Source: Pyronema omphalodes (lineage: Eukaryota; Ascomycota; Pezizomycetes; Pezizales; Pyronemataceae). From it: a stretch of 64,000 nt of DNA. A model generated the notes under the pieces. The model saw only the letters and a program-made list of their open reading frames with translations, did no database searches and was not told the DNA's origin. The position numbers and the translations under genes were made by a program. The stretch spans positions 310,001 to 374,000 of the forward strand of contig JAJJXM010000022.1 of the NCBI GenBank assembly GCA_024516155.1, read 5' to 3'. Shown one piece after another: positions 1-64,000 of this stretch (within the stretch, counting starts at the first letter, position 1; each line of letters begins with the position of its first letter).

Positions 1-2845
1 AGACGTCTCTGTCATATACTACTTGCAGAGATTCAAATATTGTTAGGGTTAGTGCAGCTGTTGAACCTGTGGCCTTAATTCAATGCATCACGGCGATCAC
101 GGCAAACGAAATAGATTACGTATCAATCATTGATACGGGAAATGACTACTCATCACAGTGTATAGATTAAAAATGTCATTTAGGAAACGAAATTGCCTTG
201 CCAAGGAATATGTGCACCCACCAATCACGAGTGTAAAGGTTAGATAATTGGAACGTGAAGCGAAACCTGTGTGCTTACATATAATATGATGAGACTTTGT
301 TAATATTGTCTTGAAGGCTATTCCAGTTTATGGAAATGACGTAAGTTTCCTTATTAGTATGTATAGATATCATGTAAATTTTGGAGAGAAAAAAAAACAG
401 AGTAAGCTTAAAAAGACTTTTTCGTTCATAGAATCACATACTGTAAGGAGACTGTTCTGATAGAGTTTGACTAGCTTTCAACGGATTCTAAAGCTTGATA
501 TGGGGAATTGGAATGGAGGTTTTCATTCATGGTGTACATTGCTAGCGTGAAAGATATCAAGTAGTACTTTAATAAATTGAGGTATCACAGGAATCCGGCT
601 ATTTCGAACAAGTTTAGAATACGAAATGATGTATTACATTACTTTTCTATGACCATACGCTCATAAAATCAAAATAACTTCTTCACCATTCATTACTATA
701 TAAATACTCCTTTACCTTTTAGCATCATATGATTATGATCACGCAGCTTTACTTTTGAGTTGCTAGCTTGTACTTTGGTGTAAAATTCGTTCATTTTGCC
801 AACCTTATGGGCTGTAGTAATCTACGGGATAGATCCGAATGGCGCTACGAAAATTCCTCTACTGACTCATAGTATTGATCTCATCTCTGCGTGCTCCTAT
901 ATATCCAGAACATAGAATGTCTGCATACGCGCTGGCTGTATCTGCTACGTAAGGAAGATTCAGTGGTAAACAAAAAGTGTCGGCTAGGATTTCCGAATCA
1001 TCAATATTCTACCATCTTTATGTCGTCCGCCATCTTCCAACTTCTTCAGAATGTGCAACTTATAAAGAATGTTCTGTACTTCCTGAAGGTTACCAATTGC
1101 TTGCCGTATGCCGATGCTACAGTCTTGGCTGCGTTAGTGCGCTTTCAATAGAGATATGGCAGCTCCATGTCCGTTCAGCATCACTCCCAGAATCTCGACA
1201 TCCTCCACCTATACTCCATTTCTTCTTATGTCAAAATTTAAAGCTTTCCCACTTACCCGCAGATCAAGAGGAAATGAAAAACGACCCCATTTTTGTGTCT
1301 TGTGCTTGAATGTTGTGGGTTATTCCCAAGTATCTCTTTCCCGAATATTTTGAAGCCCCATCTGACACACTCAGGATTAGAATGGTCTTCCAGATGTTGC
1401 TATCTGAACACTCGGCATCCGTACGGCAATTATGAAAGCGGGTCTATGTCAGATTTACAAGGCTCCACGGCAGTCCAGATAGTGCCACCAGGATCATTTC
1501 CGCCTGATCCACGCTTCTCAACTGTCTCCCAGGCTATGCTATGATTGCTTAGCGGAATGCTCCGATATTACTACTACTCCCCCGGTAGTGAATTGCTTTA
1601 TTCCACATATGCTGTGCATGCGTAGTTGTCACAGCCCAAGCCTCGTATATATCGTATCGACACACACCACTCCCTTGACAAGTCTTTTGTGTGACGTACG
1701 TAAATCACAATATTCAACTCTAGTTTTGCTGATGTTATGCAAGCGACGCTGACTCGCAGGACTAGTGTATCCTTGGGAACCCGGATTGGCATGGGAATAT
1801 GAGAAGACGGATGCCAAATCAGCCGTTTGCAGTGTCAGCACTTGGAAGCACATCTGAACAAAGGTAATAATCAGGCTGAAGTTTGAAAGCTTTACCACGC
1901 TGAGAAGCGAGTGAGCTTTATCTTGCCGAAAATTTTGATAAGGAGTTTGTTAGCTCTTGTGAATAAAATTTATGCTAACGATTATGCGAAGATATAACCT
2001 GGAACACAGACACTCATGCGGTATCTCCGCAGGGATGAGGGAAAAGGAAGAGTGAGAATTCTCGGCGAATTTTACAACGGTTTCACGGCGGTTTCATGCA
2101 CGCCTAGTTCGGGAGCTCACATGCGGAGCTGTGGGGCACTTACTTTTGATGTAACCCCGGCATGCAAAGTTTATCTCTGTCGTCGTTTTGTAAGATCCTT
2201 AGTGCAAAAGTGAAGAAGTTGTCTAACGGACGCCTATGAAGTTATCGGGCATTACAAACCAGGTTAAGCGAACGACGGGGGAAATTTGTGAACTTTTATC
2301 GCGCTGGTCTCTCTCTTCATCCGGACTGCATGATGCAGGATGTGCAGCCCTATGTGGCTCCGTGATGCTAAGGTCGTTGCGGCGGACTGGGGAAGCTGGG
2401 GGAGGACAGGAGGCAGTGGAGAACTCGGCAACAAAAGGCCTGACCATGTGAGGCAGGCCACATCTACAGGCTTCCAGCATGTTGCGAACATTGGCTAAGC
2501 AGACCGGTTCATTTCGCCCTTCATTCGGTCTCGATGACCGTTATTTAGCGCTATGTTGCTCTTTACTGCAGTCTGTTAGTCATGGGTCATTCTCTGTTTC
2601 TATTATGTCATACCCGGACATATAATCTCTCCCTTTTCCCTCTGTTTTTGTCAGAAATGCTGCGCACCGCAGAACACACCGGACCCAGCACTTTGGGTGA
2701 GGTTAAACAGCGGCTATTCTACGCAGCAAAGTTGCAACGCTGGTGAGAGCAGCTTTGATCGATACACGTCGTGTCAGTGTCGATTTCGATCACCCTTACA
2801 ATCACACCCACCACCGAGCAAGGCCCACATCGACTGATTTACATA
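1..2845. other. Intergenic region, no supported gene
   Basis: I see no convincing coding sequence on either strand here. The short open frames (for example 977-1309 plus and 1629-1898 minus) overlap one another, have no recognisable domain and do not join through plausible splice sites. Composition is AT-rich up to about 1000 and then mixed. The last few hundred bases are probably the promoter and 5' leader of the coiled-coil gene that starts at 3171. Confidence 0.6.
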
Positions 2846-2933
2846 CTGAAATCGACAGAGAAGCACAAACTATAAACTCGAGCTGCACACTGAAGTCGAC
2901 AGAGGAGCTCAAACTATAAACTCGAACCACTCA
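2846..2933. repeat. 44-bp tandem duplication upstream of the coiled-coil gene
   Basis: Two adjacent copies of a 44-bp unit start at 2846 and 2890. Each runs from CTGAA(A/G)TCGACAGAG through AAACTATAAACTCGA with a few substitutions. It lies about 240 bp upstream of the start codon, in the probable 5' leader or promoter. Confidence 0.75.
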
Positions 2934-3170
2934 CTCGGCATCACACAACTCTTCCAGAGGTCGACTCAGCAACACAAGCAAGCTAGCTAGCAGCTGTCTC
3001 CGCAAGCTGCTCCGTAAATCCGACGGCCATATCGCAAACGCCGGGAGTCCAAGCGCGTTCAGCAACGCCCATTATCTCATCGGAGCTTCGTGACACGGCG
3101 ATTTCAACATTGCAGATCCCGAAAGCCGAAGCTCGACCGTCTCCGAACCCGAACACACCAACATTTTACA

Positions 3171-4313
3171 ATGTCTCACAGACCCTGGGAGGCAACTCCA
3201 TCCACATCACGCAACATAGATCGCATACCATCATCACCACCTCCATATCCTCGTCCTCCTCCAGATGTTGAAGCCGGTATTCCAGCTCCTCCAAATCTCT
3301 ATGCTATCAACCTTCCACCAATTAAAAACAACAAGCGACGAAGAACCAGCACAAGCAATAGCAATAGCAGCAACAACCCTCCTCTTCTGCAACGAAGATT
3401 TCAATATCCAACTGCATCTTCTCTCGCACCATTAGTCGCTCAGATATATGCCGCTGTTGTTTCCCCTGGAGCTCCAAGGAGCATATTACCAGAACATCCA
3501 ACCCTAGACGATCTCGGCCACTGTCTTGAAAGTGTTCTTAATTCTCTCCCCTACCTTTCCAACCCCAAGCTCGGTGCCGCTCAAAGCGAGGCTGAGGGTG
3601 TCCGGATACCTAGCACTCCTGCCATTAACCCACTGGAACTCGCGCGTCTATCACAAACAAATTCCCAGTTATCCACAGATCTTGCCAGTTCTAGAAAGCG
3701 CTTCGAAGCAATCAGTAAAAAGGCTGATTCTTTAACGGACGAAAACGAACAGCTCATTAACGAAAAGGAAAGGCTACAAGGCAATATTGATTTTCTAGAA
3801 GAAACGGTTGATGAGCTCCGTGCCGAGCGCGATGAGGCATTGAAGCAGCTTAGAGTCTCGGGAGCACAGTGGACTAAGATATTGGGGAATGCTGCAGTTA
3901 TCCAAGAGAGATCATGGGGAGAGGATAAGAAGATTAGGGATATTGGATCAGCGTCCGAAGGGGATAACAGAGCGGGGTGTGCTCAATGCAGCTGTCTTCG
4001 CAAGCGTGTGGAAACTCTGGAAAACGCGTTAGAGGGAATGAAGGAGAATGGGAAAGAGATGGGGCGAGTAGTGATGTTACTACAAGGTGTAGGGCAGCGT
4101 GTGGAAGCGGAAGCGGCGAGGGCACTAGCTATCGGAGGAGGGCGGGGATGTTGCGGGGCCCATCGCCCGTCAGCAGCAGCGGCAACGATACCTGCTACTT
4201 TACCATCATTGTCAGCGTTACCAGCGCTTCCACAACCCCCGTCAAGCTTACCACCATCCAATATGGCTGCAATATATGCGCCACAAAGTGGTTCATCTAT
4301 CGGAGCCTCATGA
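3171..4313 (+). CDS. Hypothetical coiled-coil protein, single exon, about 380 aa
   Basis: I do not recognise this protein. I chose the ATG at 3171 (context ttacaATG, A at -3) because the same frame open to 3090 begins with GTG, which is not a credible eukaryotic start. The N-terminal third is rich in Ser and Pro and carries a basic patch (KNNKRRR near residue 55) that could be a nuclear localisation signal. Roughly residues 165-250 form a strongly predicted coiled coil (heptad-like Leu/Glu/Lys, for example NEQLINEKERLQGNIDFLEE). A CxxC pair and a second short helix follow, and the tail is rich in Ala and Pro. No catalytic motif is visible. It could be a fungal structural or transcription-associated protein, but that is a guess. 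Confidence 0.7.
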   Translation: MSHRPWEATPSTSRNIDRIPSSPPPYPRPPPDVEAGIPAPPNLYAINLPPIKNNKRRRTSTSNSNSSNNPPLLQRRFQYPTASSLAPLVAQIYAAVVSPGAPRSILPEHPTLDDLGHCLESVLNSLPYLSNPKLGAAQSEAEGVRIPSTPAINPLELARLSQTNSQLSTDLASSRKRFEAISKKADSLTDENEQLINEKERLQGNIDFLEETVDELRAERDEALKQLRVSGAQWTKILGNAAVIQERSWGEDKKIRDIGSASEGDNRAGCAQCSCLRKRVETLENALEGMKENGKEMGRVVMLLQGVGQRVEAEAARALAIGGGRGCCGAHRPSAAAATIPATLPSLSALPALPQPPSSLPPSNMAAIYAPQSGSSIGAS

Positions 4314-4668
4314 GCATTTTTTTTTTCCCAAGGCGTTTCTTTTTTTGCATCGTTCTACCCCTCATATCTCCCAGCTAATTTCCTTATGGTGGAGCGCTTT
4401 TTAGCATAGTTGTTTATATTGTAGGTACCATTATCCATAGCGCCTGTATATTCTTTACCGCTTAATGTTTCTTAGCCTTCTAGCCTCCATATTTCGTCCC
4501 ATATCAGACCGAATTGCACGCATTAGAAGAGGATGCATAAATAGTTACAGTAGCTAGCATCGATAACTGATTATGATTTTTTTCTCCCTAAGGCGCTTAT
4601 CGCGCTCCCTCCAGAAATAAATTATTTTCCACCAAACATCGTATGATGTTAAAATCTTTGCTCGCTGC

Positions 4669-4724
4669 TATGGCACCATGTTATGGAGCCATAGAGGAGT
4701 CCACACACTCTCTATGGTGCCATA
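4669..4724. repeat. Short hairpin with 11-bp perfect arms
   Basis: TATGGCACCAT at 4669-4679 is the exact reverse complement of ATGGTGCCATA at 4714-4724. An imperfect internal copy (TATGGAGCCATAGAG, 4682-4696) also pairs with the right arm, so two alternative foldings exist. It may be a MITE remnant or an RNA hairpin; nothing decides. Confidence 0.6.
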
Positions 4725-5461
4725 TGCTGATTTATCGTATGTAGATCAGATCACTAAATAACAAAAGTCTCCGAAGCTGGAAGCTGGAAGCCTAAACTTT
4801 CCGATCCGACCCGGCCTGCGAACCGCCAACTGCGGACTGCGGACTGCGAACTGCGCCACCACATGAAACTACTGTGGTGCGCGTGCAAGGCTGCAAGCTT
4901 TAAGGCTTAAGCAGGGATTAGATAACGCTAGATGAATCAATCGGTCAATATGTATTAAGTGCAATCAGAATTGTACAGAAAATTTCAAGATATTTTTTTG
5001 TTGTTTTGCTGCAAAAGAAAAGAAAAGACTGGAAGGTTGCTGGTTTTCGAGCGTGTGTGTAGGATATGGTAGATGAATGAGTAATAATAGAAAATAAAGA
5101 ATAAAACAAATAAATATATTTATAAAAAAAAAACAATAGTGAACGTTTTGTTTATTTTAGGCCTTACCTAAAACACATGACCTGACCTTAACATAGCGAA
5201 TTACGGATAACAATTACAAGGACAACGACAACGCCAGTGACCAAAGAAAGAAATTTAGAAAAATCTAGGAGATTTCTAACATTAAGATATTTTGTTGAGA
5301 AGATTGATAAGATTCGAAAAGGAAACTCCACTCTACATACGTATGTTTGTATGTAAGCAACAGTCTGTATGCAACCGGCGTATCGCAGGTCCGCAGGTCC
5401 GCAGCCACTTTACACGCATACGTCACATCCGTCACCACAATCCATCTGGCATCACGGGACG

Positions 5462-5530
5462 AAAAAAAAAAAAAAAAAAACGCGCACACTACACGCCGCA
5501 CACCACACACCACACGCCGCACGCCGCATG
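5462..5530. repeat. Poly-A run followed by CAC/CACGCCG simple repeat
   Basis: A run of 19 A residues (5462-5480) is followed by irregular ACACCACAC and ACGCCGC units to about 5530. It is low-complexity DNA, and apparent ORFs across it are artefacts. Confidence 0.85.
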
Positions 5531-5734
5531 CGATCCAGCTGAAATCTAGAATACGCGACGCGCCCCACGACCCCCCGGAGAGAATTCTTTTTTTTTTGCT
5601 CTGACGAATCATATCAATTAGGAACGGATTATAGATACCTGTTACATCATTGGGACGAGATTTTACTGTACGTACTGAGGAAATTGATTGGAGATATTGG
5701 GGGGATATTGTTTTCTTGTGATACGGCTTACGTT

Positions 5735-5863
5735 ACGAACTACGGGCTACGAACTACGGGCTACGAACTACGGGCTACGAACTACGAACTACGAACTACG
5801 AACTACGAACTACGAACTACGAACTACGAACTACGAACTACGAACTACGAACTACGAACTACG
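5735..5863. repeat. CTACGAA heptamer array
   Basis: About 12.7 uninterrupted copies of the heptamer CTACGAA run from 5775 to 5863. They are preceded by about three copies of a 14-bp variant in which alternate units read CTACGGG (5735-5774). Degenerate TTACGA/CGCGTTACG units continue to about 5900. Because 7 is not a multiple of 3, all three plus frames stay open as a period-7 peptide, which explains the ORFs here. The array lies about 180 bp upstream of the PPT2-like start codon. Confidence 0.95.
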
Positions 5864-6042
5864 TTACGATACGCGTTACGCGTTACGACTTAAGCTACGC
5901 GCCACGCGTTACGAGCTTCGAGATTCGAGATTTGCGGTTTCCTACGTTACGACGACGCGGCGCTTATCTAGCACTTTCTACACCCGCCACTACACGTCAC
6001 TACACTTTCCCTCCCTCCACACCGCACCACACCGCCACAGCA

Positions 6043-6687
6043 ATGTTCCCCAACATCGGTGTCGACCTCCTCCATCTCCCGCGTCTAACTACGCTGCTAA
6101 TCCGTCGGAAACCAACATACCTAGCAAGATTCGCAAGACGGATCCTGACCGATAATGAGCTGGGGACTTTTACGAGGAAATTAGGGGAGGGGGAGGGGAA
6201 TGGTGGGTTGAGGGAGGATACTATTAGGTGGTTGGGTGTTAGGTGGGTTCTTTTTTTCTTGTTTCCGGGGGGTGAGGGGGATATGGAGAGGGGGAGGGAA
6301 GGGTGCTGACATAGAACAGGTGGGCGGCAAAAGAAGCTGCGTTTAAAGCTGGCGGTATTCATAGAAGATTAATGTGGAAAGAGGTTGAGGTGAGGTATTT
6401 AGCTAGTGGTAAGTTCCTGTCTTCTTCTTCTTCTTCTTCTTCTCCCTTCTTCCTTTTTCCTTCTTCTTTGTTTCTTTACTTCATTTTTTGCTTCTCGGCC
6501 TGGCTGGGGATATCACTGATATGGAATAGGTCAACCATACCTACAACTTATCAAGGAAAATGTTACCGGTGGTTTAAGTATAAGCCATGATGGAGAATAT
6601 ATTGTGGCTATGGCGATGTTACCACCTGCTACCCCGGAACCGGTGGAGGCTGAGGATCAGCAGCTTGCGGGGAGTATGTATGGTTGA
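6043..6687 (+). CDS. PPT2: Holo-[acyl-carrier-protein] synthase (PPT2-type), three exons
   Basis: The gene encodes a 148-aa AcpS-type phosphopantetheinyl transferase, which moves 4'-phosphopantetheine from CoA to a serine of an acyl carrier protein. In fungi this type serves the mitochondrial ACP. My model has exons at 6043-6242, 6320-6408 and 6530-6687, totalling 447 nt in frame. Intron 1 is GTGGGT...AACAG and intron 2 is GTAAGT...ATAG. Visible family signatures are NIGVDLLHLPRL with the metal-ligand Asp8, FARRILTDNEL, the WAAKEAAFKA box with metal-ligand Glu72 spanning the first splice, and LSISHDGEYIVAMAML at the end. The length is typical of a free-standing AcpS. The start has context caacagcaATG. 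The next gene-like feature downstream is the 5S rRNA at 7291-7407, on the other strand. Function is well supported; mitochondrial location is inferred from the family. Confidence 0.88.
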
Positions 6688-7290
6688 TGTATTGTAGCCT
6701 AACGGAGGGTAGCGCAGAGGGTGAGGTGTAAATATCTAGGGAGCAGCTGTATGATAAGAAGGATGTAATAGAATATTTAGATTAGTTGGAGAAGAGGGAT
6801 GGGGATTTCGATAAAAGTTGTGTTTTGATGAGTGAGTGATGTAGGGAGGCTAATTTAGAGTAGCGTGGTGAATAGCGTGATGAAGGAGGGGGGGGGGGGG
6901 GGGGGGGGGTGAGGTGAGGTGAGGTGAGGTGAGGTGAGGTATCTAACCGAATATATCGAGAAATGTATGAGCGACCATTCAAACCCTATAGACGAAGCCC
7001 AAAAGATAGGATGATAATATAGCATCAATTGTATTTACTGAATATAATTCGTTTATCGAATATCATAGCAGTCATGCTGCGAGCTCCGGGTTTTATAAAA
7101 ATGAAAATTGATTTCATCTCCTCCACGCGGTATTCAAACGAACAAATAAACAAACCAACCAACCAACAAATCTCTGCATATCCCAAATCAAATCAACTCA
7201 ATCAAAGAACAAAATATGTTTTATCGCTGCAAAATACATTACAGATACAATATTTGACAAGCCGGATGATTAGGGAAAAATAGAAACAAA
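6688..7290. other. Intergenic region with GC-skewed simple repeats
   Basis: No gene is supported. The stretch contains the poly-G/GAGGT tract at 6888-6940 and CAAA/CCAAC-rich simple sequence around 7140-7170. The open frames (6782-6982 minus, 7029-7283 plus) are compositional. Confidence 0.6.
6888..6940 (+). repeat. 22-bp G run plus six GAGGT pentamers
   Basis: There are 22 consecutive G residues (6888-6909), then a T, then six perfect GAGGT units (6911-6940). The G-rich plus strand could form G-quadruplexes. The exact run length is the sort of feature sequencing often gets wrong. Confidence 0.95.
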
Positions 7291-7407
7291 ACTACAGTAT
7301 CCGGGATTCCCGTCTGGTCACCCACGACAGTACTAGCCGGACGATATCATGCTTAAATAGCGCAGAGCGGACGGGATGCGTTGTATTCATGATTCTATGA
7401 CCGTAGC
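7291..7407 (-). rRNA. rrn5: 5S ribosomal RNA
   Basis: On the minus strand this is a complete 5S rRNA gene of about 116 nt. The 5' end CTACGGTCATAG (7406 downward) pairs with the 3' end ATACTGTAG (7300-7292) to form the terminal helix. The conserved internal sequence GCATCCCGTCCGCTCTGCG is present, as are a box-A-like TTTAAGCATGA and the box-C region TAGTACTGTCGTGGGTGACC. A short T run (TTTT) follows the 3' end as a Pol III terminator. The sequence reads identical to the second copy at 55773-55888. Dispersed single 5S genes, rather than arrays, are usual in filamentous ascomycetes. Confidence 0.93.
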
Positions 7408-7428
7408 TGATGGTAGGTGATGCACAAA

Positions 7429-7436
7429 TTATATAA
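7429..7436 (-). promoter_or_regulatory. TATA-like element of the 5S gene
   Basis: On the minus strand TTATATAA lies about 25-30 bp upstream of the 5S RNA start. The other 5S locus had TTATATA at the matching distance before it was split by the LINE (16440-16446). The conserved position argues for an upstream Pol III promoter element. Confidence 0.6.
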
Positions 7437-8594
7437 CCGCATATCATACCTGCTATATTTCCATCCGCCCATAAATTGAACGCTAATCTCTGTAGGGTTC
7501 TTTTGGTCAATGGTTCTTATTACTTGATATCGATTATGACAATGCTTTGGGAGGAAATTACTCAACTCTGGTACAGCGTGGGACTGAAGACTAACCTACA
7601 TTGCTTTTGTGATTCGCTACTTCTGACGTACAGAATCGAATATGTAACACAATCCGGGCCTGGTAATCTATCTACTGCTCTCAAAGTAGATAAAGACAAT
7701 TTGGGGAATATAAAAGCTGTCATATAACGGAGCTAGATTCGGCTACTTCATCTGTAGCCCGAAAGAAGCAGCGGTAACTCAAAGCATATCTATGTAAGCA
7801 ATAGCACAGTGTCATACAGAAGCATTAAAGTCATCAATATCTGGTATGTAGACCGTAGTCTCAACATAAGTAGTATAACTTCACTGAAACTACGAATTAT
7901 AAAACGGCAGTACCGCTACCTATATTATAGCGATATTTTGTTTTTATCAATCCGTAATCGTAGGTTTCGTATAGTTTTCAATCAGTGGTATGAATAAATA
8001 GCTTGAACATTATTACTACAGGAACTTCGGATTGATTTGATGGGCTAAATAATCCTGGTTTATGTTATATAATCTAGCAATACAATTTTTGATGTAATGC
8101 ATCTATTGATGTTCTAAAAGACCGGTATCGGCGCTGCAAAGATGTATGTATAATGTACTACATCGACACAGTGGTACTTATTGCTGGATGTGTGGATGTG
8201 TAGATGTGTAACATAAACCCAACGATCACGATTGACTGGGGAACAACATTTGGTCTTGCCATTGCTTATATTGCGAAGACTAAGTACAAAAACATGTACT
8301 TCTTCAAAAAAAAAACACACTGTCAATCGCCTTATTCACTATTACCAAACCCATTACAGTTATCGTAACAACAAATCCTTATTTGAGTACTATTGTCCAG
8401 AACGGGGTTCAATTCTCCACGGGGAGCCAGATATTTGCTTCAATGTTTTTGTTTATGGTTGCACTTGTAGGTGCCGGTATTCCAGTTATTTACAGATTGT
8501 TTGAAGGGATAGAAGATCGTTATGAAATTGGACATATATTCAGCCACAATAGTAATATTTCATCTAAAGTACAGTGGCTTTGCACACATCGACT
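7437..8594. other. Intergenic region, possible orphan exon near 8390-8580
   Basis: Mostly AT-rich with no supported gene. One frame near 8390-8530 encodes a plausible membrane segment (IFASMFLFMVALVGAGIPVI) preceded by TGSQ and followed by a charged stretch. No ATG, partner exon or recognisable family was found, so it may be an isolated exon, a relic or chance. Confidence 0.4.
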
Positions 8595-8666
8595 GGCCGC
8601 ATGGCCCAATGGCAAGGCGCTTGACTACGAATCAAGAGATTGCAGGTTCGATCCCTGCTGTGGTCA
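8595..8666 (+). tRNA. trnR-ACG: tRNA-Arg (anticodon ACG)
   Basis: A 72-nt cloverleaf without intron. The acceptor stem GGCCGCA pairs with TGTGGTC (two G-U pairs). The anticodon stem is CTTGA/TCAAG around the loop CTACGAA, giving anticodon ACG. The T arm is GCAGG-TTCGATC-CCTGC with a standard box B. The discriminator is A at 8666, and a T-rich stretch follows as terminator. ACG reads CGN arginine codons after A-to-I editing of position 34. Confidence 0.95.
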
Positions 8667-8840
8667 CTTTCTTTTTTTTGAGATACATTTCTTTCAGCAT
8701 CCTCATTCGTAAATTCTCTGTTGCCAAAATGACCTTTTGTCACCCCATATGTAAAACTACCCGAATCTTCGCATAAGTACAGATAACTTTTAACCTCCAT
8801 CTAAAATATCATACAAGTTCTACAGTTCATTCCTGGCACT

Positions 8841-11746
8841 TTAACATTCCTTCACCCACCCCTCGCCATCCGCTCTTTCCTGTACGACTTCTCCCAATGT
8901 AACCCGTCCCTTAGTCTTGCCCATCTTCTCCACGGTAGCCCACATGCTCCTCAAATACTCCTCACTCTCCGCCCGCATCCTCACTGTACCGGTTCCCTTA
9001 AAAGCCCGAACTTCATCCAAAATCTCCAGGACATCCTTCATTTCTTGTCCACCCATATCACCTGCATCAGGGAGCTCAGCCACAGTGGGCCAATCAGCCT
9101 TCATAATAGTAACGGAATCCTCAAGCGCACGAGTAGTCGGGGATAATTCCTGCCATAGTGATTCGGAGTGGAAAGGCATGAATGGATGGAGGAGACGGAG
9201 AAGGGTGTCAATCAATGAATGTAACAGGCTAAGGGTGACATTGCGACGGGCTTCTGGTGCTTCAGGCGCAATATCTGCTTTAGAGAACTCAATGTAGACT
9301 CCGCATAAAGTGTCGTAGGTGTAGGCGCGGATTGCTTCGGTAGCTTGGTGTAGTTCCCGGGATTCGAAAGCGGAGGTTACGGTCTTGATGAGCTCGGCGT
9401 TGTGATGGATTATCCAGCGATCGTGGGGGGTGAGATTGGCTGTTTTGAGGTCAACAGGAGTGAAGGGCTGAGCAGCGACGGTATTGGTGTAGAACAACAC
9501 GGCGTTATCCAGCTTAATAGCAAGCTTTCTAAACACATCCACAACTCTGAGCTCGAAGTTAATTTGTCTTGACTGACGGGTGTAGTCTACCAAGGCCATT
9601 CTCAAAGAATCCGCACCGGATTTGGTGATACCCTTGGGGAAGTGCTTTCTGGTTGCGGCTTCGTATTCACGGATTTTCTTCTTTGCTGCAGCTGCGGCGT
9701 CGGGACCTTGGGTGAGTTGTGCTTCGAATGTCGCAGCATACTTTTCAATCATCTCCTTTTGTGTTTTGCCGTGAATAACATATAAAGGATCAAGGACATT
9801 GCCGACAGATTTTGACATCTTCTTTCCCGTGGCATCGCAAACCAGGGGATGAAGGAGAATCTCGTTGAATGGTAATGCGCCCGAGAAATAGGTTGAAAGC
9901 ATGGCCATACGAGCAAGCCAGAAGAAGAGAATGTCACCACCGGACTCAATGAAGGTAATGGGATAGTTCTCTTTCCAAGCATCCGACTCCCCAACAGTTC
10001 CGCGCCAACCAGCAGTGGATAAAGGAAGCAGGCCTGAAGAGAACCAAGTATCCAACACATCCTCATCCTGGGCTAAAGTGCATCCTTGTGTCTTCTCTTC
10101 TGCAGTAAGCTGAGCAGCAGCAGCCTCCTCCGTCTCAGCAGCAATCCACCTCGTCGTCACGTCATCCTTAATCACTCGATACGCAGGGATGCGATGTCCC
10201 CACCAGATTTGCCGGGATAGACACCAGTCCTGAATTCCATCAAGCCATTGGTTCCACAACTGCTCCGTCGGGTGCTCAGGGAGGAACTTGAGACCGTCAC
10301 GGACGGCGACCTCCTTAACCTTCTGGGCCAAAGGCTTCATTTTGAGATACCATTGGGGTTGTGGCATGGGCTCAATTACACCGCCGGTTCGAGAGCATAC
10401 AGGAACTCGCATGTTGTGTTTGACCTTGCCACGATATACGTTGGCATCTTCGAGAAGCTTCACCACCCGCTTGCGCATAAATAGCCGGTCATGCCCAACC
10501 AATGATTCCACTCCACAGGCAGAGGTCATCTTGCCGGCATTATCAAAGATGGTAACTAAAGGCATGTCGACACGCTTAGAGGCGGTATCCTCAGGAGCTG
10601 CCTGCTTGGAGTGGCGCTTCCAGAAGGCGTAGTCGTTGATGTCATGGGCCGGAGTTATCTTGACAGCACCAGTACCAAATTTGGGATCTACGAGGATGCT
10701 GTCGGGGATAATGGGTATCGTGAGACCCGGGATGAGGGGGTGGGAGACGTGTTTGTAATGGAGGTGTTTATATCTCGGGTCATCTGGGTGGATGGCGATG
10801 GCTCTGTCACCTGGTATGGTCTCAGGTCTGGTGGTGGCCACGATGATTTCCTCGCCGTTTCCATCGACTACGGGGTATGCAAATTGATGCAAGAATCCAA
10901 ATTCAGCCCTACCTTTTCATCAGCGATGTTCATAGTCACTCACTCATTCACACGCACCCACCCATCAATTTTTGTGCTACCGGCAGCGTTTGGAAACTCT
11001 TGAAACTCAACTTCAATATCACTTACCGCTGTCTGTAGCTTGACACTCCAGTTTACCATGCGGGTGTCACGGTAAATCAGGCCCTCCTCCCATAGCCGGA
11101 CGAAGGCGTTGGAAACCGCTTTGCTTAGGCCCTCGTCTTTTGTGTAGTACTCCCGGCTGTTTGTGGTCGATGCTCCAATTTCTTTCATCTGCTCCAAGAT
11201 CCGTCGGCCATATTTCTGCCTCCAATTCTCAACCTCCTCAACGAAAGCTTCTCGTCCAAGATCTTGACGAGTCACAGATCTCTGTGCGGCCAACATTTTT
11301 TCCACTACAGTCTGTGTAGCAATTCCGGCATGATCGGTTCCCGGTGCCCAGATAACCTGATAGGAGTTCATTCTGTAGTATCGGGCGAGAGCGTCCTCAA
11401 TTGCTAACATGAGAGCATGACCGATGTGGAGCTCTCCGGTAACGTTCGGAGGAGGCAATAGCATTCGTACCGCCGGTTTAGTCGCATCTTTTGCCGGTTC
11501 AAAGTGACCTCTAGAATCCCAGTATTCGTACCATCCTTTCTCTATTGAAGTCTTTCGCTGTTAGCTACGTATTTGCCGGTCGGTCTCAGACACGCATACG
11601 GGATTGAAAGCTTCTTTCAAGTCTCGTCGTGGTTTCGGTGGCAGTAATGTAGTCCTAACGGCTGTTGTTGAGAACGTCGCAAGGGGTGTCCGTCCAAGAC
11701 ATAACCGCCGTGGGAGTCGTCCGGCTTGTCGAAGTGTCGCGAGCAT
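8841..11746 (-). CDS. VAS1: Valyl-tRNA synthetase, probably mitochondrial or dual-targeted
   Basis: A class Ia aminoacyl-tRNA synthetase that charges tRNA-Val. My model joins exons 11746-11600, 11557-10944 and 10908-8841 into 942 codons in frame. The implied introns are only 42 and 35 nt, so exact boundaries are provisional. The N-terminus (MLATLRQAGRLPRRLCLGRT) is Arg-rich, lacks acid residues and looks like a mitochondrial presequence. Motifs in order: FNP and GWYEYW, PPPNVTGELHIGHAL (HIGH motif near residue 93), EEIIVATTRPET of the editing domain, WWGHRIPAY, then GKKMSKSVGN (KMSKS motif near residue 616) and an anticodon-binding domain containing HPFMPFHSESLWQEL. The usual fungal arrangement is one gene for cytosol and mitochondria through alternative starts. 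No second in-frame ATG before the catalytic core was identified, so dual use is uncertain. It diverges from SWC5 across about 200 bp. Confidence 0.9.
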
Positions 11747-11944
11747 TTCGGATATCCGGCGGGAAACTTTGAGGTTGGTGGAGAGCTACCATCTCCGCTA
11801 CGAGCCGGGTAACAATAATGTCATCACTCAATCCTTGCAAAGAGCACGCGCATGCCGCACTAATCTCTAGCTGCGTCATGTCACCAAGCCCACCAATGCT
11901 TTTAATTTCTTGAACATCCCACGCGACCGGAGTCAGACAAAACG
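11747..11944. promoter_or_regulatory. Shared divergent promoter region VAS1/SWC5
   Basis: These 198 bp separate the two outward-facing start codons, so both promoters and 5' leaders must lie here or overlap the neighbouring gene. No clear TATA box is visible. Co-regulation of the two housekeeping genes is possible but not shown. Confidence 0.5.
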
Positions 11945-12802
11945 ATGGCCTCTGAAAAAGAATCTTCGGCAGTCGCTGGTACTCTCGTTGACTCGGACTA
12001 CAACTCAGAAGAAGACTCCGATTTCGATCCTACCTCCGCACTTGTCCACGGCGATGACGATAACCTCGACAGCAGCTCTGACGAAGACGAAGCCGGTGAC
12101 GATAACGCGTCGAAACCCAGAAAGCGAAAGCGAACGTTTTCAGTTACATCAGCAGATGGCTACGAGAGCTTAATCAAGACGCGATCCCAACGGGCTGCCG
12201 AAACACGGGAAAAAGCTGGAGGAGTGTCACAGGGCAAGGTTACGACGGATGTGGACAAGTTGTGGGAGCAGATGAATGCTGCGCCTATTTCAAAACCAGT
12301 AACTACTGCAGTTCCAGAGAAATCGACAGAGACAGTGGAAGAGAAGAAGCAGGAGGAGGATAAACAGGAAACAAATGCTACGGGGGAGAAGATGATCACA
12401 ATTAAGCACACTTATGAGTTTGCAGGAAAAACAATAACGGAGGAAAAGTTGGTACCTGAAAACTCGGAGACTGCAAAGGCATACTTGTCATCCATTGCTG
12501 CGGCCAAGGCACCAGCGCCGACACCAGAGGGAATGCCGCCAAGACGACCCCCACCAAAGAAGCGTGCTTCGGTATTTGATGCGGCCGCAGCGTCGAAAAG
12601 CAAGGTTGCACCAGTGGCAAAAATAAATACATTGGAGAAGAGTAGGCTAGATTGGGCGGGATTCGTTGATAAGGAGGGTATTGGTGATGAGCTCAAGCAA
12701 TTCAACAAGGGTGATAAGGGATATCTAGACAGACAGGCGTTCTTGGGCCGTGTAGAGGAAAATAGGGATAGACAGTGGAAGGAGGCTAAAAAGAAGGGTT
12801 AA
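11945..12802 (+). CDS. SWC5: SWR1-complex protein 5 (BCNT family)
   Basis: A 285-aa single-exon protein. The C-terminal BCNT domain is clear (about residues 223-285): KSRLDWAGFVDKEGI, then a Lys/Asp-rich linker and GYLDRQAFLGRVEENRDRQW at the end. The N-terminus is highly acidic (SDYNSEEDSDFDPTSAL, DSSSDEDEAGDD) with an aromatic-in-acid motif of the kind that binds H2A-H2B in Swc5. In yeast Swc5 is needed for SWR1 to exchange H2A for H2A.Z in nucleosomes. A Lys/Arg cluster (KPRKRKRTF) is a likely nuclear localisation signal. Length is close to the family norm. The start codon has context acgATGG. Confidence 0.93.
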   Translation: MASEKESSAVAGTLVDSDYNSEEDSDFDPTSALVHGDDDNLDSSSDEDEAGDDNASKPRKRKRTFSVTSADGYESLIKTRSQRAAETREKAGGVSQGKVTTDVDKLWEQMNAAPISKPVTTAVPEKSTETVEEKKQEEDKQETNATGEKMITIKHTYEFAGKTITEEKLVPENSETAKAYLSSIAAAKAPAPTPEGMPPRRPPPKKRASVFDAAAASKSKVAPVAKINTLEKSRLDWAGFVDKEGIGDELKQFNKGDKGYLDRQAFLGRVEENRDRQWKEAKKKG

Positions 12803-13549
12803 TAACAGATATGCATAAATAATTTTATCGAAAAGGAGTTGGATATATTTTTTGGTTTTCTGCGATTCACTGCTTCATTTCTCATCCTGTATTGTTAGCT
12901 TTTCTTGGACTTTGAGAGCGGAATAAATGGGTTGTCCGTCTCAATTGTTGTTGCCCCCTCAATATTACTTGTTCAGTGCAACCTCTACAACTGTAGTCAG
13001 CTGGGAAAAGTTAGGAACATAATCTACACATCATCCGCAGATGCACGCTCCTAAGGCCGGTGTAAGTATCTACTATGCGTGATAAAGTGCCTGAAATATG
13101 GGTTATCAAGCTAAAATAACTACAGGTGCGGAGTTTTGTGTTAAGTCATGAGTTAAGACATAATCCGCAGACAATCACATAACCATCACGTATTACAAAT
13201 CACACAATTGATTATCTCCTTTTCTGCTCATCAAGGCACTTGTCATACAGATAGAGTGGAATACAACCCCACAGAAATATTTCATGCTAATGAAAAGCAT
13301 CGTAACCTCCTGAGTATCTGATGGCTGTATAGTTTCTTTACCATAACCCTTTCGAATGTTTCAAGTCCAAAGTACTGTCGCCGGCAGTCTGAAGGAATTC
13401 AAGTATCTCATTAAAAATAACGTCTCGCTCATAACATTAATACTTTGTCTAAACTTATCCGTACCAACATACAGTAACCATTACATTAGGAGCATTGAAT
13501 CACACGACCCAACACCTGTCCGCTCTTCATATTTCATGCTCACTCCTTA
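12803..13549. other. Convergent intergenic region SWC5 / MFS transporter
   Basis: This separates the 3' ends of SWC5 (plus) and the MFS gene (minus). It should hold both 3' UTRs and polyadenylation signals. The frame at 13356-13745 plus is the shadow of the last MFS exons. Nothing else is supported. Confidence 0.6.
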
Positions 13550-15346
13550 TCATCCTTTCACAGCATCAAATCTTGACCATCCCCGAATCTTCGCTCCCCA
13601 TTTCGTAAAAACCCAAGGAATCGGCATCATAGCCACAGCTAAAAAGCCGAAAATACTCGCCGCCCACTGCACACCGAGTTTCTCGAACACTAAACATAAT
13701 TATATCATTAGCATCATGACTCTTAATGTATCAAAGCAAATATAATGGTACTTACTCCTGATTGTAAACAGTGGAAACGCAAACGCTAAAAGATACCGTA
13801 GAAGCCCCAAGGAAGCAATAGCTGAAGCGGCAACTAGAGGGGAGTAGATTTCGAGAATGTACATCACTGCGGATAACTATTGCAGTTGTTAGCTTATATT
13901 CCAGTATCAAAAAATATGCCGCCGACTCCCCCAATTCCACAGTCAGCAGATACAAGGACTTGGAACACTTACAAACACCAGCACCAAACCCGCACCAAAT
14001 GGTACACCGGCAAGTATTGGCACAACCCAATGCACCTTCTTATCCGCCGTCCATGCAAACCAAAACAATCCCACTGGCATGAGCACACTCCCAATCATAG
14101 CCGGAACCATCCTAACCTCTGGAGGCGGATGTCCATTGTGCTTCTTTCGCGCTGGTATATAATAGAGTCTATCCTGCAGAAAATAGATTCCACACCCAGC
14201 ACAAAGTCCCACAGCAATTCCCAGAAAACATAATCCTGTCTCCCCAAGGCTCATTTTATAAGCACCTTGGAAAACGAAAGGATAAGCCTCAAAAAAACCA
14301 AATAATACAGCAAAGGCGAAGCTAGAATATAAAGCCACCGCTTGTACAATGGGTTCCTTTATCAGCATCACAGTTGGTCGCGCTAGGGTGATGGTGAAAA
14401 TCATTTTGAGGGCTGTTTTTGGGTCTGGTTTGGGGGGAAGGGTCTGTCCCCGGGAAAGCGCTCGCCGTTTGAGGATGACGGGTTTATAAGATTCCTGAAG
14501 TAATGACAGGGGGATGAGAAGGAAGCCTCCAAGAATGAGGACTATCCACATTGTCCAACGCCAGCCTTGACTTTGGACGAGGTAACCGCCGACAACTGGG
14601 CCTGTTATCATAATAAAGGATTAGTTGAGTACAAAAAAGGATGCTGTTGGAAATCATAAACCTACCAAGCGCTGGACCCATGAAGGTTGCAAATGCTTGC
14701 ACTGTTACCGCTGACCCAGAAGTCTTCAGATCCCAGATATCAACAAAGGAACCGGCTGATACAGCTAATGCTGGGCCACCGAAGATTCCAGCAAAAGCGC
14801 GGCAGATGATCAGGGTTTGAATATTTTGGGATAATCCGGCTCCTAGAGTGAAAAGGAGGAAGATTGGGAGGTTGACGAAGTACACCATTTTTCGACCGAA
14901 GACCTCGCTGAGAGGCGCGCTGAACATTGGGCCGAGACCGAGGCCGATTACGTACATTGATAAGCCGAGGAGGGCAGTGGTTATAGAGACGTGGAATTCA
15001 TGGCTGACTTGGTACACAGAGGCGGCATAAATGGAGGCAGTGAAAGTTCTGAATTACGATATCCAGTCAGTTTATCAGTTCTGGTATCCGAAGAGGATCA
15101 AGAGGAAGGAACATACACAAGTAAACAAAGAGCCCCTGGGACTATGGTTCCAAGCCATCTTCTACTCAATGGCCAATTCCATGGATTATCTGGGTCATCG
15201 GGTGAATCCCAATCCAAAGGTGCGGTCGATGGCTGTGCTGTAACTTCATTCTCTCTGCCGATTTCGCTGGAAGCTCTGGACGTTAACTTCGAATCCTCAT
15301 GAATAGCTACGGTCTTCTCGACATCCGCTGGTAGATTATCTGGCAT
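13550..15346 (-). CDS. MFS drug/polyamine-type transporter (DHA1), five exons
   Basis: A 500-aa, 12-TM major facilitator, probably a plasma-membrane proton antiporter of the DHA1 (multidrug/polyamine) family. Exons by frame and splice signals are 15346-15117, 15048-14666, 14601-13973, 13876-13756 and 13689-13550, totalling 1503 nt. Donors are GTATGT, GTAGGT, GTAAGT and GTAAGT; acceptors are TTCAG, AACAG, AATAG and TTTAG. The N-terminal motif DDPDNPWNWPLSRRW is characteristic of fungal DHA1 members. Further signs are LSEVFGRKMVYFVNLPIF (motif A region), GWRWTMWIVLILGG and the C-terminal LGVQWAASIFGFLAVAMMPI. The substrate cannot be read from sequence. A possible upstream ORF lies just before the start. 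Confidence 0.92.
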
Positions 15347-15378
15347 CGTAACAATTGTCGTTCGATCAAGCTTTCAGC

Positions 15379-15519
15379 TCAGCCGTCTCCCAGCACTAAA
15401 AACAAGTAGCGAACGCCTAAATATTTGAGCCGTTCTTCAGATATTTTCTTTTTCCCCTCCATCGCGGCCACTATTTCCTCATCAAGTTGGTACAAGCCTC
15501 CCTCGGCGATAGTTGCCAT
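15379..15519 (-). CDS. Possible 46-aa upstream ORF of the MFS gene
   Basis: An ATG at 15519 (minus) opens 46 codons (MATIAEGGLYQLDEEIVAAM onward), ending 32 bp before the MFS start codon. It could be a uORF in the transporter leader that dampens translation. The same frame is open further upstream (15888-15553) with only one intervening TAA, so the pair could instead be a small unrelated or decayed gene. The amino-acid composition looks protein-like, but I recognise no family. Confidence 0.3.
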   Translation of the reverse strand: MATIAEGGLYQLDEEIVAAMEGKKKISEERLKYLGVRYLFLVLGDG

Positions 15520-15552
15520 ATTTGGATACCGAACTGGATGAATATTGACCGT

Positions 15553-15888
15553 TTAATGGGCTGCAGAACCAGGAGAAAGAGCTGATTCGACGGCCCCGAA
15601 TTGTTGAACGGCTTTTCCCGCAATTTGGCTGGGAAGGAGCCCGTCGAAGCATTTATCGGCCTGCTCGAGCGCTGTATCCGCCCGGAAACGTTGAAGCTTC
15701 GGAGGGAGTTCTACTTGCGATGGATTCATCCAATATCGCTGGAGTTGTGACCGTAGATCATATGTTGTTGCGACTGTGGATAGCTGACAGCTGCGCCTAG
15801 TCGCTGCTGGACCAAGAAACAATATGTAGGCCGATTGGCAATTGATATGGTTCGTATGTACATACGCGTCTGAAAGACATACATACAT
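15553..15888 (-). CDS. Unrecognised short ORF upstream of the MFS gene
   Basis: The C-terminal half of this frame (SQLQRYWMNPSQVELPPKLQ onward, to SPGSAAH) looks compositionally like protein, while the beginning does not. It is in the same frame as the possible uORF at 15519-15379, separated by one TAA. No domain is seen. It may be an exon of a small gene whose other exons I cannot place, or chance. Confidence 0.25.
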   Translation of the reverse strand: MYVCLSDAYVHTNHINCQSAYILFLGPAATRRSCQLSTVATTYDLRSQLQRYWMNPSQVELPPKLQRFRADTALEQADKCFDGLLPSQIAGKAVQQFGAVESALSPGSAAH

Positions 15889-16454
15889 ACATCGCGGGCC
15901 GCAAAGCTTTTGATGCCTCGTTATATCCAGTGTATGTATCCTCCGTGATCGGCATGAAGAGTATGTAAAAGAGTATGTAGTTCAGCTATAAGCCGTGAAA
16001 AGACTGTACTTGCCGAGCAACGAATCATGAAGGCTGAGTATGATCGTCCTGCAGTGATGTCCGGTGGATCACAGCTAACCCCTGCAACGGGCTTGTGAGC
16101 TTCGAACAAGCATTCCATACATACACAAAAGGCGCATCTAGATGTTGGCCCGGTGTTTCAAAGTTGAACCATGGAATTGAAGCTTTTTAGTGTACCGATC
16201 CGTGTCGAATCGAGGCGGTATTCCCGAGGTCTTGCCCGAAGCTACTAGCCGCCGCAAATAGGGTAGACCTAAGCCCTAAACATAAGCGGGATAGAAAAAG
16301 CATGTCGAGTTTTGAAATGAAGGATTGTCAATTATGAACGAGAATTAAGATGTGAAGGTGTATTATGTTTTAGCGATGAAATCGACGGTGAAATGGCATC
16401 GCGGGTGCCGCATTAATTCTGGTTCCCTCAGATACATAATTATATACATCTTTT
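15889..16454. other. Intergenic region left of the LINE insertion
   Basis: No coding sequence is supported. Its right end is the ancestral upstream flank of the 5S rRNA gene now located at 55773, as shown by the LINE target-site duplication. Confidence 0.6.
16440..16446 (+). promoter_or_regulatory. Orphaned TATA element of the second 5S gene
   Basis: TTATATA lies 30 bp upstream of where the 5S RNA would start if the LINE and one copy of its target duplication were removed. The intact 5S gene at 7291-7407 has the same element at the same distance. The LINE has separated this element from its gene by about 39 kb. Confidence 0.6.
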
Positions 16455-16469
16455 AACACATGACAAGCA
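16455..16469 (+). repeat. Left copy of the LINE target-site duplication
   Basis: AACACATGACAAGCA is found here and again exactly at 55757-55771, directly after the LINE tail and directly before the 5S RNA. A 15-bp duplication is normal for target-primed reverse transcription. One or two of the leading A residues are ambiguous with the tail. Confidence 0.9.
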
Positions 16470-16782
16470 CCACTTCGCGTTCTATAGACCATACCGACTT
16501 CCACCTCCACGAAAAAGAAAAAAAAAGATTCCTGACAAACTTCCGAATCCGAAGAGAAAGAATACTGATTACCAAGCGAGATAGAAAGAAAAGGGAATCC
16601 TCAGGGCGAATTCAACCCCTCGAGCGGCATCAAGGGACGAGCTCCTGGTTCTGGCTGAACTCCAGCGAGAATCAGGTCCCCGAACCACAGGGCCAACCCA
16701 ACAAGACCCCCAAAACAGAACCACAACCCCTCTCCCCCCCCCAGATCTAAAGAAAAACAAAAAAAAAAAAGAGAACACCAAA

Positions 16783-18509
16783 ATGCCGCCTATTCGGAAA
16801 GAACCCGGAAAGGTCATACACCCCAAAAAGAGAGCTCAGAAAAGCGCTCGGTACCAAGCTCACTCGGAGCTGGGCCACAACGACGCCACCCAACAGCCTG
16901 AGAACGAGATGGACACCACCGAAAATGAGGAACTACAGGGCAACAAACCATTTCAATTAACAACAGCTGATTTCGATCCAAAGCGGATCAACCCGGAATT
17001 GGATGGAAGAGGAAATCATGTCACTGCCGGAGAAAAGCGAAGAAGAATGGAGCAGGAAGCCCATAGAAATCGTGAGGAAGAGAAACAAAGCTCTGTTGAT
17101 ATGAGGATTCAATCTGAACTCTTGAAACGAATCGAGGAGCTGACACGGATAGTAAATATGGTGCAGAAAACACAACACAATACCCTAGAGCAACTGAAGA
17201 AATTACAACAGCGGGACCGATGCAGGCAAGAGACAGAAAAAACAGGACCAAGCGACGCTGGTATGACAAACTACAACAATTCTTCCGTAAACCCCAGACA
17301 TGAGGGGTCAGAATCAGACTATTGGTACAATGTGTCGCAACAGTATCGAAAACTCCTCTACGACAACAAGATCGAAGCACCAGCCCTTCCCGAACGCCAT
17401 GCCTCAGGGAAGAAAATTATGGAAATCAACAAGCCAGTTTCGACTGAAAACAAAACCCAACCTATGCCTCAAGCATATACCTTCGCGGCGGCAGTCAAAA
17501 GCCCTGCACCCCAGAGCTCCCTCAGAACACCAATCTTCACCTCAAACGGAATCCCAAATAGCAACACCCAAATCAAGAAACATGTACCCAAAATTGGACC
17601 AAAGAAATCCAACACCCCCCCCGAAGGAAATAGTGATCCCATGTTCAGATCCAACAGCCCTACCTGACCGCGCAAGAGCCACAGTAGGCAAAGCCATTGA
17701 GCAGGCTCTCCGATCTGCTAATGCACCGGAGAATATTGGCATACTGACTGTTCGAAAAAATCAATCTGGCAATCTCCTCATAACCCCCAGACGAGACACT
17801 CCTATGCCTTTGCTGATGACATATCTGCCCCTCCTAGAAAATACGGTGAAGGCAATCCACCCTTCGCTCAAAGCCCCAAAAGCAGCGGAGAGGTGGTACA
17901 AGCTGGCAATACATGGTATTCCAGTCGACAGCTTCCCGGATGACAACAATGGCATGCAAGCTCTCAAGCTTGAAATAGAACAGAAGAACAAGGTAACCCT
18001 GGCTACCACACCACGATACATGTCCCATCCGGACAAAAGGGCCGGAAAGGCAGCGTCCAGCGTTGTCATTGCCCTTGTATCTAGTGAAGAATACAAATCC
18101 CTAAAGAAAAACAAAGTCATAATTGAATATGACATCAAGAAGGTAACCCCTTTTTACACGGCACGCAGTACTGACCAATGCAGAAGATGTCAGGAATATG
18201 GACATCACCATGCCACATGCACATCCCAGCGAGGCCCAACGTGTGCGCTGTGTGGGCAAAAAGCATCCAACAGAAGAACACTACTGCCTGCGATGCCCGG
18301 AACGGAAAGGAAGAGGATGTTCTCATATTCCGTACAAATGTGCTAACTGTGAGGAAACAGGACAAACTGACACTGCTCACCCTGCCTTTGGAACAAAGTG
18401 CCCAATGAGAATTCGGGTCATGAAAAGCGCATGGGACAAAACAAAGGCAGTCAATGAAACAGCACAAACAACACCCCCCGAAGACCTCACGATGACAACT
18501 AATGCCTAG
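16783..18509 (+). pseudogene. LINE ORF1 (gag-like), two single-base frameshifts
   Basis: The nucleic-acid-binding ORF1 protein of the LINE, 574 codons once two +1 shifts are allowed for. The first shift is at a run of eight C (17615-17622) and the second at a run of five A (18258-18262). The N-terminal part is basic and Glu/Gln-rich with a coiled coil (about residues 105-150: LLKRIEELTRIVNMVQKTQH). The central part (from PTALPDRARATVG) resembles the conserved LINE ORF1 core. The end has CCHC-type knuckles: CRRCQEYGHHHATC, CALCGQ continuing in the shifted frame with HPTEEHYCLRC, and CANCEETGQ. Both breaks sit in homopolymers, so they may be slippage or assembly errors rather than decay. The stop overlaps the ORF2 start (AATGCCTAG). 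Confidence 0.85.
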
Positions 18510-18594
18510 TTATACACCTAGTGCAGCAACCTTACGAATTATAACCCATAATATAAACCGAAGTACAAATGTTCTTAATACATTGCTCAACACC
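18502..18594 (+). pseudogene. LINE ORF2, first 31 codons (5' fragment)
   Basis: The ATG at 18502 overlaps the ORF1 stop, suggesting termination-reinitiation. The fragment encodes the start of the apurinic-type endonuclease (TLRIITHNINRSTNVLNTL) and is cut after codon AAC ACC by the G6 LTR element. The reading frame resumes exactly at 51040. Confidence 0.88.
18590..18594 (+). repeat. Left TSD (ACACC) of element G6
   Basis: ACACC here is repeated at 51035-51039, directly outside the TG...CA termini of the G6 LTRs. Removing G6 plus one copy restores the LINE ORF2 frame. Confidence 0.88.
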
Positions 18595-18663
18595 TGTCAC
18601 GAACCGCTAAGGATATGCTTCTGGGAGGGATTGCAACCACAGCTGGGCTGTGGTTCGTGGGTG
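18595..18663 (+). repeat. G6 5' LTR stub
   Basis: It begins TGTCACGAACCGCTAAGG and matches the start of the 3' LTR at 50301 with one difference (GGATTGCAAC versus GGATTGTAAC). The match ends at about 18663-18666, where the Copia LTR begins. Confidence 0.88.
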
Positions 18664-19054
18664 TGATAATAGCGAGTGATCGTTCGTGAGCGGAAGTTTG
18701 AGCAAATACCGGTCAAGGTATTATTCGCAGGTTTGTGAGAAAAGAATAAGAGGACTCAAGGGAGGATGTGGTTATTAAAATGTGTTGTATTTTTCGTGAT
18801 GATCCTTTTTCCCTGCAAGAGACATAGGTACTTATACCTGAACCTCTGTCTGCAACCAATATCCTAATCTGTACAAAATGGTAAAAAAGGGAAGTACAGA
18901 CGAAAAAGGAAATAAGGAAAAGTACATGGTGAAGTGCAACAAACGAGAACAAAGAAGAGAATGAAAAATGACGAAAACAGAGTACATGATTTCATGATAA
19001 AGAAAGTGCAAATATTCCTCCTTGCATGCTGTATACTCCTTGCCCGTTCCAATA
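18664..19054 (-). repeat. Copia-type LTR (3' LTR on minus strand)
   Basis: It lies between the Copia polyprotein stop (19067) and the G6 LTR stub. On the minus strand a purine-rich stretch (GTGAGAAGGGG) precedes TATTGGAACGGG, a likely degenerate form of the usual TGTTGGAAC start of Copia LTRs. It ends near TTATCA at 18664. No second copy is in the window, so the ends are approximate. Confidence 0.6.
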
Positions 19055-19066
19055 CCCCTTCTCACT

Positions 19067-19840
19067 TCACACTGTGCTAAACACATTTGAGCAAAGACGT
19101 TCTCTGACTGCCAACGAGACTGTTTTTGTACATATATCTGCTAGGTTATTCTTGCCATCAATGTGAATAACTGTTACATATCCTCCATCAATAAGTTCTC
19201 TAATTGAATGATAGTGCATGTCTACATGCTTGCTTCTGTCATTGAGTCGATGGTTCTGGGCAATATCAATAGCTCCTGAATTATCGCTGCGGATTGCTGC
19301 TGGAATCTCTTGGTTGAGGAGTTCTGTAATTGCACGAACACACCAACGGTGATGTTTTGAAGTCATTGAGAGAGCCATATATTCTGCTTCAGTAGTTGAT
19401 GTTGCAACAGAACGCTGTCTCCTGGAACGCCAACTGACTGTCGACCCACCAAGTTGAAATAAATATCCCCAGAAACTTCTTCGAGTATCAAAACAATTTC
19501 CATATGATGCATCACAAAATCCTTCCAAGTACAGTGGTTTCCCATATTCATAATTCAGTTTCAAACTTCGTGTTCCTTTCAGATATCTGAGAACTCGTTT
19601 AGCTGCTGAAAGGTGAAGGGTGGTTGGAGCAGAGTTGAATTGAGAGAGATGTGTGACCGTATAGGCTAAGTCAGGTCTTGTACCAGTGACTAGATACATG
19701 AGTGAGCCGATTATTTGTTGGTATTGGGTGATATTTTGGATTTGTTGGTCAGCTGTTCCGGCAGAAAGTTGTGTGTTGAAGTCAAGAGGGGTGGAGACTG
19801 GATTGCATTCCCCCATGCCAAACCTCTGAAGTATCGTATC
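19067..19840 (-). pseudogene. Copia polyprotein, C-terminal RT/RNase H fragment
   Basis: The last about 257 codons of a Ty1/Copia polyprotein. It starts inside the RT thumb region (DTILQRFGMGECNPVSTPLD). It continues through SLMYLVTGTRPDLAYTV, then RNase H signatures: GFCDASYGNCFDTRRSFWGY, SWRSRRQRSVATSTTEAEYM and DNSGAIDIAQN, ending with RSKHVDMHYHSIRELI and a C-terminal NLADICTK motif. The 5' side is cut at 19840 by the G5 LTR, and the rest of the element is not in the window. The frame continues artificially into the LTR up to 19885. Confidence 0.9.
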
Positions 19841-20090
19841 TGTCACGGCTCGAGAATTATTACCTTCCCCCTCCTCGTCATTCATTCATCTATTATCATT
19901 CGCTTCATTATCCAGCACTCGTTTGTTTATTTATTTCTATTATCCTTCGGTCTTCGATCATCACTCGTCACTCGCCTGGGTTAGGGTTACGCTCAATTCC
20001 CAAATTGTCAAAAAGGTCACGTGACCTACCCCCAGGGTTAGGGGTCAGCTCGGATCCCTTTTCGGAAATTCCATACCTACGGTCTACCGA
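19841..20090 (+). repeat. G5 LTR, left part (G2 family)
   Basis: The first 250 bp of an LTR of the G2 family (starts TGTCACGGCTCGAGAATT), interrupted by G1 with TSD ACCGA at 20086-20090. It continues at 36436-37140. It contains TTAGGG and CACGTG motifs like the other family LTRs. Confidence 0.9.
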
Positions 20091-21470
20091 TGTCACACCC
20101 TATAATGTGTGAGAATAGAATAGGTATCATATATAACGCTATGGAGAATATGGCAAACTCGACAGGAGAATGAATAATTAGGTTAGTATCCCGGGCCGGA
20201 ACCCCCAGAGGAGCTCCGGCTAGCCACGTCACGTGATTCGTGACTTTCCGATAGGACCTCACGAGGATCCCGGCCCGAGGCGTCGAAACTATTATTCACT
20301 GTCAGTTTGGGAGGATTCAGGACGGAGAAGGGGAAAGGAACACTTACCTCAAGGGTGTCGACTTACCCTTGAGACAACTACGAACGACGCTGATGGAGAA
20401 CGAAGAAGACGACGAAAGGTCACCTCCTTATACCTGAGGTGTATTCGGCAATACACGGCTACAATAGGGGCTGCATAGGAACAGGAAGAAGATGCAGATG
20501 CGGCGCAAGAGTGTCATCCGGTGTTACGAGTTGGGTGAACAGTTGGGCGAAGAGATAAGGCAGAGTCTAGTCAGCAAACAGGAGTGGAATGCAGGACAAG
20601 GGTCAACAGTGCATTAGCATGAGACGACGTCCAGCAGGGAACTCTACTCAGGAAACCTGTTTGATGGAACTGATATGACGCGTCCTTAGGCCTAGAGCTG
20701 CCAACTTGGAACAAGACGGCGTTTGCATCCACACCAGGGTGTGGCTGCGCGCAAGTGCGCGCAGGTGGGGCACATAGGACATCACACAGGAATGTGACGG
20801 AGTAATCCACTCCGGTAGGGCATCAGGATGCCTTATGATGTCAGTGACCTCTACTTGCAATCGAGATTCTCTAGGGAGATCTATGATGGCGCGACTCATC
20901 CGATAAATGACTCATGCGTCATTATCACAAGAGTTCATGCATAATGCAGTCAGACGGAGTTGCCCTCCGGTGTGACTCATAACCCCAGCACCTCATTGGA
21001 AGGTGTGGTAGTACGGTGAGCTATGTCAAGGATTAATCTGACCAGGGCAAGCATTATGCAAGTGAGCAATTAATTTAATTGCGCGCTTAGGATAATGCAA
21101 GCCTCAGCAGATGCGTCACAGCTTTGACCCATGTCTTATCTCCTAAGCTCAGTTTGGCAGTTGGTTCCCCGAGGAAGGCTGGGCGAACTTGTAGACGAAA
21201 AGTCTATAAAAGACCCTATGTCTTCCCTCTGTCTCCTCCATCATCATCCATTGATCCTCTACGCGACGATACACTATCTACACCAACAATTACCTCCGAA
21301 GACGACCCTTAAGTTTATTCGGCCTGTGATCGGTTAATTCTCTTCCTAGCTTATCTTTGGAATAAGTTCTATTAGTTCTTGAGAACGAAGTGTCTGTCTA
21401 CGCCAGGACAGAATACTTGAGATACAACCGGAAAAGCCTCTGCATAGTTAGGACTGTGCCCAGGTTCACA
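20091..21470 (+). repeat. G1 5' LTR
   Basis: It begins TGTCACACCCTATAATGTG and ends CCCAGGTTCACA. A TATAAAAG box at 21205-21212 probably sets transcription start, placing the U3/R boundary about 30 bp later. It contains several small direct repeats (for example CTCAAGGGTGTCGACTTACC) but no TTAGGG array, unlike the G2 LTR. Confidence 0.93.
21205..21212 (+). promoter_or_regulatory. TATA box in the G1 5' LTR
   Basis: TATAAAAG lies 266 bp before the LTR end. The same box in the 3' LTR lies downstream of the G2 insertion (about 36164-36171). Confidence 0.6.
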
Positions 21471-21599
21471 CTATAAACTTAAGGCTACAAGCTACCAAGT
21501 TTATTAATCGACACACATACGGAAGACCCTCTTCTAGGGCAATACGACAATCCAAACCCTCCAAAAAAACGAATTACAGAACAATCCAATCAACAAGAA

Positions 21600-23786
21600 A
21601 TGGCCTCACGCAGAATCGCTGGACCTGCCGGTCACGATGATGGCCTCGATGCTCCTATGGGCAACACCATCAGCATTAGCCGTCCTCGTTCATGGGATGA
21701 GGTTACTACTCGGGGACCAGCAAGGGTCCATCACGGAACAACGATCAACACAGGCGATGTTCCTCAATGGGTAGTTTTAATGATGGAAAGGATGGATGCT
21801 ACAGAAGGAGATATCAGGAAGTTGATTGAGGCAGCCGGAGAAGGGGCTGCAATGAATGAACAGTTGCAGCAGATGAAGGGGTTATACCAGGAGATGGCCC
21901 AAGGCATGCAGAAGGCCTACGATATTTTGGCAAAAAAGGGGAACTTGGACCAGGAGGTTAACCTCGAAACTGTTACGCGGCTAGTTCAAGCCAGTAATGA
22001 ATTTGCTGGGCAAGTGTGGAAGACAATTGGAGACCTTGCTACAGATGCAAAGTCAAAGGAAGCAGCGAATCAAGCAGCTGCTGAGAGGTTGAATCAGGGC
22101 ATTCAAACAACGAATGCCATTCTTGAAGCCTTTGCTCAGAGGCAGAGGGAAATTAACAGAGAAATTGAAAGATGGGCTTTCGAGAAAAACACTCGGGATG
22201 CCATCAGACAACAGGACGATGAGCAACGGGACAGGCGGATTGAAGCTCTCTGCGTGGCAGAAGAAACACATCAACAGCGCCTACTCGACTATGAGGAACA
22301 AAGGGAGGAGGAGAAATTGGAGTTGGTCAACAAGGTCATCAGCCTTGTTATGTCTAAAATTCAGAAGAAGGAAAACTTTGATGCTAAGTCTCTTACTGAG
22401 GCTATGCATGAGGAAATGACCCCCAAACCCCCTTCCCTTGGCAGAGCGCCAGAATTCCCGTTACCACCATCAGAGGATGGGTCTCCTGACATCGGTCAAG
22501 GAAACGGTGGAGGAAAGCCACCTGGTGGTAGAATTCCGCCACCTCCACCACCCCCATCTGACCCTTCAGACGACGAAGACTCAGATGATGAGTACATCAG
22601 AAAAGCATTGGAAAGAAAGCGCCAGGAGCGCAAAGAAAAACAGAAAAAGAAAAACCCAGAAGCAAAGAATGCAACAGAGGCATTCTTAGAGTCACTGGTT
22701 AAAAAACTGCAACAATCAGAACCTGTTGGACCGAAAAGGCCCAAGATGCCTGAAATGAAGGCACCACAGTTTTTTAGTGGAAAAGATAAAACATTGTTCA
22801 GAACATGGTGGATGTCGGTTAAGGATTATATTGAAACTTATACAAAAACATTTCCAGATGAAGACGATCAGGTTAAGTGGGTTGGAAGCTTGCTCACACA
22901 TAAGGCACTGAGCTGGCACCAAGAAAGAAGGAAAAATATTCAACGACAAGGATTAAGGGATACGTGGGTTGCATTTTCAAGTGCAATTGAGACTAGATTT
23001 GAGGATAGGCGAGAGGCCCAGAAAGACGTCAAAAGAATCACCGAACTGCAATACGACGGAGACATTGACGATTATATCACCAAATTGGAGGATCTTAATA
23101 TGAGAGTAGGGGCAATTGGCCCCATGTATAGGAATGTCATCTGGGAGGCGATGACACCTGCAATTAAGAAGATGGTTTATCAGAGATGTGGTGGAATCCC
23201 AACTGATGACGAAGAAATGATTGATGCAGTAAAGGATGCTGCGCATGTTGTTGAAGAATTAGACGAAGAATTGAAGGGTTCAAAGAAGAGGACTCTAGAG
23301 GTACGAGAGGATCGTACCAAGGATAAAAATAAGCATAAGGAAACTGTGCGCCCTCGGCAGGAGCAGCAAAAAGACAAGTTTAAGGAGAAGAAGGATAAGA
23401 AAGTTTTTGCTGGAAAGAAATCAGAGAAACCGGCGGTATATGCCTCAGGAAGGGAGGCCCTACAAGGAGTTCCCCAAGCAGAAATTGACAAACACAAGAA
23501 GGAAAAGGCAGACTGTTGGCGTTGCGGTCGTTCTGGGCATAAGATGTATGACTGTTACGCAAAAAAGACAGTTGGGGGAACTGAGTTGACAAAGGATGGA
23601 AAGGTAGCTTCTTCAGGGAAGAGGAAGCGTGATGATGATGGAATTGAGGAACAAGAAAAGCCTAAAGAAAAGAAGAAGGCTAAAACTGCTGCAGTAAGGC
23701 AAGATAATGAAGATATGGATATGCCTGATGCGCAGCCAAGGATATGGGAATTGGAGGAAGATCAAAACATGGAATCGGATTTTTAA
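21600..23786 (+). CDS. G1 Gag, 728 aa
   Basis: The structural capsid/nucleocapsid polyprotein of G1. The ATG at 21600 (aagaaATGG) is the first in the leader after the LTR. It has an N-terminal Met/Gln-rich helical region, a coiled coil and a Pro-rich hinge (residues about 280-325, with PPPPPPPSDPSDDEDSDDEY). A retrotransposon Gag core follows (KAPQFFSGKDKTLFRTWWMS and YDGDIDDYITKLEDLNMRVG), then a basic linker and a single CCHC zinc knuckle CWRCGRSGHKMYDC near residue 640. The end is acidic. Gag overlaps pol by 43 nt in the -1 frame, so Pol is probably made by -1 frameshifting. Confidence 0.92.
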   Translation: MASRRIAGPAGHDDGLDAPMGNTISISRPRSWDEVTTRGPARVHHGTTINTGDVPQWVVLMMERMDATEGDIRKLIEAAGEGAAMNEQLQQMKGLYQEMAQGMQKAYDILAKKGNLDQEVNLETVTRLVQASNEFAGQVWKTIGDLATDAKSKEAANQAAAERLNQGIQTTNAILEAFAQRQREINREIERWAFEKNTRDAIRQQDDEQRDRRIEALCVAEETHQQRLLDYEEQREEEKLELVNKVISLVMSKIQKKENFDAKSLTEAMHEEMTPKPPSLGRAPEFPLPPSEDGSPDIGQGNGGGKPPGGRIPPPPPPPSDPSDDEDSDDEYIRKALERKRQERKEKQKKKNPEAKNATEAFLESLVKKLQQSEPVGPKRPKMPEMKAPQFFSGKDKTLFRTWWMSVKDYIETYTKTFPDEDDQVKWVGSLLTHKALSWHQERRKNIQRQGLRDTWVAFSSAIETRFEDRREAQKDVKRITELQYDGDIDDYITKLEDLNMRVGAIGPMYRNVIWEAMTPAIKKMVYQRCGGIPTDDEEMIDAVKDAAHVVEELDEELKGSKKRTLEVREDRTKDKNKHKETVRPRQEQQKDKFKEKKDKKVFAGKKSEKPAVYASGREALQGVPQAEIDKHKKEKADCWRCGRSGHKMYDCYAKKTVGGTELTKDGKVASSGKRKRDDDGIEEQEKPKEKKKAKTAAVRQDNEDMDMPDAQPRIWELEEDQNMESDF

Positions 23787-26700
23787 AGTCCTCTAGGGAG
23801 GCGTCACCCAAGGAGGAAATGGATACAGACGCATTAATTGGGAAATGTGCAGGAACAAAACGGAAAACAACGGACAGCCTTGAGTCGACCAGGACTAAGA
23901 GTCGACGATCGGACAACGGAGATGCAATTCCCGGAACTAAGGAATTGGCACCTACTCCTCCTCACCATGGACCGAGACCAATAATCAATATGGTTCTCAA
24001 TTGGTCCAAGAATCAGCAACGCACAGTAAGAGTCCTCTTAGATACAGGCTCTACTGCTGCCCTCCTGGACAAAACTTTTGTCCACAAATTCAAGATTCCA
24101 ACCGTCAAAAGAGACACTCCCCTCCAAATTCGCAACTTCAACAATGAAATAGTTGCTGGAGCAGGAGTATTCTTTACGGTTCCATTCATTTTGCAGCATA
24201 AGAGCCACTTTGCTGCAGAATCATTCGAAGTCGCACCACTTGATAGCGACTGTGATGCTATCCTTCCATATTGGTGGATGGCACAACATCAGCCCTGCAA
24301 CCTCTGGGGAGATCAGAACCAGATCTCATTTACCTCCTCACGTTGCAAAGAGAAATGCACTAAGGCGCAGGCCAGTGCCTTCTCCCTCCAGGTCGACAAA
24401 CATGTACTTGACCACCCAGAGGCCTTAATCTTAGGCCACATCTCATCCGTATCCACCACAGAAGAATTATCAGAGGCACTTCAACAAGTCCCTGAGAAGT
24501 TTCGTGGCTGGATCAATATTATGACAAAGGAAGCAGCAGATAGGCTTCCCGAACACAAACCATACGACCACGCAATTGACCTTAAAGAAGGAGAAACTCC
24601 TCCCTGGGGACCTGTCTATGCTCTTAACGAAGTTGAGCTAGAAACATTAAGAGAATGGTTAAAAGATATGCTGCGTACTGGGAAAATCAGACCTTCCAAG
24701 TCACCGGCAGCAGCTCCTATTCTCTTCGTCCCAAAGGCCCATGGCAGAGGTCTTCGGTTATGTGTTGACTATCGGGGCATCAATAAAATTACAATTGCCA
24801 ACCGATACCCGCTCCCACTCATGTCAGAATTACAAGACAGAGTGCGAGGAGCCAAAATATTTACAAAGATGGATCTGAAGAATGGATACCATCTGATAAG
24901 AATAAAAGAAGGAGATGAATGGAAAACGGCTTTTAGGTGCCGATATGGGTTATATGAATTTCTGGTAATGCCATTTGGGTTGAGCAATGCTCCGGCCACA
25001 TTCCAAGATATGATGAATCATATCTTTAGGGACATGTTGGATCAAGGAGTTATTGCATATATTGATGATGTACTCATCTATGCGGAGACGGAAGAAAAGC
25101 ATGATGAGTTGGTAAAAGAAGTGTTAAAAAGGTTGGAAGAAAATGGGTTGGTTATATCACCGGAAAAATGTGTCTGGGGACAAAGGAAAGTGGAATTTCT
25201 GGGATATATAATAAGTGAAAATGGGATTGAAATGGCTAAGGACAAGGTGGAAACCGTCCTTATATGGGAACCCCCAAAGTCCTTGAAGGAAGTACAAGGC
25301 TTTCTTGGATTCGCTAACTTCTATCGGAGATTCATTAAGGACTTCTCAAGAATATGTCGTCCTCTTACAGAATCTACGAAAGGCGATCCGAAGAAATGGG
25401 AATGGACTGTTGCAATGGAATTAGCATTTGACGAACTGAAGAATCGATTTACAACAGCACCAATCTTGCGTCATTTTGATCCAAGAAAGGTTTGTATAGT
25501 TGAGACTGATGCTTCGGATTTTGCTTTAGGCGCAGTTCTGTCCCAGAAAGGGGATGATGGAAAGTTGCATCCAATTGCTTTCCATTCAAGAAAGTTCTCT
25601 CCTGCTGAGATAAATTATGAGATTCACGACAAAGAGCTATTAGCTATCGTGGACTCATTTAAAGTATGGAGGAGATATCTTGAAGGAGCAATGTTTACTG
25701 TGGAGGTTTACAGCGACCACCAAAACCTTGAGTATTTTACAACAACAAAAGTACTCAATCGACGTCAAGCTAGATGGGCTCAAGAGCTTGCTGGCGTTGA
25801 CTTCAAAATTTATTACAGACCTGGGGTTAAGAATGGGAAACCTGATGCTCTATCTAGGCGTCCGGAGTTCCGCCCTGAAAAGGGGGGAGGTGAAGATCAG
25901 CCGATTACGACGATCCTACATAAGAATCATTTTGCATCGATTTCGTCAATCAGCACTGCTGGAGAAGGAACTTCTTTCATTATTTCTTCAGCACGTCTTT
26001 CCTCTATTCCCTTGGTTAAATGGTCTGCAGAATTTTTGAAGATGGTCAAGGAAGCTGGAAAATTGGATCACATTTACGTGGAGGCAACAAAGAAAATCAA
26101 AGAACCACTGACGATAGAAGATGGCATTCTCTATCGAAAAGAAAAACTATGGGTACCAAAGGATTTGGTAAATACAGTTCTTGAATCCGAACATGACTCT
26201 AAAATTGCAGGTCACTTCGGACGAGATAAAACTATTGAACTAATTCGAAGGAACTTCTGGTGGCCGAAGATGGAAGAAGGAATAATACACTATGTTAAGA
26301 GTTGTATGGAATGTCAAAAAGACAAAAAGGCACGGCACCTGAAGTATGGATTACTTCAACCTTTGGAATTACCTTATGCCCCATGGCAATCAATCGCCAT
26401 GGACTTTATTACGGACCTACCGGAATCAAATGGATGTGATCAACTCTGGGTAGTAGTTGATCGATTTTCGAAAATGGCCCACTTCATACCATTGCAAAAA
26501 GACGGCAAGACAACTGCAGACCTTGTCAGAATCTTTGCTAAGGAAATTTGGAAATTACATGGGCTGCCTACAGACATCATTTCGGATAGGGACTCCAGGT
26601 TCACAAGTACGACCTGGAAAGCATTTCTTGGGACACTAGCCATCAAGCCTAGAATGTCCACAGCGTTCCACCCTCAAACCGACGGACAGACGGAACGACT

Positions 26701-27478
26701 CAATCAGACAATTGAAGCTTACCTCCGCTCTTTTGTCAATCATGAGATGGACGATTGGGTTGATTTGTTGCCAATGGCAGAGTTTGCCTACAATAACTCA
26801 GTAACCACCGCTACAGGACTCTCACCTTTCTATGCGAATTACGGTTACAACCCCATTGCCAGCAACCCCACTGCAACTGCTGTGCGAAATCCAGCCAGCA
26901 AAGCATACGCCCACTGGATGCATACTGTGCACGAAGGAGCAAAGATATCCTTACAGAAAGCACAAGAAAGAATGAAAAAGTATGCAGACCTACAACGAAA
27001 GGAGGCACCTACTTACCAAGTTGGAGACTTGGTTATGCTCGATGGACGACACATAAAAACAAGACGCCCATCACATAAATTGGATCACAAACTTCATGGT
27101 CCATTTCAAATCGAAAAAGTCATATCCCCTACAGCATTACGTCTCACATTACCACGAAAATGGAAGATTCATAATGTCTTTCATATTTCCCTACTTGAGC
27201 CTTTCCACACCGGTACAAGAGCTCCACCAGACCCAAATAAAATTCTTAGGGAAGCAGACGATGTTGAGGGAAGCGAGGAGTACGACATTGATGAAATCAT
27301 GAGCAGTTATAAATCAGGAAACAGAGTACTTTACCTCGTTAAATGGCTTGGGTGGCCCAACAAGAAAGATTGGACGGCGGAACCCTTCGACAACTTTTCA
27401 GTAGGAGGTCAGGAAAAGCTAAGAGAATTCCATCTCAAGCATCCTGATTCTCCGAGGGACTACCGACTCAAGGATTAA
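23744..27478 (+). CDS. G1 Pol: protease-RT-RNase H-integrase-chromodomain, 1244 aa
   Basis: The frame is uninterrupted. The protease active site is LLDTGSTAALL (Asp about residue 100). RT shows LCVDYRGINKITIANRYPLP, FLVMPFGLSNAPATFQ and the catalytic YIDD near residue 439. RNase H has VETDASDFALGAVLSQ and DKELLAIV, with SDHQNLEYF. Integrase has the HHCC zinc finger (HFGRDKTIELI to CMECQKDK), then MDFITDLPES, ISDRDSRFTS and AFHPQTDGQTERLNQ (DDE triad). The C-terminus carries a chromodomain (residues about 1180-1240: YLVKWLGWPNKKDWTAEPFD), which in chromoviruses tethers integration to methylated-histone chromatin. The first Met is nominal, since translation is probably by frameshift from gag. 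All visible catalytic residues are present, so G1 could be active or a parent of active copies. Confidence 0.94.
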   Translation: MGIGGRSKHGIGFLKSSREASPKEEMDTDALIGKCAGTKRKTTDSLESTRTKSRRSDNGDAIPGTKELAPTPPHHGPRPIINMVLNWSKNQQRTVRVLLDTGSTAALLDKTFVHKFKIPTVKRDTPLQIRNFNNEIVAGAGVFFTVPFILQHKSHFAAESFEVAPLDSDCDAILPYWWMAQHQPCNLWGDQNQISFTSSRCKEKCTKAQASAFSLQVDKHVLDHPEALILGHISSVSTTEELSEALQQVPEKFRGWINIMTKEAADRLPEHKPYDHAIDLKEGETPPWGPVYALNEVELETLREWLKDMLRTGKIRPSKSPAAAPILFVPKAHGRGLRLCVDYRGINKITIANRYPLPLMSELQDRVRGAKIFTKMDLKNGYHLIRIKEGDEWKTAFRCRYGLYEFLVMPFGLSNAPATFQDMMNHIFRDMLDQGVIAYIDDVLIYAETEEKHDELVKEVLKRLEENGLVISPEKCVWGQRKVEFLGYIISENGIEMAKDKVETVLIWEPPKSLKEVQGFLGFANFYRRFIKDFSRICRPLTESTKGDPKKWEWTVAMELAFDELKNRFTTAPILRHFDPRKVCIVETDASDFALGAVLSQKGDDGKLHPIAFHSRKFSPAEINYEIHDKELLAIVDSFKVWRRYLEGAMFTVEVYSDHQNLEYFTTTKVLNRRQARWAQELAGVDFKIYYRPGVKNGKPDALSRRPEFRPEKGGGEDQPITTILHKNHFASISSISTAGEGTSFIISSARLSSIPLVKWSAEFLKMVKEAGKLDHIYVEATKKIKEPLTIEDGILYRKEKLWVPKDLVNTVLESEHDSKIAGHFGRDKTIELIRRNFWWPKMEEGIIHYVKSCMECQKDKKARHLKYGLLQPLELPYAPWQSIAMDFITDLPESNGCDQLWVVVDRFSKMAHFIPLQKDGKTTADLVRIFAKEIWKLHGLPTDIISDRDSRFTSTTWKAFLGTLAIKPRMSTAFHPQTDGQTERLNQTIEAYLRSFVNHEMDDWVDLLPMAEFAYNNSVTTATGLSPFYANYGYNPIASNPTATAVRNPASKAYAHWMHTVHEGAKISLQKAQERMKKYADLQRKEAPTYQVGDLVMLDGRHIKTRRPSHKLDHKLHGPFQIEKVISPTALRLTLPRKWKIHNVFHISLLEPFHTGTRAPPDPNKILREADDVEGSEEYDIDEIMSSYKSGNRVLYLVKWLGWPNKKDWTAEPFDNFSVGGQEKLREFHLKHPDSPRDYRLKD

Positions 27479-27649
27479 GGCTTAATGTTTTTCCCCACGA
27501 GGTTTTCATTAGGTCGAGTTGGTAGTAGGATGTAGGGGCTGGAGGACTACATCTATAATTGATCACTTAATCACTTGGCTGCGGCGAGGTGCGATCACAG
27601 AATGATGAACTACGAGCTTCGGGACGAAGCTTGAACAGGGGGGAGGTGG
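27479..27649 (+). other. G1 3' untranslated region with polypurine tract
   Basis: The tract AGGGGGGAGGTGG at 27637-27649 directly precedes the 3' LTR and is the expected plus-strand primer. Nothing else is seen in the preceding 150 bp. Confidence 0.7.
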
Positions 27650-28723
27650 TGTCACACCCTATAATGTGTGAGAATAGAATAGGTATCATATATAACGCTA
27701 TGGAGAATATGGCAAACTCGACAGGAGAATGAATAATTAGGTTAGTATCCCGGGCCGGAACCCCCAGAGGAGCTCCGGCTAGCCACGTCACGTGATTCGT
27801 GACTTTCCGATAGGACCTCACGAGGATCCCGGCCCGAGGCGTCGAAACTATTATTCACTGTCAGTTTGGGAGGATTCAGGACGGAGAAGGGGAAAGGAAC
27901 ACTTACCTCAAGGGTGTCGACTTACCCTTGAGACAACTACGAACGACGCTGATGGAGAACGAAGAAGACGACGAAAGGTCACCTCCTTATACCTGAGGTG
28001 TATTCGGCAATACACGGCTACAATAGGGGCTGCATAGGAACAGGAAGAAGATGCAGATGCGGCGCAAGAGTGTCATCCGGTGTTACGAGTTGGGTGAACA
28101 GTTGGGCGAAGAGATAAGGCAGAGTCTAGTCAGCAAACAGGAGTGGAATGCAGGACAAGGGTCAACAGTGCATTAGCATGAGACGACGTCCAGCAGGGAA
28201 CTCTACTCAGGAAACCTGTTTGATGGAACTGATATGACGCGTCCTTAGGCCTAGAGCTGCCAACTTGGAACAAGACGGCGTTTGCATCCACACCAGGGTG
28301 TGGCTGCGCGCAAGTGCGCGCAGGTGGGGCACATAGGACATCACACAGGAATGTGACGGAGTAATCCACTCCGGTAGGGCATCAGGATGCCTTATGATGT
28401 CAGTGACCTCTACTTGCAATCGAGATTCTCTAGGGAGATCTATGATGGCGCGACTCATCCGATAAATGACTCATGCGTCATTATCACAAGAGTTCATGCA
28501 TAATGCAGTCAGACGGAGTTGCCCTCCGGTGTGACTCATAACCCCAGCACCTCATTGGAAGGTGTGGTAGTACGGTGAGCTATGTCAAGGATTAATCTGA
28601 CCAGGGCAAGCATTATGCAAGTGAGCAATTAATTTAATTGCGCGCTTAGGATAATGCAAGCCTCAGCAGATGCGTCACAGCTTTGACCCATGTCTTATCT
28701 CCTAAGCTCAGTTTGGCAGTTGG
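27650..28723 (+). repeat. G1 3' LTR, left part
   Basis: The first 1074 bp of the 3' LTR, ending with the G2 target duplication GTTGG at 28719-28723. By eye it is identical to 20091-21164. Confidence 0.93.
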
Positions 28724-28975
28724 TGTCACGGCTCGAGAATTATTACCTTCCCCCTCCTCGTCATTCATTCACCTATTATCATTCGCTTCATTATCCAGCA
28801 CTCGTTTGTTTATTTATTTCTATTATCCTTCGGTCTTCGATCATCACTCGTCACTCGCCTGGGTTAGGGTTGCGCTCAATTCCCAAATTGTCAAAAAGGT
28901 CACGTGACTTATCCCCAGGGTTAGGGGTCAGCTCGGATCCCTTTTCGGAAATTCCATACCTACGGTCTACCGATC

Positions 28976-28997
28976 ATCTTATCCGATTAGATAAGAT
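28976..28997. promoter_or_regulatory. GATA inverted repeat 1 in the G2 LTR
   Basis: ATCTTATC (28976-28983) and GATAAGAT (28990-28997) form an inverted pair of GATA-factor sites with a 6-bp spacer. They are followed by CACGTG at 29003. The same arrangement is repeated in every family LTR. Confidence 0.55.
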
Positions 28998-29086
28998 CGG
29001 TCACGTGTTCTAATCAATAGTAGATCAGTATGCACGCGCACTGGTCTACTAATGTGCGCACACGTGACTAGGGCTAGGGCACGATC

Positions 29087-29102
29087 ATCTTATCGATAAG
29101 AT
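29087..29102. promoter_or_regulatory. GATA palindrome 2 in the G2 LTR
   Basis: ATCTTATCGATAAGAT is a perfect 16-bp palindrome of two GATA sites, flanked by CACGTG (about 29061) and CATGTGAC (about 29113). Fungal GATA factors (nitrogen, iron or light regulators) bind HGATAR, so regulated expression of the element is plausible but inferred. Confidence 0.55.
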
Positions 29103-29164
29103 AAGATCTAGTCATGTGACCTTATCAGTATTGCACCATCTTTCCAATCGCAGCTGATCTGGTT

Positions 29165-29320
29165 TCACGTGACTAGGGTTAGGGTTGCGCCCGCACGCAC
29201 ACAAACTAGGGTTAGGTTTGTGACCGTACGCGCACAGCTAGGGTTAGGGTTACGGACGCACGCGCACGATTAGGGTTACGGAAGCGCGCGCGTGACTACG
29301 CTTAGGGTTACGCTAGCGCG
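29165..29320 (+). repeat. Interstitial TTAGGG-like array in the G2 LTR
   Basis: Short blocks of (TTAGGG) alternate with CG-rich spacers of the type CGCACGCACAC. Blocks are at about 29178-29191, 29207-29216, 29239-29253, 29270-29278 and 29300-29308. The other family LTRs hold the same layout. Confidence 0.85.
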
Positions 29321-29532
29321 CACGCGAAGCACGCTACCGCGCACGCGAGTTACGCTATCGCGCACGCGAGATACGCTAACGAGCGCGCGACGAGGCTGTG
29401 CACGCAAACACGCTAATTTGGTACGAACGCGTTAGCGCGTCTAGAACGCGCAACCGCGACCGCGTTGTTTACTTAGTTATTTTTCGGGAAAATTCTGCAA
29501 GTAGTGGCTCGGCGTGTAAGGAGGAAAAATTG

Positions 29533-29540
29533 TATATAAG
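29533..29540 (+). promoter_or_regulatory. TATA box of the G2 LTR
   Basis: TATATAAG sits about 330 bp before the LTR end and downstream of the motif-rich region, a good candidate for the element promoter. Confidence 0.6.
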
Positions 29541-29863
29541 AGGATTGTTTCTTTGTTTGTTTATTTTGTTTTTCTTTTCTCCTTACACAGTTATTTGTTT
29601 ATTTACAAATTCAAATACTTTGTCGAAAATCTTTGTTTACGTCCTCGTTCTCGTCCCCGTCTTTGGATCTCTTTGTCCCTTGAAATCTTTGTTTATTTCC
29701 TTAACTTCTAAACACAGAAAGTCTTTAAGTTGATGCTAGACACAGCTTAAGAGTTTCTAACGTTGAAGTTATTATAAGGTTATATCCATTGAACTCAAGA
29801 GTGAATAATTGAGAAGAGCCCTCAGGTTCTCCGTCAGCTATCTCTCCCTTGTTCGCCGTTACA

Positions 29864-30106
29864 ACATAACTGTGTAATCAAGACCTGCCGGCTCTACCGT
29901 CAACTCTCGATTACAACAAGCTTTACATGCTTCACAACCTCTGGTTCTACGAATTCATCAATCTATTACCGATCTTCCGTTCCCTCGAAAACCCCGTCGT
30001 CCTTGACGAAATCGAAATTGCTCGACAACTCGGAAACGAATACGCAGCAACTCGAATTCAATACAACGACGAAACCAACATCTGGCACCTCCGTTAATCC
30101 CTCGAA
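29864..30106 (+). other. G2 leader between 5' LTR and gag
   Basis: Contains the primer-binding region directly after the LTR (ACATAACTGTGTAATCAAG), which I cannot match to a tRNA by eye. No ORF starts here before gag. Confidence 0.6.
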
Positions 30107-31225
30107 ATGGACCAAAACAACAAGGTCGTCGTGGCCCTGTACCTCAACGAAGCCGAAAGGTTGGAGGTCGAACAGGACCCTACGAAGATCAAATTGGTCC
30201 GTAACGCCGTAAAAGAATACGAACGGGACTGTCAACTTAGGGACGACCTTCGAGCCGAACTCACAGAAGCTCGAAAGGACAACTCCCTCTACGCTCAACG
30301 AATTACCGATTTGGAAAGAGATCTCGAAAGCGCCAACGCCTCCGTTCGACTCCTACAAGCCCTTACGAAAAACGGTCCCCTTCCGAACACCCGTCCCATC
30401 GAATTACCCCACCCACCTGAGTTTTCTGGTGAACGCAAGGAACTCTTGAACTTCATCTCGAAGGTCAGATCCAAGCTCGCCGGAGACTCCTCCCGTTTTA
30501 CCGACGATCAACATAAGCTACGCTATACTTATGGATATCTCAAAGGCAACGCTCAGAATCAAATTCAACCCTACGTCCTTACAGATAAGATTAAGCTTAA
30601 GGACGTTGAGGCTCTCATTACAATTCTGGAAGCTGCCTTCGGCGATCCTGATCAAGTTGGTACTGCATCTGCGGAATTGGATAAACTTCAACAGGGCAAC
30701 CGTGAGTTTAGCCAATATTACGCAGAGTTCCAACGATTAATGGCTATCTTGAACTACGATGAAAACGCAAAGAAGGCTGCTCTGAAGCGTGGACTCTCTC
30801 GAGACCTTCAGACCAGTCTTGTTTACCAAGCCGAAGAACCTCAGAACTTCACCAAATTTGTGGATCTTTGTATGAAGCTAGATTATAGAATTCGAGCTCA
30901 TTCAAACACCACAAAGCGGCACGTTTCTTCGGTCCCCAGTCGTTCCAGCTCCACGCCGTCTCGCCCGGCGTCCCACCCAACGAATACCAATAGTGGTAAT
31001 TACGGATCGGCCCCCATGGACCTATCAGCTTCCCAAAAGGCTCAGAACCAACGCCGTCGTGATGAACGAATGGCTAAGGGACTTTGTCTTTATTGTGGAT
31101 CAGCCGATCATTTCAAGAACGAATGTTCTACGTTGGCAGCAAACAACTCCCGCAAGATTCGCCTAGCCGCCGCCGAGGTTTTGGATATTCCAACAAACCC
31201 CGACGTCGACCAGGGAAAAGAGTAG
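30107..31225 (+). CDS. G2 Gag, 372 aa
   Basis: The capsid/nucleocapsid protein of G2. It has an N-terminal helical region (residues 1-90), then the Gag core (LPHPPEFSGERKELLNFISK, YTYGYLKGNAQNQIQPYV, REFSQYYAEFQRLMAILNYD). A Ser/Pro linker follows, then a CCHC knuckle CLYCGSADHFKNEC near residue 327. It overlaps Pol by 142 nt in the -1 frame. The G3 copy differs at a few residues, including C-terminal Glu to Lys in the knuckle (FKNKC). Confidence 0.92.
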   Translation: MDQNNKVVVALYLNEAERLEVEQDPTKIKLVRNAVKEYERDCQLRDDLRAELTEARKDNSLYAQRITDLERDLESANASVRLLQALTKNGPLPNTRPIELPHPPEFSGERKELLNFISKVRSKLAGDSSRFTDDQHKLRYTYGYLKGNAQNQIQPYVLTDKIKLKDVEALITILEAAFGDPDQVGTASAELDKLQQGNREFSQYYAEFQRLMAILNYDENAKKAALKRGLSRDLQTSLVYQAEEPQNFTKFVDLCMKLDYRIRAHSNTTKRHVSSVPSRSSSTPSRPASHPTNTNSGNYGSAPMDLSASQKAQNQRRRDERMAKGLCLYCGSADHFKNECSTLAANNSRKIRLAAAEVLDIPTNPDVDQGKE

Positions 31226-34200
31226 TCCATCAACAGCCTGTTGGCTCTGTTGTTGGACCAGCCCCTGCCTCGTCTTTCGTTTCATCTCAGGAAATCGTTT
31301 ATGTATCCGCTAGTTCTTTGTCAAGTAAACAAGAAAACGAATTGGATGGGAATCATTTGGTCGTGCCATGTACACTAACTGAACACAATACCAAGATCGA
31401 TACTCATGCTCTCGTAGACTGCGGGTGCACAGGAATTTCCTTCATGAACGAAGACTTCGCACGCCAACACAACTTCCCCCGTTATCAATTGAAAAACCCC
31501 AAAATGGTCGAAGTAATTGATGGACGACCTATTTCTTCAGGAGACATCACCGAATACGTTGAAGTCGAATGTACAATAGGAGACCATCATGAATTACTAA
31601 CTGCCTACGTTACTCGGCTTGGTCATTATCCCCTCGTTTTAGGAATCCCATGGCTTCGTAAACACGATGTTACAATAAACTTCGCCGATAACGATATCAA
31701 ATTCTCATCACCGAACTGCCTCCCCCACCGAACCACGTTAACACCCACCCCTGTTAAGGGTATTGCTCCGAAACAACAGAATAAGATCTGTGCCATTTCA
31801 GCTACGACGTTTCGACGCATTGTAAACAATGCCAACAACCGTTACGGAAAAGTCGAACAATTCTCCTTATCTTTGAATGAAATCACCACAGCTCTTCAAC
31901 CAGAGAAAGAGGAACCGGATCTTAAGACTATTGTACCACCCGAATATCACCAGTACTTGGGAATCTTCGAAAAGGTCAACGCCGACAAGTTACCGCCCCA
32001 TCGACCGTCGGATCACAAGATATCACTCGTCGATGGTTTTCAGCCTCCCTTCGGTCCTCTTTACTCCCTATCACGTCCAGAGTTGGAGGAATTGAAACGT
32101 TGGTTAGATGAGAACCTTACCAAAGGTTTCATCCGTGCTTCCTCGTCCCCAGCGGCCGCTCCCATTCTTTTCGTAAAGAAAGGCGATGGTTCATTACGTT
32201 TGGTGGTCGATTATCGTGGAATCAACGCCGGAACGATCAAGAATCGCTACCCTCTTCCCCTGATGCAGGATACCTTAATGAACCTTTCAAGAGCTAAGTG
32301 GTTCACTAAGCTCGACATTAGGGGGGCGTATAACTTAATACGTATGGCAAATGGGGAAGAATGGAAAACCGCTTTTCGTACCCGGTACGGATTATTCGAA
32401 TCATTGGTTATGCCTTTCGGACTTACCAATGCCCCTGCTACGTTTCAGAACTTCATTAACGACGTATTGGCACCCTACCTTGATCGATTCTGCACTGCCT
32501 ATTTGGATGACACCCTGATCTATTCGGATAATCTCGAAGAACATAAACAACATGTTAAATTGATTCTCGAAGCATTCGAAAAAGCAGGGTTACATCTCAA
32601 ACCAGAGAAATGCGAGTTCCACCAGAAGGAAGTAAAGTACTTAGGACTCATCATTAGTACAGAAGGTATAAAGATGGATCCTGAGAAGATTACTGCAGTT
32701 CGAGATTGGGAATCTCCCCGGAACCTCAAAGATGTTAGAGCGTTTTTGGGATTTGCAAACTTCTATCGACGTTTCGTTAAGAACTATTCAAAAATAGTCC
32801 AACCTCTTACGTTACTCACACGTAAAGGAGTTCCTTTCGTCTGGTCAGAATCCCAACAACAGGCCTTTGAGGAATTGAAATCAACATTTACATCCGCCCC
32901 CGTTTTGGCTCGTTTCGACCCAGACCGGGATGTTATTGTCGAAACCGATGCTTCTGATTATGTCTCCGCCGGAGTTCTTTCTCAATATGATGATGAAGCA
33001 ATCTTACATCCTATTGCTTACTTCTCAAAGAAACATTCCCCCGCTGAATGTAATTATGAGATATACGATAAAGAACTCATGGCTATCGTCCGGGCCTTCG
33101 AGGAATGGCGTCCCGAATTGCAATCTGTTATTAACCCCATCCGAGTACTGTCAGATCATAAGAATCTGGAATATTTCACTTCGACAAAGCTCTTGAACCG
33201 CCGTCAAGCCCGTTGGTCCCAGTTCTTGTCTCAGTTTAATTTTAAGATTGTTTACCGCCCCGGCACCGCAGGCGGTAAACCAGACGCACTGACTCGTCGA
33301 TCCGGAGATCTGCCTAAAGAGGGGGATGAACGCTCCCCAGAGAACCACACAACGATCATTAAGCCAGAGAATATCCTTCACGCTGCGGCTGTTACCCCCA
33401 GTAATCAACAAACAATAACGGATTCGCAACAAACCGTAATACCGGACCCACAACAAACAAACCCCACCTTATCCCAGCTCTTCACGGAAGCCTACGAGAA
33501 AGACCCATTCCCCATTAAGGTTATTGAAATGCTAAACAATAACACTCGTTATTGTAAAGACATTACATTAGCTGAATGTACGGTAAACAATAACCGTTTA
33601 CTCTACCGGGGATGTTTATGGGTCCCGAATTACGAACCCCTACGATTACACCTAATGCAACAACACCACGACTCTCCTACGGCTGGACACCCAGGTAGAT
33701 CTAAAACATTGAATACCTCTCAAGAACCTATACGTGGCCCCAGATGAGGACAGACGTGGAAAGATATATTCGAAATTGTCATACCTGCCAACGTTCGAAA
33801 CCTACCAGACATGCCCCGTTTGGTATCCTACGACCGCTACCTATTCCAGAAAGACCCTGGCAGGACATATCAATGGATTTCGTAACAGGATTACCATGGT
33901 CCAATAGGTGTGATGCAATTTGGGTAGTTGTGGACAGATTAACCAAAGAACGACATCTGATTGCCTGTCGAACAGACATCGACGCAAAGGAATTATCGTC
34001 TTTGTTTATTACCCACATCTTTCGAGTGCATGGACTCCCTCTTACCATTATCTCTGATCGAGGACCCCAATTCGCTGCTTTGTTTTGGAAGAATCTCTGT
34101 CGACGTTTGGGAATCGAGCCTCGATTATCTACAGCATTCCATCCCCAAACGGACGGTCAAACAGAACGAATGAACGCCATTATGGAACAATACCTCCGAG

Positions 34201-34940
34201 CCCACGTCAACTATCTTCAAGACGATTGGGCTGACTGGTTACCATTAGCAGAATTCGCTGCGAATAACCAAGCATCCGAGACAACGGGAACTTCCCCGTT
34301 CTTTGCTAATAAAGGATTCGACCCCCGTTGCCAATTCGATTTACTCCCAGCAGCTACGAACGATGTAAACGATCGACGGGCCCTCACAACTTCGAAAACC
34401 CTCGCCGAAATCCATAACCATTTACGAGCTGAAATCAACAGAGCTAATCTACGTTATCAAGAGAATGCCGATAAACATCGACTCCCGTCACCGAATTATC
34501 AGCCCGGAGATCTAGTATGGATGAATGCCCGTAATTGGAAAACCCGTCGACCCTCCCGGAAATTAGACAACAAACGTTACGGACCCCTCAAGATTATCGC
34601 CAAAGTATCCCCCTATGCCTATCGATTAGAACTACCTTCGACAATGAAATGTCACAACGTTCAACATGTTTCCTTATTGGAACCCGCTGCGAATGACCCC
34701 TACCCCGGTCAACAATCAGACCCACCACCCCCGGTGGAAATCGACGGTGAAGACGAATACTTCATCGAAGCTATCCTCGACTCCCGAATTCACCGGAAGA
34801 AACTTCAGTATATGGTTAAATGGGTTGGATACGATATGCCCGATTGGGAACCCGCCGAACTTCATTTCGACAGTAAAGCCGTTGACGACTTTCATAAAAA
34901 GTATCCCGATAAACCGGGACCCCTCCCCAACTTATCTTAG
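31084..34940 (+). pseudogene. G2 Pol, one frameshift in integrase
   Basis: The first frame (31084-33747) gives protease (HALVDCGCTGISF, with DCG instead of the usual DS/TG), then RT (LRLVVDYRGINAGTIKNRYP, SLVMPFGLTNAPATFQ, catalytic YLDD) and RNase H (VETDASDYVSAGVLSQ, SDHKNLEYF). It ends with the start of the integrase HHCC finger (HHDSPTAGHPGRSK). After a run of four A (33706-33709) the frame breaks. The shifted frame, open to 34940, continues EYLSRTYTWPQMRTDVERYI, CHTCQRSKP, the DDE region (MDFVTGLP, IISDRGPQF, AFHPQTDGQTERMN) and a chromodomain (YMVKWVGYDMPDWEPAELHF). One extra A would restore the frame. The G3 copy has the same break, so this element or its parent may need frameshifting here, or both are dead copies of one source. 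Confidence 0.88.
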
Positions 34941-34979
34941 AAGTTACTTCGCCGGAGCTCAGTCCAAGAAGGGGGATCC

Positions 34980-36119
34980 TGTCACGGCTCGAGAATTATT
35001 ACCTTCCCCCTCCTCGTCATTCATTCACCTATTATCATTCGCTTCATTATCCAGCACTCGTTTGTTTATTTATTTCTATTATCCTTCGGTCTTCGATCAT
35101 CACTCGTCACTCGCCTGGGTTAGGGTTGCGCTCAATTCCCAAATTGTCAAAAAGGTCACGTGACTTATCCCCAGGGTTAGGGGTCAGCTCGGATCCCTTT
35201 TCGGAAATTCCATACCTACGGTCTACCGATCATCTTATCCGATTAGATAAGATCGGTCACGTGTTCTAATCAATAGTAGATCAGTATGCACGCGCACTGG
35301 TCTACTAATGTGCGCACACGTGACTAGGGCTAGGGCACGATCATCTTATCGATAAGATAAGATCTAGTCATGTGACCTTATCAGTATTGCACCATCTTTC
35401 CAATCGCAGCTGATCTGGTTTCACGTGACTAGGGTTAGGGTTGCGCCCGCACGCACACAAACTAGGGTTAGGTTTGTGACCGTACGCGCACAGCTAGGGT
35501 TAGGGTTACGGACGCACGCGCACGATTAGGGTTACGGAAGCGCGCGCGTGACTACGCTTAGGGTTACGCTAGCGCGCACGCGAAGCACGCTACCGCGCAC
35601 GCGAGTTACGCTATCGCGCACGCGAGATACGCTAACGAGCGCGCGACGAGGCTGTGCACGCAAACACGCTAATTTGGTACGAACGCGTTAGCGCGTCTAG
35701 AACGCGCAACCGCGACCGCGTTGTTTACTTAGTTATTTTTCGGGAAAATTCTGCAAGTAGTGGCTCGGCGTGTAAGGAGGAAAAATTGTATATAAGAGGA
35801 TTGTTTCTTTGTTTGTTTATTTTGTTTTTCTTTTCTCCTTACACAGTTATTTGTTTATTTACAAATTCAAATACTTTGTCGAAAATCTTTGTTTACGTCC
35901 TCGTTCTCGTCCCCGTCTTTGGATCTCTTTGTCCCTTGAAATCTTTGTTTATTTCCTTAACTTCTAAACACAGAAAGTCTTTAAGTTGATGCTAGACACA
36001 GCTTAAGAGTTTCTAACGTTGAAGTTATTATAAGGTTATATCCATTGAACTCAAGAGTGAATAATTGAGAAGAGCCCTCAGGTTCTCCGTCAGCTATCTC
36101 TCCCTTGTTCGCCGTTACA
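34980..36119 (+). repeat. G2 3' LTR
   Basis: 1140 bp, apparently identical to 28724-29863. It is preceded by the polypurine tract AGAAGGGGGA (about 34967-34976). The frame from 34666 running into the LTR is an artefact. Confidence 0.93.
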
Positions 36120-36124
36120 GTTGG

Positions 36125-36430
36125 TTCCCCGAGGAAGGCTGGGCGAACTTGTAGACGAAAAGTCTATAAAAGACCCTATGTCTTCCCTCTGTCTCCTCCA
36201 TCATCATCCATTGATCCTCTACGCGACGATACACTATCTACACCAACAATTACCTCCGAAGACGACCCTTAAGTTTATTCGGCCTGTGATCGGTTAATTC
36301 TCTTCCTAGCTTATCTTTGGAATAAGTTCTATTAGTTCTTGAGAACGAAGTGTCTGTCTACGCCAGGACAGAATACTTGAGATACAACCGGAAAAGCCTC
36401 TGCATAGTTAGGACTGTGCCCAGGTTCACA
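36125..36430 (+). repeat. G1 3' LTR, right part
   Basis: The last 306 bp of the G1 LTR, beginning after the GTTGG duplication and ending CCCAGGTTCACA. It is directly followed by ACCGA, the right TSD of G1. Confidence 0.93.
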
Positions 36431-36435
36431 ACCGA

Positions 36436-37140
36436 TCATCTTATCCGATTAGATAAGATCGGTCACGTGTTCTAATCAATAGTAGATCAGTATGCACGCG
36501 CACTGGTCTACTAATGTGCGCACACGTGACTAGGGCTAGGGCACGATCATCTTATCGATAAGATAAGATCTAGTCATGTGACCTTATCAGTATTGCACCA
36601 TCTTTCCAATCGCAGCTGATCTGGATTCACGTGACTAGGGTTAGGGTTGCACCCGCACGCACACAAACTAGGGTTAGGTTTGTGACCGTACGCGCACAGC
36701 TAGGGTTAGGGTTACGGACGCACGCGCACGGTTAGGGTTACAGAAGCGCGCGCGTGACTACGCTTAGGGTTACGCTAGCGCGCACGCGAAGTACGCTACC
36801 GCGCACGCGAGTTACGCTATCGCGCACGCGAAGTACGCTACCGCGCACGCGAGTTACGCTATCGCGCACGCGAGATACGCTAACGAGCGCGCGACGAGGC
36901 TGTGCACGCAAACACGCTAATTTGGTACGAACGCGTTAGCGCGTCTAGAACCACAACCGCGACCGCGTTGTTTACTTAGTTATTTTTCGGGAAAATTCTG
37001 CAAGTAGTGGCTCGGCGTGTAAGGAGGAAAAATTGTATATAAGAGGATTGTTGCTTTGTTTGTTTATTTTGTTTTTCTTTTCTCCTTACACAGTTATTTG
37101 TTTATTTACAAATTCAAATACTTTGTCGAAATCTTTGTTT
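36436..37140 (+). repeat. G5 LTR, right part, truncated
   Basis: It continues the G5 LTR after the G1 insertion. It has six rather than four of the 20-bp TACGCTANCGCGCACGCGA units (about 36770-36890), explaining about 40 extra bp. The match to the family stops abruptly at 37140 (GAAATCTTTGTTT), about 225 bp short of the LTR end, where G6 integrase sequence begins. The frame at 36754-36939 only reads the repeats. Confidence 0.88.
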
Positions 37141-37385
37141 GGACTACTGGGAAAAACTACTCCCAATGGCGGAGTTTTGCTATAACAACACTCAATCCGA
37201 GACAACGAAGGTTACCCCCTTTTTCGCGAATTATGGGTATCATCCCCGGTTCGCACCCAGCCTGGGGAAAATAGAAGGAGGATTCCCGGAGGTGGCGGAA
37301 TACGTCTCAGCCCTCACCAACCTCCACCAGGAACTACAGGCAGAAATCGGATATGCACAGGCTGCCCAGGCAGAACAGGCAAATC
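37141..37385 (+). pseudogene. G6 integrase fragment, left part
   Basis: Encodes the C-terminal side of a Gypsy integrase core ([34 protein letters not shown]) up to EQAN, where G3 is inserted with TSD AAATC (37381-37385). The N-terminal boundary is a deletion junction with the G5 LTR. Confidence 0.88.
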
Positions 37386-38524
37386 TGTAACGGCGAACAA
37401 GGGAGAGATAGCTGACGGAGAACCTGAGGGCTCTTCTCAATTATTCACTCTTGAGTTCGATGGATATATCCTTATAATAACTTCAACGTTAGAAACTCTT
37501 AAGCTGTGTCTAGCATCAACTTAAAGACTTTCTGTGTTTAGAAGTTAAGGAAATAAACAAAGATTTCAAGGGACAAAGAGATCCAAAGACGGGGACGAGA
37601 ACGAGGACGTAAACAGAGATTTCGACAAAGTATTTGAATTTGTAAATAAACAAATAACTGTGTAAGGAGAAAAGAAAAACAAAATAAACAAACAAAGAAA
37701 CAATCCTCTTATATACAATTTTTCCTCCTTACACGCCGAGCCACTACTTGCAGAATTTTCCCGAAAAATAACTAAGTAAACAACGCGGTCGCGTTTGCGC
37801 GTTCTAGACGCGCTAACGCGTTCGTACCAAATTAGCGTGTTTGCGTGCACAGCCTCGTCGCGCGCTCGTTAGCGTATCTCGCGTGCGCGATAGCGTAACT
37901 CGCGTGCGCGGTAGCGTGCTTCGCGTGCGCGCTAGCGTAACCCTAAGCGTAGTCGCGCGCGCGCTTCCGTAACCCTAATCGTGCGCGTGCGTCCGTAACC
38001 CTAACCCTAGCTGTGCGCGTACGGTGACAAACCTAACCCTAGATTGTGTGCGTGCGGGTGCAACCCTAACCCTAGTCACGTGAAACCAGATCAGCTGCGA
38101 TTGGAAAGATGGTGCAATACTGATAAGGTCACATGACTAGATCTTATCTTATCGATAAGATGATCGTGCCCTAGCCCTAGTCACGTGTGCGCACATTAGT
38201 AGACCAGTGCGCGTGCATACTGATCTACTATTGATTAGAACACGTGACCGATCTTATCTAATCGGATAAGATGATCGGTAGACCGTAGGTATGGAATTTC
38301 CGAAAAGGGATCCGAGCTGACCCCTAACCCTGGGGGTAGGTCACGTGACCTTTTTGACAATTTGGGAATTGAGCGTAACCCTAACCCAGGCGAGTGACGA
38401 GTGATGATCGAAGACCGAAGGATAATAGAAATAAATAAACAAACGAGTGCTGGATAATGAAGCGAATGATAATAGGTGAATGAATAACGAGGAGGGGGAA
38501 GGTAATAATTCTCGAGCCGTGACA
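37386..38524 (-). repeat. G3 3' LTR
   Basis: Reads TGTAACGGCGAAC...CTCGAGCCGTGACA on the plus strand. It carries the GAACGCGCAA variant also present in G2, not the GAACCACAA variant of its own 5' LTR. Confidence 0.92.
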
Positions 38525-38563
38525 GGATCCCCCTTCTTGGACTGAGCTCCGGCGAAGTAACTT

Positions 38564-41500
38564 CTAAGATAAGTTGGGGAGGGGTCCCGGTTTATCGGGA
38601 TACTTTTTATGAAAGTCGTCAACGGCTTTACTGTCGGAATGGAGTTCGGCGGGTTCCCAATCGGGCATATCGTATCCAACCCATTTAACCATATACTGAA
38701 GTTTCTTCCGGTGAATTCGGGAGTCGAGGATAGCTTCGATGAAGTATTCGTCTTCACCGTCGATTTCCACCGGGGGTGGTGGGTCTGATTGTTGACCGGG
38801 GTAGGGGTCATTCGCAGCGGGTTCCAATAGGGAAACATGTTGAACGTTGTGACATTTCATTGTCGGGGGTAGTTCTAATCGATAGGCATAGGGGGATACT
38901 TTGGCGATAATCTTGAGGGGTCCGTAACGTTTGTTGTCCAATTTCCGGGAGGGTCGACGGGTTTTCCAATTACGGGCATTCATCCATACCAGATCTCCGG
39001 GCTGATAATTCGGTGACGGGAGTCGATGTTTATCGGCATTCTCTTGATATCGTAGATTAGCTCTATTGATTTCAGCTCGTAAATGGTTATGGATTTCGGC
39101 GAGGGTTTTCGAAGTTGTGAGGGCCCGTCGATCGTTTACATCGTTCGTAGCTGCTGGGAGTAAATCGAATTGGCAACGGGGGTCGAATCCTTTATTAGCA
39201 AAGAACGGGGAAGTTCCCGTTGTCTCGGATGCTTGGTTATTCGCAGCGAATTCTGCTAATGGTAACCAGTCAGCCCAATCGTCTTGAAGATAGTTGACGT
39301 GGGCTCGGACGTATTGTTCCATAATGGCGTTCATTCGTTCTGTTTGACCGTCCGTTTGGGGATGGAATGCTGTAGATAATCGAGGCTCGATTCCCAAACG
39401 TCGACAGAGATTCTTCCAAAACAAAGCAGCGAATTGGGGTCCTCGATCAGAGATAATGGTAAGAGGGAGTCCATGCACTCGAAAGATGTGGGTAATAAAC
39501 AAAGACGATAATTCCTTTGCGTCGATGTCTGTTCGACAGGCAATCAGATGTCGTTCTTTGGTTAATCTGTCCACAACTACCCAAATTGCATCACACCTAT
39601 TGGACCATGGTAATCCTGTTACGAAATCCATTGATATGTCCTGCCAGGGTCTTTCTGGAATAGGTAGCGGTCGTAGGATACCAAACGGGGCATGTCTGGT
39701 AGGTTTCGAACGTTGGCAGGTATGACAATTTCGAATATATCTTTCCACGTCTGTCCTCATCTGGGGCCACGTATAGGTTCTTGAGAGGTATTCAATGTTT
39801 TAGATCTACCTGGGTGTCCAGCCGTAGGAGAGTCGTGGTGTTGTTGCATTAGGTGTAATCGTAGGGGTTCGTAATTCGGGACCCATAAACATCCCCGGTA
39901 GAGTAAACGGTTATTGTTTACTGTACATTCAGCTAATGTAATGTCTTTACAATAACGAGTGTTATTGTTTAGCATTTCAATAACCTTAGTGGGGAATGGG
40001 TCTTTCTCGTAGGCTTCCGTGAAGAGCTGGGATAAGGTGGGGTTTGTTTGTTGTGGGTCCGGTATTACGGTTTGTTGCGAATTCGTTATTGTTTGTTGAT
40101 TACTGGGGGTAACAGCCGCAACGTGAAGGATATTCTCCGGCTTAATGATCGTTGTGTGGTTCTCTAGGGAGCGTTCATCCCCCTCTTTAGGCAGATCTCC
40201 GGATCGACGAGTCAGTGCGTCTGGTTTACCGCCTGCGGTACCGGGGCGGTAAACAATCTTAAAATTAAACTGAGACAAGAACTGGGACCAACGGGCTTGA
40301 CGGCGGTTCAAGAGCTTTGTCGAAGTGAAATATTCCAGATTCTTATGATCTGACAGTACTCGAATGGGGTTAATAACAGATTGCAATTCGGGACGCCATT
40401 CTTCGAAGGCCCGGACGATAGCCATGAGTTCTTTATCGTATATCTCATAATTACATTCGGCGGGGGAATGTTTCTTTGAGAAGTAAGCAATAGGATGTAA
40501 GATTCCTTCATCATCATATTGAGAAAGAACTCCGGCGGAGACATAATCAGAAGCATCGGTTTCGACAATAACATCCCGGTCTGGGTCGAAACGAGCCAAA
40601 ACGGGGGCGGATGTAAATGTTGATTTCAATTCCTCAAAGGCCTGTTGTTGGGATTCCGACCAGACGAAAGGAACTCCTTTACGTGTGAGTAACGTGAGAG
40701 GTTGGACTATTTTTGAATAGTTCTTAACGAAACGTCGATAGAAGTTTGCAAATCCCAAAAACGCTCTAACATCTTTGAGGTTCCGGGGAGATTCCCAATC
40801 TCGAACTGCAGTAATCTTTTCAGGGTCCATCTTTATACCTTCTGTACTAATGATGAGTCCTAAGTATTTTACTTCCTTCTGGTGGAACTCGCATTTCTCT
40901 GGTTTGAGATGTAACCCTGCTTTTTCGAATGCTTCGTGAATCAATTTAACATGTTGTTTATGTTCTTCGAGATTATCCGAATAGATCAGGGTGTCATCCA
41001 AATAGGCAGTACAGAATCGATCAAGGTAAGGTGCCAATACGTCGTTAATGAAGTTCTGAAACGTAGCAGGGGCATTGGTAAGTCCGAAGGGCATAACCAA
41101 TGATTCGAATAATCCGTACCGGGTACGAAAAGCGGTTTTCCATTCTTCCCCATTTGCCATACGTATTAAGTTATACGCCCCCCTAATGTCGAGCTTAGTG
41201 AACCACTTAGCTCTTGAAAGGTTCATTAAGGTATCCTGCATCAGGGGAAGAGGGTAGCGATTCTTGATCGTTCCGGCGTTGATTCCACGATAATCGACCA
41301 CCAAACGTAATGAACCATCGCCTTTCTTTACGAAAAGAATGGGAGCGGCCGCTGGGGACGAGGAGGCACGGATGAAACCTTTGGTGAGGTTCTCATCTAA
41401 CCATCGTTTCAATTCCTCCAACTCTGGACGTGATAGGGAGTAAAGAGGACCGAAGGGAGGCTGAAAACCATCGACAAGTGATATCTTGTGATCCGACGGT

Positions 41501-42420
41501 CGATGGGGCGGTAACTTATCGGCGTTGACTTTTTCGAAGATTCCCAAGTACTGGTGATATTCGGGTGGTACAATAGTCTTAAGATCCGGTTCCTCTTTCT
41601 CTGGTTGAAGAGCTGTGGTGATTTCATTCAAAGATAAGGAGAATTGTTCGACTTTTCCGTAACGGTTGTTGGCATTGTTTACAATTCGTCGAAACGTCGT
41701 AGCTGAAATGGCACAGATCTTATTCTGTTGTTTCGGAGCAATACCCTTAACAGGGGTGGGTGTTAACGTGGTTCGGTGGGGGAGGCAGTTCGGTGATGAG
41801 AATTTGATATCGTTATCGGCGAAGTTTATTGTAACATCGTGTTTACGAAGCCATGGGATTCCTAAAACGAGGGGATAATGACCAAGCCGAGTAACGTAGG
41901 CAGTTAGTAATTCATGATGGTCTCCTATTGTACATTCGACTTCAACGTATTCGGTGATGTCTCCTGATGAAATAGGTCGTCCATCAATTACTTCGACCAT
42001 TTTGGGGTTTTTCAATTGATAACGGGGGAAGTTGTGTTGGCGTGCAAAGTCTTCGTTCATGAAGGAGATTCCTGTGCATCCGCAGTCTACGAGAGCATGA
42101 GTATCGATCTTGGTATTGTGTTCAGTTAGTGTACATGGCACGACCAAATGATTCCCATCCAATTCGTTTTCTTGTTTACTTGACAAAGAACTAGCGGATA
42201 CATAAACGATTTCCTGAGATGAAACGAAAGACGAGGCAGGGGCTGGTCCAACAACAGAGCCAACAGGCTGTTGATGGACTACTCTTTTCCCTGGTCGACG
42301 TCGGGGTTTGTTGGGATATCCAAAACCTCGGCGGCGGCTAGGCGAATCTTGCGGGAGTTGTTTGCTGCCAACGTAGAACATTTGTTCTTGAAGTGATCGG
42401 CTGATCCACAATAAAGGCAA
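38564..42420 (-). pseudogene. G3 Pol, same integrase frameshift as G2
   Basis: Frames 42420-39757 and 39760-38564 correspond to the two G2 Pol segments. Protease (DCGCTG), RT with YLDD, RNase H, integrase DDE and chromodomain are all present. The break falls at the identical position (SK then TLNTSQEPIRGPR in the unshifted frame). Differences from G2 are scattered single residues, for example LIHEAFEKAG versus LILEAFEKAG. No excess of stop codons from repeat-induced point mutation is seen. Confidence 0.88.
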
Positions 42421-43397
42421 AGTCCCTTAGCCATTCGTTCATCACGACGGCGTTGGTTCTGAGCCTTTTGGGAAGCTGATAGGTCCATGGGGGCCGATCC
42501 GTAATTACCACCATTGGTATTCGTTGGGTGGGACGCCGGGCGAGACGGCGTGGAGCTGGAACGACTGGGGACCGAAGGAACGTGCCGCTTTGTGGTGTTT
42601 GAATGAGCTCGAATCCTATAATCTAGCTTCATACAAAGATCCACAAATTTGGTGAAGTTCTGAGGTTCTTCGGCTTGGTAAACAAGACTGGTCTGAAGGT
42701 CTCGAGAGAGTCCACGCTTCAGAGCAGCCTTCTTTGCGTTTTCGTCGTAGTTCAAGATAGCCATTAATCGTTGGAATTCTGCGTAGTATTGGCTAAACTC
42801 ACGGTTGCCCTGTTGAAGTTTATCCAATTCCGCAGATGCAGTACCAACTTGATCAGGATCTCCGAAGGCAGCTTCCAGAATTGTAATGAGAGCCTCAACG
42901 TCCTTAAGCTTAATCTTATCTGTAAGGACGTAGGGTTGAATTTGATTCTGAGCGTTGCCTTTGAGATATCCATAAGTATAACGTAGCTTATGTTGATCAT
43001 CGGTAAAACGGGAGGAGTCTCCGGCGAGCTTGGATCTGACCTTCGAGATGAAGTTCAAGAGTTCCTTGCGTTCACCAGAGAACTCAGGTGGGTGAGGTAA
43101 TTCGATGGGACGGGTATTCGGAAGGGGACCGTTCTTCGTAAGGGCTTGTAGGAGTCGAACGGAGGCGTTGGCGCTTTCGAGATCCCTTTCCAAATCGGTA
43201 ATTCGTTGAGCGTAGAGGGAGTTGTCCTTTCGAGCTTCTGTGAGTTCAGCTCGGAGGTCGTCCCTAAGTTGACAGTCTCGTTCGTATTCTTTTACGGCGT
43301 TACGGACCAATTTGATCTTCGTAGGGTCCTGTTCGACCTCCAACCTTTCGGCTTCGTTGAGGTACAGGGCCACGACGACCTTGTTGTTTTGGTCCAT
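42279..43397 (-). CDS. G3 Gag, 372 aa
   Basis: Open throughout and nearly identical to G2 Gag. It has the same core and zinc knuckle, here CLYCGSADHFKNKC, with the other differences in the Ser/Pro linker (HVPSVPS, TNTNGGNYG). It overlaps Pol in the -1 frame by 142 nt. Confidence 0.92.
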   Translation of the reverse strand: MDQNNKVVVALYLNEAERLEVEQDPTKIKLVRNAVKEYERDCQLRDDLRAELTEARKDNSLYAQRITDLERDLESANASVRLLQALTKNGPLPNTRPIELPHPPEFSGERKELLNFISKVRSKLAGDSSRFTDDQHKLRYTYGYLKGNAQNQIQPYVLTDKIKLKDVEALITILEAAFGDPDQVGTASAELDKLQQGNREFSQYYAEFQRLMAILNYDENAKKAALKRGLSRDLQTSLVYQAEEPQNFTKFVDLCMKLDYRIRAHSNTTKRHVPSVPSRSSSTPSRPASHPTNTNGGNYGSAPMDLSASQKAQNQRRRDERMAKGLCLYCGSADHFKNKCSTLAANNSRKIRLAAAEVLDIPTNPDVDQGKE

Positions 43398-43640
43398 TTC
43401 GAGGGATTAACGGAGGTGCCAGATGTTGGTTTCGTCGTTATATTGAATTCGAGTTGCTGCGTATTCGTTTCCGAGTTGTCGAGCAATTTCGATTTCGTCA
43501 AGGACGACGGGGTTTTCGAGGGAACGGAAGATCGGTAATAGATTGATGAATTCGTAGAACCAGAGGTTGTGAAGCATGTAAAGCTTGTTGTAATCGAGAG
43601 TTGACGGTAGAGCCGGGAGGTCTTGATTACACAGTTATGT
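43398..43640 (-). other. G3 leader between 5' LTR and gag
   Basis: Counterpart of 29864-30106 in G2, on the minus strand. No ORF is supported; the plus-strand frame at 43206-43538 is a shadow. Confidence 0.6.
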
Positions 43641-44779
43641 TGTAACGGCGAACAAGGGAGAGATAGCTGACGGAGAACCTGAGGGCTCTTCTCAATTATT
43701 CACTCTTGAGTTCAGTGAATATATCCTTATAATAACTTCAACGTTAGAAACTCTTAAGCTGTGTCGAGCATCAACTTAAAGACTTTCTGTGTTTAGAAGT
43801 TTAAGGAAATAAACAAAAATATCAAGGGACAAAGAGATCCAAAGACGGGAACGAGGACGAGGACGTAAACAAAGATTTCGACAAAGTATTTGAATTTGTA
43901 AATAAACAAATAACTGTGTAAGGAGAAAAGAAAAACAAAATAAACAAACAAAGAAACAATCCTCTTATATACAATTTTTCCTCCTTACACGCCGAGCCAC
44001 TACTTGCAGAATTTTCCCGAAAAATAACTAAGTAAACAACGCGGTCGCGGTTGTGGTTCTAGACGCGCTAACGCGTTCGTACCAAATTAGCGTGTTTGCG
44101 TGCACAGCCTCGTCGCGCGCTCGTTAGCGTATCTCGCGTGCGCGATAGCGTAACTCGCGTGCGCGGCAGCGTGCTTCGCGTGCGCGCTAGCGTAACCCTA
44201 AGCGTAGTCGCGCGCGCGCTTCCGTAACCCTAATCGTGCGCGTGCGTCCGTAACCCTAACCCTAGCTGTGCGCGTACGGTCACAAACCTAACCCTAGTTT
44301 GTGTGCGTGCGGGTGCAACCCTAACCCTAGTCACGTGAAACCAGATCAGCTGCGATTGGAAAGATGGTGCAATACTGATAAGGTCACATGACTAGATCTT
44401 ATCTTATCGATAAGATGATCGTGCCCTAGCCCTAGTCACGTGTGCGCACATTAGTAGACCAGTGCGCGTGCATACTGATCTACTATTGATTAGAACACGT
44501 GACCGATCTTATCTAATCGGATAAGATGATCGGTAGACCGTAGGTATGGAATTTCCGAAAAGGGATCCGAGCTGACCCCTAACCCTGGGGGTAAGTCACG
44601 TGACCTTTTTGACAATTTGGGAATTGAGCGTAACCCTAACCCAGGCGAGTGACGAGTGATGATCGAAGACCAAAGGATAATAGAAATAAATAAACAAACG
44701 AGTGCTGGATAATGAAGCGAATGATAATAGGTGAATGAATGAAGAGGAGGGGGAAGGTAATAATTCTCGAGCCGTGACA
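43641..44779 (-). repeat. G3 5' LTR
   Basis: On the minus strand it carries the same TTAGGG blocks, GATA palindromes, CACGTG boxes and TATATAAG box as the G2 LTR. At the CG-rich site near 44050 it reads GAACCACAACCGCG like G5, unlike its own 3' LTR. Confidence 0.92.
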
Positions 44780-44784
44780 AAATC

Positions 44785-45257
44785 GGTAGAGACACCCGGA
44801 TCCCGTACTCAGGGAGGGGGATAGGGTGTGGTTGCGGAGGAAAAACGTGAAGACAACTCGCCCATCCAGCAAGTTGGATTACATGCTGATGGGACCATAC
44901 ACTATCCTCGAGCGCGTGGGAACAAGAGCGTATAAATTGGACCTCCCCGCCAGTGTGAAAATACACCCAGTATTCCACATCTCATTGCTTGAGCTGGCTC
45001 AACCTACTCTTACACCGATCCCCGGGCACGTCCAACCTCCTCCCCCACCAATTGTTATCGAAGACGAAGAGGAATGGGAAGTGGAGGAGATAGTTGATTC
45101 CCGCTACCATCGAAACAGACTCCAGTATCGTGTACGGTGGACGGGATTCCCTGACCCCGACCGAACTTGGTACCCATCGGAGAACGTCACGAATTCCCCC
45201 GACGCTATCCGACGATTTCACACAACCTACCCAAGAAAACCGGCCCCAAGGTTGTAA
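44785..45257 (+). pseudogene. G6 integrase C-terminus and chromodomain, right part
   Basis: Continues G6 pol after G3. Codons CGG TAG follow the junction, so there is an in-frame stop at 44787-44789. Open frame then reads PDPVLREGDRVWLRRKNVKT, KLDYMLMGPYTILERVGTRA, HPVFHISLLELAQ and a chromodomain (LQYRVRWTGFPDPDRTWYPS), ending at TAA 45255-45257. The nonsense codon means this G6 copy was inactive, at least by now. Confidence 0.88.
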
Positions 45258-45782
45258 GAACCATGGCCAGCCCCATAAACCCCGAGAACGACCAACACTC
45301 CGGCGGCTGGTACCGCCAGGACGCCCCACCACCGACAACCACGTATCCCCCACACGATGCCCAACACTGGACCTTTTGTTACGACGACTACTGCGCCACA
45401 CATCGACAATCGAAAGAAAACCACAATTATTTTCCAACCGCTGGACGGGAAGGAACCAACGAATGTAACTGCGGACGAACGCACGATCCCGAGTTAGAGG
45501 CTGTGATCCGGAGGAAACATCTGCACGTTCGGAAGGCCTGTCGGGCCTGGCAGCGAGGAAAGAGGGTCTGCTACGACTGTGGGTTTCTGGTTAACATGGA
45601 CGGCCATGAAGCCAGATGCGGCGCCACGGGGCCTACCCGCTCCTCGACAACTCCCGCTCCGACACCGGATGAACCAACTCCCGTTCCGGAGAAGGACCAA
45701 CAACACCCCAACGGGGAACGGCCACCAACAGCACCCGAGCTGGCCTCGGAAACCTCGAGCGAGACTTTGATGGAGAAGAGGT

Positions 45783-45795
45783 CCCTGTGGTACAT
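45783..45795 (+). repeat. Left 13-bp terminal inverted repeat
   Basis: CCCTGTGGTACAT. Similarity beyond 13 bp is weak, with only a short GCATAA...ATTCC/AATCC echo inside both ends. Confidence 0.8.
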
Positions 45796-46480
45796 CAGAT
45801 CGTTATAAAGATATGCCATCAGTGCATAACTTTATTCCACGATGAGAATAAAATGTCCTCCTGCTATGCCTGACCTATCCTTCGACTACCCCCTACCTAA
45901 CCTCGTGCTAACCTCGTGCTATCCTCTGCTTAAAGCCTTAAGCTCTATCCCCCGTTTATTTCGCCCCCCCCCCACTTTATTTATGTTTTATTTCATCCCC
46001 CGACTTATTCTTAATTTATTTCACCCCCCGAGTTATTCACTATTTCCTTCACCCCCGAGTTATTCACTATTTATTTTATGACTTGTTTTATTCACTATTT
46101 ATGTTTTATCACCCGTTTATTTTCTACTCATTTTGTTGTTTTTGTGTTGCATTTTAAGCTTTCTCTCAGCGTTTAGACAACGCCAAACAAAAGGTTTATT
46201 CAACGGCATTTTTTCTAGATTTGTATGTTACAGGAAAAGAGGTACATTCAATGCATGTAATTTAATGTAGAAAAAAGAAAAAAAAATACAAACAAAAAAA
46301 AAACACAGGCAAAACAAACAACGACACTGTCGGTACATCAGCTTTTGATAAAAACAGCGGGATAAGACATACCCATGCTGGATCATTAGGTCCTGATTTC
46401 GAATAGTTTGTGGTCAGCATCACGCTGAAATTTCAATTTCTTTTTGGCCTTTTGCAGGTAGATTGTTCATTAGTACTTTT
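45796..46480. other. Non-coding left part of the inverted-repeat element
   Basis: C- and T-rich simple sequence (repeated TTCACCCCC/GAGTTATTCAC and TTTATT units, about 45950-46130), then A-rich DNA with interrupted A runs (46264-46306). No gene. Confidence 0.6.
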
Positions 46481-46735
46481 TGTGCTGAGGGATTGAAGGG
46501 GTTGATTTATTGGGGATTCGAGGGGTTGGTCAATAAATGGTGTGCTGAGGGATTGTGGTAGTTGATTCATTGGGGGATTCGAGGGGTTGGTCGAGGAATG
46601 GTGTTCTGAGGGATTGCGGTGGTTGATTTACTGAGGGATTCGAGGGGTTGATCGCAGCGGAGAAATGGTGTGCTGAGGGATTGAAGGGGTTGATCGAGAA
46701 ATGTTGTGGTGGGGGATGGTGGTGGTTGATTTATT
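46481..46735 (+). repeat. Four-unit minisatellite, about 60-bp period
   Basis: Units start at about 46481, 46541, 46602 and 46669 with TGTGCTGAGGGATTG (or TGTTCTGAGGGATTG) and share GGGGATTCGAGGGGTTGGTC. Subterminal arrays like this are common in non-autonomous DNA transposons, where transposase may bind. Confidence 0.85.
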
Positions 46736-47349
46736 ACTGTTGATGGAGGTTACAACGGAAAAATGCTGTGGCGCGGGTGGTGACAGAAATCAGGTTTCGA
46801 TGGAACTTTAGACGTGCAAAATCTTTCCCTTCCGGCTTCCAGATGTGATGTCATGTGAAAAAGCCCCCATCCATCAAGATTCAGCCCTGCAAGGGGCGCT
46901 ATCTTCCCCCCCGCTGCTACCTACCACTAGCTCCCGTTGCATCAGCTCTTCGTCTCGCTTCCCCCCACCTCGCTTCTCCACCAGCTACTACGAACTCCAC
47001 TACAAACTCGAGTTCTCAAGCTTCCCTACATTATCACGGAGATCTCGACAAATTTCACCACCTGCTCTGTCCCCCGATTTGCAGCACTCCGACCTGCAGC
47101 AATACCCAATTTCCTCAGTGTGTTCCAATCCTGTGCACCTCCCACCCCTCCCCCAATACAAGCTTCTCCCACCACGAGCAGTCCGGGAGATTCCCCGAAA
47201 CCACATCAAGAATTCACGAGTCCCTCTCCGCTAATTCCGCCTCCCTCTGCCACCATCCAAGCCGTCTGAAAGAACTCCGCCATTTTCTACTCCCCCCATT
47301 CCGCCTTCTCTCTACATTTTCTCTTTACCGGTTTCATTAAGTCCAGCCC
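46736..47349. other. C-rich stretch before the Dicer fragment
   Basis: Frames here are open on the plus strand because the DNA is rich in C and poor in G (46845-47340), giving Ser/Pro/His-rich peptides with no domain. I cannot tell whether this is decayed gene sequence or filler. Confidence 0.45.
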
Positions 47350-49320
47350 AGGATGGGGTTAGTATCAAAGTCGAGGCGCTCATAGACATTCTTCTTACTG
47401 AACATGAGAATGAGATGGATAAGGATAATATAGCGGCGTTTTCTGGATTGGTGTTTGTACAACAAACAGCTGGTACCTTGGTTTTGACGGAGATTCTCAA
47501 GCACCACCCACGCACAAAACGGATATTTAAGCCTGGTGCGATGACGGGTTCTAGTGGCTTCGACAAATTGCTCAACTTCTTAGATAAGAGTAGAAACAAG
47601 CGTCAACAATCAACTCTCCAGGATTTCCGAACGGGAAAAAAGAATCTTATTTTATTATCTCATCTTCAGTTATCGAGGAGGGACTAGATATCCAGAACTG
47701 CCACTTGGTTGTTTGCTTTGAACCACCAACGAACTTGAAGAGCTTCGTTCAACGACGTGGAAGGGCGTGGAGAAAGGAGATTTCTTATATCATCATGTAC
47801 CCTCGTGGTACCACACAAACGAAATCTAGTGACTTTGAAATCTTGGAAGAACAGATGGAAGAACTCTACAGAGATCAGTCGAGACAAGTGGACTTAGATA
47901 CTGAATGGGAGTACGATGATAAAGATCGTGAGGAGGGACATGACAAGGTTTACCGGATTGAAAACACCGGGTATGTGACTGCCTATTTCCATAATTCATG
48001 TAATTTTGCTACCGTTTTAATATCAGGGCTGTCCTCACAATGGAAAGTTTTATTCCTCATCTTTACCATTTTTGTGCATGCCTTCCACCTCAGGAGTTCG
48101 TGGATTTACGACCTCAGTTCCAGACAACGAAGTCTGTAGGCATCGATGCTAGAGTATCATGGGAGGCAGAAGTCGTCTGGCCAAACTCCATCCATCCCGA
48201 TATTCGGTGCTTTAATACAACTGAAGCCTGGCACACCGAAAAATGGGCAAAGCGTGACGTTGCCTTCGCTGCATGTATGAAGCTTCATCAGCTCGGCAAT
48301 TGGACGATAACCTGATGGATCTTGGAAAAGGAGACCGTGTACCTATGCAAGAAGCTCAAAAGAGAGCCCCTAGAGCGACTGTAGATGGTCGGGATGACAT
48401 CTGGCAATCGGTTAATAAATACTGGAGCAGTACAACCGTTGCTATGCTAACAAAATTGAAATGACGTTCTCATCAGGACAAGTTTCCACACTCGATATTC
48501 TACTACCCATCAAGCTTCCTAAAATTCCTGAGCTGAAGCTTTTTTGGTCAACGGCGGAGACTGTTCAGACTAGAATTAGCCAACATGCAAAGAGTGTTGA
48601 GAATACTCCAGAGCTCATCAAGAGAGCTAGAAATGCAACCTTCCGTCTCATTAAAAACCATCATTACAGGGCCTCGGCGGATAAATTAGACTACACCTAT
48701 CTCTTCCTCCCTGGTGAAGGGTCCGGCGAAACATGGGACCAGTTTACAAACGAATCAATTCCAGCACTCGAAGCCTATAAAAGTGGCATTGAAATGGGGA
48801 TTATCAGAGAACACGACGATATTGGAGATAGCTTAGGAGCCTTATATATTTTTGAAAGATGGCGACATGATTTGAATCCTCTTGATTTTTCGAGCAAACT
48901 CGAAGGTGAACTTCTAAAGCAACCTATTATGGAGGTTACAAAACTTACTTGACGCCGGGATTTCTTGCATGAGTCCGCTGGTCTCGGCAGAAAGGTTGAC
49001 AAAGTGTGCCACATCTTACCAAGTCATCATCGTGTCGACACTCTTCCTTGGAAATATGCTCGTCTTGGGTTACTCTTACCATTCATTGTTGACAGAGTTG
49101 AAAAGACGCTTCTTGCAGCTAGCCTTAGAAGTTACATAAAATTGGACTGGCTACCAATTGAATCGTTGCTGTGTGCAATCACCGCCTCATCTGCGCAAGA
49201 TCCAACTGACTACCAGCGCCTTGAATTCCTTGGCGACTCTGTTTTGAAAATGCTCCTAAAGATTATATTCATGGCGTGGGAAGAACTGCGAGATGTGCAA
49301 ATGGAAAAGGTCGCTCGTTG
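47350..49320 (+). pseudogene. Dicer-like (DCL-2-type) gene fragment
   Basis: A broken fragment of an RNAi Dicer. In order: helicase C domain (KVEALIDILL, SGLVFVQQTAGTLVLTEIL, TLQDFRTGKKNLI; then in another frame VIEEGLDIQNCHLVVCFEPP and FVQRRGRAW, the motif V/VI region). A dimerisation-domain-like stretch follows (SFIPHLYHFCACLPPQEFVD), then a spacer (DKLDYTYLFLPGEGSG) and an RNase IIIa start with the catalytic box [16 protein letters not shown]. The N-terminal DExD ATPase half, RNase IIIb and dsRBD are missing. The reading frame is broken by at least three stops or shifts (near 47650, 48315/48464, 48952), some of which might be introns. It lies wholly inside the inverted-repeat element. It cannot make a working Dicer. 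Confidence 0.85.
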
Positions 49321-49972
49321 ATATCTTTGTTGCCGAATGAAGTTGGCTTTTTGAAGACTTTGAAGGAGGCTAAGGTTCCGGTTGTTGAGTTTGAGTTCCC
49401 GGCAATTTTTTCGCCGGCCGCGGGGTTGTAGTTGGGGATAAATGCTGATTTATAAACAACAGGGCATATCTTCACGCATACGGTGACATCTGCAATGTTG
49501 CAGACATTGCGGAATCGATTGTCAGCGGAAATCGGAAATTATTGCATCATATGCCGGATACCTCATGAAAGAGGATAAACGAAAATTTTATCAAGGAAGT
49601 TGTGAACTATTGATTTGGGGTGGGCGAAAATATCTGTTAAGATATTCGGGTGCGCTCTGGTAATGGGGACGAAATGGTTTTTTTTTTTTACATAATTTGT
49701 GATAGTAATTCTGTTTTTGTCAATTTTTCGCTTGTGAATTCAGGGTGGTTGTTGCTTGATCTTTGAATAATTTCCGGAAGATGTTTGCAACGGCCATTGT
49801 TCAGTGAGATTACTTAAGATCGAAACTTTAATTGTGACAATGTTGCATATTTTATTCAAAGGGATAGATCGGGCAACTTTATCACCGTGATGGCATAAAC
49901 CAGGGATAGCCCTCCCGTTGCATAGAATTTTTGGTGGGGGAGGATTATATTTATGCAATTTGTATGGGCAGA
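49321..49972. other. Right part of the inverted-repeat element
   Basis: Possible further decayed Dicer sequence (NVADIAESIV near 49490, ASYAGYLMKEDKRKF near 49545, in different frames), then AT-rich DNA with a T run at 49678-49690. Too degraded to assign firmly. Confidence 0.4.
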
Positions 49973-49985
49973 ATGTACCACAGGG
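49973..49985 (-). repeat. Right 13-bp terminal inverted repeat
   Basis: ATGTACCACAGGG, the exact reverse complement of the left end, followed by the GGT duplication. Confidence 0.8.
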
Positions 49986-50074
49986 GGTACGTCCCCGTCT
50001 ACCTCATGTCCCCAAACAGGGACCCCGAACGACTCGCGATAAACCTCTCTTTTTACGGACCACCCACTGGATAG

Positions 50075-50300
50075 GAAGAGGCACCCCCGCCGACCCACAC
50101 CCCACCGCCATTCGAGGGGTCCTCGTTGCCGGAGCACTCCAGCACTGGTTTCGGAGGAGACTCTCCCCGCCGCCAACGACTATCCGGCAGATGCCGCCGC
50201 CAGAACCGCAATCACCGTCGGCAGCGACAACCCTGACCTCGTCCCCACGGGGAACCTCAGACAAGCCTCGTCGGAGTCTCGGCCTGGAGGGGGGAGCTAC
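50075..50300 (+). other. G6 region between extra ORF and 3' LTR
   Basis: A GC-rich stretch ending in the polypurine tract GGAGGGGGGAG (about 50286-50296) that primes plus-strand synthesis. The frames on both strands here are not supported as genes. Confidence 0.6.
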
Positions 50301-50512
50301 TGTCACGAACCGCTAAGGATATGCTTCTGGGAGGGATTGTAACCACAGCTGGGCTGTGGTTCGTGGGTGTGACACTGGGGATGGCGTACATCACGGTTAG
50401 GGTTTAAGCGAGGAGGTGGAGCTAGGGCTAGGCGAGGAGAGTTAGGGTTAAGCGAGGACAAGGGGGTAAGTGCGGGATGGAACGAGGAGGGTTTCCTCGA
50501 GGTTTGGAATAT

Positions 50513-50603
50513 GTTTGTATTATGTTTTGCTTATGTTTTGTATTGTGTTTTACTTATGTTTTGTATTATGTTTTGGTTTATGTTTTGTATTATGTTTTAG
50601 TTA
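50513..50603 (+). repeat. TATGTTTTGTATTATGTTTT minisatellite in the G6 LTR
   Basis: About four units of roughly 22 bp with the core TATGTTTTGTATT. AT-rich arrays upstream of the LTR TATA box (50701) may act as promoter DNA. Confidence 0.8.
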
Positions 50604-50700
50604 GGTTTGGGAGTCATGGTGAAGCGAAGGGTGTCTCATGATGGATGGAATATCTGGGGGACAGATAAGTTGGGAAATCACATGAGCACAGGGACAAAGG

Positions 50701-50709
50701 TATATAAGG
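50701..50709 (+). promoter_or_regulatory. TATA box in the G6 LTR
   Basis: TATATAAGG is the best promoter candidate of this LTR, about 330 bp before its end. Confidence 0.55.
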
Positions 50710-51039
50710 GGACATTTGTATTTCATTAGTTTAGTACGCAATCAATTATCTATCTACACAATCCTATCTACACACTGCAGTTCTATCATCTAAACCGTGA
50801 CCACAAACCCAGCCCATCCCAACATACTTACCCATCCCGGATACCCACCTATCCTCCCACCCGGATCCCCCTCCGACGATTCTACCAGAGGCAACGCTGC
50901 AGCGACATCCTGTGTACAAGGTAAGTACTGCCTGAGCCCGTGACCAACTCACCTAGAAGTCCAGAGCCGAACCCGATTGCATAGCAATCCGACGGTTGTA
51001 TCGCCTGTCGACTGTGTGTAGCCGGATTTTGACAACACC

Positions 51040-54000
51040 TTAGGTAATACTGCAGATATTATACTAATTCAAGAAGCCAATATTACAAACAAAAAATACA
51101 CAGTAAGCCACCCCGATTTTACTCTACTGCACCCGAGCAAAGGCAGCCGCCATTCAATCAGAACAGCAGCATACATCACACGAAATAATCCACACCTACA
51201 TGTTACCCCGAGGCTAGACATCTGTGAGGATTCAGATCTCCAAATTCTAGAAGTCAGCACGCCACTTATCCCTACCTTTCACTTAATCAATATGTATAAT
51301 GAAAAAGAACCCTCAACACGCCTGTACACTATTCCCCGCTGCTTCCCTAACTTGAACTTCCCCCACAGATGTGTGATAACTGGTGATTTCGATGCACACC
51401 ATGCGCTCTGGAACACCCAGACTACTAACCCAGTACGATCAACTGAGATAATCCAACTCCTGGAAGAAGAGGGATGGCAATTAATCAACACCCCAGACGT
51501 TCCTACTTATCAGTACAAAAATGGGCAGGGATCCTCGGTGCTGGATCTGACAATAGCAACACCTGGAATGACAAGAGAAGTAACTAATTGGGCAGTTGAC
51601 GATGACAATGCCACTGGGTCAGACCATGAGGTCATTGGTTTCGAAATAAATTCCCTACACCCCGATGTGGAATACAGAGCGCCATCTCCCCGGCTCAACT
51701 GGAAAAAGACCAACTGGGAAAACGTTTCCTCAATCCTACAAAAGCTTTCACAGTCATGCCGAAGAGCATGGGATACAGACAGGGAAATGCCAGAGGATCA
51801 TGTATTGGATGCCCAAGCGGAGCAGCTAAGGGACATAATCCTAGAGGCAGCAACTGCTTCTACCCCACTGGTGAAGCCATTACCAAGATTGAAGCGATGG
51901 TGGACAGATGAAATTAAGGAAAGCAGAAAAACAATGAACGTAGCCAGGAAACGATGGCAAGGTACACGAACACAGGAATACCATGAGGAGTTCAAAAGAT
52001 TGCGGAACCTACATTTCCGAAAGATTCGCCATGCCAAAGACTCCCTCTGGAAGGAATACCTGGCCCACGCAGAAGGGGCTGATATATGGGCGGCTTTTCG
52101 ATATACCAATCCCAGACAACCAAAGATTATCCCTACATTAAATCTCTTGAGCGCAGGAACAATACAAAAGTGCACAGACTTCAAGTCAAAAGCTCGGGCA
52201 TTTAAATCCCTATTCCCTACACCTCCATCGGCAACCCCAACGCAAGAATCACAAGGAAAGCCTCCACTCCCATGGAAGACATTCTTGAAAGAGGAAATCC
52301 AGATGGCTATCTTTGCACCATCACCCAACAAAGCACCAGGGCCCGACAAAATCACATTTGCCTGCTTACATCAAGCGTACCTGGCGATTCCAGAACATTT
52401 TCACACGCTCTATGCAACATTGGGGAGGGTGGGATATCAACCCCGAAGCTGGAGACAGGCCACAACAATAATTACAGCAAAGCCAAACAAAGCTGATTAT
52501 AGCAACCCAAAATCATATCGGCCAATTGCATTACTGAATTGCCTTGGAAAGGTCCTTGAGAAACTGATGGCAACTAGGCTCAGCCAGATGGCGGAAGTGT
52601 ATGGATTGCTGCATCAGGACCAGATCGGGGGAAGACCATTCAGGTCCGCTGTTGATGCAGCGATGGCTCTAACACATGAGGTGGAAACTGCAGAGAAGAA
52701 AAAATTAATCACCACAGCACTTTTCCTAGATGTGCGAGGAGCCTTTGATAATGTATCATCACCTCGACTTATCAACACCATGAGACATCTAGGATGCCCG
52801 GAGCCAGTTGTAAAATGGGCAACCTCCTTCCTCAGCCACAGAACCATGGCTCTCTCATTCGATGGACAAACAGAAACAGAAAACCCAATCAGTACTGGAA
52901 TACCTCAAGGGTCACCGGCCTCTCCAATGTTATTCCTATTATACCTGCGCCCACTTTTCGACAGACTCAGCCTACGTCATCCTGAGGTATGGACACCAAG
53001 TTTCATTGACGATGTGGGCCTGGTAGTTCATGGTCCAACCAGAGAAGGAAATTCAAGAAAACTGGAGGCAGTTGCAAAAACCGCATTTCAATGGGCAGAA
53101 AGAAACGCAGTAGCTTTTGATGATGACAAGTCAGAAATGTTGCATTTCTATGGAGCCAAGAAGGATGAAGACAGAGAAGAAGAGAAGATTACTTTACCAA
53201 ATGGTACAGTGGTGTCACCGGGGACTCGAGGAGGAAAAAGGGATGTTGTCAGGTGGATAGGAATTTATTTTGATAGAAAGCTGACATTTAAACACCATGT
53301 GCATGTAAAGCTGACTGCCGCCTCCAGATCCTTCAGTGCCCTATGTAGCCTCGTCCGCTTCCAAACAGGTTTGTCCCCAGCAGCTGCACGCTTACTTTAC
53401 TGTGCCTGTGTCCAATCTAGGTCCGATTTTGGAGTAGAGATCTGGTGGAAAGGACAGAAAGTCCTGGCCGAAAAAATGCAGCTTCAACAAAATCAAGCCT
53501 TGAGGAGGATCCTAAATGCGTTCCAATCGACACCTATAATGGCCCTACACAACGAATGTGCAATACCACCGGTGACGGTCAGACTCAATGGAAAACAAAG
53601 GAACTATGCCCTAAGACTTCTTACACTCCCACCAAGACATCCTGTGGCTTCCAGGTGTCCATCCTCCTTCCCAATCCCAAATCACTTCAGAAATTCACTA
53701 CAATCTAACCGGGAATATGACTGTCAATGGCAAAGTGGACTTGGAGCACCCTCGCGGCTGTCTGGCTTACTCCAATACCTGGGAGCATGGCTATCTCCCA
53801 CAGACACAGTGGAGGACACAGCTCAACCAACCATGACACCTTGGGACAAGAACGGCATCCATACCGAAATCGAAGAAAGCCCGAAAGAAGACGCCGCCAG
53901 AATTCACCTAAATAGACTGCAAGAACTACAAGGGGAAGACAATAATATCATCATATACACAGACGGCTCATCGAAGGAAGATCAAACAGGGGCTGGAGTC

Positions 54001-54945
54001 TACATTCCTCATGGACTCCCGCAAATAATCAAACCCACAATACCGATGGGAGAAACAAGTGAGGTCTATGATGCAGAACTTCGAGCGATACTTGAAGGCC
54101 TCAAGAAGGCTGCATCATTTATCAAGCGACACAAGGCATCCAATCGACATATCTACATCTTTAGTGACAACCAGTCAGCGATCCGTAGGATAAGACACCT
54201 CCAAAGGGGACCCGGCCAAGATATTGCCCGAAACATCCATGAAATTACGAAAACCCTGATGAAATTCAACACTGAAATAACAATCTCATGGGTACCGGGA
54301 CACACACAAATCCAAGGAAATGAGATAGCAGATGACCTCGCCAAAGCTGCAACCTCTCAGAAACCGGACCGCACACCTGTGGTATCCATCTCCTGGCTGA
54401 AAAGACAAACCCGAGGCCAGAAACTGAAGGAGTGGAAGGAATGGTACGAACAACAAAAACAGCCAAAAACATACAAATCACCTCATTCAAGACAGCTAGA
54501 CATTGCATACACAAATACCACCCGCAAAATCTCATCAGCCATCCTAGGCCTGAGAACCGGTCATGGATATTTTCTGGATTACCTATCAAAGACGAACTCC
54601 GAAAAATATCCTTCACCCAGATGCACCTGTCCAATGCAACCCCCACAAACACCCAAACACCTCATCCTAGGCTGCCCAAAATACCAAGTACAGAGGAATA
54701 AACTCCGCCGCGAACTGAAACTTCACAGGAACCACCCTGCACCACTCCAAGTGATACTCCACTCTCCCGATGGAACCAAGGCCCTTACCACTATGATCTC
54801 TACTACCAAGATTGCCACCGCAGAGTGGATACAGGCACAGGTAAGTAATGCTCCCGCTCTGGAAGATGACCCGGAAGGAAGGAGAACAGGCTGGGGAACA
54901 CTGATCGAATCTGAGAACGAGCACGAAGCGGTTCGGAGCGAATAA
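51040..54945 (+). pseudogene. LINE ORF2, main part: EN, RT, RNase H
   Basis: It resumes LINE ORF2 directly after the G6 TSD. Joined with 18502-18594 it makes 1332 aa with no internal stop. Endonuclease signatures are ADIILIQEANI, CVITGDFDAHHALWN, SVLDLTIATPGM and ATGSDHEVIGFEI. RT has SYRPIALLNCLGKVLEKLMA, DQIGGRPFRSAVDA, LFLDVRGAFDNV, GIPQGSPASPMLFLLYL and catalytic FIDDVGLVV near residue 686. RNase H has IIIYTDGSSKEDQTGAGVYI, AELRAILEGL, FSDNQSAIRRI and SWVPGHTQIQGNEIADDLAK. The end carries a Cys/His motif (CTCPMQPPQTPKHLILGC). The ATG at 51292 is not the real start; codons from 51040 (LGNTADIILI) belong to the endonuclease. Broken only by the insertion. Confidence 0.92.
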
Positions 54946-55756
54946 GACGAATAATGCTGTAAAAAAAAAGAAAAAAAAAAAAAAACAAAAAAAAAAAAAA
55001 AAAAACAAAAAAAAAAACCCTGAAGACAGATACATAATTATGTACATAGAGAGCCGAAGAACAGCAAGAGCAAGAAATGGTAGCGCGCGGGAAAGGCAAA
55101 AGAGAAGAAGTGAGAGGAAGAAGAGGACCAGTGTAATTGAGCAGAGAAGAGAGGAGAAGAGAGGAGAGGAGCAGAGAGGATTGAAGTAGAGAGGCGAGGA
55201 GAGTAGAGGAGAGGCGAGGAGAGAAGAGGAGCGGCGAGGAGAGAAGAGAAGAGAAGAGGAGAGAAGAGGAGAGAAAAGGAGAGAAGAGGAGAGAAGAGGA
55301 GAGGCGAGGAGAGAAGAGGAGAGGCGAGGAAAGAAGAGAAGAGGCGAGGAGAGAAGAGGAGAGGCGAGGAGAGAAGAGGAGAGGCGAGGAGAGAAGAGGA
55401 GAGGCGAGGAGAGAAGAGGAGAGGCGAAGAGAGAAGAGGAGAGTTAAGGAGAGCATAGGAGGGCAGAGGAGAGCAGAAGAGAGCAAAGAGAGGGTACGAA
55501 CAACGAAGTGAGAGGGTAGAGTGAGAGTGCCGGGAGGGAAAAGAGCAAACAGGGCTCCAAAATGTAACGACGAGAATGAAAACCAGCAGAAGGAAGAGAG
55601 GTGGCAACAGGCCCAAGAAATGAAGTACGCTCTGGGGCGGATCCCAGCGAGACTCCAAGGTAACAGCTGGAGCCTCGAAATGTAAATAGACTGTAGCATA
55701 CGTCATAACCTTAAGGTTGGGAACGTTCAAGAAAATCAAATCAAATCAAATCAAAA
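54946..55756 (+). other. LINE 3' UTR and tail
   Basis: A-rich interrupted runs (54960-55018) are followed by the purine-rich minisatellite and a tail of four TCAAA units (55736-55755). The pentamer tail, rather than poly-A, is probably the 3' end recognised by the RT. The minus-strand frames 54803-55739 only read the purine tract as Ser/Leu. Confidence 0.8.
55141..55500 (+). repeat. Purine-only minisatellite in the LINE 3' UTR
   Basis: About 360 bp that is almost entirely A and G, built from GAGGAGAGAAGA and GAGGAGAGGCGAGGAGAGAA units. Such mirror-like purine tracts can form triplex DNA. Confidence 0.9.
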
Positions 55757-55771
55757 AACACATGACAAGCA
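55757..55771 (+). repeat. Right copy of the LINE target-site duplication
   Basis: AACACATGACAAGCA, identical to 16455-16469. The 5S rRNA gene starts within 2 bp of its end. Confidence 0.9.
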
Positions 55772-55772
55772 G

Positions 55773-55888
55773 CTACGGTCATAGAATCATGAATACAACG
55801 CATCCCGTCCGCTCTGCGCTATTTAAGCATGATATCGTCCGGCTAGTACTGTCGTGGGTGACCAGACGGGAATCCCGGATACTGTAGT
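55773..55888 (+). rRNA. rrn5: 5S ribosomal RNA, second copy
   Basis: The sequence is the same as 7407-7291 (minus) over the whole RNA: CTACGGTCATAG at the 5' end, ATACTGTAG at the 3' end, intact box A and box C regions, and a TTTTT terminator after 55887. Its native upstream DNA, including the TATA-like element, is now at 16440-16454; only the 15 bp of the duplication remain in place. The internal promoter is intact, so some expression is possible. Confidence 0.93.
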
Positions 55889-56719
55889 TTTTGCCCACAG
55901 GTTCCCATTTTTGACCCCCGGGGGGTTATTTTTCTGGCTTGGAAAAGAAAGCTATTCCTTTCGTGTTGTATCTGTCGTCTGTTTTGCAGCAATAGAAAAT
56001 ACCCTTGTGCAAAAGAAATAGGAGTTTTCTGGCGGTTCCCCTGGCATTTCTGAAAGGTCACGGCATTATCGGCTAAGAAAATTCATGTACATACCACCGG
56101 ATGATCAATTTGAAAAGAATCATCAACGTGGAAGTTGCGTAGTTTGCATAGGGCGATAAAATGTCAATTTCCATCGCATTCTGCGACGATTATGTTATTA
56201 TTATCGAATCATACGCTGACCGAGGCCTAAAAGGCCCATGCAGGACTAAAACAAGCAACGATTATGTTCTCATGAGTCATGACCGTAGTGCGTACAGTGA
56301 TGTTCAATTTGTACCAAGCGTGGTTTGTGGTCTATGGCGTCTTCGAATCCTACGCAGTCTGTGAGATCGCACAATACCTTTCGGCTTTTCAATAGCAACT
56401 GATGCACATTGTACTGAACACAGCGCAATTCCGAAGGGATATATGGTAGATTCTATTAGTGATTACTATTCTAGGAAAATAATATGATGCAGCTTCCGGC
56501 GTTATAGTCTTAGATGGCTAAAAGGAAAAAATTGTACAGATAAGCAAATCGTGTCTATGAAAAACCCATATCACACTATCAGTATTATATAGCCATTGTT
56601 AGTCAAATAACGCTATAGTAAGGGGAGGTAAATTTCGGGGGAAAGCAAAAAACTGTTATTTGCTAGAACACGGTGGTTAATCCTAGGCGCATTGATTCTG
56701 AATATTTCACAAAATTGAC
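55889..56719. other. Intergenic region right of the 5S gene
   Basis: No gene is supported. The minus frame at 55843-56061 overlaps the 5S RNA and is an artefact. AT content rises toward the palindromic element. Confidence 0.6.
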
Positions 56720-57725
56720 GTCAAGCTTGGTAGGTTATCACAAACTTGTTTACCGCTCATGAGACAGCGAAAACGACCGAACGCAAAGAAGGCCCGCCTC
56801 CGACTTCCCTCGAACAGGGTCACCTGTTTAAGAGAAATCGAAGACGGGCCTTCTGAACGTGGACGACAAAAGGGCGAACCCCCCTGCATCCATAATAGCA
56901 TTAGGAAATAATAGGAAAGAATAGGAAATAATAGGAAATATGGTTTCGAAAACTTAGGGACAGAGGCTGGATTATATACTCAGCCAGCGGCCAAAATTGC
57001 ACTCTTACCAAGTATGCATCGTCGATAATGCTCGCGGGATGATGGATCCCGCAAGAGATGCTGCGAGTCAATAACCTGATTGGAAAAGAATAAGGTATCA
57101 CGCGGTGAGTACAGCCGATATCCGTGGCAGAAAAAGAAAAAGCAAAAGAACAGAAGATAAGGCTTTACTTTTTTTTACTTTCAGACAGACGCATTTGCTT
57201 CATGGATCTCCATCAACCTTCATCCGTTATGCAATCAGTCAGCCATCTACCAGTCACTGAACATCGAAAGCAAGGGTGTATTCGTACCAAACCTTGAGAT
57301 TTGCAGCATGACCAGAGAAAATTGCCGTTCAAGCACGAATCCCCTCAATGCTAACAGACACAATAATCATCGCCATTACAGCAAGTCATGTACTAGGGGA
57401 CTTTTAGCCGCATTTACCTCCCAAATCGTGATGCGTACTTTGTGGACCAGTTTGGCCGTGGGCTGAGTATATAATCCAGCCTTTGTCCCTCAGTTTTCGA
57501 ACCCATATTTCCTATTATTTCCTATTCTCTCCTATTCTTTCCTAATGTTATTATGGACGCAGGAGGGTTCGCCCTTTTGACGTCCACGTTCAGAAGGCCC
57601 GTCTTCGATTTCCCTCAAACAGGTGTGCTAACCCTGTTGAAGAGAAGTTGAAGGCGGGCCTTCTTTGCGTTCGATCGTTTTCGCTGCCGCAATGCACCAG
57701 GTGGGGGTTGCCTACCAATTTTGAC
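56720..57725. repeat. About 1-kb palindromic element
   Basis: The left arm (about 56765-57005) and right arm (about 57445-57686) are inverted copies of each other at roughly 85-90 percent identity. They begin CAGCGAAAACGA(C/T)CGAACG and include GAAGACGGGCCTTCTGAACG, AGGAAATAATAGGAAATATG and CTGGATTATATACTCAGCC. Weaker outer matches extend the inverted repeat to GTCAANNTTGGTAGG at both extremes (56720 and 57725). The spacer is about 440 bp. There is no transposase and no clear target duplication, so it may be a fold-back or MITE-like element. A TGACGTCA bZIP-type site overlaps the left end (56716-56723). Confidence 0.85.
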
Positions 57726-58606
57726 CTGGATTCTGTGATGGCTCTGGAAACATATACTTTACATCACCTATCTCCCTATACTAACCCTGAAAAAGCCTTC
57801 GTCCCTTATTACCTAATAAACAGTAACTTCCGGCCCTATTCATTTCGACAAAATACTACGAACATGGGATACATCGGTCCAGTACATCCATTCCATATCT
57901 TCACATTCATTTCGTAACTCTTGAAGCGTCTCACAGTAACTGTAAAATCCCTCACATGGTCGCCCAACAAAAATTATTTCCTGAATGAGACTTCTTTTTT
58001 TTTCTTTCTACGTTTCTAAGGTACTTCACTCGCATCGTATATCTCTTCTGTTGTACAACTATAAAATACAGCCTTCTCCAGCAAGAGGGGATTTTGTAAG
58101 CGTTTTGAAATACAGTCTCTCACGCGGTAACCATTGTAGGCGCGATTCTTACGATTACTGAGCTGTAAACTCTCTTACTAGAAGTATTCTGCCCTTTGAA
58201 CACTATAGAAGATAAAATCGTATCACAGGCTCCAACAATAATGAAGTTTCTAAAATGCTACTCAACTTCACAATGTTTTGGTGGCTTCTTCATGTACAGT
58301 ATATACTTCCTACATTTGTCTCGAAATTATCTTCAACTGTTGAAAACACGCCAAGAAATTTGCAGTGTCTAACATGGCCCATGTGAAAATGAGGGTGGCA
58401 AGATCGTAGATTTCTCTAATTCATGAGGGGTCGACTTCTCATACGTGATGGCCACTATCCATTTCTTCAACCACTGCCAGTGCATGCCATCTAACCTTAC
58501 TTCTAAGATGAAGCATCCGTAGTATTACTTATACTTCACACTCAGCTTGCCACGGTTCTTTCAATAACAACAGCCATCTCACCTGAAACGAAACTTCGAG
58601 GTCGCC
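57726..58606. other. Intergenic region, no supported gene
   Basis: The frame 57648-57917 plus begins inside the right arm of the palindrome and has no domain. The rest is AT-rich and includes the promoter side of the zinc-finger gene. Confidence 0.6.
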
Positions 58607-59176
58607 ATGGCATGGGAATGTCACTGTCTCTTCATCAATCCCGAAGCAGCAGAAATCTGCAGTTGGTGCGATAAACCACGTGAGGAACACAACCCACCAA
58701 TTAACAAGGATGAGACGAACCATGAAATCTTTGTACCAGATCCACAGACAGTTATTATGGAACAATCCAGATCTACTCCAGGCTTTGCCGCAGATGAAGC
58801 AAAAGGGCATTCTGGCAAACGTATCGAATCACCACAGAGATCGACCCAAGGAGTTGGGGCTTGGGAATGTGGCTGTTTATTCATTAATTCAGGGAAGGCG
58901 TCGGCTTGTTCCTGGTGCGAAGCACCCCGTCCTCGTTGTTCTGTTTCCAAGGAAGAGGAACTGGTGGAAGGTGGAATCATGGAGAATTGTGTAGATGCTC
59001 ACGAAGAGGAAAATACGGCAAGTACTGCCGTTACAGCAGGAGGAAGTGAGGAGATTATATGCGTGCGAGAGCAGGATACACCAGCACTAGTGAAATTACC
59101 CGAGTCTAGAAAGGCTGGAGCAACTTTGGACGCCGCTGAAATCGAGAAGCCCACTAGGAACATGGAGGCAAAATGA
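58607..59176 (+). CDS. Protein with two RanBP2-like zinc fingers, 189 aa
   Basis: The start has a good context (gtcgccATGGC). Two similar modules, WECHCLFINPEAAEICSWCD at residue 3 and WECGCLFINSGKASACSWCE near residue 85, match the W-x-C...C-x3-N-x6-C-x2-C pattern of RanBP2/NZF fingers. Here the first cysteine pair is C-x1-C rather than C-x2-4-C, in both copies. The remainder is acidic and low in complexity with no other domain. RanBP2-type fingers bind ubiquitin or single-stranded RNA; which applies here cannot be told. It is a single exon with no visible signal peptide or membrane segment. Confidence 0.72.
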   Translation: MAWECHCLFINPEAAEICSWCDKPREEHNPPINKDETNHEIFVPDPQTVIMEQSRSTPGFAADEAKGHSGKRIESPQRSTQGVGAWECGCLFINSGKASACSWCEAPRPRCSVSKEEELVEGGIMENCVDAHEEENTASTAVTAGGSEEIICVREQDTPALVKLPESRKAGATLDAAEIEKPTRNMEAK

Positions 59177-60103
59177 TTACGACTGACGCTTTTGGCGGAT
59201 GGAGCAATTGAAAGCCTCTCTGAGAGGGCGGATAATATCATAATATTTCTGTACTATATCGTAGACCGCATGTGCATTATACTTCTTCGCGCAAGGTGTA
59301 CGTACTAATTGAACCATAATTCCTAAACCAATCAATCCATGGTACTTATACTTTTCCCTCATCACAAAATACCACAAATCGTCGTAAAACATCGGTCAAA
59401 ATACCCAGTCCATCGGTTACAACCACAGCAGAAAACTAAATTAGCTCCGTCTTACAGGTGGTATCCAAATTATCACCGATCTATGGTCGTGTGCTTGAAT
59501 TCGCGTCGCATATGGTACTTATGCATGTTGAAGAAAAAATATTAGGAAAAACAATCTATAAATCATTGAAGACTCAAGTCCCATGAATTTCTTAAGGAAG
59601 GGCCGGAGCCGCGTGTCTAGTTTCGGCGAACTCGCAAACAAGCGGTTGATCGCTAAGGTCCGCCCTGCTGTATCCGCGCCGCGACACGGGATAGCGCGCT
59701 TACGATTTGCTGAATAGTATACCGAATAAAGGTTTGGGTCCATGCTTTACAATGGTAATTTTACAGTATCTGAAGTAACTAAATGAAATTCATGGAACTT
59801 CGCGAGAATGGCAGTCACAGAGGTCGCGTGGAATGGTTGGCTGTTTCGCGACCTATTCGCCGAGTGATGCACTATGATAGATCCGTTAAACACCACGGCG
59901 TTCTCTGCCGCCATCCCATCAAGGCGGTGAATATTTTCCCAGACCGCACCACGCGTCAGACATAATAAACCCGCGGAGCATAATAAAAAGCACCAACAAG
60001 CCTCTCTCACCTCCCTACCTCATCATCTCCCGCCGCTGCTCTCACTTTCACTTCACCTTCAGAAGCCTCTCACCCCAAGGGATAATCTCGCTCAGAATCT
60101 GCC
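59177..60103. promoter_or_regulatory. Intergenic and promoter region of the PTR2-like gene
   Basis: No gene is supported; frames on both strands lack domains. The last 100 bp (about 60000-60090) are CT-rich (CTCTCACCTCCCTACC, CTCACTTTCACTTCACC), typical of fungal core promoters lacking a clear TATA box. Confidence 0.5.
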
Positions 60104-62609
60104 ATGCCCCCAGAAGCCGACGACACCGATACAGCCACTATCGTTCCAGATAAGGCTAAAAATAAGGCGTCTGTCACGGAGACAGACGAGCAGGATTCCG
60201 ACACAGCCGTCCGAAATGCGGCCGAGGATACGGGACCAGTAATCGAGACCGACGGATCGGATGCACACTCTGATAACCCCGACATATTTGGAAACCAGGA
60301 GCCAGTAATAAAAACTAATGAACCAGCTGCGACTGCTGTTATTGCCGAAGATGATGGGAAGAAGGGCCCGGTAACTGTGTCTGCCGAAGAAGAGGAAACA
60401 TCCACTGTTGTCCAGCACCCCGTTGCGGGTACCGGTGGAGATCCCCCCACAGTATCCACTGAAGAACGTAATGTCGTTCCAAATGCGGCCAAAGATACGG
60501 AGCCAGTCAATAAGGCTGCCCAAGATGCCCCAGTATCTGAACGCGATGGAGACGAGCCTACAGCAGAAGAGCTCCGGACGCTTCGTCGTGTCCCAGGAAG
60601 GTTGAAACTTGTAAGCTACACGATAGCTTTCATCGAGATGTGCGAGCGTATTTCATTCTGCGGACAAATAGCGGTGTTCCAGAACTTCATACAACGAGGA
60701 TTGCCCGAAGGATCACCAACTGGAGCAGGAAGGGATGCCGGCGTGAGTGGAGCTTTGGGATTGGGACAGCGGACTGCAACATCCATTAGTAATAGTAAGT
60801 GCCATAGCTGTCAGGGATAAGATACAGGAGGGGTATTTCTTTTGTTTGGAAACATGGCTGACACAGTGATAGTTGATGCATTTCTTATTTACGCGATGCC
60901 GCTGGTGGGAGGGTACCTAGCGGATACTCGGTGGGGACGATACAAGACGATTCTCATCGCCATCTTTGTGTATTTATTCGGCAATGCAATCTTGATTGTC
61001 GCAGCGTCTCCACCGGTACTAGAAATTCCCAGCTTATCTCTCGCGTTGTTAATCATTGCAATAATAGTGCAGGCGATGGGGACAGGGAGTATTAAGGCTT
61101 GCACTGGGTAAGTTCCTCATGTCACCGGTCACCGATCACTCGTATGCAGCTTCTGACACTGGTCTTCAAGAACATTCATGACGGAACAGGCCATCAATGA
61201 TAGGCCCAAGATAGCAATCAGAAATAAAGAACGCGTAATCATCGACAATGAGTTGACCGTTACAAGGTCTTATCAGTACTTTTACCTGATTCTCAACGTC
61301 GGAGCAGTCGCCGGAGAAACTGCGATGGTATTTGGTATGTAAAACACATGAATATCTCTGATACTCGGGCTGGCATCTAAATAAACGTCTAGTGGAGAAA
61401 TACGTCGGGTTCTATGCAGCTTTCCTGATTCCGTTTGCTTTCTTCTGCATCTGCCCATTTATCATGTGGTGGGGCCGAAAAAGATATGTCCGAGTTGCGC
61501 CCACTGGAAGTGTGCTTGTAACGGCCTGGCGCGCAACCAGAATGGCAACGGCAGGTTGTTGGTCTTGGAACCCAATCAAAACGTACGTATAGCACAGTTG
61601 TGTCTTGGTCTTTACTTGTGTTGTATTATAATGTCTGACTGTGACAGTCGCCGCAAACTCAAAGATCCATCCATTTGGGCAGCCGCGAAGCCTAGTACCA
61701 TGCCCATAGTTGAAGCCAGACCCAGGTGGGTGAACTATAAAGACCAGTGGATTGATGAGTTACGGTTTGGGATCAAGGCATGCTCTGCCTTTATCTTTTT
61801 CCCCATTCTATGTAAGCTATTGTTCATGTGATGTCGATCGGTGCTCCAACTGACCCATTTCTCCAGGGCTCGGTATCAATCAGATGCTTCACAACTTGAC
61901 CAGTCAAGCCGCAACCATGAACACCCACGGTACATCCAAGCACCCCAATTTATGTCACCCTTCTCTGAGATACTAATGATTTTTAGGTATCCCCAATGAC
62001 TTTTACTCCAACATCAACCCTATCGTTCTCATCGCCACTATTCCCTTGCTTGACAAAGTTGTCTACCCCCAACTCCGAAAATGGGAAATCAACTACTCCC
62101 CACTCCGGCGTATGTTTTGCGGGTTCTTCTTAGCAACGCTGGCACTGATCTGGTGTGCCGTTGTCCAAAAGAAAATCTACGATCTTTCACCGTGCGGAAA
62201 TCACCCCAACGAATGTTCATCAGATCAATATGCGCCGATATCAGCGTTTTGGCAATCCGGACCGTTTGTTTTGGTTGCTTTTGCCGAGATTCTTTCCGTT
62301 ACTACAGGAATGGAATATTGCTTCAACAAAGCACCGCGTAATATGAGGAGTCTGGCCTATTCTGTGTTTTTGATGATGACGGCCCTTTCGTCAATCATTG
62401 GAGAAGCTTTTATCCCCCTATCCGATGATCCACTGTTGATACATAATTATGCGGTTATTGCAGGACTTCTAGGCATCAACACCATTGTCTTTGGGTGCTG
62501 TTATTATAAACAGGACAAGAATGAGAGGTCGGGTTCTGAGGAGGGAATAACGGTAATTGAGTTGGCGGATATGGGGGATTTTTGGGCGGATAAGGACTGG
62601 GACGGTTAG
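60104..62609 (+). CDS. PTR2: POT/PTR2-family oligopeptide transporter, seven exons
   Basis: A proton-coupled di/tripeptide transporter of 711 aa, expected in the plasma membrane. Exons are 60104-60794, 60867-61107, 61171-61334, 61393-61582, 61648-61811, 61867-61929 and 61987-62609, totalling 2136 nt in frame with GT-AG introns. Family signs: FIEMCERISFCGQIAVFQNF, then YLADTRWGRYKTI (the PTR2 signature), GTGSIKACTGTFM and NVGAVAGETAM. Later come FIFFPILCKWLGINQMLHNL without the K (LCWLG across the splice), SQAATMNTHGIPNDFY and FVLVAFAEILSVTTGMEYCF. The first about 165 residues form an acidic tail with degenerate repeats (NAAEDTGPVIETDGS, NAAKDTEPVNKAAQD), longer than in yeast Ptr2. The start has context gccATGC. 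Substrate range is inferred. Confidence 0.92.
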
Positions 62610-63228
62610 AAGTCCTGTTCAAGATCCGTCTTGGGCGGTAAATTAGACAAGTATCTGATGCAATAGTTAAGGTGACTGGGTATGTTGAATATCGGATTGT
62701 GGCATCGTTCATTATTTTCTAACGAAGTTACAAGTTCTCTATTTTGGTGTAATAATGGTTTTGTAGTTTATCTTGTATCATAGCTTTTGTACCGGCCGGA
62801 GAAAAGTCACGTTCTGGGTTGGGTTGTTTCCTGCTTTGCGGTGACATGAAGTTGGTAAAAGAGGGACAGAAAACGGGTTTTTTGATGATAAGTTCACGGT
62901 CTCAATGGAAGATATAGACACTAGTCACTCCTTGGTTTTTTTTATCACGTCTCAGTTGATAATAAAATAATGAAGAGTATTTTATCCTGGATTAAACGAG
63001 CAGAGCTAGGCATGGAGCCTATTGCCCAACACCCCCTCATCCCCCTTGCCAAAAAAAGGACAACATAGAATAGCACGAAAGAAATCCACTCTCTTCTGAC
63101 CTAATTCAACTTTTATCACACAGCCTTCATAACACCTATTTCCAGACAAACTACAGTCTACGCAGCATCCAAAACCGGTACCCTATGATTTCAACCACCC
63201 AAAACGAATCCATATCCCAATCCTCCAT
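62610..63228. other. Intergenic region, convergent 3' ends
   Basis: No gene is supported. It should hold the 3' UTR of the PTR2-like gene. The minus frame 62476-62712 is a shadow of its last exon. Confidence 0.6.
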
Positions 63229-63621
63229 CTAATACAACCCTCTTTCCAACAAAACCAGGTGAGACTCACAGCAACTCCCTCCTTCCTTTACCGCCTCTCT
63301 AACCAAATGGATAATCCTTCCCGCAACAATCCTGTCCATCAAGAACTCCGCTGTATCACTGACATGTATAATCTGTATTCCCGTATCACCATCACAAATT
63401 TCCATCCAATGAGGAAACTTTCGGGAGAATGTAGGCGATTCTTCGTTGATAATCCTTGATCTGTTGTGACGGAGAAGATGTAAATGGAGTTGGTGGGCGG
63501 TTTCGAAATCGGGGAGGTCTGAATCGTCGGTTATGGCCGGAGATGGATTGGTATGGGATATATCAGGTTCGCTTGGCGGTGGTGTTGTGAGTTCTTTAGA
63601 GATGGCGGGGAAGAATTGCAT
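63229..63621 (-). CDS. Unrecognised 130-aa ORF, possibly one exon of a gene
   Basis: An ATG at 63621 (context gaaacATGC) opens a frame with protein-like composition and no recognisable domain. The end reads HWMEICDGDTGIQIIHVSDT, then FLMDRIVAGRIIHLVREAV. A GTGAGT near 63259 could be a donor to an exon further left, and an upstream exon to the right is also possible, so the ends are uncertain. No homologue comes to mind. Confidence 0.4.
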   Translation of the reverse strand: MQFFPAISKELTTPPPSEPDISHTNPSPAITDDSDLPDFETAHQLHLHLLRHNRSRIINEESPTFSRKFPHWMEICDGDTGIQIIHVSDTAEFLMDRIVAGRIIHLVREAVKEGGSCCESHLVLLERGLY

Positions 63622-64000
63622 GTTTCTTGTAGTGGTGAGAAGATTGAGGTGGGTTGATGAGCGGGTAGAGGGAAAGGTAGACGAAGATTATGAACACGGT
63701 AGGTGGAAGAGCGAATGGCAGTAGAAGTTACTATGTCAGGGTAATTTAGTTCATTGTAACGGTAACCAGAGTTGGCTAATGGAAAAAGAAAGAGATGGAG
63801 ATGAAAGATAATTTTCAAGTATCGTCACCATGTTTCCTCCATATCTCCACCTGAAGATTCACTCCACCATCCTCGTACCCTCCTTGGCTTTAACATCACT
63901 CTGCAATTGGACAAACCTCCTTCGAAGACTTTAGTAGCCATCAAAAACCTCTAAATCACTACAGAAAATAAAAAAACCGATTAACTCTCATGTCTGAACC
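63622..64000. other. Window end, no supported gene
   Basis: The minus frame 63531-63818 overlaps the preceding ORF and is Ser/Pro-rich without domains. This may be the promoter or 5' exon region of the ORF at 63229-63621. Confidence 0.45.

Follow-up and report, generated by a model that had tools for sequence, protein, structure and literature searches.

A probable non-autonomous CACTA-like transposon carrying captured Dicer and HAS1 gene fragments in the fungus Pyronema omphalodes

Introduction

Dicer is central to the RNA defence against transposons. Transposons that carry pieces of host genes include the Pack-CACTA or Pack-TYPE elements, which are reportedly the subject of work by Catoni et al. 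in 2019. In plants such elements are non-autonomous and contain host-gene pieces, with CACTA types among them (portions of PMC8903248); no word beginning with "fung" was found in the main text of this source. Fungal hAT elements transduplicate the histone H3 gene, and in Pseudocercospora fijiensis the H3 copies are inactivated by RIP while the original is not (portions of PMC3538342 and PMC6710886). In Zymoseptoria tritici a DNA methyltransferase gene was amplified and every copy including the original was inactivated by RIP, as described in a portion of PMC6710886. For CACTA elements of rice, PMC3459959 reports that miR820 targets OsDRM2, and both the miRNA and its effect were demonstrated. 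Finally, fungal transposons carrying TET/JBP genes include EnSpm and Plavaka elements (portions of PMC12730594).

Here we describe an element at positions 45783 to 49985 of a 64,000-nucleotide stretch of P. omphalodes DNA (the window). It is very probably a non-autonomous cut-and-paste transposon of the CACTA/EnSpm type (CMC group) with captured pieces of a Dicer gene and of HAS1, in which the Dicer piece is a neutral non-coding passenger.

Results

Termini, insertion site and copies of the element

The initial annotation described perfect 13-bp terminal inverted repeats, a GGT duplication and a 606-nt ORF ending in TAG that is restored upon removal of the element. All three were recovered at the following positions.

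45780..45782, no strand: left copy of the target duplication, GGT, 3 bp
45783..45795, + strand: left terminal inverted repeat, 13 bp, CCCTGTGGTACAT
49973..49985, - strand: right terminal inverted repeat, 13 bp, reverse complement of CCCTGTGGTACAT
49986..49988, no strand: right copy of the target duplication, GGT, 3 bp
45263..50074, + strand: extra ORF of a Ty3 retrotransposon, 606 nt, split by the element (45263-45782 and 49989-50074)

Joining of the flanks with a single GGT by script yielded an ORF that starts at 45263 and comprises 201 codons followed by TAG, exactly the 606 nt expected. Furthermore, the uninterrupted sequence was present in all 11 paralogous Ty3 loci examined, out of at least 39 other matches.

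A perfect 14-bp inverted pair (I9) was found elsewhere in the same scan of about 7 kb. Consequently, a lone 13-bp inverted pair is within what chance can produce in 7 kb and would by itself also suit a one-off rearrangement or segmental duplication into a Ty3 copy with inverted ends by chance. Moreover, the copies on contigs C188 and C35 truly represent a duplicated stretch. Their identity is 100% along 11,501 bp, flanks included, and they were therefore counted as one insertion. However, the element lies between ten different flanks, each with its 3 bp duplicated, and all 11 empty sites lack it. These observations refute a one-off origin, the probability of which we regard as next to nil. The terminal repeats are real, since they recur throughout the genome: the 13-mer occurs 34 times as compared to 0 occurrences of the reversed control, and copies with both ends carry matching 3-bp flank duplications. 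In addition, 248 near-matches to the element end were counted in the genome.

The search for further copies suggested initially revealed two-ended copies at 11 or more places, corresponding to at least 10 independent insertions; all copy counts are lower bounds. The refuting outcome named initially, that the genome would contain no further copy, thus did not occur. A matching 3-bp flank duplication was found at 11/11 places (10/10 independent insertions). The 13-bp ends are perfect in eight of the ten, and the other two show one change in the left end. All ten carry the Dicer piece, whole or partial. Much of it is missing in the copies on C178 and C200a, where the losses may be later than insertion. 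Among the variable columns of the copies 188 of 245 are singletons, indicating a star-like spread.

Interior of the element and donor genes

The interior of the window copy is composed as follows.

45783..46486, + strand: left end; 91% identity to the corresponding end of a transposase-coding relative at C150:482726-491541
46450..46760, + strand: tandem repeats of ~61 bp (families D2 and D3)
46776..47008, + strand: matches, at 78.5% identity, the sequence that separates the relative's two divergent ORFs; putative promoter/leader of the transposase gene
47009..47319, + strand: stretch shared among element copies, with other matches of 32-41 bp only
47320..49255, + strand: captured Dicer fragment; donor sequence C24:110137-112069, 96.4% identity
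~47448-47773, + strand: Helicase_C, within the Dicer fragment, position carried over from the donor
47971..48026, + strand: retained Dicer intron, GT..AG
~48049-48329, + strand: Dicer dimerisation domain, within the Dicer fragment, position carried over from the donor
~49214-49255, + strand: start of RNase IIIa, within the Dicer fragment, position carried over from the donor
49250..49482, + strand: captured fragment of HAS1 (DEAD-box helicase), two blocks, 92.9% and 92.2% identical
49535..49660, + strand: probable C-terminal remnant of a transposase
49808..49985, + strand: right end; 90% identity to the corresponding end of the transposase-coding relative

The Dicer segment had been annotated as reaching from the helicase C domain to RNase IIIa, and this extent holds. 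Pfam profiles for Helicase_C and Dicer_dimer matched the captured pieces above their curated cut-offs. RNase III scored below its cut-off, and the beginning of the first such domain was assigned because it is clear from the donor gene; the Dicer part ends at 49255, about 14 residues into this domain. The host Dicer gene that the initial annotation proposed to look for is located on contig C24 and is open across the 2,023 codons tested. Donor and window copy are 96.4% identical over 1.9 kb and share the intron. Thus, Dicer was captured at the DNA level, and capture of a cDNA is ruled out. The initial reading of the interior was correct for Dicer and had overlooked the HAS1 piece and the probable transposase remnant. 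The sequence following the Dicer part up to 49482 is HAS1. Its donor on C222 was identified via its match to solved HAS1 chains, and 107 bp of the donor are absent between the two HAS1 blocks of the element. Both captured pieces lie in one orientation between the element ends. A genome search with 47009-47319 retrieved the element copies and otherwise matches of 32-41 bp only.

HAS1 differs from its donor by about 7% and the Dicer part by 3.0-3.6% across copies; within the Dicer part, individual copies deviate from their majority sequence by about 0.7%. The greater divergence of HAS1 suggests that it was captured before Dicer. The likely order of events is thus HAS1 capture, then Dicer capture, then a burst of copies.

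Fate of the Dicer piece after capture

The captured helicase C and dimerisation domains stand in the orientation deduced for the transposase gene, as they would if the piece were kept as a protein, either a truncated Dicer or a Dicer-HAS1 fusion interfering with the host Dicer. However, three frame-breaking indels are common to 8/8, 8/8 and 9/9 of the copies holding the respective sites, and every copy has one to three stops. Relative to the majority sequence the Dicer pieces show 87 nonsynonymous and 22 synonymous changes by simple site counting, in agreement with neutrality (p = 0.73). A coding Dicer fragment was rejected on account of the shared frameshifts and the neutral changes, and a protein function appears most improbable. 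Since the copies holding the sites share the same frameshifts, the piece could act at most as RNA. The pattern indicates that the Dicer piece is one whose frame was broken before the spread and that has drifted neutrally since. Between donor and majority sequence 30 nonsynonymous and 19 synonymous changes were counted. This ratio is non-neutral (p = 0.009), so coding constraint acted during part of this divergence, either on the donor gene or on a different source allele.

Variation among the copies amounts to 0.0068 in the Dicer part, 0.0078 in the middle, 0.0075 in HAS1, 0.0072 in the right end, 0.0165 in the left end and 0.0058 in the tandem-repeat part. Summed over 10 copies, 104 C>T/G>A changes, 87 T>C/A>G changes and 144 transversions were observed relative to the majority sequence. 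Decay of the copies by RIP was rejected, as there is no excess of C-to-T and G-to-A changes. Donor-like variants are in excess among the copies (8 of 114). Four of the eight occur in the element copy on C150, which is placed beside the donor in the tree (support 0.82). Given this position, retained ancestral states explain these variants as well as gene conversion with the donor does.

Transposase source and classification

The relative at C150:482726-491541 has the same right terminus as the element and a left terminus with one change. Its ORF at C150:483155-486670 encodes a protein of 1,173 amino acids with a Transposase_21 domain (E 8e-14). The motifs D480, D576, C595xxC598, H897xxxH901 and E921 follow in this order; the roles of the residues were assigned by the motif order given in a portion of PMC12730594. 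The protein has the CMC arrangement, DDE with C(2)C and H(3-4)H between the second D and E. The relative is flanked by a 5-bp duplication, not by one of 3 bp. On C98, an element whose ends are similar is flanked on both sides by TTTA and not by a clean 3 bp. For the wider CMC group, portions of PMC12730594 give target duplications of 2-5 bp. The BLAST comparison also covered further elements with similar ends (L026-L030 and L043-L045), and for two of these the ORFs were listed. The relative matches the element only at the ends, in one middle stretch and over 35 bp of HAS1, and the genome contains other transposase relatives (44 rows). The actual mobiliser may therefore be another transposase or may have been lost.

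No transposase ORF was found inside the window copy. A remnant of the transposase tail is probably kept at the matching place: 38% identity over 50 columns, the same ..SGA-W-stop ending and a pairwise E of 3e-7 were observed. Across the element places the remnant was matched with E 0.004 to 0.055 in 10/11 and not at E <= 1 in C200b, against a background of one chance match at E <= 0.01 in 20 shuffles.

Pack-MULEs have target duplications of 8-11 bp, mostly 9 bp, and the 3-bp duplication rules out this type and MULEs in general. Helitrons have no inverted ends, produce no target duplication and insert into AT. They are ruled out by the 13-bp inverted ends and the 3-bp duplications. The initial statement that the termini fit neither type was borne out, and the transposase of the relative together with the 3-bp duplications leads to CACTA/EnSpm. 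The 3-bp target duplication of this superfamily was present at 10/10 independent insertions. The superfamily has termini beginning with CACTA, or CA..TG in most members; the element begins with neither CACTA nor CA. Because its termini are CCCTGTGGTACAT, we filed it as CACTA-like and not as canonical CACTA. It shows the features of Pack-type elements, namely host-gene pieces with donors at C24 and C222 and multiplication as a unit without a transposase of its own. The presence of multiple copies, donor genes elsewhere and no internal transposase ORF agrees with the gene-capturing non-autonomous DNA element proposed at the outset. Since a CACTA/EnSpm-type transposase is encoded by a larger relative whose ends are almost identical, the element is best described as a non-autonomous gene-capturing CACTA-like element.

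Discussion

The element would descend from a transposase-coding ancestor in which the transposase gene was lost almost entirely. HAS1 would have been acquired first and Dicer afterwards, as the divergences suggest, presumably by break repair with the host genes as template. Movement would have been brought about in trans by a transposase like that encoded at C150:483155-486670, with the Dicer piece probably travelling as a non-coding neutral passenger.

Silencing of Dicer by small RNAs derived from the element, as raised in the initial annotation, is possible. The Dicer piece would be transcribed in sense from the transposase leader or in antisense from neighbouring sequence, RNAi would process the transcripts into small RNAs matching the Dicer gene, less Dicer would be made and the element would spread. 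This would be a negative feedback equivalent to miR820, with a long piece of a captured gene as its source. Each copy shares 393-1,032 perfect 21-mers with the Dicer gene, which is an opportunity at the sequence level only. RNAi genes are present (paired RNase III domains at 2 loci, Piwi at 3 and RdRP at 4), and the element spread after Dicer capture. A precedent is the CACTA-borne miR820 acting against OsDRM2 in rice (portion of PMC3459959). However, no sign of selection was seen: the Dicer piece varies like most parts of the element and its changes are neutral. Copies C178 and C200a are without much of the piece, although these losses may postdate insertion, and the genome contains a second Dicer locus. 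We thus consider such a function unlikely and prefer the neutral passenger. If it were true, the element would be a self-made brake on the host RNA defence, and loosened silencing would have let it spread.

The locus provides a natural case of a transposon family that holds silencing-gene sequence in about ten recent copies, with the original Dicer and other RNAi genes still present. It makes testable whether gene-capturing elements turn the host RNA defence against itself. In the portions of the literature found, weakening of the defence by such elements is described for CACTA elements in rice only. A literature search of titles and abstract openings, with poor coverage of subscription papers, did not retrieve a transposon-captured Dicer piece. 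Our results extend CACTA-type gene capture to a fungus and suggest the order in which the events took place.

Comparison with known systems

Like the rice elements carrying miR820, the element belongs to the CACTA group and holds sequence matching a host silencing gene. There, a miRNA and its effect were demonstrated, whereas here the matching sequence is a 1.9-kb gene piece. The fungal TET/JBP transposons are also CMC-group elements with cargo touching silencing, but they carry an enzyme gene and not a broken gene piece. In Zymoseptoria tritici a genome-defence gene was likewise multiplied in a fungus; in the present case the tested part of the original Dicer gene is open. With the hAT elements carrying H3 our element shares the capture and multiplication of a host gene by a fungal DNA transposon. 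It differs in being CACTA-like, in having Dicer as the captured gene and in lacking a RIP signature. Finally, the element resembles the Pack-CACTA and Pack-TYPE elements in being non-autonomous with host-gene pieces inside. In contrast to these, it resides in a fungus, its ends are CCCTGTGG and not CACTA, and its cargo is an RNAi gene.

Element, insertion site and copies in the genome

The element is 4,203 bp long (45783-49985), has perfect inverted ends of 13 bp and is flanked by a GGT duplication. According to the initial annotation its removal restores the 606-nt extra ORF of the interrupted Ty3 retrotransposon, and joining the flanks by script reproduced this result. The insertion site was empty in all 11 paralogous Ty3 loci fetched (from at least 39 other matches). 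A perfect 14-bp inverted pair was found elsewhere in the same 7-kb scan. Such lengths are thus not rare in 7 kb, and the proof of the element rests on its copies. The features of the region are:

20091-28724: Ty3 copy with 1,075-bp LTRs (20091-21165, 27650-28724; 100% identical) and open gag and pol ORFs
28724-36120: Ty3 copy with 1,140-bp LTRs (100% identical)
37385-44779: Ty3 copy, opposite in orientation and 98.7% identical to the preceding one; LTRs about 98% identical
45783-49985: element
47320-49255: Dicer piece
49250-49482: HAS1 piece
49535-49660: probable transposase remnant
51292-54945: LINE-type ORF encoding endonuclease, reverse transcriptase and RNase H domains (1,217 aa)

The first Ty3 copy may have inserted into an older LTR, because the sequence adjoining it matches other LTRs.

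Other copies were found in the 60.8-Mb assembly (232 contigs). Two-ended copies were present at at least 11 places (C135, which holds the window, C197, C29, three on C200, C150, C68, C178, C188 and C35), corresponding to at least 10 independent insertions with 3-bp duplications throughout. C188:317000-328500 and C35:82600-94400 share an 11.5-kb stretch containing one copy. Since this stretch is identical on both contigs (100% over 11,501 bp, flanks included), it was counted once, giving 10 independent insertions; either the stretch was duplicated recently or the assembly contains it twice. The flank duplications were GGT, ATA, GTT, ACC, CCG, TTT, AAG, AAT, AAG and TTT (10/10). Eight of the 10 insertions had perfect 13-bp ends, and one left-end position was changed in C200c and C68. 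The Dicer piece was found, whole or partial, in every independent insertion. Large internal deletions were seen in the C68, C178 and C200a copies. A nested insertion, about 5.6 kb long, interrupts the Dicer piece in the C188/C35 copy; in the C35 copy (L020/L021) this insertion shows an apparent 5-bp duplication, TAGAT, and its ORFs presumably resemble those of a Ty1/Copia retrotransposon. The left end was also matched at 91% and 93%, with no Dicer match, in at least two further places: a relative on C150, described below, and a site on C153, whose fetched stretch showed no right end.

Origin and decay of the Dicer piece

The Dicer gene sought as donor was located on C24. The Dicer part of the element shares 96.4% identity with C24:110137-112069 (1,938 columns). 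The donor was open over the part tested, two long exons separated by a GT..AG intron; joined, these exons read through 2,023 codons and stop only at the end. The gene exhibited DEAD (in an upstream open stretch), Helicase_C and Dicer dimerisation matches and two stretches matching RNase III; dsRNA-binding was matched below cut-off. Ahead of the helicase C domain (about 2710-5200 of the fetched stretch L023) lies a long open stretch, several hundred residues in length, in which acidic motifs recur and Pfam gave no match. The intron is retained in the element; thus, the piece was captured from DNA.

Relative to the donor, the piece carries three indels, an insertion of 5 bp and two deletions of 1 bp, present in 8/8, 8/8 and 9/9 of the copies holding these sites. 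Consequently, the frame was broken before the element spread. Copies compared with their majority sequence showed 87 nonsynonymous and 22 synonymous differences, a difference common to two copies counting twice; by simple site counting this matches the unconstrained expectation (p = 0.73). Between donor and majority sequence the numbers were 30 and 19 (p = 0.009). Part of this divergence therefore dates from a time under coding constraint, and the simplest place for it is the donor gene after capture. Variation among copies was similar in the Dicer piece (0.0068), the middle (0.0078), HAS1 (0.0075) and the right end (0.0072), with a higher value at the left end (0.0165) and a slightly lower one in the tandem part (0.0058). 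Singletons made up 188 of the 245 variable columns, a burst-like pattern, and no RIP signature was detected among the copies.

The initial annotation had also suggested an action of the Dicer piece on host RNAi. Between 393 and 1,032 21-mers per copy match the Dicer gene perfectly. In the host, paired RNase III domains were found at two loci (C24, C112). Piwi domains lie at three (C172, C223 and C205), of which C205 had two stops in the part that was read. RdRP was found at four loci: C146 is open, and C35, C175 and C222 are fragmented and partly interrupted by stops when introns are disregarded. These matches and genes provide opportunity and nothing beyond. The lack of any constraint on the piece in the copies and the second Dicer locus of the host favour a passenger, and we regard an anti-silencing role as improbable.

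HAS1 piece

The segment 49250-49482 matched a C222 gene in two blocks (92.9% and 92.2% identity). This gene encodes a DEAD-box helicase; the solved structures matching it best were an "RNA helicase" chain (E 3e-228) and HAS1 (E 7e-222). Just a few bases are alike at the Dicer/HAS1 join. The greater divergence of the HAS1 piece from its donor suggests that it was captured before Dicer.

A transposase-coding relative

The relative (C150:482726-491541) is 8.8 kb long. Its right end is the same as that of the element and its left end has one change; the left 704 bp are 91% identical and the right 178 bp 90%. It encodes an uninterrupted protein of 1,173 aa matching Transposase_21 (E 8e-14) and, below cut-off, Plavaka (0.03). 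The motifs D480, D576, CxxC at 595, HxxxH at 897 and E921 follow the order described for EnSpm and allies in PMC12730594, from which putative catalytic roles were assigned. A second ORF (476 aa), on the opposite strand, matched an AT-hook only below cut-off. The flank duplication is 5 bp, in contrast to 3 bp in the Dicer elements. As further transposase relatives occur elsewhere in the genome (44 rows), this transposase is a candidate mobiliser only.

Within the element, 49535-49660 resembles the transposase C-terminus with the same stop, in agreeing place and orientation, and is probably its remnant. By E-value the match is weak, 0.004 to 0.055 in 10 of the 11 element places, with nothing at E <= 1 in C200b; 20 shuffles gave one chance match at E <= 0.01.

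The relative also contains three separate HAS1 pieces (126, 82 and 122 bp; 93-97% identity), two of which closely precede the transposase ORF and share its orientation. Only 35 bp of HAS1 sequence are common to relative and element. This fits an old HAS1 capture that was then shortened in different ways in the two lineages, and independent captures are also possible.

Genome-wide, the 13-bp end gave 248 matches at up to one mismatch versus 41 for the reversed control, so that related ends are common and the elements form a large group. Among the matches listed, many finish in ..ACAA, not ..ACAT. A C101 element (3.7 kb between ends) has an ACA duplication, and a C98 element has TTTA at both sides, not a clean 3 bp. 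The group is therefore classed as CACTA-like, its termini being unusual.

Comparison with known systems

Gene capture by plant CACTA elements (PMC8903248), capture of histone H3 by fungal hAT elements (PMC3538342, PMC6710886) and TET/JBP enzymes carried by fungal transposons (PMC12730594) have been described. The same holds for the amplified DNA methyltransferase gene lost to RIP in Zymoseptoria tritici (PMC6710886) and for miR820 targeting OsDRM2, borne by rice CACTA elements (PMC3459959). As far as the literature searched shows, a Dicer piece as cargo of a CACTA-like element in a fungus is new.
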